This document shows, one piece after another, positions 1-64,000 of a stretch of DNA of 64,000 nt; positions within the stretch are counted from its first letter, which is position 1; each line of letters opens with the position of its first letter. The translations under genes were made by a program, and so were the position numbers. The notes under the pieces were generated by a model, which had not been told where the DNA came from, searched no databases, and saw only the letters and a list, made by a program, of their open reading frames with translations. The stretch is from Devosia aquimaris (GTDB taxonomy: Bacteria > Pseudomonadota > Alphaproteobacteria > Rhizobiales > Devosiaceae), in contig NZ_JAIEZN010000001.1 in NCBI RefSeq assembly GCF_020169335.1, forward strand, positions 1,567,426 to 1,631,425, written 5' to 3'.

Positions 1-776
1 AACCCGGCCGTCCACTGCCGCCACTGTTCGACAAAGAGGTCGACCGTTTCATCATAGTCATCCGCCAGGCCCGAGCGCGACAGCGTCCGTGCGCCCTCCG
101 CCGTTTCGGCAAAGCCGAGCGACAGCGTGCCGCTATTGGCCGCCAGCTCGCCCATCAGTGACACATTACCATCCCGCGCCTCGGGATAGCTCCAGGTCAT
201 GGCGCCATTGGCGTGAAAATCCTGCCAGCCATCGGAGGAGCCGACATAGCCGGCGCTGCTGCGCGAAAAGCCGCTATCGGCGCGCAGGCACAGCGCCACA
301 TTGGCGCCCAGCGCCGACAGCTCCTCGCTGGCAAAGGCATCATTGCTGCCGCTGCCACCCAGATGCGGGGCCAAGAGCGCATAAAGGCGCACACCATCGC
401 CCGAAAGCGCATAGCGGATCAGCAGCGTGTCGCGCAGCGGATGGCAGAGGAATTCCAGTTCCAGCCGATAGCCCGGCCCCTCATGCACCACCTTGGGCAG
501 CGGCACCCCGTCATGCGGCGTGGAAATGGCATAGCGATTGGCCCGCTTGATTTCGGTCCAGCCATCGGGGCCGGCGACGATGAAGCCGAGGTCACGGATC
601 TGTGGATGGCCGGTCGAGGGCCAATAGACCTCGTTGACAATGCCATGGCCAACGGTCGCCCAGATACGGCTGCTGCCCAGCGACGTGGTCACCGCATCCT
701 TGTCGCTGGACGACCAGGTGGGGGCAATTCCGGGAGCACCGGGCGGCGTGTTCTTGATCGGCTGCTGTTCGGTCAC
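1..776 (-). CDS. GH15 glucoamylase/glucodextranase, N-terminal part (cut by window edge)
   Basis: About 258 N-terminal residues are visible; the gene runs off the left edge. The start is the GTG at 776, overlapping the stop of the upstream kinase gene (GTGA), so the two are translationally coupled. The beginning reads GAPGIAPTWSSSDKDAV followed by SRIWATVGHGIVNEVYWP, the typical opening of the all-beta N-terminal domain of bacterial glucoamylases and glucodextranases (glucan 1,4-alpha-glucosidase, GH15), which precedes the catalytic (alpha/alpha)6 barrel. The barrel and its two catalytic glutamates lie outside the window. There is no signal peptide, which suggests intracellular cleavage of maltooligosaccharides or glycogen fragments. 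The adjacent glucokinase-like gene would phosphorylate the glucose released. The family call is from recognition of the N-terminal domain only. Confidence 0.8.
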   Translation of the reverse strand, partial: MTEQQPIKNTPPGAPGIAPTWSSSDKDAVTTSLGSSRIWATVGHGIVNEVYWPSTGHPQIRDLGFIVAGPDGWTEIKRANRYAISTPHDGVPLPKVVHEGPGYRLELEFLCHPLRDTLLIRYALSGDGVRLYALLAPHLGGSGSNDAFASEELSALGANVALCLRADSGFSRSSAGYVGSSDGWQDFHANGAMTWSYPEARDGNVSLMGELAANSGTLSLGFAETAEGARTLSRSGLADDYDETVDLFVEQWRQWTAG

Positions 777-1465
777 TCTTCGGTCAACCCTTTGTTGGCC
801 CAAACGCGGAATCCGCCAGCGAAGGCGTTGTCATTGTCGCCACGACGGCACTTGGGCGGAAGCTCCTTGAGATGATCGACATTGCCGCCCCCGATCACCA
901 CATAGTCGGGCTCCAGCGCTGCTGTGATGCGCTCGACAATGTCGAAGACCGTCTTGCGCCAATGCTTGTTGCCGCGCTTCTTGCGGCTGGCTTCGCCGAC
1001 ATAATCCTCAAACGTCTTGCCCTTCTTGTAGGGCAGATGCGCCAGTTCCATCGGCTCGGCAATACCATCGACAATCATCGCCGCACCCAGGCCGGTGCCC
1101 AGCCCCAGGAACAGCATGCGGCCACCGTCATAGCTGCCAAGTGCTTGCATCAGCGCATCATTTACGATCCGCACCGGCTTGCCCAGCGCGGCCGCATAGT
1201 CAAAGCCGACCCAGCCCGACCCCAGATTATGCGGCTCCGAAATCGGCCGATTGTGTATCACCGGACCGGGGAACCCGATGGTGACACAGTCATAGTGCTG
1301 CCCCGCCATCATGTCGTTGACGGCGTCGCACATCTGGCTGGCGCTCATTTTGGAGCCGGAATCCGCCTTTTGTGGCGTGCCACCAGCACTGGTCAGGCAT
1401 TTCACATGCGAGCCGCCCACATCCACGCTGAGGACGATCCGGCTCGTTTTACTCGTGTCGTCCAT
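773..1465 (-). CDS. ppgK: ROK-type / polyphosphate glucokinase-like sugar kinase
   Basis: A 230-residue protein of the ROK/ASKHA fold. The N-terminal phosphate-binding loop is LSVDVGGSHVK (about residues 10-20), the second phosphate motif is LGLGTGLGAA (about 130), and a C-terminal VIGGGN closes the nucleotide site. Length and loop sequences fit the polyphosphate/ATP glucokinase group (PpgK) better than the longer ROK fructokinases with a CxCG zinc site, which is absent here. The start at 1465 has AGAGGA about 10 nt upstream; longer readings in this frame run into unlikely sequence. Its stop overlaps the GTG of the glucoamylase gene, so the pair probably turns oligosaccharides into glucose 6-phosphate. 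Whether polyphosphate or ATP is the donor cannot be told from sequence. Confidence 0.75.
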   Translation of the reverse strand: MDDTSKTSRIVLSVDVGGSHVKCLTSAGGTPQKADSGSKMSASQMCDAVNDMMAGQHYDCVTIGFPGPVIHNRPISEPHNLGSGWVGFDYAAALGKPVRIVNDALMQALGSYDGGRMLFLGLGTGLGAAMIVDGIAEPMELAHLPYKKGKTFEDYVGEASRKKRGNKHWRKTVFDIVERITAALEPDYVVIGGGNVDHLKELPPKCRRGDNDNAFAGGFRVWANKGLTEE

Positions 1466-1654
1466 TCTGGCGTGTCCTCTCAAGTCAGCGTAAGGCGGGC
1501 GGACTTGGCGGCAGGACTGTGGTCCATTTGCGGCCGGCGCAAGTATCGGGCCAATCTTGCAGATTTGTAAGGCTGACGCCAATTGCGCGTTTGGCTGGCC
1601 ATGCCATGATAGGGTTATGAGTGCAGTCCAGACTGCCCGGCCGGAGAGGCAGCC

Positions 1655-2332
1655 ATGAAGATATTGATCGCCGAAGATGACCGGACCTCGGCCCAGTTCC
1701 TGATCAATGGCCTGAGCCAGGAGGGCCACAGCGTCGAGCATGTGACGGATGGGCGCGACGCGCTGTCATTCTGCCTCTACAACCCCTGCGATCTGCTGAT
1801 CCTGGACCGCATGATGCCCGGCATGGACGGGCTGTCGGTCCTCAAGGCGCTCCGCGCGGCTGCCAGCAAGGTACCGGTGATCTTCCTGACCGCCATGGGC
1901 GACGTCGATGACCGCGTCGAGGGCCTTTTGGCGGGCGGCGACGACTATCTGGTCAAGCCCTTCCACTTCTCCGAACTGATGGCCCGCATCACTGCCCTCA
2001 CCCGCCGCCCGCAGGAAGCCACCCAGACGACGCGGCTGACCGTGCATGATCTGGAACTTGACCTGCTCACGCATGCGGCGCGACGCGGCGGCCAGCAGAT
2101 TGAGCTTCTGGCCAAGGAATATGCTTTGCTTGAAGTGCTGATGCGCAACGCCGGACGCATCCTGACCAAGACCATGCTGCTTGAGCAGGTCTGGGATTTC
2201 AACTTCGACCCCCGCACCACGGTGGTGGAAACCCATATGAGCCGGCTGCGCAGCAAGGTCGACAAACCCTTCGACGTGCCGCTCATCCACACCACGAGGA
2301 ATTCGGGCTATTCGATTCACGCACCACGCTAA
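1655..2332 (+). CDS. OmpR/PhoB-family response regulator
   Basis: 225 residues with an N-terminal receiver domain (1-115) and a C-terminal winged-helix DNA-binding domain (about 130-222). The acidic pocket is EDD at 7-9, the phospho-acceptor is D51 in LILDRMMPG, the switch threonine is in IFLTAMG (about 79), and the conserved lysine is K101 in DYLVKPF. The DNA-binding half carries the family signature ELLAKEYALLEVL and the recognition helix region TTVVETHMSRLRSK. GGAGAGG lies 5 nt before the ATG. It is followed one base later by its sensor kinase, so the two form a cognate pair. The target genes are unknown; nothing nearby identifies the stimulus. Confidence 0.93.
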   Translation: MKILIAEDDRTSAQFLINGLSQEGHSVEHVTDGRDALSFCLYNPCDLLILDRMMPGMDGLSVLKALRAAASKVPVIFLTAMGDVDDRVEGLLAGGDDYLVKPFHFSELMARITALTRRPQEATQTTRLTVHDLELDLLTHAARRGGQQIELLAKEYALLEVLMRNAGRILTKTMLLEQVWDFNFDPRTTVVETHMSRLRSKVDKPFDVPLIHTTRNSGYSIHAPR

Positions 2333-2333
2333 T

Positions 2334-3689
2334 GTGACATCGGGCGACACCTTTCGCTCCATGCTGCTGGTGACGGCTGTGCTCGTCATCGTGCTCAGCA
2401 TTGCCGGCCTGTTCGCCTATGACCGCATCACCAGCGCCCTGACGGACCAGTTGCGCGCCAGCGTCGCCGAGGACTTCGTGCTGATGCAGGATGCCGAGCA
2501 GCGCGCGGGCGAACTGGGCCTGGCGCAGTTCATCACCTGGGCCAGCGCAACCCGCGCCGCGCCGACCTTTGCCTTCGGGCTGTTCACCCAGTCCGGCGTC
2601 CACGTTGCCGGCAATATCGCCAGCGCTCCCGACTTCACCGGTTGGGGCACCATCACCCTGCCCGCCAGCACCAGCGAGCCAGCGCGCGACATGCTGGCGC
2701 GCGCTGGCGTCATCGGCGACCATGTTGTGGTGGTGGCCAGCACCAATGACGACGCGGCAACTGTCGGCGCTGTGGTGCTGGAAACCCTCGCCATCGCGGG
2801 CCTGGTGATCGCCCTGGCTGGCCTGGCGGTGGGCTATATCGCCAGCCGCAATGCCTCGCGGAAGCTGCGGCGGCTGGCGCAGACGCTTGAAAGCGTGGCC
2901 GGCGGCAATACCGCGGTGCGGCTGCCAATCAGCCACCGCAATGACCAGTTCGACTTCGTCTCGCGCGAGATCAATGCCTATCTTGACCGTCTGTCCGAGC
3001 TGATGGCGACGCTGCGCAATACGGCCATTGCCATCGCCCACGACCTCAAGTCCCCTCTCAACCGCGTTTCCATCCTGCTGCAGAACGCTGCAGCGGCGGG
3101 TCCGGAGGAGACTGCGGACTATCTCGACCGCGTGCAGGTCGAGATGGATGGGCTCAAGGACACGCTCGACACCATCCTGCGCATTTCGCGTATCGAGGCC
3201 TCTGACGACACGTCAGCCTTTGCGCCCTTCGACATGGACGAGATGCTGGCCGACCTGGCGCAGACCTTTGCGCCGGTGGTCGAAGACCAGCAGCAGACAA
3301 TCACCTATAGCCCGCCGGATGGCCCGGTCTCTCAGGCCTTCGGCGACCGCCGCATGCTGCAGCAACTGCTGGTCAATCTCATCGAGAATGCCGCGCGCTA
3401 TGCCGGCCCGGGCGCGGCCATCACCCTGGGCCTGGGCGAAGGCGACGGCGCACCGGTGGTCTGGGTCCGCGACACCGGACCGGGCATTCCCGATGAAAAG
3501 CGGGAACGCGTGTTTGAGCCTTTCTATCGCCTAAACGCCGAGCGCGATGAACGCGGCACCGGACTCGGACTGGCCATGGTCAAGGCCATCGCCGCCCGCC
3601 ACCGCGCCGGCATCGTGCTGGAAGATGCCCGGCCGGGGTTGATCGCCCGCCTGACGATGGTTCCCCAATCGGCCTTTTCCCGGCATTGA
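2334..3689 (+). CDS. Sensor histidine kinase, partner of the upstream regulator
   Basis: 451 residues. There are two transmembrane segments (about 9-29 and 146-169) bracketing a periplasmic sensor loop of about 115 residues, then a HAMP-like linker, a dimerisation/phosphoacceptor helix with AIAHDLKSPLNR (phospho-acceptor H236), and a C-terminal HATPase with N-box NLIENAARYA, G1 box DTGPGIPDE and G2 GTGLGLAM. The start is GTG at 2334, right after the TAA of the regulator; the ATG one frame away is followed directly by a stop, so GTG is the only workable start at the junction. The tight spacing implies co-transcription. The periplasmic domain does not resemble one I can name, so the signal is unknown. 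Confidence 0.9.
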   Translation: MTSGDTFRSMLLVTAVLVIVLSIAGLFAYDRITSALTDQLRASVAEDFVLMQDAEQRAGELGLAQFITWASATRAAPTFAFGLFTQSGVHVAGNIASAPDFTGWGTITLPASTSEPARDMLARAGVIGDHVVVVASTNDDAATVGAVVLETLAIAGLVIALAGLAVGYIASRNASRKLRRLAQTLESVAGGNTAVRLPISHRNDQFDFVSREINAYLDRLSELMATLRNTAIAIAHDLKSPLNRVSILLQNAAAAGPEETADYLDRVQVEMDGLKDTLDTILRISRIEASDDTSAFAPFDMDEMLADLAQTFAPVVEDQQQTITYSPPDGPVSQAFGDRRMLQQLLVNLIENAARYAGPGAAITLGLGEGDGAPVVWVRDTGPGIPDEKRERVFEPFYRLNAERDERGTGLGLAMVKAIAARHRAGIVLEDARPGLIARLTMVPQSAFSRH

Positions 3690-3735
3690 CAGGGCAACGC
3701 GCGGCAGGCCGAGAAAAGCATCGCGTGCCGATTGC

Positions 3736-3749
3736 CTGATCCATATCAA
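3736..3749. promoter_or_regulatory. FNR/FixK-like box upstream of the GH43 gene
   Basis: CTGATCCATATCAA matches the FNR/FixK dyad TTGAT-N4-ATCAA at 9 of 10 defined positions. It sits 100 bp before the GH43 start, in the gap after the histidine kinase gene. A second box of the same type (10238-10251) sits before cydA, so an FNR-family regulator is plausible in this organism. A single mismatched site can occur by chance; binding is not shown. Confidence 0.4.
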
Positions 3750-3848
3750 TGGTTATGATGCGAACGACTGTTGGAGGACGGTCGCTCTCCCATAACACCG
3801 TGCCAGCCGCCCCATGCGCGCCGCACCATCAAACCAAAGACAGCACCC

Positions 3849-5828
3849 ATGGCCACCACCTGGACCGCGGACAACGGCAACGGCACCTATACCAACCCCT
3901 TGTTCTACGAGGAGTTTTCGGACCCCGACATCATCCGGGTCGGCAATGACTTCTACATGACCGGCACCACCATGCACACCATGCCCGGCCTGCCGGTGCT
4001 GCATTCGACCGATCTGGTGAACTGGACGCTGCTGGGCTACGCGCTCGACCAGCTCGACTTGGGGCCCGAGTTTCGGCTGGAGGGCGGCGAGATATACGGT
4101 CAGGGCATCTGGGCGCCCTGCATCCGCTATCGTGACGGCAAGTTCTATATCTTCTCCAACGTCAACAAGCAGAAGACACAGATCTTCACCGCCAGCGATC
4201 CCCGCGGCCCTTGGCAGCACAGCGAGGCCAGCTACAATTACCATGATCTGACGGTGTTCTTTGACGACGATGGGCGGGCCTATGTCGTCTGGGGCTATCG
4301 CAATCTCAAGATCGCCGAGCTGGATGTTACGCTGCATCATGTATTGCCCGGCACTGAGCGCGACCTGACGCCACCCGACAGCCTGATGGGTGAAGGCGCC
4401 CATTTCTACAAGGTTGATGGCAAGTATCTGATCACCAGCGCCTGGTTCGTCGGCCGCATGCGCATGCCCTGCGCCAGGGCGGACAGCCTGGACGGCCCCT
4501 GGGAGATCAACCCCGCGATCTCGATCGACGAGGACTTCGGCCTGGTGGAAGGCTACAAGATCAAGGGCGCCGGCATTCCCTTCACGCCCGAACCACCTTT
4601 CGAGATTGTGCCACCCAACCCCGGCAACAATGGCCGTCTCAACCTGCACCAGGGCGGCATTGTCGATACACCCGACGGGCAATGGTGGGGGTGGTCGATG
4701 ATGGACTACAACGCGCTGGGGCGGCTCACCTGCCTCTCGCCCATCACCTGGCAGGATGGCTGGCCCTATTTCGGCCTGCCCGGCAATCTGGGCCGCACCC
4801 CGCGCACCTGGGTCAAGCCCGCCGTTCCCGAGGCCGCCATTGCCGTGCCCTGGCCAGAGCGCAGCGACGACTTCGATGCGACCGAGTTGAACCCCCTCTG
4901 GCAATGGAACCATGTGCCGGTAGCGGACAAATGGTCGCTGACCGAACGGCCCGGCTGCCTGCGGCTGCACACGCTGCCAGCCGAGGATTTCTGGCACGCC
5001 CGCAACAGCCTGACCCAGCGGGCGATGGGCCCGCGCTCCATAGCGACCGCACGCCTCGATGCCTCGGGCCTGGCGCTGGGCGATGTGGCGGGCCTTGCGC
5101 TGCTGGGCATGCCGTGGCGCTGGGTGGGCATTGCCCGCACGGCAAAGGGCTTTGAGATCCGACATTTTGACTTTCAGACCGGGGAAACCCTGACTGAGGC
5201 GACAGACGCAACCACCGTCTGGCTGCGCGCGGACTGCGACTACCTCAGCGAGGAAGCGCAGTTGCTGTATTCCACCGATGGCGCTCAGTTTGCGCCCATC
5301 GGCCCGCGCCACATCATGACCTTCCAGCTCAAGACCTTCCAGGGCATCCGCTATGCGCTGTTTGCCTATAATGGCGCGGGACAGCCCGGCGGCCACGCCG
5401 ATTTCGACAGCTTCACCCTCGACGAGCCGCATCCGCGCGGCCTGATGCAGCCCATCCCGGCCGGCGCCAGCGGCACGCTGGTGCTGGCACGCGACACAGG
5501 TGTCGGGCTGGCGGTGGACGTCGGAACTGTTGTCGGCGGCCCGCCGATGACGCTGACAGTCGAGGAGGTTGCGCTGGGCCGGGTGATCCTCCGTCATGCC
5601 GATGGCCCGCTGTCGGTAACAGCGGGTGGCGTGGTGAGCGTGGGCGGGCTGCCGGGCAGTGCCACCGAATTCCAATGGGTGGAAACGCCGACCGGCGAAC
5701 TCATCCTGATGTCCCTGGCCACCCACCGCTATCTGCGCATCCATGATGATGGCATGGTGCGTGCCGACAGCCCGGGGCCCCGGCCCGACGGTCTGGACGG
5801 CGTCCGTTTCCGCTTTATCGTCAGCTGA
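3849..5828 (+). CDS. GH43 family glycosidase (beta-xylosidase/arabinofuranosidase type)
   Basis: 659 residues without a signal peptide. The N-terminal five-bladed propeller shows the GH43 acidic triad: general base D in FSDPDIIRVGNDFY (about 25), the pKa-modulating D in LTVFFDDDGRAYVVWG (about 140), and the general acid E in MGEGAHFYKVDGKYL (about 182). After about residue 330 comes a concanavalin-like C-terminal domain, as in XynD-type beta-xylosidases, then an extra C-terminal stretch of about 130 residues that looks beta-rich. The ATG at 3849 gives the conserved beginning; an in-frame TTG 78 nt upstream would add an atypical arginine/proline-rich tail. It is followed by a phosphotriesterase-like gene in the same direction. 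The likely substrates are intracellular xylo- or arabino-oligosaccharides, fitting the xylose importer elsewhere in the window. Confidence 0.85.
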   Translation: MATTWTADNGNGTYTNPLFYEEFSDPDIIRVGNDFYMTGTTMHTMPGLPVLHSTDLVNWTLLGYALDQLDLGPEFRLEGGEIYGQGIWAPCIRYRDGKFYIFSNVNKQKTQIFTASDPRGPWQHSEASYNYHDLTVFFDDDGRAYVVWGYRNLKIAELDVTLHHVLPGTERDLTPPDSLMGEGAHFYKVDGKYLITSAWFVGRMRMPCARADSLDGPWEINPAISIDEDFGLVEGYKIKGAGIPFTPEPPFEIVPPNPGNNGRLNLHQGGIVDTPDGQWWGWSMMDYNALGRLTCLSPITWQDGWPYFGLPGNLGRTPRTWVKPAVPEAAIAVPWPERSDDFDATELNPLWQWNHVPVADKWSLTERPGCLRLHTLPAEDFWHARNSLTQRAMGPRSIATARLDASGLALGDVAGLALLGMPWRWVGIARTAKGFEIRHFDFQTGETLTEATDATTVWLRADCDYLSEEAQLLYSTDGAQFAPIGPRHIMTFQLKTFQGIRYALFAYNGAGQPGGHADFDSFTLDEPHPRGLMQPIPAGASGTLVLARDTGVGLAVDVGTVVGGPPMTLTVEEVALGRVILRHADGPLSVTAGGVVSVGGLPGSATEFQWVETPTGELILMSLATHRYLRIHDDGMVRADSPGPRPDGLDGVRFRFIVS

Positions 5829-5870
5829 TTGTCCGCAATCCTGGCCCCAACCCAAGCCGCGAGAAGATCG

Positions 5871-6788
5871 ATGACCTATCTCTACACCACCCTGGGCAAG
5901 CGCAGCGCCGATCAGCTCGGGATGATCCTGCCGCATGAACATGTGTTCGTGGACCTGCGCACCCCCGACCAGCCGGGCTATGCCGAGGCCGACGAGGCCG
6001 AGGTTCTGGCGCTGATGGTGCCCGAGATCGAGGCGATCAAGGCGCTGGGCGTCACCGCGCTGGTGGAATGCTCCACCGGCGGCGTCGGTCGCCGCGCCGA
6101 TATGGACATCGCTGTGAGCCTGGCCACCAATTTCCCCATCGTCGTGCCGACCGGCAATTATCGCGAGCCCTGGATTCCGGACTGGGTGCGGGACGCCAGC
6201 GAGGCCGAACTGGGCGACTGGATGCTGCGTGAACTCACCGACGGCATGGACGAGACGGGCGTGCCCGCCGGCTGGATCAAGATCAGCGCCGGCGACGACG
6301 GCATCACCCCGCTCGAAGCGAACATCCTGCGTGCTGCCGTGCGCGCCTCCAAGGCCACCGGCGCCCTGATCGGCAGCCATACCATTCGCGGACGCGTGGT
6401 GATGGACCAGCTCGATATCATCGCCGCCGAGGGCGGTGCCATCGATCGCTTCGTGTCCATCCACACCCATGCCGAGCCCGACTTCGCGCTGCACAAGGCC
6501 ATCGCAGCGCGCGGCGCCTGGATCGAATATGACAATATCGGCGCCGTGCCCGTGTCCGAAAGCGCAGATCTGATCGTGCGGGCGCTCGACGCGGGTCTCG
6601 GGCCACAATTGCTGATCAGCCACGACCGCGGCTGGTTCGACCCGGCCCTGCCCGGCGGCGGCACGCCCAAGCCCTATACCGTGGTGAGCACCGAGCTCTT
6701 GCCTGAGTTGCGCCGGCGGGGCGTTGACGAGGCAACCATCGTCCAGTTGACCCACGCCAACCCGTTCCGCGCCTTCTCGCGGCCCTGA
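5871..6788 (+). CDS. Phosphotriesterase-family (amidohydrolase superfamily) metal hydrolase
   Basis: 305 residues from the ATG at 5871, which is preceded by GAGAAG; an in-frame ATT/GTC-rich extension upstream lacks family similarity. The TIM-barrel metal ligands of the PTE/PHP family are visible: HxH in LPHEHVF (H22, H24), the carboxylated lysine in GWIKISAG, then histidines in IGSHTIRG and SIHTHAEP and the aspartate in LISHDRGW. Members of this family are lactonases, aryldialkyl phosphatases or sugar-lactone/phosphate hydrolases. Placement 42 nt after a GH43 gene favours a carbohydrate-derived lactone or ester, but this is inference. It ends 2 nt before the convergent cydC stop. Confidence 0.85.
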   Translation: MTYLYTTLGKRSADQLGMILPHEHVFVDLRTPDQPGYAEADEAEVLALMVPEIEAIKALGVTALVECSTGGVGRRADMDIAVSLATNFPIVVPTGNYREPWIPDWVRDASEAELGDWMLRELTDGMDETGVPAGWIKISAGDDGITPLEANILRAAVRASKATGALIGSHTIRGRVVMDQLDIIAAEGGAIDRFVSIHTHAEPDFALHKAIAARGAWIEYDNIGAVPVSESADLIVRALDAGLGPQLLISHDRGWFDPALPGGGTPKPYTVVSTELLPELRRRGVDEATIVQLTHANPFRAFSRP

Positions 6789-6790
6789 CC

Positions 6791-8458
6791 TCAGGCGGTG
6801 CCGGCGGCTTGGTCCACGATGTGTCCTGCCCGCAGCGTCAGCACGCGGAAACCTGTCGCGGGCACATCCGCATGGGTGATGACCAGCGCCGTGCGTCCCG
6901 CGGTGAGCCGGGGCACATCGGCCAGGAAAGCGGCCTCCGCCTGGGGATCGAGCCCCGTCGTCGGTTCATCCAGCACCACAACGGGTGCTGGCGACAGCAG
7001 CGTCCGGGCGAGGCAGATGCGCCGCGCCTGCCCCCCCGAAAGGCTCTGCCCGCCCTCGCCCAGCGTGGCATCAAGCCCGCCGGGCAGGCTGCGAATGGCC
7101 TCGCCCAGCCGCACGGCATCGAGCACCGCCCACAGAGCGGTGTCGTCGGCATCGGGACGACCGATCAGGAGATTGTTGCGCACCGTGTCGTGGAAAACCG
7201 GGGCATCCTGCGTCATCAGCGCGATATGCCGCCGCAGCGCGTCCAGGGGAATCTGGGCCATGTCGACGCCGCCGACATGGATGGTGCCGGCCAGCGGCTG
7301 CAACAGACCGACCAGAAGCTGAGCCACGGTCGACTTGCCGGCCCCGCTGGGGCCGCGCAGCGCAACGCATTCGCCTTCAGCGATGGCAAAATCCACGCCG
7401 TTCAGCACTTTCGCCCGGGCGTCATAACCGAAGTCGACCGCTCGGAACACGAGCCCGGCATTGGCGCGCAAGGACACCTCGGGCGCCACCCCGTCCACAG
7501 GCGCGGCACCTCCGGCCACATCCACAAGGCGCTCGGCCGCCGCGATCGAGCCGGCCAACCGGCTGGCGCTGCGGACGAGTACCGCCGAAACCTCAAAGCT
7601 CGCCATCACGGCCAGGACGAGGCCGACCAGCACCGGCCCGTCCATACGGCCGTTTGAGACGGCATCAATCCCGGCCGCCAACGTGCCAACGACGATGATG
7701 GCCGAAGTCATTTGCACCGCAGCGGCCGCCAGGCTGCCCAACCGCCCGAGCTTCTGCTTGACCATCGAGAGGCGTTCGGCCTGAACGCCAATGCGGTCTG
7801 TGGTTGCATCCAGGGCGCCAAACAGAGCCAGGTCCCGATGGCCGTCGAGGCTCTCGAGGATGCCGGTGCGCAGCTGCGCGCCGGCTTCGGCCGCCTGGTT
7901 GCCCAGCTTGCGCGAAACCTGCACGAGCGCGACCGGCACCAGCACCGTGGCGACAAGGAAGCCTATGGCATAAAGGGGCGCCGCTACCGGCAACACCAGT
8001 GCCAGCAGTACGCTCATGCCAATGCCGGTGATAACCGCCACCGCGATCGGCCCCAATGCGACCAGAAACACGGTATCGAGCGCGTCGAGGTCGGCCATCA
8101 GCCGGCTGACCAGATCGCCGCGCCCGATCGAGACCGGCAGCGGCGACCGCGCGAACATGCGCCCAAACAGCCAGCGGCGCAGGTCCGACAGGGCCCGCAG
8201 GGTTGCGCTATGGCCTGTCAGCTTTTCGAAATAGCGCGAGAGGATGCGGACGAACGACAGGCCCCGTACGCCGGCTGATGGGCCGAAGAGGTTGAAGGCC
8301 GCGCCGGCGGTTGACAGCGCCGCAGCCGTCAGGAACCAGCCCGAGAGGCCCAGCAGCCCGATGCCGGCGGCCACCGTGACCGTGGTCAGCACAATGGTGA
8401 GCAGGAACAGTCCCCGCACCGGGCGGAAGGCGGGGAAAAAGCTCAGGAGCGCCTTCAT
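6791..8458 (-). CDS. cydC: CydC, subunit of the thiol/heme-linked ABC exporter CydDC
   Basis: 555 residues: an N-terminal six-helix exporter transmembrane domain (about 1-310) and a C-terminal ATPase with Walker A GPSGAGKST, signature SLSGGQARR, Walker B VVLDEPTTG and H-loop ITHAD. CydDC is a heterodimeric inner-membrane exporter of glutathione and cysteine needed to assemble cytochrome bd. The ATG overlaps the cydD stop by 4 nt (ATGA). Its position divergent from cydABX confirms the assignment against other ABC exporters of the same fold. Confidence 0.9.
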   Translation of the reverse strand: MKALLSFFPAFRPVRGLFLLTIVLTTVTVAAGIGLLGLSGWFLTAAALSTAGAAFNLFGPSAGVRGLSFVRILSRYFEKLTGHSATLRALSDLRRWLFGRMFARSPLPVSIGRGDLVSRLMADLDALDTVFLVALGPIAVAVITGIGMSVLLALVLPVAAPLYAIGFLVATVLVPVALVQVSRKLGNQAAEAGAQLRTGILESLDGHRDLALFGALDATTDRIGVQAERLSMVKQKLGRLGSLAAAAVQMTSAIIVVGTLAAGIDAVSNGRMDGPVLVGLVLAVMASFEVSAVLVRSASRLAGSIAAAERLVDVAGGAAPVDGVAPEVSLRANAGLVFRAVDFGYDARAKVLNGVDFAIAEGECVALRGPSGAGKSTVAQLLVGLLQPLAGTIHVGGVDMAQIPLDALRRHIALMTQDAPVFHDTVRNNLLIGRPDADDTALWAVLDAVRLGEAIRSLPGGLDATLGEGGQSLSGGQARRICLARTLLSPAPVVVLDEPTTGLDPQAEAAFLADVPRLTAGRTALVITHADVPATGFRVLTLRAGHIVDQAAGTA

Positions 8459-10173
8459 GCTGCCGACCTCCGGCCGGCCGGCGGCAGTTTGGGCACCGGC
8501 ATGGGCAGCAATTGGCCATCGACGAGACGGAAGCAGCGATTCATCCGCGCGGCGACGGCGTCGGCATGGGTCACCACGATCATGGTGCGTTGCCGCGCAA
8601 AGCCCATCAGCTCGTCCAGGACCGCCTGTTCGGTGTCGACATCGAGATGGGCGGTGGGTTCGTCAAGCAGGATCAACCCCGGCGTCCGCAGATAGAGCCG
8701 CGCCAGCGCCACGCGCTGCCGCTCGCCGCCGGACAAGCCAAGGCCGGTTTCGCCGAGCGGCGTGTTCAACCCGAGCGGCAGCTGGCCGGCGAAGCGGCTG
8801 ACCTGCGCGCGACGCGCAGCCTCCTGCAGCCGAGCTGCGTCGGCAGTGCGGTCACCCAGGCCAATATTGTCGGCGATGGTCCCCGCGAAGATCAGCGGAC
8901 GCTGGCCCACCATGCCGATGACCTCATGCAGTTGGCTTGGCGCGATCTGGTCGAGTTCACAATCGTCCAGAAGCAGGCTGCCGCGATAGGGGCGCAAGCC
9001 GGCGATGGCTTCAAGCAGGGTGGACTTGCCACAGCCGCTTGGACCGACGATGGCGATGTGCTCCCCGGGCTTGAGGCTGAAACTGGCCTTGCAGACCACC
9101 GGGCGGTTGTCGGGCGCATCCACGCACAGGTCATGCAGCACCAGTCGGGCACCGGCGGCCGTTGCGGGCACGGCGATGGCGCTGGGGATCTGATCGTCTT
9201 CAACGGAGGCGCTGCCAAACTGCGTTGCGATCTCGGCAACGGCGGCCTTGGCGGTGGCGCGGTCGTGATAGTGCGCGGCCAGAAGCCGCAGGGGCTGATA
9301 GACCTCGGGCGCCATCAACAGGCAGAACAGACCCGCCTGCAGGGAGAACGGTTCGAACCGGAGGTTGACCAGCCCCAGATAGCTCAGCCCGACATAGAGG
9401 GCGACGCCCGCAACGCCCAGCGCTGCGAAGAACTCCAGCACGGCCGAACTGAGGAACGCAATCCGCATCACCCCCATCGTGCTGTGACGCAGGGCTTCAC
9501 TGGCCGCGCCGGCCTGTTCGATCTCGGCAGCGTCCCGACCGAAGAGCTTGAGCGTCACCAGGCCACGCAGGCGATCTGCAAAATAGCCGCTCAGCTGCCC
9601 CTGGGCTGTCGCCTGGCGACGATTGGCCGCCTCGGCGCCCCAGCCAACCAGCGCCATGAACACCGGGATGAGCGGTGCGGTGATGGCAAACAGCAGGGCC
9701 ACAAACCAATCCACCGGCAGCACAGCCACGGCAATTGCAATAGGCAGCAAGGCAGCCTGCACCATGGCCGGCATATAGCGTGTCAGATAGCCATCCAGCG
9801 CTTCGACCTGATCGACCATCGCGGCAGACAGGGCACCACTGGACCGGCTGGCCGTCCAGATCGGCGCCTTGCGAAACAGGGTCTCGACCAGGGTACGGCG
9901 CAGGCGCGACTTGGCCTGTTCGGCGCTGGCCAGCGCCAGCACATCGGCGCCGAAGCCGAGGGCCACCCGTGCCACCATGAGCAGCGCCAGATAGACCAGC
10001 GGCGCCCCCAGCAGGCTGACCGAGAGACCATCCACCACCGTGCCCTGCAGCAGATGCGCCAGCAGCCAGGCCTGGGGAATGAGCAGCAGGCCAGACACCA
10101 GCGGCAGCGCCATTGCCATCCGGCCCGTCGTCGTCGGGGCGGACAGGTTTCGCAGCGTCAGCAAGGAACTCAT
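8455..10173 (-). CDS. cydD: CydD, subunit of the ABC exporter CydDC
   Basis: 572 residues from the ATG at 10173 (MSSLLTLRNL); longer in-frame starts add a cysteine/proline-rich stretch that does not look like a real N-terminus. An exporter transmembrane domain is followed by an ATPase with Walker A GPSGCGKST, signature GLSGGERQR, Walker B ILLDEPTAHLD and H-loop VTHAD. It pairs with CydC, whose start overlaps its stop. The two genes are divergent from cydABX with about 150 bp between, and the shared gap holds an FNR-type box, so both operons may respond to oxygen limitation. Confidence 0.9.
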   Translation of the reverse strand: MSSLLTLRNLSAPTTTGRMAMALPLVSGLLLIPQAWLLAHLLQGTVVDGLSVSLLGAPLVYLALLMVARVALGFGADVLALASAEQAKSRLRRTLVETLFRKAPIWTASRSSGALSAAMVDQVEALDGYLTRYMPAMVQAALLPIAIAVAVLPVDWFVALLFAITAPLIPVFMALVGWGAEAANRRQATAQGQLSGYFADRLRGLVTLKLFGRDAAEIEQAGAASEALRHSTMGVMRIAFLSSAVLEFFAALGVAGVALYVGLSYLGLVNLRFEPFSLQAGLFCLLMAPEVYQPLRLLAAHYHDRATAKAAVAEIATQFGSASVEDDQIPSAIAVPATAAGARLVLHDLCVDAPDNRPVVCKASFSLKPGEHIAIVGPSGCGKSTLLEAIAGLRPYRGSLLLDDCELDQIAPSQLHEVIGMVGQRPLIFAGTIADNIGLGDRTADAARLQEAARRAQVSRFAGQLPLGLNTPLGETGLGLSGGERQRVALARLYLRTPGLILLDEPTAHLDVDTEQAVLDELMGFARQRTMIVVTHADAVAARMNRCFRLVDGQLLPMPVPKLPPAGRRSAA

Positions 10174-10237
10174 GGCAGCACAACCTGGGCAAGTAACCGG
10201 CAATGGCCCAGTCATCGCAGCTCTGGCTGGCGGGGCA

Positions 10238-10251
10238 TTGATCCATGTCAA
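10238..10251. promoter_or_regulatory. FNR/FixK-type operator between cydDC and cydABX
   Basis: TTGATCCATGTCAA fits the FNR/FixK consensus TTGAT-N4-ATCAA with one substitution, and matches the FnrN/FixK variant TTGAT-N4-GTCAA exactly. It lies 73 bp before the cydA ATG and 65 bp from the cydD start, inside the divergent promoter region. Oxygen-sensitive control of cytochrome bd by FNR-family proteins is well established, so the placement supports function. Confidence 0.7.
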
Positions 10252-10323
10252 CAGCACCCGTTCTGCACAGGCGTAAGCATGGATCACCCGGCAGTGTCCG
10301 GAATGAACCTAAGGTATTGCGAC

Positions 10324-11895
10324 ATGACAGACCCACTCGTCGTCGAATTGTCGCGGCTGCAGTTTGCCGCTACCGCGATGTATCACTTCCTGTTTGTCCC
10401 GCTCACGCTGGGACTCTCCATTCTGGTTGCGACAATGGAGAGCGTTTATGTGATGACCGGGCGCCCCATATGGCGGAAGGCCGTGCTGTTCTGGGGCACG
10501 CTGTTCGGGATCAACTTCGCGGTCGGTGTTTCCACCGGCATCGTCATGGAATTCCAGTTCGGGATGAACTGGAGCTACTACAGCCACTATGTCGGTGACG
10601 TCTTCGGGGCGCCGCTGGCCATCGAGGGCCTGATGGCATTCTTCCTGGAAGCCACTTTCATCGGCCTGTTCTTCTTCGGCTGGGATCGGCTGCGCCCCGT
10701 GGCGCATCTGACGGTCACCTGGCTGATGGCCCTGGGCGCCAATTTCTCGGCGCTCTGGATCCTGATTGCCAATGGCTGGATGCAGAACCCGGTGGGTGCC
10801 ACGTTCAACCCCGACACCATGCGCATGGAAGTCACCGACTTCATGGCCGTGCTGTTCAACCCCGTTGCCCAGGCCAAGTTCGTGCATACGGTCAGCGCCG
10901 GCTATGTGACCGGCGCCGTCTTCGTCCTGGCCATCAGCGCCTTCTACCTGTTGCGCGGCCGCCATGTCGAAATGGCCAAGCGCTCGATGGTGGTGGCCGC
11001 CAGCTTTGGCCTTGCTGCCGCATTGTCGGTGGTCGTACTGGGCGACGAGTCCGGTTATGTCGCTACCGAGCATCAGAAGATGAAGATCGCCGCCATGGAG
11101 GCGATGTATGAGACCGAGCCGGCCCCGGCCGCGCTGACGCTTTTTGCCATCCCCGGCGCCGATGGCCGCCCCACCTATGAAGTCAAGCTGCCCTATGTGC
11201 TGGGCTTGATCACCACGCGGTCGATTGATCGCGACCTCCCGGGCATCACCGAGCTGACTGAGCGCGCCGCTGGCCGCATCGTCAATGGCATCAAGGCCTA
11301 TACCGCGCTCGAAGCCATCAAGGCCGACAGGAACGACGCCGTCGCCCGCGCCGAATTCGCCGCCAACCAGGCCGACCTCGGCTATGGCCTGCTGCTCAAG
11401 AAGTACCGGCCCGACGTCGAGAACGCCACCGGCGAAGAGATCACCCTGGCGGCCCTCGACACTGTCCCCGATGTCTGGCCGCTGTTCTGGAGCTTCCGCC
11501 TGATGGTGGGCATCGGCTTCTTCTTCATCGCCTTCTTTGCCCTGTGGTTCTGGAAGGCCTCGCGCCACACGCTGACGTCGAGCCCGCTGCTGCTGCGCAT
11601 TGGACTCTGGGCCCTGCCCCTGCCCTGGCTGGCGGCAGAAGCCGGCTGGCTGATCGCCGAATATGGCCGCCAGCCCTGGGTGGTCGAGGGCGTGCTGCCC
11701 ACCTTCTACGCAGCGTCCGGCCTACATGTCTGGGATCTGATCATCTCGCTGGCGTTCTTTGTTACCGTCTACACCGTGCTCGCCATCGTCATGGTCTGGC
11801 TGATGTTGCGCGTCGTCCGGCATGGGCCGGCCGAGCAGACCGCGCTTGATCACCCCCCCGTTCCCGCAACCGCTTTTCCGGAGCCTGCAGAATGA
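10324..11895 (+). CDS. cydA: CydA, cytochrome bd ubiquinol oxidase subunit I
   Basis: 523 residues and about nine transmembrane helices. The heme b595 ligand histidine is in [10 protein letters not shown] (about H21). The heme b558 ligands are H in [10 protein letters not shown] (about 188) and the methionine in SFRLMVGIG. The GRQPW motif of the quinol-binding side appears in [11 protein letters not shown]. The Q loop between them is of the long-enough type to carry quinol contacts. It starts at ATG 10324; a much longer open frame upstream is antisense to cydD. CydB starts 4 nt before its stop. It forms the high-affinity oxygen-reducing oxidase used at low oxygen. Confidence 0.96.
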
Positions 11896-13040
11896 GCGCA
11901 CTTCCTCTCGACTATGAAACCCTGCGCCTGATCTGGTGGGCGCTGCTCGGCACGCTGCTGATCGGCTTTGCCATCATGGGCGGCATGGACCTGGGCATCG
12001 GTGCCCTGCTGCCCTTCGTTGCCCGCAACGATGCGGAACGGCGCGTGCTGCTCAACCTGTCCGGCCCCACCTGGGAAGGCAACCAGGTGTGGCTGGTGCT
12101 GGGCGGCGGCGCCATCTTTGCGGCCTGGCCGGCCATCTATGCGGCAAGCTTCTCGGGCTTCTATATCGCCATGATCGCCATTCTGCTGGCACTGATCCTG
12201 CGGCCCGTAGGCTTCAAGTTCCGCTCCAAGGTCGACAACCCGACCTGGCGCTCGGTATGGGACTGGGGCCTGTTCATCGGCGGCTTTGTTCCCTCGCTGG
12301 TGTTCGGCGTGGCCGTGGGCAATCTGTTCCTGGGCGCCCCCTTCCGCCTCGATGACACGCTGCGGGTGAGCTACGAGGGCAATTTCTTCGGCCTGCTGAC
12401 TCCCTTTGCCCTGCTGGCGGGCCTGGTCAGCCTCTCCATGCTGCTCACCCAGGGCGCGACGGTGATTGCCGCCCGCACACAGGGTCCGATGGCTGAGCGG
12501 GCCCGCACCTATGGCCGCTGGGCAGCCCTGGCCACCCTGGTCCTGTTCATCCTGGGTGGCGTGGTCGCCCTGACCATGCTGGGCGGCTACAGCATCAGCA
12601 GCGCCATCGACACGGGCGGCCCGTCCAACCCGCTGGGCAAGACCGTGGTGATCACCACGGGCGGCTGGGCCAGCAACTATTCTGCCATGCCATGGACCCT
12701 GGCCGCACCCGCGCTGGCCCTGTTGGGGAGCCTGCTGGCCTATGTCGCACTGACGGCACGGGCCCATGTGCTCGGCATTCTCAGCTCAAGCCTGGCCATC
12801 CTGGGCATCATCGCAACGGCGGGGCTGTCGCTCTTCCCGTTCCTGATGCCGTCCTCGATCGATCCGGCCTCGAGCCTGACCGTGTGGGATGCCTCGTCGA
12901 GCCAGCTGACCCTGTTCATCATGCTGGGCGTGACGCTGCTCTTCCTGCCCATCATCCTGCTCTACACAACCTGGGTCTTCCGCGTGATGCGCGGCCCTGT
13001 GACCACCACCAGCCTGAACCGCAACCCCAACGCGTATTGA
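11892..13040 (+). CDS. cydB: CydB, cytochrome bd ubiquinol oxidase subunit II
   Basis: 382 residues, strongly hydrophobic with about eight or nine helices. The N-terminus [23 protein letters not shown] followed by a loop with [10 protein letters not shown] is the CydB signature. The ATG at 11892 overlaps the cydA stop (ATGA). It is the structural partner of CydA and is followed 9 nt later by cydX. Confidence 0.96.
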
Positions 13041-13049
13041 GAGATCATC

Positions 13050-13145
13050 ATGTGGTACTTTGCCTGGATCCTGGGCATGAGCCTGGCCTGCTGCTTCGGC
13101 ATTCTGAATGCGATGTGGTATGAGCTGACTGAAGAAAAAACCTGA
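13050..13145 (+). CDS. cydX: CydX, small subunit of cytochrome bd
   Basis: 31-residue, single-helix protein that begins MWYFAWILGM, continues with a small/cysteine-containing helix, then NAMWYE and a short charged tail ELTEEKT. The MWYFAWILG start and the conserved W-Y-E are diagnostic of CydX/YbgT, which stabilises the CydAB hemes. The ATG lies 9 nt after the cydB stop with GAGA upstream. It is too short for most automatic gene finders. A strong terminator follows immediately, so cydABX is a complete operon. Confidence 0.95.
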   Translation: MWYFAWILGMSLACCFGILNAMWYELTEEKT

Positions 13146-13153
13146 CCCATCAG

Positions 13154-13189
13154 CCGCCGCGCCAGAACCCTGGTGCGGCGGTTGTCTTT
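13154..13189 (+). terminator. Rho-independent terminator of cydABX
   Basis: A 12-bp stem (CCGCCGCGCCAG with CTGGTGCGGCGG, one G-T pair), loop AACC, then TTGTCTTT. It begins 8 nt after the cydX stop. Confidence 0.85.
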
Positions 13190-13344
13190 CGGCCCGCCTC
13201 ACGCCAGCCCACGACGCTGTGCCGCCCCGCCCCTGCCCCCGACATCGCTTCAAACCTACGCGCAACACGACGCCGCCGCACTGCTGAGCGGCCGTAAAAC
13301 AGTCAGCCATTTCAGCGGGCCGATGGTTGTGCAAGGATGAGGAT

Positions 13345-13418
13345 TGGAGCGGGTAGCGGGAATCGAACCCGCATATTCAGCTTGGAAGGCTGCTGCTCTA
13401 CCACTGAGCTATACCCGC
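13345..13418 (-). tRNA. tRNA-Gly(TCC)
   Basis: The minus strand folds as a 74-nt tRNA with acceptor GCGGGTA/TACCCGC, an anticodon loop CTTCCAA (anticodon TCC), T-arm GGTTCGATTCC and an encoded CCA end at 13345-13347. Confidence 0.97.
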
Positions 13419-13515
13419 TCGGTCGGTGACCGACAGGAATGCCATTAGCTTGACAGCGCCGCGCCCGCAACCCCTCAGGCCGGTCTGCGGGCAGATATCG
13501 GAGAGTGAACGGAAC

Positions 13516-14370
13516 ATGCAGCTCGGGATCAATCTACTGTGCCTCAGCGGTTTCATCGAGGCCGAGCACATCGATCACCTGCACCGCCTCAAGGACCTTG
13601 GCTATGACGGCGTGGAAGTGCCCGTGTTGCGTGGTGCGCCGGCGCATTACGAGTGGCTGGGTCGTGAGCTCGACCGCATCGGGCTGCGCCGCACTTCGAC
13701 GTCGGTGATTCCCTCTGCGCTGGCCAATCCGGTCAGCGCCGATCCTGCGGAACGCCTTGCCGGGCGGCAGCATCTCGACTGGGCCATTGATTGCGCCATC
13801 GCCCTGGGGTCGGAGAGCCTGGGCGGGCCAGTCCATGCACCGATCGGCCATTTTACCGGCCAGGGCGCCACCGAAGACGAGCTCAACCATGGCGCCGAAG
13901 CCCACCACGCTCTGGCCGAGCGGGCCCAGGCCAATGGCATGATCATCAGCCTCGAACCACTCAACCGCTTCGAGACCTATTTCCTCAACACCACCGAACA
14001 GGCCGTCGCCTATGCCGAGCGGGTCGACCACCCGGCTTTCCGCATTATGTACGACACCTTCCATGCCCATATCGAAGAGCAGAGCCAGCCCAGGGCCATC
14101 GCCCGTCTGGGCCGGCATCTGGGCGTGCTGCATGTGTCCGAGAACGACCGCGGCATCCCGGGGCGGGGCCAGATCGACTTTGCCGCGGTATTTGCTGCCA
14201 TTCGTGCCAACGGCCATGACGGCTGGGTGACGCTGGAGGCCTTCGGCGCCGGCCTGCCCGAACTGGCAGCGGCAACCCGGGTGTGGCGACCGCTGTTTCC
14301 CGACTTCGAGACGCTGTTTGCCGAATCCATCCTCTTCCTGCGCCAGCAATGGGCCGACGCGGCGCCGTGA
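13516..14370 (+). CDS. Sugar phosphate isomerase/epimerase (AP endonuclease 2 fold; tagatose/psicose 3-epimerase-like)
   Basis: 284 residues forming the xylose-isomerase-like TIM barrel. The metal-binding residues fit the D-tagatose/D-psicose 3-epimerase group: E in ISLEPLNRFE (about 154), D in IMYDTFHAHIEE (about 187), H in LHVSENDRG (about 213), and the final catalytic E in VTLEAFG (about 249). The start is ATG 13516, after GGAAC. It stands alone between tRNA-Gly and tRNA-Tyr, so the substrate is uncertain: a ketohexose or a sugar phosphate are both possible. Confidence 0.8.
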   Translation: MQLGINLLCLSGFIEAEHIDHLHRLKDLGYDGVEVPVLRGAPAHYEWLGRELDRIGLRRTSTSVIPSALANPVSADPAERLAGRQHLDWAIDCAIALGSESLGGPVHAPIGHFTGQGATEDELNHGAEAHHALAERAQANGMIISLEPLNRFETYFLNTTEQAVAYAERVDHPAFRIMYDTFHAHIEEQSQPRAIARLGRHLGVLHVSENDRGIPGRGQIDFAAVFAAIRANGHDGWVTLEAFGAGLPELAAATRVWRPLFPDFETLFAESILFLRQQWADAAP

Positions 14371-14544
14371 CTGCACCAGCCCCGTCCGGCTGAAACGCCC
14401 GGCAAAGCTGGCCCAGTCACACAGAGCAGTGGTTTTTTGTCGAGCCATGCGCGTGGGGTGTTGACACTGTTGTCACAGACCACCATAAACCGCCCCGACG
14501 ACACGCCTCGGCGCGTTGTCATCCTACCCAGACGACGATGTAGT

Positions 14545-14629
14545 GGAGGGGTGGGAGAGTGGTTAAATCCATCAGACTGTAAATCTGACCGCTTAGCGTA
14601 CACTGGTTCGAATCCAGTCCCCTCCACCA
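14545..14629 (+). tRNA. tRNA-Tyr(GTA)
   Basis: An 85-nt class II tRNA with acceptor GGAGGGG/CCCCTCC, a long variable arm, an anticodon loop containing GTA within ACTGTAAAT, T-loop GGTTCGAATCC and encoded CCA. Confidence 0.97.
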
Positions 14630-14906
14630 TCGCCCTCCCGCTGAGGCCCAAGGGCCAGCGGTTCCTGGCACCTCCCCCACCACACTGTTGGACAGTTTCG
14701 GCCTCGCCGCCGGGGCAGGTTCATGACCCAAGGATTTGTCCTGCCCGCGCTGCGGCAGCCACGGGAATCGCTGATCCCTTGCAGCGGCAGCACTCAACGG
14801 GCTTCCTCGTCCTGCTCTCCGACAGAAATCACCGTGTGGCGCAGGCCTGAATAGGCCAAACAGGCAGCGTTTTCAGTCGCGCGCACCTTGTGCACAACAC
14901 ACAATA

Positions 14907-15242
14907 TTGAATAACATCCCTGTGGGAATTAATTCAAAGTGGACGCACATCTTGGATACGAACAAAATAGAAATCCTAGGTGCCGCGGCCGCCACCCACG
15001 GACACCAGAAGGTATTGGAGCAGGCATCCGACCTGACCGTTGCCATTATTGAGCTGACAAAGACCGTGCACGCCTTGGCGCAGGAGGCAGCCCTTTCGCC
15101 CGAGCGTGAGGCGTCCGTGGTAGCTACTCTGAAAGAGCTGGTCAGCCAGCACGCACATTTGGCTAAGTCGTTGCGGGACCACGCCGAGAAACTGTCGTTG
15201 GATGAACCAGTCGTGCAGGAGGAACAGGAGACGGCGTGTTGA
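14907..15242 (+). CDS. Hypothetical small helical protein
   Basis: An open frame of up to 111 residues beginning with TTG at 14907; a second TTG at 14952 would give 96 residues. I do not recognise the family. The composition is protein-like: alternating hydrophobic and charged residues from about residue 40 on (for example EREASVVATLKELVSQHAHL) predict long amphipathic helices, perhaps a coiled coil, with an acidic, glutamate-rich tail. There is no signal peptide or transmembrane segment. Local sequence is less GC-rich than its neighbours. It stands alone between tRNA-Tyr and rlmB, with about 280 and 250 bp of gene-free sequence on either side. The start and even the reality of the gene are uncertain. 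Confidence 0.45.
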   Translation: MNNIPVGINSKWTHILDTNKIEILGAAAATHGHQKVLEQASDLTVAIIELTKTVHALAQEAALSPEREASVVATLKELVSQHAHLAKSLRDHAEKLSLDEPVVQEEQETAC

Positions 15243-15491
15243 CCCCTCGCCTGTTGGCTGCTCGATAGCAGTCCGGAACGTGCTGTGACGCACAGACATG
15301 ATGTAGGGCAGCGTGGTGCATTTCCAAAAAGGCATATGGAAATTGCCACGCAATGACAGCAGCTTAACAGTTGGGTGAGAGGGAGTTACCCTCACCCGTC
15401 GCCCGTCCCCAGAATGGCCAGACCTTGCCACTTGGCCGCTCTGCATGGCGAGCCGCTTGCTGGCACTGCGCAAAGGCGCTAGGCAAGGCTC

Positions 15492-16244
15492 ATGAGCTTC
15501 AACAAATTCCCGCCCAAGAAACGCTACGACCCCGATGACGGCCCGGTGTACCTGTATGGTCTGCATACGGTGCGCGCCGCGCTGGACAATGCCAACCGCA
15601 TCAAGAAGGTGCTGCTGGCCACGCCCAATGCCCTTAACCGGCTGAAAGAAACCGGCGAGATCGGCAAGGTCACCGTCAAGGAAACCACGCCCAAGGAACT
15701 CGATCGCCTGCTGGGTGATGACGCCGTGCACCAGGGCGCAGCACTCGAAGTCGATCCGGTTGGCCGCTTCGGCCTTGACGATATCCACCCGCTCCGCCTC
15801 GTCGTGATCCTTGATCACATCACCGATCCGCACAATGTCGGTGCCATTCTGCGCACCGCCTGCGCCTTTGGCGCCGATGCCGTCATCACCACCGCGCGCC
15901 ATTCGCCGCGCGAGACCGGCGTCATGGCGAAATCAGCCTCCGGCGCGCTGGATCTGGTGCCCATGATCGAAGTGCGCAACCTGGGCGACGCCATCGAAAA
16001 GCTCAAGGCACGCGGCATGTTGGTGCTGGGCTTTGATTCGGAATCTGAACATCAGCTCAAGCCACGCAGTGATGACAGGGCCATGGCCATCGTCATGGGT
16101 GCCGAGGGCAAGGGCCTGCGTCAGCGCACCCGCGAACTCTGCGACGAGATGGTCAAGCTGGACATGCCCGGCCCGATCAAGTCGCTCAATGTTTCCAATG
16201 CCGCCGCCATAGCGCTGTTTGCGGTCACTGCCGGACGAAGCTGA
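15492..16244 (+). CDS. rlmB: 23S rRNA (guanosine-2251-2'-O)-methyltransferase RlmB
   Basis: 250 residues of the SpoU/TrmH knot family. The N-terminal rRNA-binding domain (about 15-80) starts with the family's YLYGLHTVRAAL. The SPOUT domain carries motif 1 HITDPHNVGAILRTA (about 112), motif 2 MGAEGKGL and motif 3 PGPIKSLNVSNAAAIALF, where the knot binds SAM. RlmB modifies G2251 in the peptidyl-transferase P loop. The start at 15492 has AGGCAAGG upstream. Its TGA overlaps the next ATG (TGATG). Confidence 0.95.
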   Translation: MSFNKFPPKKRYDPDDGPVYLYGLHTVRAALDNANRIKKVLLATPNALNRLKETGEIGKVTVKETTPKELDRLLGDDAVHQGAALEVDPVGRFGLDDIHPLRLVVILDHITDPHNVGAILRTACAFGADAVITTARHSPRETGVMAKSASGALDLVPMIEVRNLGDAIEKLKARGMLVLGFDSESEHQLKPRSDDRAMAIVMGAEGKGLRQRTRELCDEMVKLDMPGPIKSLNVSNAAAIALFAVTAGRS

Positions 16245-16636
16245 TGAGCCAGTTTGCCCCCTTTGCCATCGCCCTGCGTCTGTCGGGTGTCACCATCGGG
16301 CAGTTCGAGCTCGACGCCGCGCTGCGCCAGCTCTGCAGCCGCTATGAGCCGGAAGATGCCGAGGGCAGCTTCTACGCCCAGGTGGATGTCGCACCCGCCA
16401 ATCCGGTGCGCAGCCTGCTGGAACTGGCCGAGCGCTCCGGCCCGACCATCGCTGCCATGCTGGACGATCGGCGCATCGGCAAGGCGGTGCTGGATCTGGC
16501 CTTTGACTATCCCGAAGAGGGCGAGGCCATGTCTGCGCGCCTGCCCGCCCTTGTCGCCGCGGCCATTGCCGGCCACGGCATCGACATCGAGGTTTCGGTT
16601 TATCTCACCGACGTCGAAGACGACGAGGAAGACTAG
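16244..16636 (+). CDS. Hypothetical acidic protein coupled to rlmB
   Basis: 130 residues, acidic, ending in VEDDEED. The ATG overlaps the rlmB stop, so it is co-translated with it. I do not recognise the family. The sequence has no signal peptide or membrane segment and reads as a small soluble alpha/beta protein. It is convergent with the deacetylase lipoprotein gene, with 3 nt between stops. Confidence 0.7.
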   Translation: MSQFAPFAIALRLSGVTIGQFELDAALRQLCSRYEPEDAEGSFYAQVDVAPANPVRSLLELAERSGPTIAAMLDDRRIGKAVLDLAFDYPEEGEAMSARLPALVAAAIAGHGIDIEVSVYLTDVEDDEED

Positions 16637-16639
16637 GCC

Positions 16640-17539
16640 CTAGAGACTGCCGCGCAGGGCGGCGCCGTCGGCCGTGATGATGTCGCGACCGAAGATCGAG
16701 TTGTCCTTGGGCACCAGCCGAACCACCGAGTAGCCGCGGTCCTGCAGTTCGGCCAAAAAGCCGGGCAGCAGGTCGACGGTACGCTGGTGAATATCGTGGA
16801 ACAGGATCACCCCGCTGCCCCGCGCGTCCAGACGCGCCAAAGTGCGGTTCGTGACGGTTTCGGCCGTATCCTTGTAGTAGTCCTTGCTGTCGATATCGAC
16901 GTCGAGCACCACCACATTGCCCTGCAGCAGATTGGTGCGCAGGAAACCCGTCTGGGCCAGATAGGGAAAGCGGAAGAAGGGCGATAGCCGTTGCCCTGCC
17001 CCGGCCAGCGCTGCCGAAACGGCGCTTTCGCCCTTGGCAATCTCGTCGATGGCCGCCTGACGATCCAGACTGCTGAGATCGACATGGGAATAGGTGTGGC
17101 TGCCAACAGTATGGCCATGCAGCGCGACCTGCTGCGCCAGGTCGGGGTGGGCCTTGGCCGCAGACCCCAGCATCAGGAAGGTTGCCTTGACGCCGAACTG
17201 GTCGAGCGTGGCCAGGATCTCGCCGGTCTTGCCTGGGCGCGGGCCATCGTCGAACGTCAGCACGACCTCACCCGGACGCAGGATGATATCGGCTGTGCTG
17301 CCGACAGCCAGCGTGCGCCCACCCAGTTTGCCGGAGGCAAAGATGCGCTCGGGCATGGGCTGCTCCAGAACCGGTTGATAGGCCCGCAAGGCCGAGCCTG
17401 CGGCGGGATCGACGATGGAATTGGTTATGTCCCCCTTGCCCGTCCGGGTCATCAGATCCCGATCCGAGGGGGGCTTGGCGCAACCAGCCAGAGCGGCGCC
17501 GACGACGACAAGCGACAAGACAAAGCGTGACAGCGACAC
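16640..17539 (-). CDS. Polysaccharide deacetylase (NodB domain) lipoprotein
   Basis: 299 residues. The N-terminus is a lipoprotein signal with lipobox LAGC (cysteine about 20), so it should be anchored at the membrane facing the periplasm. The NodB/CE4 domain spans about 85-290. Motif 1 is LTFDDGP (catalytic base and metal Asp), motif 2 SHTYSH (metal histidines), motif 3 around RFPYLAQ, and motif 5 near VILFHDIH. These enzymes remove acetyl groups from N-acetylglucosamine-containing polymers. The specific substrate (peptidoglycan, exopolysaccharide) is not evident from context. Confidence 0.88.
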   Translation of the reverse strand: MSLSRFVLSLVVVGAALAGCAKPPSDRDLMTRTGKGDITNSIVDPAAGSALRAYQPVLEQPMPERIFASGKLGGRTLAVGSTADIILRPGEVVLTFDDGPRPGKTGEILATLDQFGVKATFLMLGSAAKAHPDLAQQVALHGHTVGSHTYSHVDLSSLDRQAAIDEIAKGESAVSAALAGAGQRLSPFFRFPYLAQTGFLRTNLLQGNVVVLDVDIDSKDYYKDTAETVTNRTLARLDARGSGVILFHDIHQRTVDLLPGFLAELQDRGYSVVRLVPKDNSIFGRDIITADGAALRGSL

Positions 17540-17616
17540 GGACTGAACTCGGTACTATTGCGACCAGCCCAGTTTTTCCCATTATGGTTAATATTCGGCT
17601 TGCAAAGCCTTAAGAA

Positions 17617-18099
17617 CTACTTACCGGCCAGCACTTTAGCTTTGCGCCCCAGCGTATCGAGGGCGCTGAGGAAGGCGGAGCGGTCGGCCGGACGGAAGCC
17701 GGCATTGTAGCCCTTGCTCTCGCCCGTCTCGCGCAGATGCTGGTTCAGCTCCCGCATGGCCAGCGCCATGCCGATGGACGCTGGCGTAAAGGGCTTGCCG
17801 GTAAAGCCCAGCACATGGCAGCCCTTGTCGATGGCCCGGCTGGCCAGCGGAATATCGGCGGTGAGCACAATGTCATTGGCCTGCGCCTGATCGACGATCC
17901 AGTCATCGGCGGCGTCGGCGCCCGCGGGGACGACGACCACCTTGACCATGGGATCGCGCGAGGGGCGCACCCCGCCATTGCTCACCAGCGTAATGACGAG
18001 ACCAAGGCGTTCGGCAACGCGCATGGCCTCGTCTTTCACCGGACAGGCATCGGCATCAACAAAGATGGTGGGCGCGGCGCCCAAGGCGTCAGTAGACAA
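17617..18099 (-). CDS. YaiI/YqxD family protein (UPF0178, DUF188)
   Basis: 160 residues. The family signature [12 protein letters not shown] is at about residues 13-24, followed by VSNGG and a central [11 protein letters not shown]; a PIN-like nuclease fold is inferred for this family, with aspartates of VDAD in the putative metal site. No firm function is known. The TTG start at 18099 overlaps the end of the formaldehyde dehydrogenase gene by 11 nt; the conserved domain begins only about 10 residues later, so a nearby start is required. Confidence 0.85.
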
Positions 18100-19216
18100 C
18101 GACGCTGCGAATGCTTTCGCCGGCCCGCATCAGTTCAAAGCCCTTGTTGATGTCCTCCAGACGCAGCGTGTGGGTGATCATCGGATCGATCTCGATCTTG
18201 CCGTTCATGTACCAGTCGACAATCTTGGGCACGTCGGTGCGGCCCTTGGCGCCGCCAAAGGCGGTGCCCATCCAGGTGCGTCCGGTGACCAGCTGGAACG
18301 GCCGTGTGGAGATTTCCTTGCCGGCGGCGGCCACGCCGATCACCACCGACTTGCCCCAGCCACGGTGGCTGCACTCAAGCGCCTGGCGCATGACCGTTGT
18401 ATTGCCGGTGCAGTCGAAGGTGTAGTCGGCGCCGCCGATCAGATCGCCGCGCCGCTTGGTGAGATTGACGATATAGGGGACGATGTCGCCCTCGATCTCC
18501 TTGGGGTTGACGAAATGGGTCATGCCGAAGCGCTCGCCCCAGGCCTTCTTGTCATTGTTGATATCGACGCCGATGATCATGTCGGCGCCGGCCAGGCGCA
18601 GCCCCTGGATGACATTGAGCCCAATGCCGCCCAGGCCGAACACCACGGCGGTAGCGCCGATCTCGACCTTGGCGGTGTTGATCACCGCACCAACGCCCGT
18701 GGTGACCCCGCAACCGACGTAGCAGACCTTGTCGAAGGCCGCGGCCGCATCGATCTTTGCCACGGCAATCTCGGGCAACACGGTGTAGTTCGAGAACGTC
18801 GAGCAGCCCATGTAGTGGAAGATCGGCTTGCCATTGAGCGAGAAGCGCGACGTGCCATCGGGCATCAGGCCCTGGCCCTGGGTGGCGCGGATGGCCGTGC
18901 AGAGATTGGTCTTGCCCGAGCGGCAGGAATAGCACTCGCGGCATTCCGGCGTGTAGAGCGGGATGACGTGGTCACCCACCTTGAGACTGGTCACCCCTGC
19001 CCCGACCTCGACCACCACGCCGGCGCCTTCATGGCCCAGCACGGCGGGGAACAGGCCTTCGGGATCGGCGCCCGACAGGGTGAAGTCGTCAGTGTGGCAG
19101 ATGCCGGTGGCCTTGATCTCGATGAGCACCTCGCCCGCCTTGGGGCCTTCAAGGTCCAGCTCGACGATTTCAAGCGGCTTGCCAGCCTCGAAGGCAACTG
19201 CGGCGCGGGTTTTCAT
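18089..19216 (-). CDS. frmA: S-(hydroxymethyl)glutathione dehydrogenase / class III alcohol dehydrogenase
   Basis: 375 residues of the zinc-dependent medium-chain dehydrogenases. Catalytic zinc ligands appear in GICHTDD and GHEGAG, the structural zinc cluster in [17 protein letters not shown], and the NAD-binding motif as [14 protein letters not shown]. Length and the start [19 protein letters not shown]-like segment fit class III enzymes (FrmA/AdhC/FlhA), which oxidise the formaldehyde-glutathione adduct to S-formylglutathione. ATG 19216 has GGAGA 9 nt upstream. No S-formylglutathione hydrolase gene is adjacent. Confidence 0.93.
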
Positions 19217-19289
19217 GTCAGAGATTCTCCAGAGACCGTTTTGCCCATTGTGTGGCACAGGCTCCGGGGATGCGGCAACCGACTTGCTG

Positions 19290-19922
19290 TCAGCCCGAGC
19301 CGATCGACACCACCACGTTGACCGTTGCTGCCACGATGATCGTGTTGAAGAAGAACGAGAAGACACTGTGCACCAGCACAAGACGGCGCATCTTGTTGGT
19401 GGTGATGGCGACATCCGCTACCTGCGCAGTCATGCCGATCACATAGGCGAAATAGAGGAAGGCAAAGCCATCCGGATCGTCGCCACCGGGAAAGTCGAGA
19501 CCGCCCGAAATCCCCTCGCCGCCGTTGCCCTCGTAGAATTCATAGGCGTAGTGGTAGGTGGCCATGGTGTGAACCACGAACCAGCTCAGCAGCACGGCGC
19601 CGATACTGAGCCCCAGCTGCAGCCCGCCGCGCCCGTCCGGCGCATTGATGACCTGGAACAGCGAGACGATGCAGACGCCCACGATGAGCGCCGTCACACC
19701 GAAGATCGCGCCCATCGGCACATCGGCATCGGCGGCCGCCGTACGCAGATGCTTGGCAGTAAAGGTCGGCAAACGGCGCAAGGCCAAAGCCAGGTAGAAC
19801 AGAAAGAAGACGACCGCCCCGATGGTGACTGCCCAGTCCTGCGCAACCAAAAAGGTGATGCCCCCCGCCGCGGCACCGGCCAGCATCGAAATGTAGAACA
19901 GGCGATGGCGAGGGTTGATCAT
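19290..19922 (-). CDS. DUF1345 membrane protein
   Basis: 210 residues with about five transmembrane helices. The family signature is the [10 protein letters not shown] segment (about 125) followed by a glycine/aspartate loop and [13 protein letters not shown]. The function of DUF1345 is unknown. It lies upstream of frmA in the same orientation, with a 73-bp gap. Confidence 0.85.
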
Positions 19923-19983
19923 GACCGACTCCGGCTGCGAACCTGCGACGACAGCAGCAGTACGCCAGCCGGAATGTCCAGCG

Positions 19984-20766
19984 CTAACTCTGCAGCGCGC
20001 CCGGCCCTGGCACGGCGCCAGCCGGCACCTTGCCCAGGATGATCATGCCGAGGACTTCGTCCTTGGTGACGTCACTGGTGCGGGCACTGCCCACGACCTG
20101 ACCATTCTTCATCACCACCACGCGGTCTGCCAGATCGAACACGTCATGGATGTCATGGCTGATCAGGAAGATACCGATGCCATCGGCCTTGAGTTGCTTG
20201 ATGAGATCGCCGACCTGTGCGGTTTCCTGCGGACCAAGGGCAGCCGTCGGCTCGTCCATGATCAGGATGCGGGCATTGAACAGGATCGCCCGGGCAATCG
20301 CGACGGACTGGCGCTGGCCGCCCGAGAGGGCTTTGACCGGCTCCTTGAAGCGACGGAAGTTGGGATTGAGCCGGCCCATGACCTCGCGCGCCTTGGCCTC
20401 CATGGCAGCGTCGTCCAGCGTGCCGATAGGCGTGGTGATCTCGCGACCAAGAAAGAGATTGGCCGCTGCGTCCACATTGTCCGCCACCGCGAGCTGCTGG
20501 TAGATCGTTTCGATGCCATAGCCCTTGGCATCGCGGGGATTGTTGATCGTGGCATCCTCGCCATTGATGCGAATCGAGCCGGCGTCGCGCTTGTAGGCAC
20601 CCGACAAGATCTTGATCAGCGTCGACTTGCCCGCGCCATTGTGGCCCAGAAGGCCGACAACTTCGCCGGGGAACAGATCGATCGAGGCGTGGTCGACAGC
20701 GCGGATGCCGCCGAAGGAGATCGAGATATCGGTCATCTCGACCAGAGGGGTACGGGCGTCCAGCAT
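19984..20766 (-). CDS. xylG: Sugar ABC importer ATP-binding protein, xylose/fructose type
   Basis: 260 residues with a single ATPase domain: Walker [10 protein letters not shown] (about 41-49), signature LSGGQRQ (about 148), Walker [11 protein letters not shown] (about 168) and H-loop ISHDIHDV. Classical XylG is a double-domain protein of about 510 residues; this half-length form is typical of the alphaproteobacterial FrcA-type importers. AAGGAG lies 8 nt before ATG 20766, and the xylH stop lies just upstream. It energises uptake through the XylH permease. Confidence 0.88.
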
Positions 20767-20778
20767 CACAAGGACTCC

Positions 20779-22098
<1,320 letters not shown>

Positions 22099-22162
22099 GA
22101 CAAGTCTCCCCCGAAGGCAAGGCGCCCTGCCCGATCACCGGCGGCGCCAACCTTTTATGACA

Positions 22163-22188
22163 GTGCCGCAGCGCAAACGCTGCGGCAC
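22163..22188 (-). terminator. Perfect hairpin between xylF and xylH (attenuator or 3' stabiliser)
   Basis: Perfect 11-bp stem GTGCCGCAGCG / CGCTGCGGCAC with a four-base loop, in the 120-bp gap after the xylF stop. There is no run of T after it in the direction of transcription. Such a structure usually protects the binding-protein message and reduces read-through into the permease. Confidence 0.65.
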
Positions 22189-22218
22189 CATCCTTTTTGA
22201 GCCATTAGCCCTGCAAGT

Positions 22219-23262
22219 CTAGTTGCAGGCGGCAACCGAGCCAGCGGCAACGCCCTGGCACACCACGTCCTTGGACACCCAGCCAGCGTCGATGACGACG
22301 TTGAGGTTGTCCTTGGTGATCGCCACGGGAGCGATGAAGAAGGCATTCATCTCCACGCCCTTGGGACCGCCCGAGAAGGGCACGACGCCGGTGACTTCAT
22401 TGAGAGCCTTGCCGCCAGCCAGCTCGAGGGCCACTTCAGCGGCCTTCTTGCCCAGTTCGCGAGCGTCCTTCCAGACCGAAACGGTCTGCGTGCCCAAAGC
22501 GATACGGTTCAGGGCAGCATGGTCGCCGTCCTGACCCGAGACCGGCACCGAGCCTGCAAGGCCCTGTGCGGTCAGAGCGGCGATGGCGCCACCGGCAGTA
22601 CCGTCATTGGAGGCAACGACAGCGTCGACCTCGTTGTTGTTGGCGGTCAGGAACTGCTCCATGTTGGCCTGAGCCACTTCCGGGTTCCAGTTGTCGGTAT
22701 AGGCTTCGCCGACATTCTTGATGTCGCCGGCGTCAACCGCGGCCTGCAGCACTTCCATCTGGCCAGCAAACAGGAAATCGGCATTGGGATCAGCCGAATT
22801 GCCCTTGATGAAGACGTAGTTGCCCTTGGGCTGGACATCAAACACGCCCTGCGCCTGCAGACGACCGACTTCCTTGTTGTCGAAGGTCAGGTAGAAGGCA
22901 TCGGGGTTTTCGATCAGGCGATCATAGCCGACCACCGGAATGCCCTCGGCCACGGCAGCGGCAACGGCCGGCCCGACGGCTTCACTGTCCTGCGCCAGCA
23001 CGATGATGGCGTCCGCGCCCTGGCTGATCAGGCTTTCGATATCCGTCAGCTGCTTGGCCGCAGACGACTGGGCGTCGGCGGAAATATACTTGGCGCCGGC
23101 GGCATCCAGCACGGCCTTGATGGCCGCTTCGTCGGTCTTCCAGCGTTCTTCCTGGAAATTGTTCCACGACACGCCAACAACGACGTCGTCCTGCGCATAG
23201 GCGACGCCAGCGGCGCCGGCGATGACGGTGCTGCAAAGCAAAACCGCTAGAAACTTGTTCAT
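22219..23262 (-). CDS. xylF: Periplasmic D-xylose-binding protein
   Basis: 347 residues. A Sec signal peptide ends at about residue 23 (VAYA|Q). The mature part is a type I periplasmic binding protein. The segments [26 protein letters not shown] and [20 protein letters not shown] are characteristic of XylF rather than ribose- or glucose-binding homologues. ATG 23262 follows a GGGAGGAC box. It heads the xylF-H-G operon, divergent from a ROK regulator likely to sense the same sugar. Confidence 0.92.
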
Positions 23263-23419
23263 GTCTGTCCTCCCTCGTGGGCCAGTCCTCTTGCCCACAT
23301 TTGTGCCGGTGGCATTGCCCCAGCGGGCCCCCTCCACCGGCGCCCCGAGCATTAATTTCACTGCTCGAAAAAAGAAGTCGCATGATGGGCCGGATTGAGT
23401 CAACATCAATTCCGCAACC

Positions 23420-23439
23420 CGCAATAAATACCGTTTGCG
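23420..23439. promoter_or_regulatory. Possible operator of the ROK regulator
   Basis: CGCAA-N10-TTGCG inverted repeat in the divergent gap between xylF and the ROK gene, 51 bp before the regulator start. ROK repressors bind dyads in such gaps. The repeat is short and could be coincidental. Confidence 0.3.
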
Positions 23440-23489
23440 ATATGAAGCGGACAATGATGTGTTGCACAGCGACGTAGGGAGTAGACTGC

Positions 23490-24707
23490 TTGGCGCGGAA
23501 TGTCAGCGATAGTGACAGCGTCCGGCGACAGAACCGGGGACTGGTGCTGGGCGCTTTGCGCACGCAGGGCGAGATGGCGCGCACCGCCCTGGCGGGCACG
23601 ACAGGGCTCAGTCACGCCAGCATCACCGCCATCACCCATGACCTGATTGCACAGGGAATTGTCCAGGAACTGGCGACCGTGGAAAAGCCGGATGCCCGCA
23701 TGCGCGGCCGCCCGGCAACCCTGGTCGGCTTCTGCCGTATGGCCGCAGCAGCAGCGCTGGTGGAACTCGACGTCAATCGCGCCAGGCTCTCGCTGGTCGA
23801 CTATGGCGGCGTGCTGGTGGACCGCATCGAGACACCGCTCAACCCAGCCAGCTTCGAAGAGACGACGCCCACAGCCTTCCTCATCGAGCGCCTGACCTAT
23901 CTGCGCTCGCGCAATGCCGCGCCCGGCGTGCCGCTGCGCCGTATCGCCATTTCCGTGCAGGGGATTTTGGATCGCGACGGCATGTCGCTGAAGTGGTCGC
24001 CGATCGCCCATCTCGCCGGCAAGCCCTTTGGGCTGGACCTGGTGGAGCATTTTGGCCTGCCTGTGACGCTGCACAAGCGCGGACGCCTGCTTGCCGAAGG
24101 GGCGCGCTGGCTCGACCCCGGTCTGCATGACGCCAGCGTCGCCACAGTCTTTGTCGGCTCCACAGTCGCCATGGGCATGACGTTCCGCGGCCAGATTACC
24201 GGGCGCGGCGACGAGGGCGCCACCGAGTTCGGGCACATGAACCACGTGCCCAACGGCGCCCTGTGCCGCTGCGGCATGCGCGGATGCGTCGAGGCCTATG
24301 CCGCCGACTATGGCGTGCTGCGCAACGCCTATTCCGTGCCGGAGACCACCCTGCCCGCGCCCGCCGTCCCGTTGCAGGAATATGAGGGATTGATCGCCCG
24401 CGCCGAGGCCGGCGACCGCAGCGCCGCCCACGCCTTCAACCTGGCGGGACGCGCCATCGGTTTTGGCCTGAGCCGCATGATGGCCGTGTTCGACCCGTCC
24501 CATATCCTGATCGTCGGGCCCGGCGCGCGGGCTTTCGGCCTGATGCAGGCCGAGATCACCGCGGCCCTCTCGAGCGCCCTCGTCTGCAGGATCAATGGCC
24601 TGCCAACCGTCGTCGCGCATCGCGACGAAAAGGAGCCCATATTCAAGGGCCTGCTGATGAAGACACTGACCGAGATTGACCAGGCCGAGTTTGCCGGCTT
24701 GGTCTAG
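23490..24707 (+). CDS. ROK-family transcriptional regulator (XylR/NagC-like)
   Basis: 405 residues: an N-terminal winged helix (about 12-70, with [20 protein letters not shown] as recognition region) followed by a ROK sugar-binding domain. The zinc motif [12 protein letters not shown] is intact (about residues 269-280), as in regulators of this family. The TTG at 23490 has GGGAG 9 nt before it and gives the full helix-turn-helix. It is divergent from xylF, so it probably represses or activates the xylFHG operon in response to xylose or a derivative. The phosphate loop of catalytic ROK kinases is degenerate. Confidence 0.88.
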
Positions 24708-24710
24708 CGG

Positions 24711-26597
24711 CTAGATCTTGAGCCAGTCGTAGAGCTGGTCGGCCAGCTGGGCGACCTCGAACTGGGCGCCGTGCAGCACCAGATCGGGGTGCTCGGGCGC
24801 CTCGAAGGGGCTGTCGATGCCGGTGAAGTTCTTGATCTCGCCGGCCCGGGCCCGCTTGTAGAGGCCCTTGGGGTCGCGCGCTTCGCACACTTCGAGCGGG
24901 GTATCGACATAGACCTCCGAGAAGCGGAGGTCGCCAGCGATCTCGCGGGCCAGCCGCCGCTCGTTGCGGAACGGCGAGATGAACGACACCAGCACGATCA
25001 GCCCGGCATCGGCCATCAGCCGCGCCACTTCGGCAACGCGGCGGATGTTTTCGACGCGCGCCGCCTCGGTGAAGCCCAGGTCCTTGTTGAGGCCATGGCG
25101 GACATTGTCACCATCGAGGATATAGAGGTGCTTGCCCTCGGCGGTGAGGCGCCGTTCCAAGAGATTGGCGACGCTCGACTTGCCCGAACCGGACAGGCCC
25201 GTGAACCAGATGATCTGCGGCGACTGCCCCTTCATGGTCGCGCGAACATCGCGGTTCACGTCGAAGGCCTGATAGGTCAGGTTCTGCGCGCGGCGCAGGC
25301 CGAAGTCGATGGTGCCGGCGCCCAGCGTGGCATTGCTCAGTCGGTCCACCAGAATGAAACCACCGGTCAGCGCATTGGTCTTGTAGCTGTCAAAGGCAAT
25401 CGGCTTGTCGGTGGCCAGGGTCACCGTCGCCACCTCATTGAGGTCAATCTTGGTGGCCGCGGTCTGCTCAAGCGTGTTCACATTGGTGCGGAACTTGAGA
25501 TCGGTGATAGTCGCCGAAATCGTCTGCGCCCCCACCTTGAGCAGATAGGACCGGCCCGGATAGGCTGGTTCCTCGCTCATCCAGATCACGCGTGCCTGGA
25601 ACTGGTTGGAATACTCCGGCGTCTCGCCGGGGCGCGACAGCACATCGCCGCGCGAAATATCGACTTCGCGGTCGAGCACCAGGGTCACCGCCCGCCCGGC
25701 AATGGCCTGGTCGAGATCGCCATCCATGGTGACGATACGCTTGACCACGGCCGGCTTGCGCGAGGAGGCAATCAGCACCTCATCGCCAACCGCAATGGCG
25801 CCCGACGCGACTGTGCCCGAGAAACCGCGGAAATCCAGGTTCGGCCGGTTCACCCATTGCACGGGGAAGCGGAACGGCTGCGCCGATCGATCTTCCGAGA
25901 CATCGATGGTTTCGAGGTATGGCACCAGCGCCGGACCGCCATACCAGGGCGTGTTCGGGCTCTGGGCCAGCATATTGTCGCCGCGCAGGGCCGAGACCGG
26001 AATGGCCTCCAGCGTCTTGAAACCCAGCGGCGCGGCAAAGGCCCGGTATTCGGCAACGATGCGATCGAACACCGCCTCGTCATAGTCCACCAGGTCGATC
26101 TTGTTGACCACCAGCACCACATGCTTCACGCCAATCAGTGACAGGATGAAGCTGTGTCGCCGCGTCTGCGTCAGCACGCCCTTGCGGGCATCGATCAGCA
26201 CCAGCGCCAGATCGGCATTGGAGGCGCCGGTCGCCATGTTGCGAGTATATTGCTCATGGCCAGGGGTGTCGGCGACGATGAACTTGCGCTTGTCAGTGGA
26301 GAAGAACCGATAGGCCACATCGATGGTGATGCCCTGCTCGCGCTCGGCCGTCAGACCATCGACCAGCAGCGAAAAGTCGATGCCCTCATCGCCTGTCGTG
26401 CGGTTGTGGCTTTCCTTCTTCAGGCTCGCCAGCTGGTCATCCAGGATCAGCTGGCTATCGTAGAGTAGCCGGCCGATCAGCGTCGACTTGCCATCATCCA
26501 CACTGCCGCAGGTCAGAAAACGCAGCAGCGACTTGTCGGTCTGCTGCTGCAGCCACAGGCCAATGTCGGTATCAGGCGTGTGCATCGGCTGGGCCAT
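24711..26597 (-). CDS. cysNC: Bifunctional sulfate adenylyltransferase subunit 1 / adenylylsulfate kinase
   Basis: 628 residues. The CysN part (1 to about 430) is an EF-Tu-like GTPase with G1 GSVDDGKST, G3 DTPGHEQY and G4 NKID. The CysC part (about 455-628) has the P-loop GLSGSGKSS and makes PAPS from APS. This fusion (NodQ-like) is common in Rhizobiales. The ATG overlaps the cysD stop by one base (TGATG). It is convergent with the ROK gene, 3 nt apart, with no visible terminator. Together with CysD it activates sulfate for assimilation or for sulfation of polysaccharides. Confidence 0.95.
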   Translation of the reverse strand: MAQPMHTPDTDIGLWLQQQTDKSLLRFLTCGSVDDGKSTLIGRLLYDSQLILDDQLASLKKESHNRTTGDEGIDFSLLVDGLTAEREQGITIDVAYRFFSTDKRKFIVADTPGHEQYTRNMATGASNADLALVLIDARKGVLTQTRRHSFILSLIGVKHVVLVVNKIDLVDYDEAVFDRIVAEYRAFAAPLGFKTLEAIPVSALRGDNMLAQSPNTPWYGGPALVPYLETIDVSEDRSAQPFRFPVQWVNRPNLDFRGFSGTVASGAIAVGDEVLIASSRKPAVVKRIVTMDGDLDQAIAGRAVTLVLDREVDISRGDVLSRPGETPEYSNQFQARVIWMSEEPAYPGRSYLLKVGAQTISATITDLKFRTNVNTLEQTAATKIDLNEVATVTLATDKPIAFDSYKTNALTGGFILVDRLSNATLGAGTIDFGLRRAQNLTYQAFDVNRDVRATMKGQSPQIIWFTGLSGSGKSSVANLLERRLTAEGKHLYILDGDNVRHGLNKDLGFTEAARVENIRRVAEVARLMADAGLIVLVSFISPFRNERRLAREIAGDLRFSEVYVDTPLEVCEARDPKGLYKRARAGEIKNFTGIDSPFEAPEHPDLVLHGAQFEVAQLADQLYDWLKI

Positions 26598-27505
26598 CAG
26601 AAGTACCCTTCCTGCTTCTTTTTTTCCATCGAACCGACGCTGTCGCTGTCGATCAGCCGGCCCTCGCGTTCCGAGGTGCGGCTGGCCTGCATTTCCATGA
26701 TGATCGAGGGCAGATCGGCAGCATCGGAACGAATGGCGCCGGTCAGCGGATAGCAGCCGAGCGTGCGGAACCGCACCATTTCCATGCGCGCCGTCTCGCC
26801 GGGCTCAAGCGGCATGCGCTCGTCGTCCACCATGATCAGCGTGCCCGAACGATCCACGACCGGACGCGGCTTGGCGAAATAGAGCGACGGCAGTTCGATC
26901 CCCTGATCGTAGATGTAGGTCCACACGTCCAGCTCGGTCCAGTTCGAGATGGGGAACACCCGCATGCTCTCGCCCGGATTGAGCCGGGTGTTGAACACCT
27001 TCCACAATTCGGGACGCTGGTTCTTGGGATCCCAGGCATGGTTGGCATTGCGGTGGGAAAAGATGCGCTCCTTGGCGCGGGACTTTTCCTCGTCGCGCCG
27101 CGCTCCACCGATGGCCGCATCATAGCGTCCGGCGTTGAGCGCCTGGCGCAACGCCTGCGTCTTCATGATGTCGGTATAGCGCGAGGAACCATGGTCGAAT
27201 GGGTTGATATTGTTGGCCAATCCCTCAGGATTTGTGTGGCTGATCAGGTCGAACCCGTATTTCTCCGCCATGGAGTCGCGGAAAGCGATCATCTCGCGAA
27301 ACTTCCATGTGGTGTTCACATGCAGCAGCGGAAACGGGATCTTGCTGGGATAGAACGCCTTGCGCGCCAGATGCAGCAAGACGCTTGAGTCCTTGCCGAT
27401 CGAATACATCATCACCGGCCGTTCGAAACTGGCCGCCACCTCACGCAGGATTTCTATGCTTTCGGCTTCGAGGGCCTGCAAATGGGTCAGCGACTGGCTC
27501 TGCAC
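26597..27505 (-). CDS. cysD: Sulfate adenylyltransferase subunit 2
   Basis: 302 residues of the PAPS reductase/adenylyltransferase fold, with the PP-loop [12 protein letters not shown] (about residues 35-46) and the conserved C-terminal [13 protein letters not shown] before KKKQEGYF. The start is GTG 27505. It forms the ATP-sulfurylase heterodimer with the CysN domain encoded immediately downstream. Confidence 0.95.
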
Positions 27506-27893
27506 TTGTGATCACGCTCCGGACGCACGCCTGACGAGCAGGCCTGAAACAGGCCCCGTTGGTATGCCGCCACCGAATGTCGATCAAGGCGAAAAGGGCC
27601 GCAAATCCGGGCCTGGCGAGGCCATTAGCACAATCGTCTCAGGGGCTTGCCAACCATGCGAAGGCGCAACTTTGCTCGCGGCAAACGCGCATTGGAAAAT
27701 GCGCCGGAGCCGAACCGGGCAGAAAAAAAGTTCTCTCGCTCGCTCTCACCACCCATCCAGCGCACAGACCAGCCGGGTAGACGGAGCCCCGAACGCCGGC
27801 AACGGCAGTCTTCATCGAGGCTTTCACTGTCGATCCACCACATGCTAAACAAAAAGATAAAATCGTTCGCTCATCACGACTTGGGGGTTACTG
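27506..27893. other. Divergent intergenic region between cysD and manC
   Basis: 388 bp without a convincing gene. It must contain the promoters of both genes. A 7-bp hairpin (GCGCATT, loop GGAA, AATGCGC at 27687-27704) is the only clear structure. It has no T run and matches no riboswitch that I recognise. Confidence 0.5.
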
Positions 27894-29327
27894 ATGTCGA
27901 ATTTGATTGTACCGGTCATCCTCGCTGGCGGTCAGGGCACGCGGCTTTGGCCGCTGTCGCGAACAGCACGGCCCAAGCAGTTTCTCGCGCTCAACGCGAC
28001 CTTGACGCTGTTCCAGCAGACGCTGCAGCGCGTGGACGATCCTGCGATCTACGCCCCGCCGATCGTCATGACCCATGTCGACTATCGCTTCGTCGTCGCC
28101 GAGCAGGCGGCTGACCTTGGGGTGACGCTGGGCGCCATCCTGCTCGAGCCCATGACCCGCAACACCGCTTTTGCGATAACTGTCGCGGCGCGGCACGCGG
28201 CGGCCGTCTGGGGACAGGACATCACCCTCCTCGTGCTGCCGTCGGACCATCTGCTCGCCGCCGAGCAGGCCTATCACCAGGCCATTGCCGCTGCCGCGAT
28301 CGCCGCCCGCAATGGCGATCTGGTGGCCTTCGGGCTGACACCCGACCGGCCCGAGACCGGCTACGGCTATATTCGCGCACTCCCCGGCGCAGGCGCCCGT
28401 CCCATCGCCTCATTCGTGGAAAAGCCCGACGCCGCCGAAGCGCAACGCATGTTGGCGGCCGGCGACCACCTGTGGAACTCAGGCATGTTCATGCTCCGCG
28501 CCGATAGCTTTCTCGCGGAATGCGCCGCGCTCGCGCCCAGCACGGCAACCGCAGCACAGACAGCACTCGAGAACGCAACGGCTGACCTCGACTTCATTCG
28601 TCTTGACGCTGAGGCCACGGCCGCCGCGCCTTCGATCTCGGTGGACCACGCCATTTTCGAGCATACAGGCCGCGCTGTGGTGCTGCCGGTCGAATTCCTC
28701 TGGTCGGACCTGGGCAGCTGGGACGCCATCTGGAAGGCCGGGCCGCGCGACCCGGACAACAATCTGACGCGGGGGCCGGTCACCCTGAGCGCTGTCAGCA
28801 ATGCCCTTGTTGTGTCCGACCATGCCCATGTGGCTGTGGACGGCCTCAAGGACGTTGCCGTCATCGCAACACATGATGCCGTGTTTGTCGGCCGACTGGA
28901 CAATGCGCAGCACGTCGGCGCCATGGTGCAGCGGCTGCGCGCCAACAAGGACACGGCAGCTCTGACCGAGGTACACCGCACGCAGTTCCGCCCCTGGGGT
29001 GGCTATGCGAGCGTGCACATGGGCGAGCGCTTCCAGGTCAAGCGGCTCTTCGTCAAACCCGGTCGGCGGCTCAGCCTGCAACGGCATCATCATCGGGCCG
29101 AGCACTGGATCGTCGTCCGCGGCATCGCAGAAGTCACAATAGATGGAAGGGTTTACACGCTCAACGAGAATCAATCCATTGACTTGCCTCTCGGCTGTGT
29201 ACACCGCCTTGCCAACCCTGGGCGGATCGAGCTGGAGCTGATCGAAGTGCAGACCGGCTCCTATCTGGGAGAGGACGATATCATCCGGCTCGATGACGAA
29301 TTCGGCCGGGTCGCGCCGATGCCATAG
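27894..29327 (+). CDS. manC: Mannose-1-phosphate guanylyltransferase / mannose-6-phosphate isomerase
   Basis: 477 residues. The N-terminal nucleotidyltransferase domain opens with VILAGGQGTRLWPLSR (about residues 6-21) and contains LPSDHL and VEKPD motifs. The C-terminal type II phosphomannose isomerase cupin (about 345-470) includes RPWGGYASVHMGERFQVKR and HHHRAEHWIVVRG. The enzyme makes GDP-mannose for exopolysaccharide or LPS. ATG 27894 follows GGGGGTTACTG. It is monocistronic and upstream of tRNA-Thr. Confidence 0.95.
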   Translation: MSNLIVPVILAGGQGTRLWPLSRTARPKQFLALNATLTLFQQTLQRVDDPAIYAPPIVMTHVDYRFVVAEQAADLGVTLGAILLEPMTRNTAFAITVAARHAAAVWGQDITLLVLPSDHLLAAEQAYHQAIAAAAIAARNGDLVAFGLTPDRPETGYGYIRALPGAGARPIASFVEKPDAAEAQRMLAAGDHLWNSGMFMLRADSFLAECAALAPSTATAAQTALENATADLDFIRLDAEATAAAPSISVDHAIFEHTGRAVVLPVEFLWSDLGSWDAIWKAGPRDPDNNLTRGPVTLSAVSNALVVSDHAHVAVDGLKDVAVIATHDAVFVGRLDNAQHVGAMVQRLRANKDTAALTEVHRTQFRPWGGYASVHMGERFQVKRLFVKPGRRLSLQRHHHRAEHWIVVRGIAEVTIDGRVYTLNENQSIDLPLGCVHRLANPGRIELELIEVQTGSYLGEDDIIRLDDEFGRVAPMP

Positions 29328-29403
29328 TCACCTCGCGGCATGGTGGCCAAGCCCGAAACCGGCCATTGCAGCCAATCGTCTTCGATGCTACACGCCTGCG
29401 CAT

Positions 29404-29479
<76 letters not shown>

Positions 29480-29560
29480 GAAATCTCCAGCATTCGTGCG
29501 CTCTTCAGACATAATCATCTCTGGTTCTCGAGCCTCTTAGTTTACAGTCTTCGACGCGGT

Positions 29561-30664
29561 TTACAGCTGGTCCGATTTTGCGGCGAACGAACCCGATGAC
29601 TCAAGCTTTTGAATCACCGTGTCAGCGCCACCTGCGAGGTAGTGTTGTCGGATGACGCGCTCGCATTCTTTTTCATCATGACCACTGGCTTCAGCAATGT
29701 CTTTGATGGCCACGCCAGCCCGATAAGCCAGGGTGATGAAAGTGCCGCGGAAGTCGTGAAAGGTTACGCCCGAAATCCCCGCAGCCCTGACGGCCGCCCC
29801 CCAGGACGCCTTGAAGCCAGACTTCCATGCAACCCCGTCTTCGGTGGTCAAGACTGTCGTTGGCAACGCCTTTCTTTTCCGAGGGTTGGGATGCTCTGCC
29901 CGTGCCTCCTGTTCAGCTCGTATCGTCTCAAGCGTTGCCCGCAATTCGGCCGAAACGAGAATTTTGACTCGCTTGCCTGCTTTGCCACGGCCAGCCTTTC
30001 CTTGTTGCAGCCGGATGTACTCACCATCATACGCACGCCAACTGAGGTTTAGGAGATCGGCTTGGCGCTGACCCGTCCACTTGGCCAAGATCATCGCACG
30101 CACCAGGTGCGTTGGACCGACTGCAGCAAACAACGCCATCTGTTCGTCGGACCAGATGATGTCCTTCCGGGTTCCGCTTGAAAGCTTGGTCAACGCGTCC
30201 AGTGGGTTTCGTGAGATCTCCTCTTCGTCTTTGGCGAAGTTCAAGACCTTAGTGAAAACCGCCATAGTCAGATCCGCCGCACGCGGAGAGACAGCGAGGA
30301 CATCGTCGCGCCACTTCCGGATGACGCTGCGCGCGCCCTTCTCCTCCAGCGCCGCTATCGGCATAGTACCGAACTTGCCCTGAATTCGGGAAAGGGCCTT
30401 GTCGTATCCTTCTTTCGTTTTTGCAGATAGGCCGGTGTAATCTGCTGAACTGATGTATGACCGGATTAAGTCCGACAAAACCCGCTTGTGCTCTGGTGGC
30501 GCGCGAAAGAGCTTATGGCGTTGAAACTCAGCGATGAAGGCGTCTTGGTCGCGAAGATCTGCTTGGATGCGTGGGCCGCCCCGCCAAGCATAGTAGTAGG
30601 TTCGGAGGCTGCCACGAGCCAACCGCTTCGTAACCCTGTGTACCCCCTTTAGGTCAACGCGCAT
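29561..30664 (-). CDS. Tyrosine recombinase (integrase) of the island
   Basis: 367 residues from the ATG at 30664. An N-terminal SAM-like core-binding domain (about 70-165) is followed by the catalytic domain. Catalytic residues seen are the first R in AKWTGQRQADLL, the HxxR box in VTFHDFRGTFIT, the H in EASGHDEKE, and the nucleophile Y in VIRQHYLAGG. It ends 81 bp from tRNA-Thr, the usual layout of an integrative element, and should catalyse insertion and excision there. The start overlaps the stop of a small upstream ORF by 11 nt. Confidence 0.93.
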   Translation of the reverse strand: MRVDLKGVHRVTKRLARGSLRTYYYAWRGGPRIQADLRDQDAFIAEFQRHKLFRAPPEHKRVLSDLIRSYISSADYTGLSAKTKEGYDKALSRIQGKFGTMPIAALEEKGARSVIRKWRDDVLAVSPRAADLTMAVFTKVLNFAKDEEEISRNPLDALTKLSSGTRKDIIWSDEQMALFAAVGPTHLVRAMILAKWTGQRQADLLNLSWRAYDGEYIRLQQGKAGRGKAGKRVKILVSAELRATLETIRAEQEARAEHPNPRKRKALPTTVLTTEDGVAWKSGFKASWGAAVRAAGISGVTFHDFRGTFITLAYRAGVAIKDIAEASGHDEKECERVIRQHYLAGGADTVIQKLESSGSFAAKSDQL

Positions 30665-30875
30665 TTTCGTCAGCAAGCCAACGCTCAAGCGCTGATCGAG
30701 GATACGATGGTTCAGCTGGGGTCTTTTGGTCAACTGCGGCCATAGCGTCTGATAGCAACACTATTTGTCCCTGCGGCGTAACCTCGCAACGAGTGACGTT
30801 TAGGCCGGCGCGTTTTGCTCCGGTAAGTGCCCGGAACACATCATCAGCGGAGAAACTTGCGCGTTTGCGTGGCAA
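30654..30875 (-). CDS. Small basic protein coupled to the integrase
   Basis: 73 residues from the TTG at 30875, overlapping the integrase start by 11 nt. Segments FSADDVFRALTGAKRAG and a C-terminal YPRSALERWL look folded. I cannot name the family. Small ORFs in this position often act with the integrase or as excisionase, which is inference only. Confidence 0.65.
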   Translation of the reverse strand: MPRKRASFSADDVFRALTGAKRAGLNVTRCEVTPQGQIVLLSDAMAAVDQKTPAEPSYPRSALERWLADENAR

Positions 30876-30902
30876 TTTATGTCTCCGGTCCGCATCGGGT
30901 TG

Positions 30903-30931
30903 TTGATCGAATTATTGGTACGATGTACAAA
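30903..30931 (+). promoter_or_regulatory. Sigma-70-like promoter of the XRE regulator gene
   Basis: TTGATC and TACAAA separated by 17 bp, upstream of the XRE start. The first operator dyad overlaps the spacer and the -10 element, which fits autoregulation. Confidence 0.5.
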
Positions 30932-30972
30932 AAATAGAAGCCTGGCAAGCGAATTCGTTACATAGTACCAAT
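30914..30972. promoter_or_regulatory. Twin dyad operators in the integrase/XRE divergent region
   Basis: Two arms, ATTGGTACGATGTAC (30914-30928) and its near reverse complement GTTACATAGTACCAAT (30957-30972). Each arm is itself a small palindrome of the TAC-N3-GTA type, with centres 40 bp apart. The AT-rich gap lies between the small ORF and the XRE gene, so these are likely binding sites of that regulator. Confidence 0.6.
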
Positions 30973-30989
30973 TTTAGTGAGGATTTGGA

Positions 30990-31370
30990 TTGACTCTAGG
31001 CGCGTTGCAAAGCCGGCTGGCGAGGACGGGAACGGGGCTCGGGGTTCGGGAAACAGCGTTTCTGGCTGACGTTTCACCAGAAACAATCACCAGGATTGAA
31101 AAGGGTGAGCCCGTCAAAGCGGTCACGCTTGAAAAGGTCGCAGAGGTCTACAAATTCCTGGGAGTGGTGTTCATGGACGATGTAGATAAGCCCGGCGTGG
31201 CAATTGATCTTGAACGCCTGTCCGCAGTGAAATCGGGCATCTTTGACAATGATTTTTGTGAGCTAAGAGGCGGGTTGCCACGAGGACGGCTACACAAGTT
31301 GGGAACATTCTTGAAAGCGCTTGACGCGGGCAAGAAATGGACCTCCGCGAACTGGACGCCATCAGGGTGA
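30990..31370 (+). CDS. XRE-family helix-turn-helix regulator
   Basis: 126 residues from a TTG at 30990, with GAGG about 8 nt upstream. The helix-turn-helix covers about residues 5-60, with LGVRETAFLADVSPETITRIEKGEPV as the core. The C-terminal 60 residues have no family I recognise. It is divergent from the integrase pair and faces the twin operators, so it probably controls excision or its own expression. Confidence 0.8.
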   Translation: MTLGALQSRLARTGTGLGVRETAFLADVSPETITRIEKGEPVKAVTLEKVAEVYKFLGVVFMDDVDKPGVAIDLERLSAVKSGIFDNDFCELRGGLPRGRLHKLGTFLKALDAGKKWTSANWTPSG

Positions 31371-31699
31371 CCAAACACCAGCTGATACAGCACGCAAGCC
31401 CGCGCACGTTCACAACGAGGTCTAGTTTGCCGCCGACCAAAAGCTAGAGTCGGCGGATGTCGAGGGCGCGTTAGGGGCCGGCGACAGTGCCCCAGGTTAT
31501 GCCATCAGAGTCCGCTTAGGGCCCGCCCCCGAAACGGGAATCTCGGCTATCTCATAGATGTTATTTTTCAATGCTTTACTAGGCGATCCCAGCTCGAAGT
31601 GGCACAGGCTGTAGCACTTTTTGTAGGACATCCGCACCCGCGACGCCCTGCTCTACGCTGGCGAGCACAGCTGCCGCTTTGCTCGTTCCTTAATAACCG
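31371..31699. other. Gene-free stretch after the XRE gene
   Basis: I see no convincing gene. The only clear structure is a perfect 8-bp hairpin (CCGCCGAC ... GTCGGCGG, 31430-31456) about 60 nt after the XRE stop. It lacks a T run but could end or stabilise that transcript. Confidence 0.4.
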
Positions 31700-32090
31700 A
31701 TGCTCCTCTTACCCAAAGAGGGTTCGGATAACCGTCCTGATGCAGCTGGCGAGACGGCCTTAACTCGGACAGGAAGGATCGGAAATCCCTTCAGAGATGC
31801 CGTGTCGGCAGCCATCCGTCGAAAGGAAGCGGTTCCGCTCCACAGATTGACGCCGGAGAGGCCTACCCCAATTCCCTCCCCCAGTTCCCATCGAAGCTGT
31901 TGCGCGAGCGGAGAAATCTAGGATCAGGTCGACTCCAAAGCGCTTCCTCAAAATTCTCTTGACAGCGCGCCGCCCGCCATCCAACCCGGGACGAGCGGGC
32001 CAGATTCAGCCCTGCGGCACTATGAGAAGGGAGGGGCAGACGATATGGGCGACATGCAAACTAAGAAATACCGGAGTTTGGGCGGGCCAA
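31700..32090 (+). repeat. Multi-hairpin dispersed element, copy A
   Basis: Diverged partner of the sequence at 50,797-51,255. Shared blocks, in the same order and spacing, include GGAAGGATCGGAAATCCCTT (31772), AGATGCCGT, a TTGACGCCGGAGAGG block (31848), CATCGAAGCTG (31890), CTCAAAAT, GACAGCGC, CAGATTCAGCC and a Shine-Dalgarno-like AAGGGAGGGGCAGACGA just before an ATG (32045). Arms GCCCGC (31972) and GCGGGC (31995) form a hairpin where copy B pairs CTGGTCC with GGACCAG. By eye identity is roughly 70-75 percent. No protein is evident; the frame that opens at 32045 is only 60 codons. Confidence 0.7.
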
Positions 32091-32325
32091 CAGCCGCCAG
32101 ACCGCAACGCGCCCCATTTCAGACATTCATCGAGCTTTGGCGAAGCCCTGAAATTAGCCGGTCCCCATTGCCAGGACAGGGAACTGAATTGGGGTGGACG
32201 AACGAACCCGCTGGCGCGAGAGGGTGAGGTACCGGATCGGCGGATCGCTAGAGTGGCGCGCGACCAACTATTGAAGGTACCCCTTCCGTTCGCGCTCGAC
32301 ATCATCTAACCGAAAGTCATGAGCA

Positions 32326-33240
32326 ATGTTGCGCTCTAGGGTGGAGGCCCAGGCTGTGTACAATCTGATTATGCGGGGCAATGACGAGCCTTGGAATCCG
32401 GGCGGCTCTCAGATGGAGCTAGCCCGCGTACTAGAGTACACGGGCGTCTGGCAGCAGCGGGAGTACGCTGCGAAAGACATGGCCGCCTTCGAAGCTCTTC
32501 GAGCACTTCCTGTTTTGCTAGGGTTCGAAAAAGGCGCTGAAAACCCCGCCAGAATTGCTTGGCTAACTGACCTGCTGATTGACAGCGGGGACGTCCATTT
32601 TCGTTTCAGGGTTGACGAGAGCTTTGACCCAATCCCCACGGCGACCGTCTTCGAACACCGTCGAGAGCTTGGTTTCGACCACGATTGGGAAGACAACCGT
32701 ACTCATTGGGCCGTTAAGGACGCCGATCTAGTTCAATGGGCGACCGCCAATGGTTTCCGCCGAGTCGTCGCGGCACCCGAACCGCCAAGGCCGGTTGAGC
32801 GCGCTCGCGTATTCATCGTTCACGGGACAAATGACGCGGCCAAAAACGAGCTGGCGCTCTACCTTACGCGCGTCGGCACACTGCCGGTCATTCTGCACGA
32901 GCAGGTCAACGCAGGGCGGACGATCATAACGAAGTTCATCGAGACTGCCGCAACCGCCGACTTTGCCGTTGTCCTCATGACCGGCGATGACGTGGGCGGT
33001 CGGGACTCGGCTAGCCTATCGCCGCGAGCGAGGCAAAACGTGATCTTTGAGCTTGGTTTCTTCCTGTCTCAGCTTCCAGTGGAGCGCGTGGTTGTTCTTC
33101 TCGGCCCTAGTGTCGAACGACCGTCAGACTATCAGGGTGTCGTTTACATTAGCCACCAGCTGGGCTGGAAAAACGAGCTGGCCCGCGAAATGTCGGCCGC
33201 TGGAATTGCCATTGATTTTGAGGCAGCGATCCGCAGTTAG
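32326..33240 (+). CDS. TIR-like (CAP12/Pycsar effector type) protein with unknown N-terminal domain
   Basis: 304 residues. Residues about 160-300 match the predicted nucleotide-binding TIR-like domain (PF10137), found in CBASS/Pycsar effectors and other anti-phage NADases. Seen are VFIVHGTNDAAKNELA, LHEQVNAGRTIITKF with the candidate catalytic glutamate, VVLMTGDDVGG and SPRARQNVIFELGFF. The N-terminal 150 residues are of no family I know. No cyclase or cyclic-nucleotide synthase lies nearby, so this is a stand-alone form: it may sense a signal through its N-terminal domain and deplete NAD+. The start at 32326 has only a weak ribosome site; GTG 32341 is an alternative. Confidence 0.75.
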   Translation: MLRSRVEAQAVYNLIMRGNDEPWNPGGSQMELARVLEYTGVWQQREYAAKDMAAFEALRALPVLLGFEKGAENPARIAWLTDLLIDSGDVHFRFRVDESFDPIPTATVFEHRRELGFDHDWEDNRTHWAVKDADLVQWATANGFRRVVAAPEPPRPVERARVFIVHGTNDAAKNELALYLTRVGTLPVILHEQVNAGRTIITKFIETAATADFAVVLMTGDDVGGRDSASLSPRARQNVIFELGFFLSQLPVERVVVLLGPSVERPSDYQGVVYISHQLGWKNELAREMSAAGIAIDFEAAIRS

Positions 33241-33246
33241 CGTGCG

Positions 33247-33477
33247 TCAGGCCGGAGCACCTTTGTTCACGGGAGTGAGCGGAACGATAGGGCCAGTCAT
33301 CTCAACCAGCGTGTTGGTGCGCTTTTCTTGCTGGGTCGCGTGATAGGTCAATTCAGATATACTGATGCTGACGCTGAGGGCATTGTAGCCGACATCGCTC
33401 CACCCTTGTGACTTTTGCATCGCGCGCACCTCTGCAGCGCCGATATCGCGCGAGGCGAGGGTGGCGTTGACATGCAT
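33247..33477 (-). CDS. Hypothetical small protein
   Basis: 76 residues from ATG 33477, converging on the TIR gene with 6 nt between. The composition is protein-like, with an alternating beta pattern SVSISISELTYHAT followed by MTGPIVPL. I do not recognise it. A longer in-frame reading upstream is antisense to the HEPN-like gene and unlikely. The ribosome site is weak. Confidence 0.45.
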   Translation of the reverse strand: MHVNATLASRDIGAAEVRAMQKSQGWSDVGYNALSVSISISELTYHATQQEKRTNTLVEMTGPIVPLTPVNKGAPA

Positions 33478-33570
33478 GACAAGCAGCGTCGTGACCTTCG
33501 AAGGGGCTTTTGGTGGTCTCCTATAGTGGTGAGGTTCTTGGCCAGCAACGGCTGGCAGAAAGGGGGCGGC

Positions 33571-34386
33571 ATGGTGGGTCAGGCGACGGAGAAGGTCACC
33601 GTAACCTTGGATAGAAACGCAGTTGGGCGGGTGGCCTACCAAACGGCAAGCGAGGTGTCCGACATATTTAGTTTGGCCTTTACGGTCATTGCTGGCGCAG
33701 ACGTTGAGAACATCCCCACCAATCCAGACCAACACATGCACTTCAGCTTGAAAACGCGGGGCCGCAGCGCTGCCGAGCAACGCGAAGCGTATCAGCGGCG
33801 CCTGGTTGCAATGTGCTTCTCCGACCTGGCGCGGGCCATCCGTGAGACGCTAGAGACCGCATGCGCGCATATGGAGCTGTTGAAGACGCCGCCAGAAACG
33901 TTGGCGGGCGGCAGTCCTGATGAAGTCCTGGAGAGGGTCGTTGCCCGCATGGAAGCAATTCGGCCCAGCGCCCAAGCGCTCAACTATCCCCAGCTTCTCA
34001 AACGGGTGCAGGATGGACTATCTGCTCCTCTCACATGGACGCCGGAACTACATTCATTCCAGACGGTGCGAAACTGTCTCGAGCACCGGGGTGGTGTGGT
34101 GGGAGAGCGCGACGTTGACCAAAACGGACAGCTCACCTTGAGCCTTCCGACCGTCGAGCTTTACCACCTCGATGCCGAGGGCAATGAAACGGCAATGCAT
34201 TTCGATGCCCCTACCCAGAAGGAAACGCAGGTGATGCTGCGCACCATCACCAGAACGCAGACTTTCAACCTCGGGCAAACAGTGTCGATTCCGCCTCGTG
34301 ATGTGAAAGAGGTTGCGTTTGCCGTGTTAATGCTGGCAGGCGATCTTGTGGCCAAGATGCCTGCCTCAGACCGACAGGAAATCTAA
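33571..34386 (+). CDS. HEPN-like hypothetical protein
   Basis: 271 residues from ATG 33571, preceded by AAAGGGGG. Two long helical segments (about residues 65-130 and 150-200) end in FQTVRNCLEHRGG. The RNCLEH sequence matches the RX4H motif of HEPN ribonucleases common in toxin and abortive-infection systems. A beta-rich C-terminal part follows (about 205-265). No signal peptide or membrane helix. The neighbouring TIR gene supports a defence role, but the HEPN assignment rests on the motif and helix pattern alone. Confidence 0.6.
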   Translation: MVGQATEKVTVTLDRNAVGRVAYQTASEVSDIFSLAFTVIAGADVENIPTNPDQHMHFSLKTRGRSAAEQREAYQRRLVAMCFSDLARAIRETLETACAHMELLKTPPETLAGGSPDEVLERVVARMEAIRPSAQALNYPQLLKRVQDGLSAPLTWTPELHSFQTVRNCLEHRGGVVGERDVDQNGQLTLSLPTVELYHLDAEGNETAMHFDAPTQKETQVMLRTITRTQTFNLGQTVSIPPRDVKEVAFAVLMLAGDLVAKMPASDRQEI

Positions 34387-34586
34387 CTGACGATCAGGCT
34401 GCCCGACTGCACGGTTTGCAGGGCCGAAATAGCGTTCTTGGCCAGAGGCATGAGGGCGGCGTGACCGGGATCGTCGGGGTGGATGCCATCGGTTTCGTAG
34501 GCCACATTCACGCCCACCTTAATGCCCGAAGTAGCGCTAGCCATGATGACGATCCCGCGCGCCGCCTCTGGCGGCTTGGCACCATT
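34383..34586 (-). pseudogene. C-terminal remnant of an SGNH/GDSL hydrolase
   Basis: The minus frame reads from just after a TAG (34587-34589) through IVIMASATSGIK, then ETDGIHPDDPGHAAL and about 25 more residues. The D-x-x-H pair in DGIHPDDPGHAAL is block V of SGNH/GDSL esterases, always near the C-terminus. Everything upstream of block V is missing, so it is a truncated remnant. An ATG at 34544 could still give a 53-residue peptide. Confidence 0.55.
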
Positions 34587-34591
34587 CTAGC

Positions 34592-34665
34592 TGGTGCGAA
34601 GGCCGTACGGAATCGAACCATTGACACGAGGATTCTCAATCTGACGTCATGCCCAGCAAATCTGG
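34592..34665 (-). other. Degenerate tRNA-like sequence
   Basis: The minus strand shows GATTGAGAATC, then GGTTCGATTCC with weak T-stem pairing, and CACCAG close to the expected 3' end. It does not fold as a working tRNA. It directly abuts the truncated SGNH remnant, as expected for an old attachment site. Confidence 0.3.
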
Positions 34666-34773
34666 GGGTTTTGCTCTCCATGTGTTATCCATGTGCCACC
34701 CAGCGTTACACTGTCTTGTTCGAATCTCTATTTTGGTCAATCGATGGGAGTGTTCGCGAATGAGGAGGACTTG

Positions 34774-35619
34774 ATGCTCCGGGAGCACGCTACAAGCGTT
34801 GTCATTGCCGTTTTGACCGTGGTAATCCCTGCCGCTTTATTTGCCCTAGGCACTTTTATATTTGCCGTTCTGCAGGATCAGTATTCTCGAACGCAGATAT
34901 CTGCTTACGTCGTGAAGCTAGACAACCCTGAACCTCATCTACTCTCAGACGCCAGGGCCACGCTTAGTGTGGCAGCGACCCAGTTGGACGGACTCGTAGC
35001 TAAACTCGATGGCGAAGCCGCCGTTGTCCTGAAGATTTTGAGGGATATGCTTCGCGATGATGAAAAGCTTCTGTCGGATGTACCTCCTGAAATTGCTCAT
35101 ATGCGACTGGTGAACAACACCGACCGCACTCTGAAAGACGTCGCCCTGATGCCATCGAAGGAGGCCTTATCCTATTTGGGGAGCGGAGCGACTGTGGTCT
35201 ATGACAGCGAGTGGAAAATTGTCGGCCAAGAGCAACTCGATAAGCTGAACATCGCCCCGCACAGCAGTCTAGACTTTATTCTCCTTGGTGACCGGTCCTA
35301 CCGTGTACCCGAATTGGCGAAGGTAACGCTTGGCGGGGCCGAGATCGACGTTGTGAAAGTCGATTTGGACACTCTCTCAAACAGGTGGGACTATTTTTGG
35401 GAAGTCAGCGTCATTAGCGGCTTAGTTTATGTCCTTGCCGCCTTGGGGGCCGTGCTGATGGTGTTGATCGGTATTTCGGCGCCGATCACCGCGATTCCAA
35501 CATGGCGCCGGCGCCTGACTTCAAAAGTGGAATTTGAACGCATGCATGGTGATGTGGAGGCGCTCTATGGTCGCTATAGGCCCGGCGAGAGGAACCCTTT
35601 GGAACCCACTACCACCTGA
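34774..35619 (+). CDS. Hypothetical membrane protein with two transmembrane helices
   Basis: 281 residues from ATG 34774, which has GAGGAGG 5-6 nt upstream; an ATG 30 nt earlier lacks one. The first transmembrane helix is at about residues 8-33 (VVIAVLTVVIPAALFALG), the second at about 207-232 (ISGLVYVLAALGAVLMVLIG). The 170-residue middle part is soluble, presumably periplasmic or cytoplasmic, with acidic helices and a beta-rich second half. The short C-terminal tail is basic and cytoplasmic. I do not recognise the family. GC content is well below that of the core genes. Confidence 0.7.
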   Translation: MLREHATSVVIAVLTVVIPAALFALGTFIFAVLQDQYSRTQISAYVVKLDNPEPHLLSDARATLSVAATQLDGLVAKLDGEAAVVLKILRDMLRDDEKLLSDVPPEIAHMRLVNNTDRTLKDVALMPSKEALSYLGSGATVVYDSEWKIVGQEQLDKLNIAPHSSLDFILLGDRSYRVPELAKVTLGGAEIDVVKVDLDTLSNRWDYFWEVSVISGLVYVLAALGAVLMVLIGISAPITAIPTWRRRLTSKVEFERMHGDVEALYGRYRPGERNPLEPTTT

Positions 35620-35630
35620 GCTTGGCACAT

Positions 35631-35660
35631 CCGTGGGAACACCACATCCACGGGGGTTTT
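35631..35660 (+). terminator. Probable rho-independent terminator
   Basis: CCGTGG and CCACGG arms around an 11-nt loop, followed by GGGTTTT, 12 nt after the stop of the membrane protein gene. Confidence 0.5.
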
Positions 35661-35835
35661 AGTGCCGCCAACACAGGGCACGGCGGCATTGAGCGATCTC
35701 AAAATCGGCTTCGTACACGCTCTATTGGTGGATGATGTCGCGTACGCGCCCCAGCGTGCGGAAGATTAAGATAGCCCAACGCACCGTCGCGAGACCATTC
35801 GAGCAATTTTAGCCTCCGCTAAAGGAGTTGTTTGA

Positions 35836-36315
35836 GCGTTTCGGGAGCATGTCCGCGATGCAGCCAAGGACATCGGACTGCTTTCCGCACTAGACGAGAT
35901 AGCGCTCCAGGAAAAGAGCTATGTGGTAGGCGAGCGCGGAGACGTGGTCGAGCAGACCTGATTTCTGCCGCTAACCACGATGGTAGGACCTGCAACAAGG
36001 GTCGCTGCTCAAAGTGCTAACTTCGAAGTCGACTGCTCGCATCCAGGTTGCGAACGCCTGAAACCTGCGATTGCTGTCCGAAATCGGCTCACGCACCCGA
36101 AGTCAATTGGTGATCTGACAGTGGAAGTGACCGAGGTTGCGAAGGCACACACGGGTTTCTTTTGGTTGCTTGCGCTCGTTATTGAGGGCATGTCCGCAAT
36201 GAACCATAATCTTGCCGTTCACAATGCAGACGCACGCGACTTGCTGGACCGACTGAAACGAAGCGATCCCGATGCTATCGACGACTATCAACGGGTCTTT
36301 TCGTCCACACCTTGA
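35836..36315 (+). pseudogene. Broken gene with HEPN-like helix and internal stop
   Basis: One frame reads FREHVRDAAKDIGLLS... to a TGA at 35959-35961 and continues in frame for 118 codons to the real stop. The second part has AVRNRLTHPKS, again an RX4H-type motif, in a helical context. It also has a CSHPGCE pair that could hold a metal. The 5' end is not preceded by a start or ribosome site, so the gene is truncated as well as interrupted. Confidence 0.5.
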
Positions 36316-36511
36316 GAGTGATCGGCTTTGGCGCCTATAGGTCGACTTGGTGTGACACGTCCATTAATCTGTTTAGGTCGGCGCCGCGATCGACAGCCGA
36401 ATTGACGTTAGCGGCACGCAGTTAGTGACCAATGATCTGCGAATTCAAAGGCTGCTGGACGGTGCGGTACTCGAGGCTTTGAAATGCCACGCTAGCGAGC
36501 CCGCTACGAGG

Positions 36512-36970
36512 CTAGAAGTTGCGAATATTTTCGTCCAACCAATCGCCGACGTCATCCCACCACTCGTGCAAGTCTTCGCGAAAATTGTCGATCAATTCGC
36601 CGGGCTGATCCCAGTTCTCCAAAAGATTATCGAGACATTCTTTGAAAAATTCCTTAGTGGCATCCCACGGATTATTTCCATCACTGCGAATACCTGCGGT
36701 TGGTTTTATCTCGATAGCGATGCACTCCAAAAGCTTGGGGACGATGCTTTGGACACGATCCTCTCCACTCTTGACAAGCTCCCAGGCACCCTTTGTCTGA
36801 CTTAGTTCAGCTTCGAATGGCGCGAACTTCAGGAATGTTTTGTGAGTAGCAATCGCATGTACCAGATAGCAGTTGAGTCGCTCGATAGGAAGCTCGGCGC
36901 TCTTTGAACTTTCCAAAAAGCGCTCAAAGGCCGCCCTTGTTTCATCGCGAAGATCGTTTAGCACAGTCAT
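36512..36970 (-). CDS. Hypothetical helical protein, third gene of the secreted nuclease cluster
   Basis: 152 residues from ATG 36970, overlapping the end of the PLD gene by 29 nt. It is largely alpha-helical, with a tryptophan-rich acidic C-terminus (DLHEWWDDVGDWLDENI). There is no signal peptide or membrane helix. I do not recognise the family. The overlap suggests co-translation with the PLD protein, perhaps as an immunity or binding partner, which is inference. A 126-codon frame on the opposite strand is less protein-like. Confidence 0.6.
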   Translation of the reverse strand: MTVLNDLRDETRAAFERFLESSKSAELPIERLNCYLVHAIATHKTFLKFAPFEAELSQTKGAWELVKSGEDRVQSIVPKLLECIAIEIKPTAGIRSDGNNPWDATKEFFKECLDNLLENWDQPGELIDNFREDLHEWWDDVGDWLDENIRNF

Positions 36971-38237
36971 TACCGTCCACCCATTTCTTGCCACGATAGG
37001 ACCCAAGCATCTCGGCTATTGACCGCCAATGATCATAGTCGACAGATACCTGCCATAACTTATCAAAGAATCCAGCAAATCCAAGAGCGACTTCCTCGTC
37101 AGAAGAGAAATAGTTGTTCTCCAAATTGTCGGTAATTGCTGAATAGGTAAGATTTCCAGAGCCGAAAAGGACCCGTATTCCAAAAGACCCCCGGAATATG
37201 AAGAATTTGGAGTGGAGAAAGCTGCTGCCTGGTTTAGTGAGCAGGTATCGTCGGGACACACCAAGGCCGCACAACTGGCGGTCCCATAGAATGTGCTCGT
37301 CATAGCTATTTGCCAACCCTGCAACAGTTGGATCGGTGGACAACAGTATATCGTCATCCCGCAGATATCTGACTTTGGCGCCATTATCTGCCGCAAGCCG
37401 AATGATCTCCAGGATCCGGTCGGAATTGTAGGATTGAGATGAAATGTCTATTTCATCGGAGCGACCGGCCCAGAAGGCCAACTGCGCGAGGTACGCGTCC
37501 TGATCGAATGGCATCAGGTAGGGGACGACAGAGGCATCTCGGGTACTGTAGGACGGTAAACGGCATTGCTGGTACAAGCCTTTCAGAGGCTCATCCTGCG
37601 GAAACGCCATGAAGCGCTCGAAGATTTGGACCACGCATCTGTGCCATAAATAGAGCTGGCTTGTCGCCGAGCCTCTAAATAACACGTTGAAATCGACCAC
37701 CGTGGCTGACCGAGTAGTGGGGTTGCCGCTGGAGACATATGTCCAGCTTTCGTTATCGGCGACGGCTGCAAGAAACTTCGGGTGGAAAGAGGAAAGCCCG
37801 TCAAATAATGGGACAGATCTTACGCTCTTATGAGCCGAGGCTAGGCTGCAGTTCAATAAGGGACGTAGCGCGCTATCGCTTCCCCCTACGAAAAGCCTGA
37901 CGTGGACGGCGCTTGGAGACAAGGCGCTGCATAGCACCCGAGAAAAAGTCCGATCAGCGACTGCCCAGAACAATCCATCGACCTGATCAAAGTGGCCCTG
38001 ATTTATTCTGAGCAGCGAAATGAGGTAGCTATCGCCCTGACGTTCTTGATCTTCAGCATCGCAATAGAGCTCGAAAGTGGGAAGCTGGCGGTCGGTGTCG
38101 GGGATGACGTTCGGCTCACGGCCGCTGGACACGGCATTGCATTTTGGAAGATTGCCAAAGAAAGCGACGTTTTCCACTGGGGGGCTCAGTTGGCCGGATA
38201 TCACGATCAGCAGCGCGGTGAGTGCTTGGAGAAACAC
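36942..38237 (-). CDS. Secreted phospholipase D-like (HKD) protein
   Basis: 431 residues from a GTG at 38237. A hydrophobic N-terminus (LTALLIVISGQLS) suggests a signal peptide. Two half-sites of the PLD fold are visible: HPKFLAAV followed by SSGNPT (about residues 151-176), and HSKFFIFR followed by FGSGNLT (about 341-365). Both keep the H-x-K and the downstream G/S-N, so the active site looks intact, though the usual aspartate of HxKxxxxD is replaced. PLD-fold enzymes can be nucleases (Nuc, BfiI) or lipases. Next to an endonuclease/exonuclease-phosphatase gene, a nuclease role is favoured. Confidence 0.72.
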   Translation of the reverse strand: MFLQALTALLIVISGQLSPPVENVAFFGNLPKCNAVSSGREPNVIPDTDRQLPTFELYCDAEDQERQGDSYLISLLRINQGHFDQVDGLFWAVADRTFSRVLCSALSPSAVHVRLFVGGSDSALRPLLNCSLASAHKSVRSVPLFDGLSSFHPKFLAAVADNESWTYVSSGNPTTRSATVVDFNVLFRGSATSQLYLWHRCVVQIFERFMAFPQDEPLKGLYQQCRLPSYSTRDASVVPYLMPFDQDAYLAQLAFWAGRSDEIDISSQSYNSDRILEIIRLAADNGAKVRYLRDDDILLSTDPTVAGLANSYDEHILWDRQLCGLGVSRRYLLTKPGSSFLHSKFFIFRGSFGIRVLFGSGNLTYSAITDNLENNYFSSDEEVALGFAGFFDKLWQVSVDYDHWRSIAEMLGSYRGKKWVDGNDCAKRSSR

Positions 38238-38242
38238 AGTTG

Positions 38243-39142
38243 CTACCCACCTGCCAGTTCGAAGGCTACAGGGCAGTGATCACTGATCCGGTTCGGCAGA
38301 AGTAGTTCCAGATCGCTCGTTTCGATAGGAACGGTCGCTAGCCGCAACCCTGCGGCCAATTTTGCCACAATGACAAAGTCGATCGGCTGCGGCGACGGCC
38401 TCAGCCAGCATGGTGGTATGGCGATGAACTCCCTCGCCCACGGCACTTTGTCGTCGCGCCATTGCTTGAGACGTGGGTTAAGCAACTCTCTATTGAAATC
38501 GCCGATCACCAGCAACGCATCTACCAAACCAATCTTCTGCTCCACGCCAGCTCCGATCGCTTCGAACTGTGAGTTCATCAACCGGCAGTCCAACTGGACG
38601 CTAGCGAGGGTGTCATTGCAACCGCTTTTCATATGAGCGTGGACCAGCCCGATCTTTTGCTGCCCCCAGGCTAGTTGGACGTAAAGTATATCCCGGGTGA
38701 GATAATTTCCATCCACGGCCCCGTCCAGACGCCAGCTTTCGGTTTCGGCAACCTGAAGTGTTGCATTCTCCGCAATCGCAACGAAAGGTTGCACCAGTCT
38801 TTCTAGTTGAGGCGGAGCACTGACTATTTCGCGATACTCCTCGGTGGACAGCACCGAGTATAGAGGACCCACCGTCGATCGAACGGCTAGATCGTTTACC
38901 GCCTCTTGAAGCAGCAGCGCGTCGTACCCGTCAGCCAAAATCTGCCTTATCGCAAGGAGGTCGGCTTCAAGTCGCCTGGTACCAATTGCTCCACGATAGG
39001 AGTATCCAGATGCCGGAACGTAGTTCGACACGTTCCAAGACAGGAATTTGATGGTATCGGCCGAGGAAGCCGGGGGAGAGACGCTTCCGAGAATACAAAA
39101 GAAGGCAATGACCTGCTTGATGTATCTGGCCCCGATCACCAC
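38243..39142 (-). CDS. Secreted endonuclease/exonuclease/phosphatase-family protein
   Basis: 299 residues with a Sec signal peptide (cleavage near SSA|D, about residue 28). EEP-fold motifs are all present: FLSWNVSNYV, LLLQEAV (metal Glu), HAHMKSGC, VIGDFNRE (catalytic Asp/Asn), and a terminal ISDHCPVAFEL (catalytic Asp-His). DNase I-like nucleases, phosphatases and sphingomyelinases share this fold. It ends 6 nt before the PLD gene start. The pair would be exported together. Confidence 0.82.
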   Translation of the reverse strand: MVIGARYIKQVIAFFCILGSVSPPASSADTIKFLSWNVSNYVPASGYSYRGAIGTRRLEADLLAIRQILADGYDALLLQEAVNDLAVRSTVGPLYSVLSTEEYREIVSAPPQLERLVQPFVAIAENATLQVAETESWRLDGAVDGNYLTRDILYVQLAWGQQKIGLVHAHMKSGCNDTLASVQLDCRLMNSQFEAIGAGVEQKIGLVDALLVIGDFNRELLNPRLKQWRDDKVPWAREFIAIPPCWLRPSPQPIDFVIVAKLAAGLRLATVPIETSDLELLLPNRISDHCPVAFELAGG

Positions 39143-39246
39143 GCCACCCCATAGAGATTAGCCACTCTCATAAGGATTGAAGTTGCCATACCACCCGCAC
39201 CTTGACAAATGCAATCAGCCTCTGTCTGGTTACTTCCAGACGAGCC

Positions 39247-39441
39247 TCACTTCCCTGCCCGCTCAAGCAGCCGCGTCAGGTTGGCCTCAATGCGCTGATC
39301 GGTGTTCTTTGACCTGAGCCCCAAGTTCCCTCCGATTTTGAGGAGAGTCCTTGGGTTGATGAAATGCCGCCGAAGTTTGGACCGCCCCGACGGCGTGTAA
39401 GTGTTAGCTTGACCGACGGCTGGACTTATTTTTGCCTGCCC
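39247..39441 (-). pseudogene. C-terminal fragment of an unidentified gene
   Basis: The minus frame after a TGA (39442-39444) is open for about 64 codons and reads YTPSGRSKLRRHFINPRTLL, then KIGGNLGLRS, and a final helix ending LTRLLERAGK. It has no start of its own and no ribosome site. It looks like the tail of a longer protein that was cut when the adjacent genes arrived. I do not recognise the parent. Confidence 0.4.
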
Positions 39442-39454
39442 TCACTGACAAGGT

Positions 39455-40786
39455 CTATCTTCCGACAAGCCCCGGCATGGCGCGTCTAGCGCCGTCCTCC
39501 GATATGAGGTCCTCGCCCCTCATCTCAACAATTCTTAAAAACACCGAAGCCGACAGCTCACTCGCAAACGTTTGAGCTTTGTCTTTCTTACTGCCATCTG
39601 CAAAATCAGCTATGCCCTTGATAGCGAAATACTGGGGCGGTCTACCCATGGACCTATAGGCAGCCGTATAGAGCGCGTAGATTTCCATCTCCAAGCCCAC
39701 TGCTGTGGCGTGCCGAGCCTCGATCGATCTGCGGAGATCCTCGTCGGCTACAATTGATGAGCCTGATAAGACAAGGCCAGATCTAACGCGAGGTACGTCG
39801 CCAACATCACTACCTAGCGCCTTCTTGAGGGACCTAAACCGCGGTAGCTTTGCCTTGGACGACATTAGCTCGGCAAAACTATCGTCGTACCTCTCGATCA
39901 TCTCGTCGATGACGGCACGGCTGCCAGGCGAACAGTTTCGGTTTTTTCCCCTGTCATCAAAAACAGACTTTCCATCATCGCGGCTATGTTTCCCGTCCTG
40001 CCAGCAGGCAGCCTCGGTGGCGACGATGCAATCCAAAAGATTGCATCCTTTTCCCTCGAAACCGGCGCACATGCCTAACATCGCCACAACTCTCGGACGC
40101 AAAAACTGGATCGCTTGAGCGGCGATAGCTGCTGTCCCAGCCAGCCCCATTTCACCTACACAAACAAGCGCAGTCTTAAAGGACCGGCCGGATTGGGTAT
40201 GAATTGCACCGAAGTGGGAAGCCTCCCTCCAAACCGGGTGTCGCGACGACTTGGTTTCACCGAACAAGACATTTCGTATTGGCAAATACTCACTATCGTG
40301 CCTAGCAGTTAAAACCAGAAAATCGAAGTCAAAATTCGACATCTGAAAGGACAGGCTAGTATGAATTGCGGTCGCGATGAACCTAATTTTTGCGCCAATG
40401 AAGTTTGCCCAACCATCTTCATTCCAATTGAATACCGATAGTCCGAACAGATTTTCCTCAAAGAACAACTTTTCTTGCTCTGCCATATCCTCATATTCGG
40501 TAAGGCCGAATATATTGACGGGCGTACTTAAGGTTCCTGATGCAATTTTCTCGATGAGGATCCTCGACCAGCGTGGATGTGGCTCCCCGTTGCCGGCCGG
40601 GAGCATGATGTCCAAAACTACAAAATCAAACACCTGCTCTGAAAGCCTAGCGCAGGCCTCTTCGTAGTTTCCTGCTTCCACAAAAGCCAAGTTAAACGGA
40701 GCGGTTGTCTCTGCCAACCTCTCCATCACTCGACGCCTTTTGGCCTCGGAATCGTCAATTATCAAAACGCGAAAGTCGTTCCGCAT
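39455..40786 (-). CDS. Receiver domain fused to a nucleoside phosphorylase domain
   Basis: 443 residues. Residues 1 to about 130 are a CheY-like receiver: the acidic pair in IIDDSE (about 10-14) and phospho-acceptor D59 in VVLDIMLPAG; the usual lysine near position 105 is not obvious. Residues about 150-425 are a PNP/MTAN-type nucleoside phosphorylase: GEMGLAGTAAIAAQA, MLGMCAGFEG, the nucleoside-binding VGLEMEIYAL and the catalytic-aspartate region KGIADFADGS. The ATG at 40786 overlaps the stop of the lone receiver (TGATG), with a T7 run just upstream. No transcription-factor output domain is present, so phosphorylation would gate an enzyme that cuts nucleosides or nucleotides. Confidence 0.85.
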   Translation of the reverse strand: MRNDFRVLIIDDSEAKRRRVMERLAETTAPFNLAFVEAGNYEEACARLSEQVFDFVVLDIMLPAGNGEPHPRWSRILIEKIASGTLSTPVNIFGLTEYEDMAEQEKLFFEENLFGLSVFNWNEDGWANFIGAKIRFIATAIHTSLSFQMSNFDFDFLVLTARHDSEYLPIRNVLFGETKSSRHPVWREASHFGAIHTQSGRSFKTALVCVGEMGLAGTAAIAAQAIQFLRPRVVAMLGMCAGFEGKGCNLLDCIVATEAACWQDGKHSRDDGKSVFDDRGKNRNCSPGSRAVIDEMIERYDDSFAELMSSKAKLPRFRSLKKALGSDVGDVPRVRSGLVLSGSSIVADEDLRRSIEARHATAVGLEMEIYALYTAAYRSMGRPPQYFAIKGIADFADGSKKDKAQTFASELSASVFLRIVEMRGEDLISEDGARRAMPGLVGR

Positions 40787-41241
40787 CAAAAAAACCTGCT
40801 GGCCAAATCAGTTAAGACTGGCTGCCACTCGGTGCTAGACAGGTCCACCTCAACGACGCCCCGAAGGTTGTCGGTGAAAATTTCCTCAAGAGTAGTTGCC
40901 ACCTCGTGGACGCTATGAAAGTCACCGAACTCAGTGTCAACAAATGAAGAATGTTGGGTCGCAATCAATACGGGAACGCCAATGCGCATTTCGTCCAGTT
41001 GTTGCAGTACCTTCACGCCAGCAAGTTGTGGCCGGTCTATTCCTTCCTTCATACCGCTGGCCCGCTGAAAAGACAGATCCAGGACCACCCCATCCCATCG
41101 TTCAGCCGTGAGGACCACCATGGCGACGGACACAGTGTTAACTAGAAGAATATACGCCAACTCCCCGAAGGCAGCCTTTAGGGCAAAAGTTATGGCGTTC
41201 GCCTTCTGAATGTTATCCTCAACTATGAGAACTCGCTTCAT
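40786..41241 (-). CDS. Stand-alone receiver-like protein
   Basis: 151 residues. The receiver hallmark acidic residues are in VLIVEDN (about 4-10), and the phospho-acceptor candidate is D55 in VVLDLSFQR. The threonine/serine is in LIATQHSS, and the conserved lysine is missing. The ATG has GGGAGGAAG 9-11 nt upstream, inside the end of the kinase-like gene, with which it overlaps by 23 nt. It may relay phosphate between the kinase-like protein and the receiver-phosphorylase, or act as a phosphate sink. Confidence 0.8.
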   Translation of the reverse strand: MKRVLIVEDNIQKANAITFALKAAFGELAYILLVNTVSVAMVVLTAERWDGVVLDLSFQRASGMKEGIDRPQLAGVKVLQQLDEMRIGVPVLIATQHSSFVDTEFGDFHSVHEVATTLEEIFTDNLRGVVEVDLSSTEWQPVLTDLASRFF

Positions 41242-44152
41242 AAATCGCGCTTCCTCCCTTGTGCTTGAGTATCACTCCGACTTCAAGTCTTCGGGGGTTA
41301 GAAAGCAATCGCAAACGAATTTGGGGCTTTGAGCCTAGCGACTGCAGGCCGCGCGCGATAATTTTCTGAAGTCCAGACCCGGTGTCCTCAGCGGCCTTTT
41401 TTGGGCTAGCCTGATTTGCTGAACGGACCAGTTCAGGCAGCTCGTTCCTGATCTTTGCGGCTGTTGCAGTGCTTATAGTGTTCTGACAAATGACCCGCAA
41501 TTCGTTACGGCCAACCTGCAGTTCAATCTGAATTTTAGTGGCCTTGCCCATGTTTGAATGCTTAAAGCCGTTCGAGATCAAATTCTTACACACAGAATCG
41601 AGAAATGCGTAGAATTTGCCAGAAACTTCGTACTCCGAGCTTGTCACGACCACCCCTTCGCCCGGAATGATTCTGGACGTTGTAGAGCTTATTAGGTTGG
41701 GGCGTTCGGGCCTATGGCTCAAGGCAACGAGCTTTACTAGATTCGAAAACTTGAAATGCTCAATTCGCTCGTCTGGGTCGGCGATAGCTATCCATCGAGC
41801 CGCTTCTCCAACAGCCGTAGCGAGCTGCATGCTTAGAGCTTCCGTGAATCTAGTATGACCCAGTTCATCATGGCCCCAACCTTCCCAGTCTTCCGAAGGA
41901 ATGATGGCCGTTATCCGTATAAGATACTCTTGCACTGTACGTGCAAGTTCTTCTCTTGCCTTGCTGAGAAAATAATCCACCTCGGATTTAATTAACTTAA
42001 CGGCTTTGTATATCGTTTCGTTAGCGTTCAAGACATTCTGCGGTTGCGCAAGGTCCGCATTAAGAAGACGGGTAACTACCGTCGACGAACGAACGAAGAC
42101 TGTACTTTCAGGGTCAACGGCCAAGTGCCGAGTATTGTAGGCCTTGATTGCACTTGTCAGCTCGTCGTGCAAGCGGTTTAGCAGAGCCCCGACCTCCGTC
42201 GGCTGGCCATCCGCTGTGAGGGGGCGCAGCCGCGTTGGGGTGTACCCCTGAGCCCTGCCTGAACGACGGGACTCCGTAACCGCATCCTGAAATGCGGAGA
42301 TGAAGTGATTTAAGAGTTGGTTGTGTTTCAGGCCATCACTGATCGCAGTCTTAACATTGTCGGGACCGTCCAACATTACAAAGGAGACGATCTGAGAAGC
42401 CAGCAGCGCTGACATTCTTGGGACGATCTGGTCTTCTTCGTTTGCGTTGAGGTCAACCAAGCGTTTTGCGAACTGTAACCTATCGCCAAAGTAAGAGGCT
42501 ATTTGTTTGCCAGTATCTTCCCAACTGATACGGAGGGTACCCAGCATCTTGTGCCCACGCAAGAAAAGCACGCCTAGCGTAGCCTCTTCTTCACGAAGGA
42601 TATAATTGGCCTCCTCGTCCTCCAACATCCCCAACTGGGCTAGTTCGGTTGCAAGGTCGGATCGCAACGCGCTAAGCTTAGCGTCATCCCGGAGTTCCGC
42701 TGATTGCAGCAGCGGCTGTATCCATTCAGGTTGATGGTTCAGGGCTACTGCCAAGACTGCAATTGTAGACGGTTTGAGCAAAGACGAAAGGTACATCGAG
42801 CGTGCAAAACCGGACAATCCTTCAGCACTTTTAGCTAGCGAAAAAATCTTTGGATTTGGAAATGAATCTACAAGCGAGAGCATTGAACTCTCGTAAGCGC
42901 CATCTCCTTTCCGAATTCGAACGGAGCGGTGTCTTCGCCCAACATTTGGATGTCCACAAAGCAAATTGACGAGCGCCATCTCTGGACTAACAATTCTGGG
43001 TTCTCTTCGAATTGCTATAGTTAACGATGTCCAGTCAAGAAACCAGCAGCTGTACGGGTCAGTGTTATACAGCTCAACAATCTGCTCAACGGTCCTAGAA
43101 AAATCATTCCTATCGATACTATAGGCGATTTCTCTTATCTTCAAGATGATCCGGTCGAGCGATTCCATGTCATCAGATTTGACGATACCCTCGCCAGACA
43201 ACAAGTGTCCCAGAAACGGATCTTGGTTTCCCCGTTTTGCGAATAATTCGGTCGTGAACCTTTCGGCAACGTCGTCGTAGTTGCGGATCCGAGACCACCT
43301 CCTCAGCCACAACAACTTCGCCACCAAGGTCGCGACACCCCAAACTTCCGATAGAGCAACGTAAGTCGGGATGTCGAAGTGTTCTAGGTCCGCCTGTGCG
43401 TCACACAAGATGCACAGGAGAGTAGGTAAATCAGGCCCCATCACGCGAACGATATGCTTTCTCGCCGACAACAGAGACCTTCTCATGCCATCAATTCCGG
43501 CGCCGACAGTCGGTATGCCCAGTGTGTTGAGTAGCTTGAAGACGTCTTCCGTTGTTCCCAAATGGAGCTGCATTACAGATGCCACGCTTTCTGTAAGCTT
43601 ATTCCGCAACTCAGAGACGGAAGGATTGGTAGGGGACAAAGTCTCCCAAATTATCGACCGTGCCGCAGGTGAAGCGTCTGTAATTGGTTGCGGGAGGGGT
43701 GAATCGAGATACGCGCCGCCCAGGCAGTAAGCAATAAGAGCCGACCTAAAGTCGCTGACTGGCAGCCCAATCAAAAAGTCTCTCTCTGACAATATGGAAG
43801 AAAAATTGAAGTCTTGGAGTACAGAATACGCTAGATCGTCTAGCACTCCATCGCTTGAAACGATTCTATTCCCCTTCGAGCGCTCGTGAGGTGTTGCGAC
43901 ACTTGCAAGCTCACGCAAGTAGATCCCTCGAAGTTCGAAACCTCTAACAATAATGCTGTCTGTCACCGGCTTCCCCATCAAGGAAAATTGCTTCACAAAT
44001 TGGGTTTGGTCAAGGGCTGCCACCAGCCGGTCCCTTGTGAGGTTGGCGCGCTCATCCATTGGGCCGAAGACAGGAGAATAACGATAGCCATTACCCGAAG
44101 ACACATAAATCCAAATTGGAACTTGGACAATACGATACTCACTCTGAGACAT
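41219..44152 (-). CDS. Very large protein with C-terminal histidine-kinase-type ATPase domain
   Basis: 977 residues from ATG 44152 (a TTG 21 nt upstream is possible; neither has a clear ribosome site). Only the last 130 residues are recognisable: a GHKL ATPase with N-box KNLISNGFKHS (about 855) and G-box DTGSGLQKI (about 925). I find no clear phospho-acceptor histidine box before it. The first 850 residues have no membrane segment and are mostly helical, suggesting a cytoplasmic sensor. Overlap with the receiver gene and the layout of the three genes imply one transcript. The GC content is close to 50 percent, clearly foreign to the core. Confidence 0.75.
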   Translation of the reverse strand: MSQSEYRIVQVPIWIYVSSGNGYRYSPVFGPMDERANLTRDRLVAALDQTQFVKQFSLMGKPVTDSIIVRGFELRGIYLRELASVATPHERSKGNRIVSSDGVLDDLAYSVLQDFNFSSILSERDFLIGLPVSDFRSALIAYCLGGAYLDSPLPQPITDASPAARSIIWETLSPTNPSVSELRNKLTESVASVMQLHLGTTEDVFKLLNTLGIPTVGAGIDGMRRSLLSARKHIVRVMGPDLPTLLCILCDAQADLEHFDIPTYVALSEVWGVATLVAKLLWLRRWSRIRNYDDVAERFTTELFAKRGNQDPFLGHLLSGEGIVKSDDMESLDRIILKIREIAYSIDRNDFSRTVEQIVELYNTDPYSCWFLDWTSLTIAIRREPRIVSPEMALVNLLCGHPNVGRRHRSVRIRKGDGAYESSMLSLVDSFPNPKIFSLAKSAEGLSGFARSMYLSSLLKPSTIAVLAVALNHQPEWIQPLLQSAELRDDAKLSALRSDLATELAQLGMLEDEEANYILREEEATLGVLFLRGHKMLGTLRISWEDTGKQIASYFGDRLQFAKRLVDLNANEEDQIVPRMSALLASQIVSFVMLDGPDNVKTAISDGLKHNQLLNHFISAFQDAVTESRRSGRAQGYTPTRLRPLTADGQPTEVGALLNRLHDELTSAIKAYNTRHLAVDPESTVFVRSSTVVTRLLNADLAQPQNVLNANETIYKAVKLIKSEVDYFLSKAREELARTVQEYLIRITAIIPSEDWEGWGHDELGHTRFTEALSMQLATAVGEAARWIAIADPDERIEHFKFSNLVKLVALSHRPERPNLISSTTSRIIPGEGVVVTSSEYEVSGKFYAFLDSVCKNLISNGFKHSNMGKATKIQIELQVGRNELRVICQNTISTATAAKIRNELPELVRSANQASPKKAAEDTGSGLQKIIARGLQSLGSKPQIRLRLLSNPRRLEVGVILKHKGGSAIYEASSHS

Positions 44153-44445
44153 TACTTGCGTCAAGAAATCCAAAGCCGTCGATGAACTAGATGAAGTGTT
44201 GGCGCTTTCCTCAATCTCGCAGTCCCTGCCTTGTCACGCTGACGCAGCCAAGAAGCCACTATCTTTCGAATGCTGATGGCGTCGCCTAAACTTTGGATAT
44301 GCAACAGGTTGATATAGAAAACGGCTGGGCAATATGTCGCTATGCGATGGTCGACGTCATCGACGAACCGTAACGTCTTGGGTCGAAGAGTAATTTAGGA
44401 AGTTGATTTCGCAAGTTTGGAAGCGCGGCGTAAGTGTCGTGCCGA

Positions 44446-45967
44446 TCACATGTCGGTGGCATAGTTCCACGAAAGCAGTTCATTGATGCGACTCTGCTTG
44501 TGGTAGGCGACGATGGCTTGGAGGGTCGCGGCCAGCCAGGCATAGGGATTGACGGCGTTGAGCTTGCTGGTCTCGATCAACGAGGCGATGACGGCCTAGT
44601 TTTCGACCCCTGCATCATGGCCGGCGAAAAGTGCATTATTTCGGTTCAGCGCGATTGGCCGGATAGTCCGCTCGACGGCATTGTTGTCGAGCTCGATGCC
44701 GCCATCGGTGGGGAACAGCACTAACACCGGCCAGTATTTGGCGATGTAACTCAAGGCCTCCCCGAGCTGCGCTTTCGCGGAGACGCGGGCGCGATTAAGT
44801 TCAAGCCATTGTTTTATTCTTCCGGCCGCCGGTGCTAATCGCTGCTGGCGAGTGGCAAGGCGGGCATTCGGGCCGAGGCCTCGGATCTCGGCTTCGATGG
44901 CATAGAGCTCGCCGATGAGCCGCACACCCTCTTCTGCAGCCGGGGCAGTGCCTGCGCGGGTGATCTCAATCAGTTTGCGACGGGCATGGACCCAGCAATA
45001 GGCGAGCTGTATATCCGCTCCGACACGGCCGAGCGCAAGCGGCCGGTTATAGTCGGCATAGCCATCCACCTGCAGGATGCCGCTAAAGCCCTACAATATC
45101 CGTTCGGCATGAAGTCCACCTCGGCCGGGAGCAGATGTGAAGGCAACACCGGGTGGTGCGGTGCCACTCCAGGGCCGATCATCGCGGGCCAGAGCCTAGA
45201 AGTGTCCGGTCTTGGTCTTGCGGGCACCGGGATCGAGCACCGGGGCGCAGGTTTCATCCATGAACAGTTTCGATGACCGTTTGAAGTCAGCCATCAGGGC
45301 ATCGTAGGCCGACGCAAATCGAAGGCGGCCCGACCAACCCAATCGGCACGGGCTGAGCGGTCCTGATCAACACCCTGACGGGTAAAAATCTGCGCCTGGC
45401 GATACAACGGCGGGTGATCGGCGTACTTGCTGACTTGTACATGGGCGACCATGGCCTCGGTTGGCATCCCGCCCGGGATCAACCGCCCGGGTGCCGGAGC
45501 CTGCACCACGCAGTCCGTGCAGGATCGGCAAGCATATTTGGAGCGACGGGTCACGATCACCCGGAACTGGGCCGGATCACATCGAGCCGCTCGGAGACCT
45601 CCTCGTCAATGTGGTGCAGGCCGCCGACACAGCCACAGACCAGGCTTTCGGGCTCAATGATCTCTTCGATCCGCGGCAGGTGCTTGGGGAGCGACCCACG
45701 ATTGGCGCTGCGCGGTTTGGCCGGTCGCTTGGCGGCACGGTCCTAAGCATCTTCTTCGGCCTGGACCGCCGCGATGGCCGTTTCCAGATCCTCCAGCGCC
45801 AGCTCGAACTGGTCCGCATCGCTCTTTTCTGGTCGACGCCCGAACGCGGCGACCAGCTTTTCCAGTTGGGCAATCCGTTCATCCTTGCGCCGATCACGCA
45901 CCTCTGCGGTGACGAGCATCGCCTTTGGGGCAGCAATATCGTCAGGAAGTTCGGCGGCATCGAGCAT
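44446..45967 (-). pseudogene. tnpC: IS66 transposase TnpC, inactivated
   Basis: The pieces in order: an N-terminal helix with RDRRKDERIAQLEKLV and EKSDADQFELALEDLE; then TAG (before DRAAKRPAK); LPKHLPRIEEIIEPE; a frameshift near 45,575; IVTRRSKYACRSC (zinc fold); further shifts near 45,300 and 45,070-45,250; the DDE core QVDGYADYNRPL, YCWVHARRKLIE, and ELDNNAVERTIRP; and a TAG where GVENW is expected (44596-44598), followed by the ending SRINELLSWNYA. At least four disruptions. Confidence 0.85.
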
Positions 45968-46021
45968 GACCAGATTCTACCAAGTCAGGCGCTGCCGATA
46001 CCGCAAAAAACAAGCCTTGAG

Positions 46022-46389
46022 TCATCCCGCCGCAGCTATTCGACCGCTTCTGGGGCCCGCGCTTCCACCGACCGCCCCCCGCCGCCAGTCGAGCCTAGAG
46101 AACAGCGCCTCGAACTGTGCGTGGCTCAACGTCATCAAGCCGTCCTCCACCGCAGGCCAACTGAAGCTGTGCTCTTCAAGGCGCTTGTAGGCCAGGACCA
46201 GACCCGTGCCATCCCAGTAGAGCAACTTCAGCCGATCGCTCTTCCTGGCGCGGAACACAAAGATCGTGCCGGTGAACGGATCCTCGTGCAAACGTTCTTG
46301 ACCAGCGCAGCCAGGCTGTCGTGGCCTTTCCGGAGGTCAACCGGCTTGGTGGCTACCATGATCCGCAGCCGGTTCGAGGTGAAGATCAT
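46022..46389 (-). pseudogene. tnpB: IS66 TnpB (Orf2), frameshifted
   Basis: The ATG at 46389 overlaps the tnpA stop (ATGA) and reads MVATKPVDLRKGHDSLAALV. One base is missing near 46,290; the second frame continues HEDPFTGTIFVFRARKSDRL and LLYWDGTGLVL to the stop. These are hallmark TnpB segments. A single indel inactivates it. Confidence 0.85.
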
Positions 46390-46778
46390 GTGGTCGCCGT
46401 GAGTGCACGAAAGTCTAAAGCAATCCGTTGCGCGGAGGCGCCTGGCTTCAGCCGGATCACCACCGATCCCAGCACAATCTCCGGCCCGACCGCCGCCACC
46501 CGCTCCGCTGCCGTCACCTGCTCAATCATCGGAGCGACCATCAGCGTTGCCAACTCCACCGGATCCTATGGCGCCGCTAGCACCAACTTCCCGTTTCGGG
46601 CCATCGTCCGCCACGCCGAGACATGGTTCGCCTTTAGACCATACCGCCGCGCGACTTCGCCCACCGTGGTCCCAGGTCGCAGCGTCTCGGCAACAATCCG
46701 CGCCTTCTCATAGTCAGGCTGTTGCCGATTATGTCGCCGCCTGACGCCGCTTGTGAGAAGCTCCATTAGAGCGTCCAT
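46386..46778 (-). pseudogene. tnpA: IS66 TnpA (Orf1), nonsense-interrupted
   Basis: A helix-turn-helix protein with GTTVGEVARRYGLKANHVSAW. A TAG after LVLAAP (46566-46568) stops it, and the same frame continues DPVELATLMVAP to the proper end 55 codons later. As in tnpC the damage is an amber stop. Confidence 0.8.
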
Positions 46779-46930
46779 GGAGAAGCTCCCGCACTGTCAT
46801 CAACCCGTGCGGAATCTCATGGCTGCAAAGCGGACGGAAGGTGGGCGCAGAACACCGACTACAGCGCAGCTCCCGAATAATCAACAAATCCGTGCAATGT
46901 GCGAAGTGAGACGATGGCACGCCGACTCGG

Positions 46931-47750
46931 ATTGAACAACAGTCAGCCCCCCATTCGCGCCCCGCGGTGCGAAATCCTACTTAAAGTGCTTATTTAGGCC
47001 CTACAGCAACCGGATATGGATTGGGCTCGGCCTGTCGGCAACTAGCGTAAGCAAGATCTTTCTACTCTACGCCATATGCAGCAAGATCGCTTGCGGGCCA
47101 GTTTTTTTTGCCGCTGCGAGGGCACCCGTGAATGTCCCAGATGGGAGGCGGACTGGTCAGTCCCGGCAGAGTGCATTGGGGGCATAATAAAGCTCAAGGT
47201 CCCCTCAGAACTTGCAACCGCTTCCCTGACTGGTCAGCGTGGCGCGGCATCGTAGGCTGAGGAGCAATGTGGATTATCTAACATGCTTCGAGGGCCAGGC
47301 TGCGGCGCCCCCAACCCTGACTTCTCTCGTCTGCACAGGCGCTAAGCTCGCCGCTGAGCTAAACTGGCGCGTGCAGTTAGGCGCATCGCCGCCTACAGTA
47401 GCCCCCGCCCCTACTTCGGCCACCCGCGCCAGCAACGGCTCGATCCCGATAGAGGGAATCTTGCGCCTCCGGACAGGTTTTGCAGATCAGCGGGTTAGCT
47501 GGATTTGCGCAACCAACGTAACACTTATTGCAGCGCGACACGTAGCACAAGGAGCCACCGCCGATTAAGTCAGCGCAGCTCGACATTAACCATTACCAAC
47601 AAGAGAGCGTGACATTCTGGGCAAGGCTGTCACGCTGAATGCCGAGTCCACATGGACCCATGGCCACCAGAAGGCGGCCGCCAAAGTGATTGGACCCACT
47701 TTGACGGCCTGACCAAGTGACCATCAACCTGCGTGAACAGGAGAAGCCAC
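46931..47750. other. Gene-poor stretch beyond the IS remnant
   Basis: I see no convincing gene in 820 bp. The only repeats noted are two copies of GACTGGTCAG (47151 and 47228) and a short coding-like tail ending near 47,710 (ESTWTHGHQKAAAKVIGP). It is probably degenerate sequence. Confidence 0.4.
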
Positions 47751-47885
47751 ATGGCTGACCGTATGTACGGCTGCGACAAGATTCGCAGCAACCCTTCTCT
47801 TCCCCATCATTGCGACCATGGATCGACTGGATGGTCTGGCGCTTGTGCGATGCACCGCGCCTGGCCGGTATCGGCCCGCGCTTAG
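47751..47885 (+). CDS. Possible 44-residue peptide
   Basis: The ATG has AGGAG 6-7 nt upstream. The peptide starts MADRMYGCDK and has three cysteines and a cluster of histidines (HHCDHG), which could bind metal. There is no family match and no conservation evidence, so it may be spurious. It precedes the AAA+ gene. Confidence 0.25.
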   Translation: MADRMYGCDKIRSNPSLPHHCDHGSTGWSGACAMHRAWPVSARA

Positions 47886-48026
47886 CCGCTCCATTCTCCG
47901 CACATCATCGCTGACTGATCTCCGGCCCACCGCCTGAGGCAGCGATGCTGCGGATCCAGTTTCCTTACGAGCCCTACTCTCCGCGTCTTGGACGCCACGG
48001 TTTGGCTCGTACTGATGATGGTCAAC

Positions 48027-49256
48027 ATGACGAAAATTGCAAAAAACCAAAAAATGCTGCCTGCGGGCAGCAAAGAGCGCGATGACGCTTCTGGTGCCGA
48101 CGCCGCTCCGAAGCCCGTCTCCATGTTCAAGCCGCGTCCTCACGGCGACGAGGACTTCGACCCGCTCGACCTTGCCAACACGCTCACTGATTACGAGCAG
48201 GAAGACCTGCATCCCTCTGCTCTCGCCGACCAGGGCGACGACAAGTCCATAAACCCATGGCGGTGGTTTCACCCCGATGGCCTCACTCTTGAAGATGTCG
48301 AACGCCAGGATCGTGCGATCAGCACCGTCCAGATGGGCAAGCCCCGGACGGTGTTCCTGCCGACCGGACCGGTCACCTATCTGCGGCTCACCGACCCGCT
48401 GACCAAAGGCACCATCAGCGCCGGAGGTGGGGATGGGGCTGACCACCAGCAGAAGGTTCGGCTCAAGCTGGATGCAGATACACCGGTCAAGCTGATTGGA
48501 CCGGCAACCGAGCACGCCATTGATGAGGTCATCAGTGCGCTCTTTGCCCGGGCACCGGCGTTCGGCGCCTTCCTTCAGGCCCTCCGTGACAGCTCTCATT
48601 TGGCCTTGATGCGCGGTGCCAACTATTTGCACTTCCGGCCATTGCTGGTCGTTTCGCCGCCGGGGCAGGGCAAGTCCACTATTGTTCGACTTGTCGCTGA
48701 AGCCACTGGGCTACCACTCATCGTCCTCGATGGTTCAACGATGATGACCACTGTGGATCTTGTGGGTGGGGACTCGGTCTTCAGGTCATCCCGGCCCAGC
48801 GCGATCGTCCAGGGATTGATCCAGCATGGGGTCGGTAATCCCATCGCGGTTTTCGATGAGATCGACAAGCTCTCCGACGTGAGCCGCGGTGCGCGGGAGA
48901 AGCCGGCGGAAGCCTTGCTTCCGTTCCTGGAGCCTGCGACTGCAGGACGGGTGCGTGAGCACTTCCTGCAGATCGACCTCGACCTGCGGTTCTTGAACTG
49001 GATCATGCTCGCGAACGATCTCGACAAGGTGCCCACGACCGTCAGGGACCGCTGCAAGGTCGTCCAGATCCCGGCTTTGACGCCCAAGGACCTGGCCGCG
49101 GTGGCCCAGGCCGAGGTTCGTCGCCGTCACCTCGAGCCTGAACTGATCGCTGAACTCACCCGCGCGTGCGCCAAGGGCCAGATCAAAAGCCTTCGCAAGC
49201 TCAACAGGGCACTCGACGCAGCAGAGGCAACTCTCCGCCGTCCGCGTCTCCACTGA
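48027..49256 (+). CDS. AAA+ ATPase (MoxR/Lon-like)
   Basis: 409 residues from ATG 48027; an ATG 12 nt upstream and a GTG/ATG further up are alternatives, none with a strong ribosome site. The N-terminal 150 residues are polar and unassigned. The AAA+ core (about 200-400) has Walker A VVSPPGQGKSTIV, Walker B IAVFDEIDKL, sensor 1 around LNWIMLANDLD and an arginine-finger-like TVRDRCK. It resembles the ATPase part of Lon and MoxR chaperones but has no protease domain. It is followed 44 nt later by a nuclease-like gene, so the two likely work together. Confidence 0.78.
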   Translation: MTKIAKNQKMLPAGSKERDDASGADAAPKPVSMFKPRPHGDEDFDPLDLANTLTDYEQEDLHPSALADQGDDKSINPWRWFHPDGLTLEDVERQDRAISTVQMGKPRTVFLPTGPVTYLRLTDPLTKGTISAGGGDGADHQQKVRLKLDADTPVKLIGPATEHAIDEVISALFARAPAFGAFLQALRDSSHLALMRGANYLHFRPLLVVSPPGQGKSTIVRLVAEATGLPLIVLDGSTMMTTVDLVGGDSVFRSSRPSAIVQGLIQHGVGNPIAVFDEIDKLSDVSRGAREKPAEALLPFLEPATAGRVREHFLQIDLDLRFLNWIMLANDLDKVPTTVRDRCKVVQIPALTPKDLAAVAQAEVRRRHLEPELIAELTRACAKGQIKSLRKLNRALDAAEATLRRPRLH

Positions 49257-49300
49257 ACCCCATTTCTTCAAAGAATCAAGAAATCGAAAGGCTTTGCCCT

Positions 49301-50764
49301 ATGACTAGCTTCCAGAACACGCCAAACCTTCCCTCGGTCGCCCAAAAAGGCAGTGCCGTTCCACCCCGCAGCAGCTCGGTGCCCGCTATCGTCGGGAACC
49401 GCAAGACCCGTCGCGCCATCAAGAAGGTCCTCGATGCGCGTGGTGTTGAGCCGTTGATCATGCCCGTCGATGCTTTGCTGGACGGGATGACCGCAGTCGA
49501 CCTCACGGCCGTAAGGCGCGCCATTGCCCATGAGCGCGGCGAGGGCAACGTCCTGTTCCGTTGTGCCCAGTGCAACAGCCCGGTCTATCTCGCCGTCAGC
49601 CACACGGCCTCAACTGGAGACGGTCGCGGTGCTTACTTCAAGCACTATGGTGGCACGCCGGCGGAGTGCGACTGGCGCACGCCTGACGTCATGCGCGATA
49701 CCGGTGCTGGGCAGTTTGGTGGCAACCAGGAAGGTGAGCCGCATTGGCGGCTCAAGCACTGCCTTGCCGACAGCATCCGCTGCGACCCAGACTTTTCTGA
49801 GCCGGTCGTCGACAAGCACTTCATCAATATTGGTGACGGGCACCGCAAGCCGGATGTTTTCACCACGTACAAGGGCAAGCCCATTGCCCTAGAGCTGCAG
49901 CTTGCCCGCATGCCGCTCATCACGATCACAGATCGCACCGCTGCATACCGGGCCGCCGGGATCGCCCTGGTCTGGGTGACCAGCGCACACGAGCTTAGCT
50001 TGCTCAACAACCAGAACTTCCGCGACCTGTACCTGGCCGCTGGCGGCCGCATCCTTGCTGTCGATGCGGCAAGCTATGAGCGCTCGGAGGAAACAAGCGT
50101 CCTGCATCTGCGCGAGCTATCGCTTGAGCCCTGCATCCAGCACCCGTTTGCGGTGTACAATCGCTGGCGCAGCCGCATGGTCGCACCGGATGTCATCTTC
50201 ATGCCGGAGGGGCAGCGTCATGCCGAGGGCCAGCGTGCTTATGCTGCGGCGCTGGCCGAGAAGCTCCAGGCCAAGGCGCCTGCACTGACGGAGAAGATCG
50301 CCAGCGCCGTTCCGTCAGGGGCAGACCTCAACCTCGTTGCAGCGGAATGGAGTGCGCTGGCCAAACTGGTCGGAGCGCGCGATCTGCGGCAGTCCATCCA
50401 GGACGAGCTGCCGCGCGTATTGCGCTGGCTGCAAGCGGTCGAGCGGCTCAACAATGCCTCCGTCGAGGACAAGGAAGTGGCTGGCAAGATGGTGGCAGCG
50501 TGTGCTGCGGCTATTGTTGCTTCCCGTACCGGTAAGCACTGGATCCCGCTCATCGAGCATGTTGCCGACGCCGTGCCAGCTGTGGCTGCGGTGCTCACTC
50601 CCGAGCTTCGCATTAAGATGGTAAGGCTTAAGACCTCGGCCGGAAAGCTGCACCCGTTCCACGCCTACCATCGTCACATGATCTCGGCCCTGCACCCCTG
50701 GCTGTCGTTCTGGCTCCTGGCCAAGGCGCCCAATGGCATGGCACCGCATCAGCGCCAGCCCTAG
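49301..50764 (+). CDS. CoiA-like/DUF6035-type nuclease-domain protein
   Basis: 487 residues from ATG 49301. A zinc-ribbon-like region (FRCAQCNSPVYLAV and a later cysteine in AECDWRT, about 90-130) precedes a PD-(D/E)xK-type core: HRKPDVFTTY, then IALELQLARMPL and YRAAGIALVWV (about 185-235). The D...ExQ arrangement is that of CoiA-like competence/restriction nucleases. The remaining 240 residues are helical and of no known family. It is in an apparent two-gene operon with the AAA+ ATPase, a pairing seen in putative defence systems. Confidence 0.65.
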   Translation: MTSFQNTPNLPSVAQKGSAVPPRSSSVPAIVGNRKTRRAIKKVLDARGVEPLIMPVDALLDGMTAVDLTAVRRAIAHERGEGNVLFRCAQCNSPVYLAVSHTASTGDGRGAYFKHYGGTPAECDWRTPDVMRDTGAGQFGGNQEGEPHWRLKHCLADSIRCDPDFSEPVVDKHFINIGDGHRKPDVFTTYKGKPIALELQLARMPLITITDRTAAYRAAGIALVWVTSAHELSLLNNQNFRDLYLAAGGRILAVDAASYERSEETSVLHLRELSLEPCIQHPFAVYNRWRSRMVAPDVIFMPEGQRHAEGQRAYAAALAEKLQAKAPALTEKIASAVPSGADLNLVAAEWSALAKLVGARDLRQSIQDELPRVLRWLQAVERLNNASVEDKEVAGKMVAACAAAIVASRTGKHWIPLIEHVADAVPAVAAVLTPELRIKMVRLKTSAGKLHPFHAYHRHMISALHPWLSFWLLAKAPNGMAPHQRQP

Positions 50765-50796
50765 GCTCCTCCCCTAATCCATACACAGCAAGTGTT

Positions 50797-51255
50797 CTGC
50801 TTCTGGCTCATCCGAGAGCCAGAAGCAGATCGTGTCGTTTACTCCGCTCACCCGAAGTGGGCTCGGGGTAAACGCCCCGAGACGGCCGGCAGGCCGGCCT
50901 TCTCAATGACGGAAGGGATCGGAGATCCCTTCAAAGATGCCGTTCCGGCAGCCAATAACCAAAAGAAAGAAGATCCGAGCCAGAGGTTGACGCCGGAGAG
51001 GTCCGCCTACACTCCCCTACCCAGCTTCCATCGAAGCTGGGGCAAGCGCCGCAGGCGCAAGCGGACAAATCCGGAGTCAAGTCGGCCTCCGGGCCCCATC
51101 CTCAAAATGTGCGCGACAGCGCAAGCGGGGCTACATCATCTTTCTGGTCCAGCATTAGCGGACCAGATCGAGCCAAGCGACATTATGAGGAAGGGAGAGG
51201 CAGACGACCTTGGCGAAGCGCACAAACAAGAAATCCAAGGTCTCGATTGGGGCCG
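50797..51255 (+). repeat. Multi-hairpin dispersed element, copy B
   Basis: Partner of the 31.7-kb element. At least seven hairpins in a row: CTGCTTCTGGCTC/GAGCCAGAAGCAG (50797-50828, 13 bp), CTCGGGG/CCCCGAG (50862-50881), GCCGGC/GCCGGC (50885-50898), GAAGGGATC/GATCCCTTC (50912-50932), CCCAGCTTC/GAAGCTGGG (51020-51041), GCGCC/GGCGC (51046-51058), CCGGAG/CTCCGG (51071-51092), CTGGTCC/GGACCAG (51144-51166). It ends in the same SD-like AAGGGAGAGGCAGACGA before a start (TTG 51210). No known RNA family comes to mind. Confidence 0.75.
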
Positions 51256-51650
51256 GAAGCGGTCCGTCAGTCTTTTTTGTCGGATTATCGATAGCAGACA
51301 TTAGCTTATCAGCTCGGGCGCCGACGCGTGGCCCGAGCGTGACTATCATCGAGCCACCTGCTTTCGTGGGACATTTGGGCATCCAATTTCGCGCTATTGT
51401 GGTAACTTTGCATCACAAAATCGCGACGAGGCCGAACCAGAGAACTTGCCCCTTCTCATGCGCCTTAGCGTCGCAAGTCTCGATTAGCCAATTGGCGACC
51501 AGACCGCATCGGGCATCAGTGCGGGTACGTGCGCTAGTCGATCACGCTTGCTACTGCATGACCTCAACCGAAGTGATCTGGAGTTCGGTCGCCTTCGCTC
51601 CTCCCTCGACGAGTGGAACCAGAGACAGCACGAGCTTGTCCTGCGAGTGA
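51210..51650 (+). CDS. Possible ORF at the end of hairpin element copy B
   Basis: An open frame of 146 codons begins with TTG just after GGGAGAGG. The first 30 codons (LAKRTNKKSKVSIGAGSG then FFVGLSIAD) are homologous in DNA to the start of the frame after copy A (GDMQTKKYRSLGG). Beyond that the composition (arginine, serine, cysteine) looks non-coding and it overlaps the convergent tyrosinase-cluster gene by 100 nt. I list it because both elements end in the same SD-plus-start arrangement. Confidence 0.25.
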   Translation: MAKRTNKKSKVSIGAGSGPSVFFVGLSIADISLSARAPTRGPSVTIIEPPAFVGHLGIQFRAIVVTLHHKIATRPNQRTCPFSCALASQVSISQLATRPHRASVRVRALVDHACYCMTSTEVIWSSVAFAPPSTSGTRDSTSLSCE

Positions 51651-51997
51651 GCTGCACTAGCGGCCGCCGGCACCTGGATTACAAACTGCCGCTCCTCACC
51701 CACTATCGGGGGCGGGAAGAAGCTCATGATCGCCAATGCCTGCTCTGGGGCTGCTTCACAAGTGGCTTCTGGACAGGCTTGCATTACAAAGTTGCTTGAG
51801 CCCACGGCAAGAGGTTTGATGGTAACCAGCAGCGAGTAGGCAGCCTCGGGTACATTTTGTGGCAGGTTCACAGCGACCGAGGTGTCCGCACTGACCACGC
51901 TCTCTTCAGGAAGGGAAAGCGTCTGGATTTGCTCCATAGACACCCCCCTCTGAGCAGAGCAGCCGACCGCGACGGCAACGAATAAAATTCGGAACAT
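51551..51997 (-). CDS. Exported tyrosinase-cluster protein
   Basis: 148 residues. ATG 51997 has AGGAG 9 nt upstream. A short signal with lipobox-like AVGC (cysteine 13) suggests export, perhaps as a lipoprotein. The mature part is beta-rich, ending EGGAKATELQITSVEVMQ. That tail resembles the tyrosinase C-terminal ending SFTFNSVELLST, so both may share a beta-sandwich. It lies 51 nt after the tyrosinase gene on the same strand. It could be a caddie or accessory protein for the copper enzyme. Confidence 0.6.
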   Translation of the reverse strand: MFRILFVAVAVGCSAQRGVSMEQIQTLSLPEESVVSADTSVAVNLPQNVPEAAYSLLVTIKPLAVGSSNFVMQACPEATCEAAPEQALAIMSFFPPPIVGEERQFVIQVPAAASAAHSQDKLVLSLVPLVEGGAKATELQITSVEVMQ

Positions 51998-52048
51998 AGG
52001 TCATACTCCTTCTTACCTAATGTAGGAAGAAGGTGGCTGAATTACAGT

Positions 52049-53473
52049 TCAGGTGCTCAGCAATTCAACACTGTTGAACGTGAAGCTTGCCTCGGGCGAA
52101 CCGGTTTCACTAATCGCCGGCATCAACTGCACTTCGATAGCGGAGGGGTCCAACCGACCGTTCGCTGCCTGGTCCCTCAGTGGCTCAGTGATGTCGACCA
52201 CAAAGTCACTACCTTCACCGCCGTGGTGCCCCAAATGCGCGCTCCCGCCAACCGCAAAGAACGCGAAAGCACCGGCATAGTTGCGATCCGTGTAGTCGAT
52301 TACGGGGCTGAGATACGGACAGTTAACGAAAACCTTCGCGATCATCCCGTTTGCAGCGCTGGTCGGCCGCACATCACGGAACCGAGCTAGGATGCGGCGT
52401 TGTCCGACACCCACTCGCTGAGTGCTAAAAATTTCGGCGGGTCTAAAGAATCGTTGCTCGAACAACTCGTCCAGGATGCCAGCACTCCGGACCTCTACCG
52501 ACGTCTCGACGTTTGGTAGCACCGCTTCCGCCGGCGCCTCGCCCACTCCAATCGGACGAATTTCCTGCCTCAACAGGTTGTTGAGCGCCTCGTCCGTGGG
52601 TTCGTTTAGGAACGGCGACAGGATGTCCGGCAATTGGATACTGTCGTAGCTGTAATCGAGGTTCGCGAGCGGGACATACTGATCAGCTGAGAAGTCGGCT
52701 GAGTTCCCTGCGCCATCGACGAACTGCCCGACGTAGTTCTCGCCTATGGCTGGTTGAACATTGCCCGCGGCCTGCCACTCGGCCCAGATGCGATCCACAT
52801 TGCAGTGGTGCAGCCAAAAGCACGGGTCCAACGGCGAAAGTAAGGACCCCATGTGCCCGCCAGTCGCACCAACCACGCCGTGGACGGTATTGTGCTGATT
52901 GCCCTCAAGTTGCCGCCAAAACAGAGTGAAATCCGTCTGCGTTTTTAGTAGATCGATTTGCCTCTGGAAGAAGATGCTGCCAACCGCCGGATGGTCATGA
53001 AGACCGAAGGTTGGCGTGAGGGCGCTTGTTGCCGACGTGCCGACCTGGGAACCATCATCACCCCAGAACCCCACGTCCAAATTAGTGCCGCCAAAGAATG
53101 CGCCTGGCAGCCGGCCGGAGTTATTGGCCCAGTTCCAGTACGGCAGAGCGAAGTCAGGATTGCCGATCAGATCTGCGCAAATCGCCTCAAAGTTCAGGAG
53201 GTAGACGCGGTGCCACGGCGCAAAGCCCTGTGACCTATGCGGGCAGTGGTCGAGATGGATCATGGCCTGGGAGAACCATGATCTTGGATCCGACTGCGGC
53301 AAGTCGTGCATGGCCTTCACTGCTTCGGCATACTGAGTGAAGAATGGATCAGAAGTCGACAGGCTCGTCACATCACGCCTAATGCGCGTTACCTGTGCCC
53401 TCGCAGGCGACGTCTGAATAAACGGCGCTGCCAGGACTGCGGCTCCTGACAACAACACTGACCTTCTGTCCAT
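52049..53473 (-). CDS. Tyrosinase-family type 3 copper protein, Tat-exported
   Basis: 474 residues from ATG 53473, with GGAG about 9 nt upstream. The N-terminus MDRRSVLLSGAAVLAAPF with a following AxA is a Tat signal of modified twin-arginine type. The CuA site is in IHLDHCPHRSQGFAPWHRVYLL (H73, H79, H88), with the cysteine two before a histidine as in the Cys-His crosslink of tyrosinases. The CuB site has HNTVH and GSLLSPLDPCFWLHHCNVDRIW. C-terminal residues from about 330 form a beta domain. It would oxidise phenols or diphenols in the periplasm. It lies divergent from a secreted protein gene. Confidence 0.88.
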   Translation of the reverse strand: MDRRSVLLSGAAVLAAPFIQTSPARAQVTRIRRDVTSLSTSDPFFTQYAEAVKAMHDLPQSDPRSWFSQAMIHLDHCPHRSQGFAPWHRVYLLNFEAICADLIGNPDFALPYWNWANNSGRLPGAFFGGTNLDVGFWGDDGSQVGTSATSALTPTFGLHDHPAVGSIFFQRQIDLLKTQTDFTLFWRQLEGNQHNTVHGVVGATGGHMGSLLSPLDPCFWLHHCNVDRIWAEWQAAGNVQPAIGENYVGQFVDGAGNSADFSADQYVPLANLDYSYDSIQLPDILSPFLNEPTDEALNNLLRQEIRPIGVGEAPAEAVLPNVETSVEVRSAGILDELFEQRFFRPAEIFSTQRVGVGQRRILARFRDVRPTSAANGMIAKVFVNCPYLSPVIDYTDRNYAGAFAFFAVGGSAHLGHHGGEGSDFVVDITEPLRDQAANGRLDPSAIEVQLMPAISETGSPEASFTFNSVELLST

Positions 53474-53601
53474 TATCACCGCACTCCTTATTTTTCGTGG
53501 ACTTCAGAATGTGACTACGAATAATATTCGTCAACTACAATATCATCTTCAAGCTTTGAGGGTGAGAACTGAACCTCGAATTTGACAAGGGAGAGCCAAA
53601 C

Positions 53602-54096
53602 GTGACCGGTCGATTTATTGCATTGATTTTACTAGCAATTGCTGCGCCAAGTGCCGCTTTGGCGCAGCCAGCCAGTGTTTCAGTAACACTGCCCGACACT
53701 TCAGGTGCGTTTGAAGGATCATGGACTTATCGAAGTTTCATCAATGACCCAAATGCTTCTGTCGAACCGAACAACCTGCTTTTTGGCATTGCTCAGGTCG
53801 TCATCGACGAAGATGACACCGGGAGGATAACGGGCACACTTGGCGGATCAGGTTGGTCGCTCACCATCTCCGGGCAGGCCGAGTACGGCCAGGACGCGGT
53901 CACTGCGAAGTTCCAGGGCACCGGGATGATTGGCGGCGAGATGTGGGCGTATGACTATTTCGCCTATCTGTCGCCGACTTGGGACAATTCTATCGATCAG
54001 GTCCCGGCGCTGATCGGCGCGGTGGTGCGAACGGCGCCTCACGGAGGCGCACCCGCAGGCTTCGCGGCGCAGTTCATCGCAGTTAAATCACCGTAG
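53602..54096 (+). CDS. Secreted hypothetical protein divergent from tyrosinase
   Basis: 164 residues from GTG 53602 with GGGAGAG upstream. The Sec signal ends near ALAQ|P. The mature 140 residues are beta-strand rich (FEGSWTYRSF, IAQVVIDEDDTGRITGTL, LTISGQAEYG), like a small lipocalin-like or beta-sandwich fold. It has no family I recognise. Sharing the divergent promoter region with the tyrosinase suggests co-regulation. Confidence 0.65.
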   Translation: MTGRFIALILLAIAAPSAALAQPASVSVTLPDTSGAFEGSWTYRSFINDPNASVEPNNLLFGIAQVVIDEDDTGRITGTLGGSGWSLTISGQAEYGQDAVTAKFQGTGMIGGEMWAYDYFAYLSPTWDNSIDQVPALIGAVVRTAPHGGAPAGFAAQFIAVKSP

Positions 54097-54551
54097 TTAC
54101 ATGAACTTTGGGAGCGAAACGGCTCTGGCTCATGAAGTGCCTCGAAGCGACCGGCACGGGAAGGGGTGCGAATTTTCGGCACGTGGAAGCCAAGGCCCAA
54201 TATCTCATACTCCTCGACCTTAAATCCGAGACCTTGAGCGGGGAAGTGGTGTTCAACGGGCCGGAGCACATCGCCCTGATGCATATGTCGGATGCTTGAA
54301 AAGGGCAGCGGTCGGTGGCCAAATCAATGATCAGGTTGCTTGATGCGCTGGTCACAGATGCCGATGGCCTACCGCGTGTCGATTGATTAGAAGCAGGCTG
54401 ACCAACACCGCCCCCATTGTCGTTATCGTATCGACTTGATCGGGCCGTCCGGTTTTATGAAGCTGCAAATGCCCTCATGACGATCCGAATGGGGCGCATG
54501 GCCGAAATTTACTGATGTCGAACGCGGGGCCCGCAGCACGTAATTGCTGCT
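54097..54551. other. Degenerate region with coding-like fragments
   Basis: No intact gene. Plus-strand snippets such as ILLDLKSETLSGEVVFNG (about 54,205-54,260) and RAVRFYEAANALMTIRMG (54,440-54,510) look like pieces of protein, each ended by stops. It is likely a relic of one or more genes. Confidence 0.4.
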
Positions 54552-54752
54552 GTGCGATCGCTAGTAAATGATTTCGTGCAAGAAGCACTCGCACAGATGA
54601 CGGCGTCGCCGCTGCCGATTGCACAGCGGCCCACCGCTGTCGATTTTATTGCTTGGTTCGAGCTTAGATGCAGCGGCTCTGAAGGCCGCAGTTATGCATG
54701 CCTAGCCGCGCTACAATACGGAATGGTGGTAGTTTCTAGTGGTTTAGAATGA
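54552..54752 (+). CDS. Possible small ORF
   Basis: 66 codons from GTG 54552, beginning MRSLVNDFVQEALAQM and with AVDFIAWFELR. No family or strong ribosome site. Its TGA overlaps an ATG at 54749 in another frame, which then runs antisense-like for about 90 codons. I list it as weak. Confidence 0.3.
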   Translation: MRSLVNDFVQEALAQMTASPLPIAQRPTAVDFIAWFELRCSGSEGRSYACLAALQYGMVVVSSGLE

Positions 54753-54828
54753 CTATTGACGTGTACTTCGTGCCCGCTCATGTTGACGATGATCGAGACA
54801 ATCCTGCCAAACTGGCGCCAACAACCGT

Positions 54829-55434
54829 ATGCCACCAAGGGATATTGCGGACTATGGACATCCGTTTTCGCAGCGACGAATTTCGCGCCCCCTTCAGCGT
54901 ACCGGGCTGGGTAACCTGGGTGCATCGTGGGACGATGTCCTCTGGGCTGCGGCAACCATTGGCAGACCGAGCACCTATCATGTCCTGCAGCATGGTCAGG
55001 CGTCCCTTCACGAAGCCATGTTCCGGTTGTCGCTAGTACGCATGGCCCTTTACGAAGACGGAGACGGCAATATTGCGAAGACTTCTGCTTTCGCCGCCCT
55101 CGATCCTACCGAAAATGGAATGGTGAGTTACTTCCTCGGCATGACGTTCACCAAGCTGTTTGCCTCACGTTACCTTCATACGCCCTGGTTGCTGCACCTT
55201 GACGTTTTCAAGGACACTCTTAATCCATCCATCCTTGGACGCTCTCGGCCCGATCTCATAGGCCAGTCCGCAGCGGGTGAGTGGTTTGCCTTCGAGAGTA
55301 AGGGCGGTTCGGCTCGGCCTTCGGCAACCGACCGGGCCAACGCGAAGGCACAGGCGCAAAGGCTTGTCGCCATAGGCGCCGTGGCCACCCCGCTCCACGT
55401 CGGCTCTTTCGCCTTTTTCAGGAATAGTATTTGA
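54829..55434 (+). CDS. Putative PD-(D/E)xK nuclease-like protein
   Basis: 201 residues from ATG 54829; the true start may lie further upstream, since the N-terminal 25 residues look less protein-like. From LQRTGLGNLGASWDD on the sequence is plausible. The core SRPDLIG, then EWFAFESKGGSARPS (about residues 133-160), has the D...E-x-K spacing of PD-(D/E)xK nucleases. It stands next to a small partner gene (18-nt gap). This is motif-based inference. Confidence 0.5.
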   Translation: MPPRDIADYGHPFSQRRISRPLQRTGLGNLGASWDDVLWAAATIGRPSTYHVLQHGQASLHEAMFRLSLVRMALYEDGDGNIAKTSAFAALDPTENGMVSYFLGMTFTKLFASRYLHTPWLLHLDVFKDTLNPSILGRSRPDLIGQSAAGEWFAFESKGGSARPSATDRANAKAQAQRLVAIGAVATPLHVGSFAFFRNSI

Positions 55435-55452
55435 GTATTACTGGCGTGATCC

Positions 55453-55746
55453 GTGCCCGACAGCGAAGACCCTCTTCGGCTGCCGGCACCCGGCAGAAGG
55501 TGGCGTCACTACTACGAGTGCGCACTCGCTTTGGCCGAAAGCACCAAGGAGGGCGGGTGGGAAACGGCCACCCGAGAACGGGCGGACATCGAGGTGCAGC
55601 TCCATCCGAAAATCCGCCACTTCTTGCTGCAGGGCCTCGTCGAAGAGGCGAGGCTCTTCGCCATCAACAACAGAGACCAGCCTGAGGAGGTGGGCTACAA
55701 GCGCGACTGCGTCAGGGTTTCCTCAGAGACGACTGGCGTAAGTTGA
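55453..55746 (+). CDS. Small partner of the PD-(D/E)xK-like gene
   Basis: 97 residues from GTG 55453, 18 nt after the upstream stop. Acidic and basic residues alternate with helix-prone stretches (YYECALALAESTKEG, IRHFLLQGLVEEARLF). I do not recognise it; an immunity or regulatory partner is possible. Confidence 0.5.
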   Translation: MPDSEDPLRLPAPGRRWRHYYECALALAESTKEGGWETATRERADIEVQLHPKIRHFLLQGLVEEARLFAINNRDQPEEVGYKRDCVRVSSETTGVS

Positions 55747-56156
55747 GGATCGAAGGCTAGCCGGATTTTCGGTATGGCAACTATCCACCCCAGGCAGGTC
55801 GTTCATTGGGCAAATGGCGATGTCCGCTGTTGGGGGCGGCCCGAGGCACATCGAAAGACCGGAATGGGGCGCGTTGCTGCCTCTCGGCACCGTCCACCAA
55901 CCGGCTCGCGCCAATGTTCGTACAGGCTTGCACAACCAAATGACCAGCCGCACCTTTTGTAGGGCGGCCTTCTCGTCAAATCTCACAAGCTCTAGCCAGT
56001 CCTCAACGAAATGCGGCCACTTCAGGCGCCTCTTGCTTCTGCTCGGGTTCTCGCGGAACATATGTGCTACTGGCCACGCTCAGCGTCAGAGCCAGCCCCG
56101 GGTTTGCTTCGCGGGCGTGGCGCGTGAAGCATTCGAAGGAATGGTCGAGATTACCA
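55747..56156. other. Gene-free stretch
   Basis: 410 bp with overlapping open frames on both strands, none with a credible start and all with atypical composition. A minus frame (KWPHFVEDWLELVRFDE near 56,000) is the most protein-like. It may be a remnant. Confidence 0.35.
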
Positions 56157-56996
56157 ATGGCAATCAACGCCCATCGGGCAATCTTGACGGTCGCTGTCCG
56201 GTACCTCGACGCAGCACGGGTACTGCACAAGAGCTCGACTACGGCAGATGATTTTTGGCAGCCGCTGAACCACCTGTTCGCAATGGCGGCAGAGCTGGCG
56301 CTCAAATCCTTCCTTGAGCGGGTCGGCACTAGCGAAAAAGAGCTCAAAGAGCCACGCGTTCGGCACTCATTGAAGGAGCTCCTCCTGATGGCGGTCAGCA
56401 AAGGGCTCAGGGCAAGCCACGAGGTTGCAGACGTGATCCTGGAGATGGATGCTGCGCACGCGACACACGCCTTTCGCTACGTCCCACGACCAAGTGAAGG
56501 TCAGACTATAATGCTCTATACGGCCCGTCCGGCAAACGCCTATGCGGCGATCCAGAGGCTACTGGACCAGTGCGCAGCTGATCCGGCGTCGATCAGAGAA
56601 CTGACAATGTTCCCAGGTGAATGGCCACCTGCGCACTTGCCCGAGCGGCCTATCACTGGTGACCAGCTGCGAGAGTGGAGCGCAGAGAAAGAACGGCTCC
56701 GGCAAACCGAAATCTCCTTCCAGAGCTCGGAACCGCCTGAACCGGACTGGTTCTTTACCCTGAGGGAAGCGTTCTTTGTGACCGGATTTGTGCGTGACCA
56801 GGACGACAAGCTTGTGCAGTCCGCCGATCCCAGGGAAATGGAATCCGAGGAGCAGGCGTTGGATTTGGCGCGAGCAATGGTGCGCAGCGACTACGCCGGT
56901 GTGGTTGCCTGGAAGCACATTGGCGTACCTCCCGGCAGCATGAACGGCCCAAGGGAAATCCTCTATCGTTTCGGCGAAGTCCCCGGTTACGAGTAG
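56157..56996 (+). CDS. HEPN-like hypothetical protein
   Basis: 279 residues from ATG 56157. The first 120 residues form a helical bundle with LNHLFAMAAELALKSFLERVG and RHSLKELLLMAV, the pattern of HEPN domains that accompany nucleotidyltransferases and abortive-infection proteins. The R-x4-6-H motif is not clearly kept. The C-terminal 80 residues are alpha/beta, with FFTLREAFFVTGFVRDQDD and VVAWKHIG. No partner nucleotidyltransferase gene is seen. The role is unknown. Confidence 0.5.
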   Translation: MAINAHRAILTVAVRYLDAARVLHKSSTTADDFWQPLNHLFAMAAELALKSFLERVGTSEKELKEPRVRHSLKELLLMAVSKGLRASHEVADVILEMDAAHATHAFRYVPRPSEGQTIMLYTARPANAYAAIQRLLDQCAADPASIRELTMFPGEWPPAHLPERPITGDQLREWSAEKERLRQTEISFQSSEPPEPDWFFTLREAFFVTGFVRDQDDKLVQSADPREMESEEQALDLARAMVRSDYAGVVAWKHIGVPPGSMNGPREILYRFGEVPGYE

Positions 56997-57375
56997 CCCC
57001 CTGCCCGCCAGTCCGATACGCCCCGATCACTTCCGCATCCAAAAAATCTTGGCTTCCGCGAGAGGAGCCGGAGGCGACTTCACCGCCCTGCGCGACAGCG
57101 CGAGGGGCGGTCTCGGGGCTAAAGACCACCTTGGTGACACGAGCAAACCCGGGCACATCATCGCTGACCTGACCCACTGGGCGTTGAAGCAGAGCGGCCC
57201 CCGTCAGGGGGTCAACGCCCCGTGGGTTGGGGCATTGACTTTGCCCCAATAAAACTAGGTCAAACAAACTTCAGGCGTTGAGACCACCAGATGCCATCCG
57301 ACACACCTTTGTACCGTCTCCGGAGGGCGTTCCAGAGGCCCACTCAAGCGGCTCCCCATAGCCTTCCAAAGTGCG
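56997..57375. other. Gene-free stretch with GC-rich hairpins
   Basis: No convincing gene. Hairpins near the right part: CCCCC/GGGGG (57,199-57,212 area) and TTGGGGCA/TGCCCCAA (57,227-57,249). Neither is followed by a clear T run. They may mark convergent ends of the left-hand gene and the mrr operon. Confidence 0.4.
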
Positions 57376-58299
57376 TCACTCTTCGTTGAAAAAGTCCTCA
57401 TCGAGACGCTTGAACTCCACCGTGCGATAGCCGCGAACACCGACCTGATGCTCGATCATGAGGTCAGCCAGCTCCCGTCCGTCGATCAGGATGATGCGCT
57501 GGGCTAGGTGTTTCACATAGTCCCGCGCGGGCTGGCTGAAGGTCGAGGTGGTGACGAACACGCCCTTGCTGGCGCCCAGCCCGACCAGGCTGCCGACAAA
57601 GCCATTGACGTCAGGACGACCGACCTGGTTGGCGGGCGCATAGCGTTTCGCCTGCACATAGATGCGGTCGAGCCCGAGCCGGTCCTCGTTGATAATGCCG
57701 TCCACGCCACCATCGCCGGAGCGACCCAGCTGGGCCGCGGCGTTCTTGTGGCTGCCGCCATAGCCCATGGCGACAAGCAGGTCGACGATAAGCTGCTCGA
57801 AGAAGGCTGGGCTATTTTCGAGGATCCGCTCCAGAAGCTCGTCACGCAACGCGCCTGTCAGCGAAGCATAGGCGGCATCGATCTGCTCTTCTGGCGTCGT
57901 CGAGGCGGCGACGGCGCGAACGGGCTCAATGATCCCGGTGTCTGTGCCGGCAGTGCTGGACTCGTTCCGGTAAAACTCGCGGAATGCCGTTTCCTGCATC
58001 AGAAGCGCGACATCGATCTTTTCGGGCTTGCTGGCCAGCAGGGCCCTGCCCTTTTCCGTCGCCACGAACCGACCGCGTGCCGGTGACGCGATCAGCCCGG
58101 CCTTGCTCATATAGAACTTGGCCCAGTGGATACGGTTGTGCAGCACACGCTGGCGACCACTTGGCAGCATCTGCTCGCGTTCGTCCGATGTCAGGCCGAG
58201 ATCATCGGCGATGCGCCCGGCCACATCGGCCACCCGAGTTTCGCCCTCCGCCGCGAGGCGAAGTACGGGCAGCATCAGGGTCTGGTAATCGGGGATCAT
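57376..58299 (-). CDS. mrr: Mrr-type restriction endonuclease
   Basis: 307 residues from ATG 58299. The N-terminal winged-helix (Mrr_N, about 1-95) binds DNA. The catalytic Mrr_cat domain (about 155-300) has FFEQLIVDLLVAMGYG, the Asp in GDGGVDGII and the QxK motif VQAKRY, the PD-(D/E)xK variant used by Mrr. These enzymes cut methylated DNA. It is the last gene of the minus-strand restriction operon, 7 nt after the upstream gene. Confidence 0.88.
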   Translation of the reverse strand: MIPDYQTLMLPVLRLAAEGETRVADVAGRIADDLGLTSDEREQMLPSGRQRVLHNRIHWAKFYMSKAGLIASPARGRFVATEKGRALLASKPEKIDVALLMQETAFREFYRNESSTAGTDTGIIEPVRAVAASTTPEEQIDAAYASLTGALRDELLERILENSPAFFEQLIVDLLVAMGYGGSHKNAAAQLGRSGDGGVDGIINEDRLGLDRIYVQAKRYAPANQVGRPDVNGFVGSLVGLGASKGVFVTTSTFSQPARDYVKHLAQRIILIDGRELADLMIEHQVGVRGYRTVEFKRLDEDFFNEE

Positions 58300-58306
58300 G
58301 GGCGCC

Positions 58307-59176
58307 TCAACTTGATCGCAGAATGGCGGCGATGGCCGACAATATGGCTGACTGGGACGGCCCCGCAACGATCTCACCATTGCTTGGCAGTTTCTGTGTC
58401 GAGAAATGCGCCAGAAGCGCCTGCTCCACCGCGCGCGCTTCATCCTCAGTCGAGGTCGGCTGCTTGAGTGCAAGCTGCCAGGTCAGCCCCGTCACTTCCG
58501 AGGCCATCGGCGCGTTGTGCGTTGCTAGCCTCGCAGCGGGGTCGCTGGCATATCCGATCTTGAAGGCCAGATCGCGTCCCCGCTGATCCCTAAGGGCGAG
58601 CGCATAGACATACCAGATGTCGTGTTCGCCGAAGTGTCCGCTGAACTCGCCGTCGTGCTTGGGGGCCAGCTTGCTATTTTTCTGCGCGACGAGGCCGCGA
58701 CCGAGCAGCGTTTTGGGCTCGGCGAGGGCGACGGGACGCCGCTCAAGTGCCAGAAGCGCTGCGCCTGTGGCTGCATCGAGTTCCACAACGGTGGATTGTG
58801 CTTTCAGGTGGTGCGCGCCGGTCAACGGCCCGGCAATTGCGGAAAAGACGTTGGCCGCGGCGGTGATTTGCCAGGCTGCGATGGGGTGCAGCGCGAAGGG
58901 GAACTTGCTGACCACCCGCTCAACCACATCGACTTCGCCGATCTGGCCCACATAGTCCTGGGTGTTCACTTCAAGCGAAGAGACCTGATAGACGCCAAGC
59001 ACCCGCCCCCTCTCCGGCAGCGACGTTGGTTCGCCCTTGGTGCCAATAGTGAAGACGAAATCGCCTTCGCTCAAGGCTCGCTTGGCAGTTGTGCGTGCAG
59101 CCTTTGACCCGAAGGTCAGCGGCCAGCATGGATTGCCTGGCGTGCCCCAGACATAGGTAAAAAAGGCGTTTGCCAT
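58307..59176 (-). CDS. EVE/PUA-like + GIY-YIG-like two-domain protein
   Basis: 289 residues. The N-terminal 90 residues (FFTYVWGTPGNPC, SEGDFVFTIGTKGEP, RGRVLGVYQVSSLEV) resemble an EVE/PUA-type domain that reads modified bases; this is inference. The C-terminal 110 residues have IWYVYALALRD and FKIGYASDPAARLATHN, typical of GIY-YIG-like (T5orf172/MUG113) nuclease domains. A final helix carries EARAVEQALLAHF. Set between hsdS and mrr in one operon, it may cut modified foreign DNA. Confidence 0.6.
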   Translation of the reverse strand: MANAFFTYVWGTPGNPCWPLTFGSKAARTTAKRALSEGDFVFTIGTKGEPTSLPERGRVLGVYQVSSLEVNTQDYVGQIGEVDVVERVVSKFPFALHPIAAWQITAAANVFSAIAGPLTGAHHLKAQSTVVELDAATGAALLALERRPVALAEPKTLLGRGLVAQKNSKLAPKHDGEFSGHFGEHDIWYVYALALRDQRGRDLAFKIGYASDPAARLATHNAPMASEVTGLTWQLALKQPTSTEDEARAVEQALLAHFSTQKLPSNGEIVAGPSQSAILSAIAAILRSS

Positions 59177-59203
59177 GCTCCCCCTCGTCGCTTGCCGATT
59201 GCG

Positions 59204-60566
59204 CTACGCTTGTTGTCGTCCCCGCCCGCGCCGCACTTTCGGCGCCGCCTCGCGCTCGGCGCGGATGCGGACGAGCAGGTGTTCGGCGAGTTCGTCGTTT
59301 TCGTCCTGGGGGACCAGTTCGCCGCGGAAGGCTTTGGCCAGGATCGCCTCGTCCAGTTTGCCCAGCAGCGTTAGGGCGCGCTTGGCCTCGATGGCCAGCC
59401 GGTCGATCTTGGCGAAGGCGGATTCGATGCGGCGAACGATTTCCGTAGCCTCATCGAAGGGCGGAACAGGAATTTGCATTGCAGATAGCTTCGCCTTGCT
59501 GATGGAAGCCAGATTTGTCGTCTGTTTTCCCTCGTCGAAGAAGTGCTTCTGCCCAAACTCGTTGGCGTAATAGGACAAAAAGCGAGACGGTACCGATCCT
59601 GATGCCAAGCGGACCCGGAAAACGTGGTTTTGGTGGATGCAGTCAGGAATCTGACCTTCCCATACCCAGCCGCGTCCTAGCTTGTCGCGATCTCCGCCCT
59701 CGTTCATGAGCACGTCGCCTTCTCGAAGGTAAAGCGCTTCCGCTTCTTTCGCGGTGACCTGAACTGTCTTGATCTGATCAAGGTTGAGCCAACCGCGCTG
59801 CACATTCGCAACGCGCAGATATGGCAACTCCAACAACTGCTCGTCCGGCTTGCGTTTCTTTCCTAGCGTGATCCCGGACTTAATGTCGGCGATTTCACCC
59901 AGCTGCATCTGCTCCCAGTGCAGCGGACGGCCAAGCCTTCTTTCACCCTCCGCCTCGGCAAATCGAGCTGACGTCAGCTCCCCGCTAAACGCTTTACTAA
60001 GTACGGCCGTCTTGTAGCGGGAGACGAGGGTTTCGATGTGGGCGAGTTCGGTGCGGGCGCGGGCGGATTTCGCGGAGAGCGCATCCAGCTTGGCCACGAT
60101 GCGCTTTTGCTCGGCCAGGGGTGGGAGAGAGAGCACTGTCTCCTCGAATTTGCCCTTGGTGACGTGCTGCAACCCCGCCCCGCCGTGCGCCTTGCCGATA
60201 AGTTCATCAAGCTTTTGATTGATCGCATGTTTCAGGAATTGCTTGTTCAGTAGGTGCGTCGGAAAATTGACCTTGAATATGTGCTGGTTGAGGACGGCAT
60301 CACCTCCGCTCCAAACATGCGCGCCAAAAGAAGTGCCTGGCGTACCTGACCACGCGAACAAAAGTTGTCCGTTCTCGATCAGAAACTTGTCTTCCACCTC
60401 TCCACTGAAGAAGTTGAAGGCCGAAGCGGCGTTGTTCAGGTTCTGAATTCGAACAATGGGCAGACCGCTCGTTGACCAGTAGGTTGGCTTGAATGCCTTC
60501 CCGTTTATGAGATCACAGATCTCGCTAATTTTTTGCCTGCACCCATCCTCTGGGCAGGCCGCTCAT
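59204..60566 (-). pseudogene. hsdS: Type I restriction specificity subunit HsdS, frameshifted at codon 12
   Basis: The ATG at 60566 overlaps the hsdM stop (ATGA) and gives MSGLPRGWVQAKN, then TAG. Dropping one base from the A6 run (T6 on + strand at 60529-60534) restores SEICDLINGKAFKPTYW and the rest of the protein (454 codons in all). Two target-recognition domains with repeat-like central and C-terminal conserved helices are visible (EQKRIVAKLDALSAK; ATEIVRRIESAFAK). As given, a full specificity subunit cannot be made. A later internal start would lose the first recognition domain. Confidence 0.85.
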
Positions 60567-62098
60567 TCCGCCGCCTCAGGCAACTCATCGTTTAGAACCG
60601 CAACAAGAGCCTCAACTTCCAGCGACGCAGCCTGCAAATGCCCCAGGATCGCGGCTGCGATGTCATCGGGCTCGATCAGCCCTTCTTCCGCCTCGTCCTC
60701 CGCCTCGCGCAGCCATGAAATATCAAGATTGTCGCTGCGAGCCGAAATGTCCGCGCGGCTGAACTGGCGCCAGCGCCCTGCCTCGCCCTCGTCACGTCCG
60801 CGCTGCTTGCCATAGGGGTCGCTGCCAAACGCCTGCTCAAAACCTTCGAAATGCGCCGGGGTCAGCGGCGTCGTCTTGCCGAATTTGGGCATTTGGGCGC
60901 GCTGGTCATAAATCCAGACGGCCTTGGTATTGCCCGTCTCGGTCTTGCCGCGCGTCAAGAAGATGACATTGGTCTTCACCCCTTGGGCGTAAAAGATACC
61001 GGTCGGCAGCCGCAGGATGGTGTGCACGTCGCACCAGTCCATCATCATCTGGCGCAGCGCCTTGCCGCGCCCATCCTCGAACAGGACATTGTCTGGTACG
61101 ACGATGGCGGCCCGACCGCCAGGCTCCAGCGCGCGGATGCAATGCTCGACAAAGGGCAGTTGATAGGACGAAACCGTCGCCGTGACCGACAGATCCTGCC
61201 GCGTCGGGGCGCCACCCGCCGGGCCAAAGGGCGGATTGGTCAGGATGAGGTTGGCGCGGCCGAGGCCGGTGCCCTTGTCCGACAGCGTATCGCCCAGATG
61301 GACTTGATCGCTGTCGATATCGTGCAGGTAAAGGTTCATCAGCAGCAGGCGCAGCGTGCCCGGCACGTTTTCCATGCCGCGGAAGGCCTGATGCTTCTGA
61401 AAATTCTGCTGCTTTTCGCCGAGATCGAAATAGTCGTTGGTCTTGGCGCGTATGAAACGGTCGGCGGCTATCAGGAAGCCGCCGGTGCCGGCGGCCGGGT
61501 CCTGGATCTTCTCGCCGGGCTGGGGCTGCATCAGGCGCACCAGTAGTTCGATCAGCACGCGCGGGGTGAAATACTGCCCTGCTCCGCGCTTAGTCTCCTC
61601 GGCGTTCTTCTGCAGCAGCCCTTCATAGAGATCGCCGAACTGGTCGCGCTCGTCGGAAAACCAGTCGAGTTCGTCGATGGCTGTCACCAGCGTGGTCAGG
61701 TTCTGCGGCTCGCGGATGAAAGTCGACGCATTGTCGAAGATCTCCTGCACCATATCCGGCAGCGGTCGCGCATCAGCATATTGCTTGCGCTCCTCTGGCG
61801 TGGCCGTGTCGGCGGGCGGCGATACTAGTGCATCGTCCTTGCCCAGCCGTGTGCTGGCCGCGCCCAGGGTAACCAGCGTCTTGCGATAGCGCTCGAGCTT
61901 ATCGAGACCATTGGCGGCAACAAGATCCGCCCACCGCATGCCGAGTGGCAGGCTGCCCGTCTCGCGATTGCGCTCGGCCATCATCTTGAGAAACAGCAGA
62001 TAAGTCAGCTCGGTGACATATTGCTGATAGGTGATGCCGTCTTTGCGCAGGACGGTGCAGAGACGCCAGAGCTTTTGAACGATGGTATTGGCATTCAT
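60563..62098 (-). CDS. hsdM: Type I modification methyltransferase HsdM
   Basis: 511 residues. N-terminal HsdM helical domain (MNANTIVQKLWRLC), SAM-binding motif I DPAAGTGGFLIAA, and catalytic motif IV LTNPPFG of N6-adenine methylases are all intact. With HsdS it methylates the recognition site and with HsdR forms the restriction complex. The start lies 65 nt after the hsdR stop. Confidence 0.95.
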   Translation of the reverse strand: MNANTIVQKLWRLCTVLRKDGITYQQYVTELTYLLFLKMMAERNRETGSLPLGMRWADLVAANGLDKLERYRKTLVTLGAASTRLGKDDALVSPPADTATPEERKQYADARPLPDMVQEIFDNASTFIREPQNLTTLVTAIDELDWFSDERDQFGDLYEGLLQKNAEETKRGAGQYFTPRVLIELLVRLMQPQPGEKIQDPAAGTGGFLIAADRFIRAKTNDYFDLGEKQQNFQKHQAFRGMENVPGTLRLLLMNLYLHDIDSDQVHLGDTLSDKGTGLGRANLILTNPPFGPAGGAPTRQDLSVTATVSSYQLPFVEHCIRALEPGGRAAIVVPDNVLFEDGRGKALRQMMMDWCDVHTILRLPTGIFYAQGVKTNVIFLTRGKTETGNTKAVWIYDQRAQMPKFGKTTPLTPAHFEGFEQAFGSDPYGKQRGRDEGEAGRWRQFSRADISARSDNLDISWLREAEDEAEEGLIEPDDIAAAILGHLQAASLEVEALVAVLNDELPEAAE

Positions 62099-62163
62099 GG
62101 TGAGATTCGCTTCCGCTGGCCGGTCTGAGGCTCGCTTGTAGTGGGTGGGCAGCCCGGGTCAAC

Positions 62164-64000
62164 TCAGGCGGCCGATGGTCCCCAGATCGCCTCGTTGAAC
62201 CTGTGCAGGACATCGCCCAGCTCGCCGTCGAATTCCTGCGAGATGCGCTTGAAACCGCCCTTGTCGGCGAATACACCCTGGTCGAGCAGGCTGGGATCGG
62301 CCACCGGCTTGTCCTTGAGCGCCCTGCCAATGCGGCGCAGCCATTCCTTCTGCTTGGCCGTCCAGGCGCGCGACTGCTCCATCCTGACGATGGCGTTTTC
62401 CACGCGCGTCGCATAGGCAACCAGTGGATCGCCCAAAGCCGCCTGGCGCACAAAGCCGATGATATGGGCGGCAATATCGGCATTGCGCGCCCGGCCATAG
62501 GCAGCGCGCAGCATGGCTTCGGAGTAGTTCTTCTCGTCCAGCAGGCCTGCCAGCTCTGACAATTCCTTGCGCGTCAGATCGCGCGGCCGTTGGGTAACAG
62601 CAATCAGGGCGGGCACCTGGTTCATGTTCTCGCGCACGAAGCGCTCAAAGCCGGTGATGTAATCTTCCGGCGTCGTGTTCTGGCCGAAAATCTCCTCGAT
62701 GCGCAGCAGTTGATCCTCGTGCGGCGAAATCACCACGCCATCACCGCCGCGCCCGCCTGCTGGCCGACGATCCAGCAGCTCGACGATCCGGGGATTGGCC
62801 TTGAGCCAGTCCAGCAAGGCGGCGCCGGACAACTTTGACAGGCGTTGAACAGCAGCCTCCACTGGTTCGCCCGCCTGCCGTTCAAAACTCTGCCGGGTCT
62901 CGTCGTCGATTCGCTTGCTCATCGAGCGCATGCGCACGACGACCTGGCCGGCCACCCAGTCCCTGTCCTCATCGGTTTGCGCATTGCCAAGGTCGGCGAC
63001 CAGCTGACCGAGCGAGATATCCGGCCTGACCACGACGGGCCGCATGTCGGTCATCTCCTGCAGCTCTGCATAGAGATCAACGGCGTCAAAGATGCGGAAA
63101 TGCTCCTTGCCGACTTCCGGGCAAAGGCGCGTGGCCCGCCCGATCATCTGGTCATAGAGGATGCGGCTCTTGACCCGGCGCACGAACACCAGATTGCAGA
63201 TGGAGGGCACGTCGATGCCCGTAGTCAGCAGGTCGACGGTCACCACGTATTTTGGGTATGGGTCGTTCTTGAACTTGAGGATTAGGTCGTCGGGTTTATC
63301 GACATTGCCAGTTATCTTGGCAACCATGCCGTGTGGCACGGCGTCCTTGCCGTACTCCTCCTGGAGCTCCTCGATCAGCAAGCGTACAATATCGTCCGCA
63401 TGGGCGTCGCGCGCGGCAAAGATCAGCGTCTTGCCCGGTTGCTCCGGCGGAATTTCCGTCGCAATGGCTCGGCAAACAATGCGGTTAAAGGCTTCGGAAT
63501 AGACCTTCTTGTTAAAATCGGCGACATCGTAATCCAGCGAGACGTCATCAGGCAGGTCGAAGAGATCAATTTGGCCGGTCTGACGATCAATGATCTCGAC
63601 CTCTTCCGCACCATCGAAATGAATGCCGGCCTCTGACAGCGCGGTGGTGATGCGTCTTGGGGGCAGATGGTCGTTGAGATAGCCTTCGACCACGGCCTGG
63701 CGGTATCCATAGTGAAAGACCGGATGGCCAAAGATCTCGCGGGTGTGCAGCGCGGGGGTCGCCGTGAGCGCCACTTTCACTGCGTCGAAATAGTCGAGGA
63801 TTTGCCGGTAAGCAGATTGATAATCCTCAAGATTGCGAAAGCCGATATCGCTCTCGCGGAGTTCGGCATCGAGGGTGTAGCCACGATGCGCCTCGTCCAC
63901 GATAATGCAATCAAAGGTTCCGGGCGTCAGCCGTTTGGCGGGATCGGGTTCATTCAGCACACGCGCGATCAGCGATTGAATGGTTGCCACCTGCACCTGA
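62164..64000 (-). CDS. hsdR: Type I restriction subunit HsdR (C-terminal part, cut by window edge)
   Basis: 612 residues of the C-terminal part are visible; the N-terminal nuclease domain and Walker A lie beyond the edge. Seen are the DEAH-type box IIVDEAHRG, motif III KVALTATPA, the helicase motifs GKTLIFAARDAHAD, TVDLLTTGID and MIGRATRLCPE, and a C-terminal helical HsdM-interaction domain. This is an EcoEI-type R subunit. It heads the hsdR-hsdM-hsdS-EVE/GIY-mrr operon. Confidence 0.93.
   Translation of the reverse strand, partial: QVQVATIQSLIARVLNEPDPAKRLTPGTFDCIIVDEAHRGYTLDAELRESDIGFRNLEDYQSAYRQILDYFDAVKVALTATPALHTREIFGHPVFHYGYRQAVVEGYLNDHLPPRRITTALSEAGIHFDGAEEVEIIDRQTGQIDLFDLPDDVSLDYDVADFNKKVYSEAFNRIVCRAIATEIPPEQPGKTLIFAARDAHADDIVRLLIEELQEEYGKDAVPHGMVAKITGNVDKPDDLILKFKNDPYPKYVVTVDLLTTGIDVPSICNLVFVRRVKSRILYDQMIGRATRLCPEVGKEHFRIFDAVDLYAELQEMTDMRPVVVRPDISLGQLVADLGNAQTDEDRDWVAGQVVVRMRSMSKRIDDETRQSFERQAGEPVEAAVQRLSKLSGAALLDWLKANPRIVELLDRRPAGGRGGDGVVISPHEDQLLRIEEIFGQNTTPEDYITGFERFVRENMNQVPALIAVTQRPRDLTRKELSELAGLLDEKNYSEAMLRAAYGRARNADIAAHIIGFVRQAALGDPLVAYATRVENAIVRMEQSRAWTAKQKEWLRRIGRALKDKPVADPSLLDQGVFADKGGFKRISQEFDGELGDVLHRFNEAIWGPSAA

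What the first reader, a model, noticed from the sequence alone, without database searches (positions are those of the whole stretch)
39455..44152. Phosphorelay-like trio ending in a receiver-nucleoside phosphorylase
Three minus-strand genes overlap by 23 and 1 nt: a ~977-residue protein with a GHKL ATPase tail, a lone receiver, and a receiver fused to a PNP/MTAN-type phosphorylase. Two-component outputs are nearly always DNA-binding or cyclic-nucleotide domains; a receiver gating a nucleoside/nucleotide-cleaving enzyme is unusual. PNP domains do occur as effectors or sensors in bacterial conflict systems (established in general). The large protein's N-terminus is a cytoplasmic ~850-residue region I cannot assign, a natural place for sensing phage or stress. 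The low GC, the overlaps and the position inside a defence-rich island support a transferred functional unit. Defence function is inference.
Basis: partly seen in the sequence, partly recalled or inferred. Interest (0 to 1): 0.82.

Follow-up and report, generated by a model that had tools for sequence, protein, structure and literature searches.

The report
Divergent Detocs ATP-cleaving phage-defence operon
Three overlapping genes look like a distant member of Detocs, a known bacterial defence in which a sensor kinase is thought to respond to phage infection and switch on an enzyme that destroys the cell's ATP; the part that would do the sensing is unlike that of its relatives.

Summary
The trio is real: A (41219-44152, 977 aa), B (40786-41241, 151 aa) and C (39455-40786, 443 aa), minus strand, overlapping by 23 and 1 nt. 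It is not a new kind of system. PADLOC candidate PDC-M60 matches C (2.2e-63) and B (8.4e-15), A only weakly (0.012). The architecture is that of Detocs: histidine kinase, phosphate-buffering receiver, receiver-PNP ATP nucleosidase. Of 67 fetched loci, 52 have a full-length C, and all 52 carry B and A. The window keeps the receiver aspartates (B D55 47/47; C D59 51/51), PNP residues E166, E368, D394 (51/51) and a kinase histidine, H610 (49/49), about 250 residues before the N-box. It lies on a ~37.5 kb island bounded by a 50-bp repeat of the tRNA-Thr end, with integrase, TIR and restriction genes. Unusual is the divergence: full-length C is at most about 30% identical to relatives found, and A's first ~480 residues match none of 47 aligned kinases. 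Verdict: a divergent member of a known defence family; ATP cleavage and phage defence are inferred, not shown here.

The parts
41219..44152 (-). Gene A: DtcA/PDC-M60A-like histidine kinase, 977 aa from ATG (TTG at 44173 would give 984 aa)
   Evidence: ORF; profile homology to 47 other kinases over residues 487-960 (hhalign with L021, E=3.1e-18); PADLOC PDC-M60A only 0.012
42323..42325 (-). Codon of H610 (977-aa numbering), proposed phosphoacceptor
   Evidence: 49 of 49 rows in alignment A2; 57 of 58 in a wider set, the exception being L018, a 378-aa gene of other architecture; acceptor role is inference
41264..41758 (-). GHKL ATPase domain of A (residues about 799-963)
   Evidence: HATPase_c 0.014, below cut-off; fold match to histidine-kinase catalytic domains, Z 12-13; N861 and G927 invariant in 49 of 49
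42692..44152 (-). N-terminal helical region of A (residues 1-487), putative sensor, unassigned
   Evidence: No match to the N-termini of 47 other A proteins (hhalign probability 0.3); mostly low-confidence model
40786..41241 (-). Gene B: lone receiver, DtcB/PDC-M60B-like, 151 aa; phosphoacceptor D55 at 41077-41079
   Evidence: PDC-M60B 8.4e-15; D55 47 of 47
39455..40786 (-). Gene C: receiver fused to PNP/MTAN-fold nucleosidase, DtcC/PDC-M60C-like, 443 aa
   Evidence: PDC-M60C 2.2e-63 over 7-429; AlphaFold mean pLDDT 91.8
40352..40786 (-). Receiver domain of C (about residues 1-145), phosphoacceptor D59 at 40610-40612
   Evidence: Response_reg 7.3e-06, below cut-off; D59 51 of 51
39503..40330 (-). 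PNP/MTAN-fold domain of C (about residues 153-428) with E166, E368, D394
   Evidence: MTAN fold Z 28.4; the three residues 51 of 51
29404..29479 (+). tRNA-Thr; its last 50 bp (29430-29479) form the left end repeat of the island
   Evidence: ARAGORN; exact 50-bp copy at genome C1:1634393-1634442, about 3 kb beyond the window, where ARAGORN finds no tRNA (L093)
29561..30733 (-). Tyrosine recombinase at the left end of the island that carries the trio
   Evidence: Phage_integrase 2.6e-09

Best explanation
The trio is a divergent Detocs (defensive two-component) system. Proposed mechanism: A, a soluble histidine kinase, senses some consequence of phage infection through its N-terminal helical region and autophosphorylates, probably on H610. 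Phosphate passes to D55 of the lone receiver B, a buffer that soaks up basal signal, and, when the signal is strong, to D59 of C. The PNP domain of phosphorylated C then cleaves the base from ATP (and dATP), so that phage growth and the cell stop. Shown here by sequence: gene order, domain content, conservation of the expected phosphoacceptor and catalytic residues, and residence on an integrative island. Inferred: the signal, the phosphotransfer, the roles of B and of H610, ATP as substrate, and phage defence.
For: PADLOC PDC-M60C 2.2e-63 and PDC-M60B 8.4e-15. All 52 loci with a full-length C (of 67 fetched) carry B and A. Invariant residues kept: B D55 47/47; C D59, E166, E368, D394 51/51; A H610, W787, N861, G927 49/49. 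Profile homology of A over 487-960 (E=3.1e-18) with shuffled and reversed controls at E of 4 or more. H-to-N-box distance 251 against a median of 250. MTAN fold of C. Island with tRNA-end repeats, TIR, type I and type IV restriction genes. Detocs descriptions from passages of PMC11249213 and PMC11728103.
Against: A scores only 0.012 with PDC-M60A and is not found with that model in its own genome at E<=0.001; its first ~480 residues show no homology to 47 other kinases. The closest relatives' C is only about 30% identical. That PDC-M60 equals Detocs was not shown by a published locus: the E. coli trios found are not at the published site. No activity data exist here.
Confidence: 0.85

Rival explanations
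1. A Detocs-architecture defence system whose effector in this divergent clade has another substrate than ATP/dATP, such as another adenine nucleotide or a phage-modified nucleotide.
For: C is only about 30% identical to other DtcC-like proteins and forms a long branch; the fold alone (MTAN/futalosine hydrolase) does not fix the substrate.
Against: E166, E368, D394 and the lysines K390 and K400 are invariant across 51 rows, window included; K266 is K in 50 and R in one, L021.
Confidence: 0.12
2. A two-component stress or metabolic regulator that happens to use a nucleosidase and has no role against phage.
For: No phage assay exists for this trio; MTAN-like enzymes are mostly housekeeping (fold matches).
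Against: Patchy occurrence: PDC-M60C in 8 of 397 genomes of the order, and in none of the 11 other genus and 9 other family members listed; location on a mobile island with other defence genes; relatives on plasmids and beside integrases and TIR genes; NCBIfam nucleosidase models far under their cut-offs (21.6 against 169 bits).
Confidence: 0.08
3. A decayed or silent copy on an old island.
For: The IS66 genes just upstream are fragments; divergence is high.
Against: All three frames are open at full length and keep every residue that is invariant in the family.
Confidence: 0.04

Closest known systems
Detocs (DtcA, DtcB, DtcC with PNP effector)
   Same: Three genes in the order histidine kinase, lone receiver, receiver plus PNP nucleosidase (passages; window).
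   Different: Very divergent; A about 170 aa shorter than most relatives (977 against mostly 1,130-1,215 aa), with an N-terminus that matches none of 47 others. Primary paper not held, so no direct comparison with the tested systems.
PADLOC candidate PDC-M60
   Same: C and B match models PDC-M60C and PDC-M60B; genes adjacent and in the same order as in 52 related loci.
   Different: A reaches only 0.012 with PDC-M60A, over 775-944, while typical members reach 1e-60 and better.
MTA/SAH nucleosidase (MTAN) and futalosine hydrolase
   Same: Fold of C's catalytic half (Z 28.4, rmsd 2.6, 224 aligned); EME and D motifs align with MTAN.
   Different: Fused to a receiver in an operon with a kinase; about 16% identity; far below the family cut-offs.
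Window-like trio in Rhizobiales bacterium SYSU XM002 (L021/L010)
   Same: 917/148/435 aa, same order and overlaps; sister of the window in the C tree (100/99); also not matched by PDC-M60A models.
   Different: A only 16% and C 28-30% identical to the window's.

Membership tests
Detocs | Three adjacent genes: histidine kinase, lone receiver, receiver-effector | tested here: met
   Gene order and domains; same order in 52 of 67 related loci
Detocs | DtcA carries a GHKL kinase core with a conserved histidine | tested here: met
   HATPase fold; homology over 487-960; H610 49 of 49. That this His is the acceptor is inference
Detocs | DtcB receiver with phosphoacceptor Asp | tested here: met
   D55 47 of 47
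Detocs | DtcC receiver with phosphoacceptor Asp fused to an effector, typically PNP | tested here: met
   D59 51 of 51; MTAN/PNP fold
Detocs | N-terminal region of DtcA homologous to that of known members | tested here: inconclusive
   No match of residues 1-480 to 47 other A proteins (hhalign probability 0.3); some other members also match the models only in their C-terminal half (L009, L107), so this may not be defining
Detocs | Effector cleaves ATP/dATP | not testable with these tools
   Only catalytic-residue conservation is available
Detocs | Protects against phage | not testable with these tools
   Needs plaque assays
PADLOC PDC-M60 | Match to models A, B and C | tested here: inconclusive
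   C 2.2e-63 and B 8.4e-15 met; A only 0.012, and no hit in the own genome at 0.001; PADLOC's own thresholds are not shown by the tool
Housekeeping MTAN / futalosine hydrolase | Reaches the curated NCBIfam cut-off | tested here: not met
   21.6 bits against 169 (MTAN) and 17.3 against 124.7 (futalosine hydrolase)
Classical HisKA histidine kinase | Recognisable HisKA (H-box) domain directly before HATPase_c | tested here: inconclusive
   No HisKA hit in Pfam (filters drop weak matches). The family-wide invariant His is 251 residues before the N-box Asn; about 110 in classical kinases is recalled, from no call

The most novel reading that the evidence does not exclude
The window and Rhizobiales bacterium SYSU XM002 stand for a separate, deep-branching Detocs subtype in which the conserved kinase-buffer-nucleosidase core has been fitted with an unrelated, shorter helical sensor. 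Current models miss its kinase, and it would respond to a different phage signal. In the whole family the phosphoacceptor would be the non-canonical RIRHG-type histidine, about 250 residues before the ATP-binding N-box.
Probability: 0.35. Interest if true: 0.5.

Novelty: new member of a known kind. Interest (0 to 1): 0.33.

Why it matters
It extends Detocs to a clade whose kinase the PADLOC PDC-M60A models hardly see, so such systems may be under-counted. Comparing it with typical members narrows the likely essential core to a handful of invariant residues (A H610, W787, N861, G927; B D55; C D59, E166, E368, D394), each directly testable. It also marks the N-terminal half of the kinase as the variable, presumably trigger-specific part; what triggers such kinases is, as far as I know, open.

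Tried and rejected
A novel phosphorelay: rejected, because the same trio is a recognised candidate or published family. A housekeeping nucleosidase: far under the cut-offs.

Gag p30 similarity of A's N-terminal part (Pfam 0.05; PDB 0.29): treated as chance, far under cut-off.

Close relatives of A: tblastn of A against 72,556 plasmid records found nothing at 1e-5; the viral-contig scan gave no relative; 299 genomes of the phylum gave the own genome and one weak match, G012. C was the handle that worked.

Fold of A's N-terminus: the model is too poor there (mean pLDDT 61.1, residues 1-273 under 50) and the listed fold matches cover mainly 793-969, so nothing is said about its fold. D105 of A is invariant in alignment A2 (49 of 49), but that region has no profile support; I give it no weight.

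The published E. coli Detocs site yjcB-ssb (PMC11728103) was sought through E. coli trios. The two loci read lie elsewhere (L107 between fimbrial genes and hipA, L108 beside ssrA), so PDC-M60 = Detocs was not proved by locus identity.

Association of six neighbouring genes (the EEP, PLD and small genes downstream, and TIR plus two unknown genes at 33-36 kb) with such trios: tblastn against 102 fetched loci, own-genome copies left out, gave no match, while the control protein C gave 92 matching pieces.

Rows left out of the alignments: of the 52 loci with a full-length C, L051 (its C scores the same as L049's) and L072 were not used for C (50 loci plus window); for A I used 47 of the 52 plus L045 (left out: L019, L051, L061, L072, L083); for B 45 of the 52 plus L045. 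In one search the B and A profiles were built largely from the same loci, so detection there is not independent; the layout had been seen without such profiles. The 58-row set also held loci of other architecture, and its one row without the histidine is L018. In that set two other columns hold recurrent histidines: the N-box one, 39 of 57, and column 294, 16 of 57.
Full report
WHAT IS THERE. Three minus-strand genes, A 41219-44152 (977 aa from ATG; a TTG at 44173 would give 984), B 40786-41241 (151 aa) and C 39455-40786 (443 aa), overlap by 23 and 1 nt. B and C carry receivers (Pfam Response_reg 8.1e-05 and 7.3e-06, both below the curated cut-off). A ends in a GHKL ATPase domain (HATPase_c 0.014, below cut-off), supported by fold: residues about 798-966 match histidine-kinase catalytic domains at Z 12-13. 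C's second half folds as MTAN/futalosine hydrolase (AlphaFold mean pLDDT 91.8; Z 28.4, rmsd 2.6, 224 aligned residues to 4l0m).

WHAT FAMILY. PADLOC's candidate system PDC-M60 has models A, B and C. The window's C matches PDC-M60C over 7-429 (2.2e-63), B matches PDC-M60B (8.4e-15), A matches PDC-M60A only at 0.012 over 775-944; a search of the own genome with that A model at E<=0.001 found nothing. [quoted passage not shown] also PMC10952713, and PMC9966839, passages read). The primary paper (recalled: Rousset et al., Cell 2023) is not held. That PDC-M60 and Detocs are the same is my inference from architecture. PMC11811056 (passage read) says that PDC-M60 and some other PADLOC candidates are given other names by DefenseFinder, but the passage does not say which name PDC-M60 gets.

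CONSERVATION. A scan with an alignment of seven C proteins returned 62 genome loci and 5 viral-contig loci. Of these 67, 52 carry a full-length C, and all 52 also carry B and A (48 of 62 genome, 4 of 5 viral; layouts). Of the other 15, 13 have a partial C match without B or A beside it, one a partial C with B (L068), one a partial C with both (L045); some are cut by contig ends and some are PNP proteins of another build. Residues invariant in the alignments and kept in the window: A H610, W787, N861, G927 (49 of 49 rows each); B D55 (47 of 47); C D59, E166, E368, D394, K390, K400 (51 of 51 each). E368 and D394 line up with MTAN's EME and D motifs in the alignment. Entry titles include Glu12Gln and Asp197Asn mutants of MTAN; their catalytic role, and E166 as the counterpart of Glu12, are recalled and not from a call.

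THE KINASE. A is only 10-16% identical to the other A proteins, so homology was tested by profile. Window plus L021 against the other 47: probability 99.0, E=3.1e-18 over 487-960; window alone: probability 96.3, E=1.6e-09 over 600-962; hmmsearch: 6.7e-10, against a best of 4 among 200 shuffles and 7.7 for the reversed protein. The strongest shared point is a histidine in 'GLxxYLSxRIRHG' (window DGLKHN). It is invariant (49 of 49; 57 of 58 in the wider set, the exception being L018, a gene of another build). Its distance to the N-box asparagine is nearly constant: window 251, median of the other 47 rows 250, range 241-259; L021 is shorter at 227. I propose it as the phosphoacceptor. It lies farther upstream than in classical kinases (about 110 residues, recalled). 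In the last 480 residues of the 58 kinases the only other recurrent histidines are the N-box one (39 of 57) and one column with 16 of 57. This is inference: the model of A is poor (mean pLDDT 61.1).

WHAT IS UNUSUAL. Residues 1-480 of A match nothing in the N-termini of the 47 other kinases (hhalign probability 0.3) and only weakly that of L021 (probability 11.3, E=0.0027 over 200 columns). The histidine lies at 610 (570 in L021) against a median of 790 (range 623-850), so the N-terminus is shorter. Full-length C is at most about 30% identical to relatives found. In the C tree of 51 rows, window and L021 (Rhizobiales bacterium SYSU XM002, same order) are sisters at 100/99, apart from the other 49, but both are long branches, the program warns that their joining may be false, and the root is only the midpoint. 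N-terminal variation is not confined to this pair: L009 and L107 match the PDC-M60A models only over their C-terminal halves. So I file this as a divergent member, and give 'a separate subtype with a replaced sensor' as the novel case.

SETTING. The trio lies on an island that begins at tRNA-Thr (29404-29479), followed at once by a tyrosine recombinase (29561-30733). The last 50 bp of the tRNA recur exactly at genome position C1:1634393-1634442, where ARAGORN finds no tRNA. That gives an element of about 37.5 kb whose right end is about 3 kb beyond the window. It carries a CAP12/Pycsar-type TIR gene (PDC-S35; PF10137), a type IV methyl-directed restriction enzyme and type I restriction genes, a PLD-domain gene (PLDc_2; weak ZacB and DrmC matches) and IS66 remnants. 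GC falls to about 50% over the trio. PDC-M60C was found in 8 of 397 genomes of the order, own included, and in none of the 11 other genus and 9 other family members listed, and in 5 of 385 of the class, own included. Relatives of C occur on 59 of 72,556 plasmid records. Among the eight plasmid and E. coli loci read, neighbours include integrases, a TIR gene, a HEPN/Toprim gene and a caspase-family gene. This is how mobile defence systems are distributed; it does not prove defence, and no statistical test of defence-gene enrichment was made.

MECHANISM. Most likely: infection signal, then A autophosphorylates, then phosphate goes to B (buffer) and, above a threshold, to C, whose PNP domain strips adenine from ATP/dATP, so that phage growth and the cell stop. 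Order, domains and residues are shown; signal, phosphotransfer, buffering, substrate and protection are inferred from Detocs.

VERDICT. Observation confirmed; the defence interpretation is supported by family membership; but the system is a divergent member of a known family, not a new kind.

Noticed in passing
window 32326-33240 (+): TIR gene of the CAP12/Pycsar type (PF10137 1.4e-32; PADLOC PDC-S35 2.1e-55) on the same island; two following plus-strand ORFs (33415-34386, 34693-35619) match nothing in Pfam, PADLOC or NCBIfam.
   Followed up: partly
window 36512-39142 (-): Run of three genes downstream of the trio: an Exo_endo_phos-like gene (3.5e-05, just under cut-off), a PLDc_2 gene and a small ORF without a family. 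No relatives of them were found beside 102 fetched loci, so probably a separate unit.
   Followed up: partly
window 57376-63996 (-): Type IV methyl-directed restriction enzyme, then type I specificity, methyltransferase and restriction subunits (the last runs to the end of the window) on the same island.
   Followed up: partly
window 44596-46291 (-): IS66 transposase pieces (DDE_Tnp_IS66 and TnpB_IS66) in separate short ORFs just upstream of the trio.
   Followed up: no
window 31726-31899 and 50866-51039: A 174-nt direct repeat, 72% identical, 19 kb apart inside the island; unexplained.
   Followed up: no
window 52049-53479 (-): A tyrosinase-domain gene (1.7e-33) within the bounds of the island, an odd companion for defence genes.
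   Followed up: no
L066 1670-8726 and L073 1847-8912: Arcobacter-type contigs in which the PNP gene follows an ORF of about 1,880 aa, with no B or A found by profile; perhaps another build of the system.
   Followed up: no
L017 2545-7446 (reverse-complement coordinates): A relative in which the place of A is taken by two ORFs (610 and 436 aa) before a 171-aa and a 413-aa gene: a split kinase or a four-gene form.
   Followed up: no
L106 1-6173 (Klebsiella pneumoniae plasmid CP110754.1): A Detocs-like trio directly behind a TIR-domain gene.
   Followed up: no
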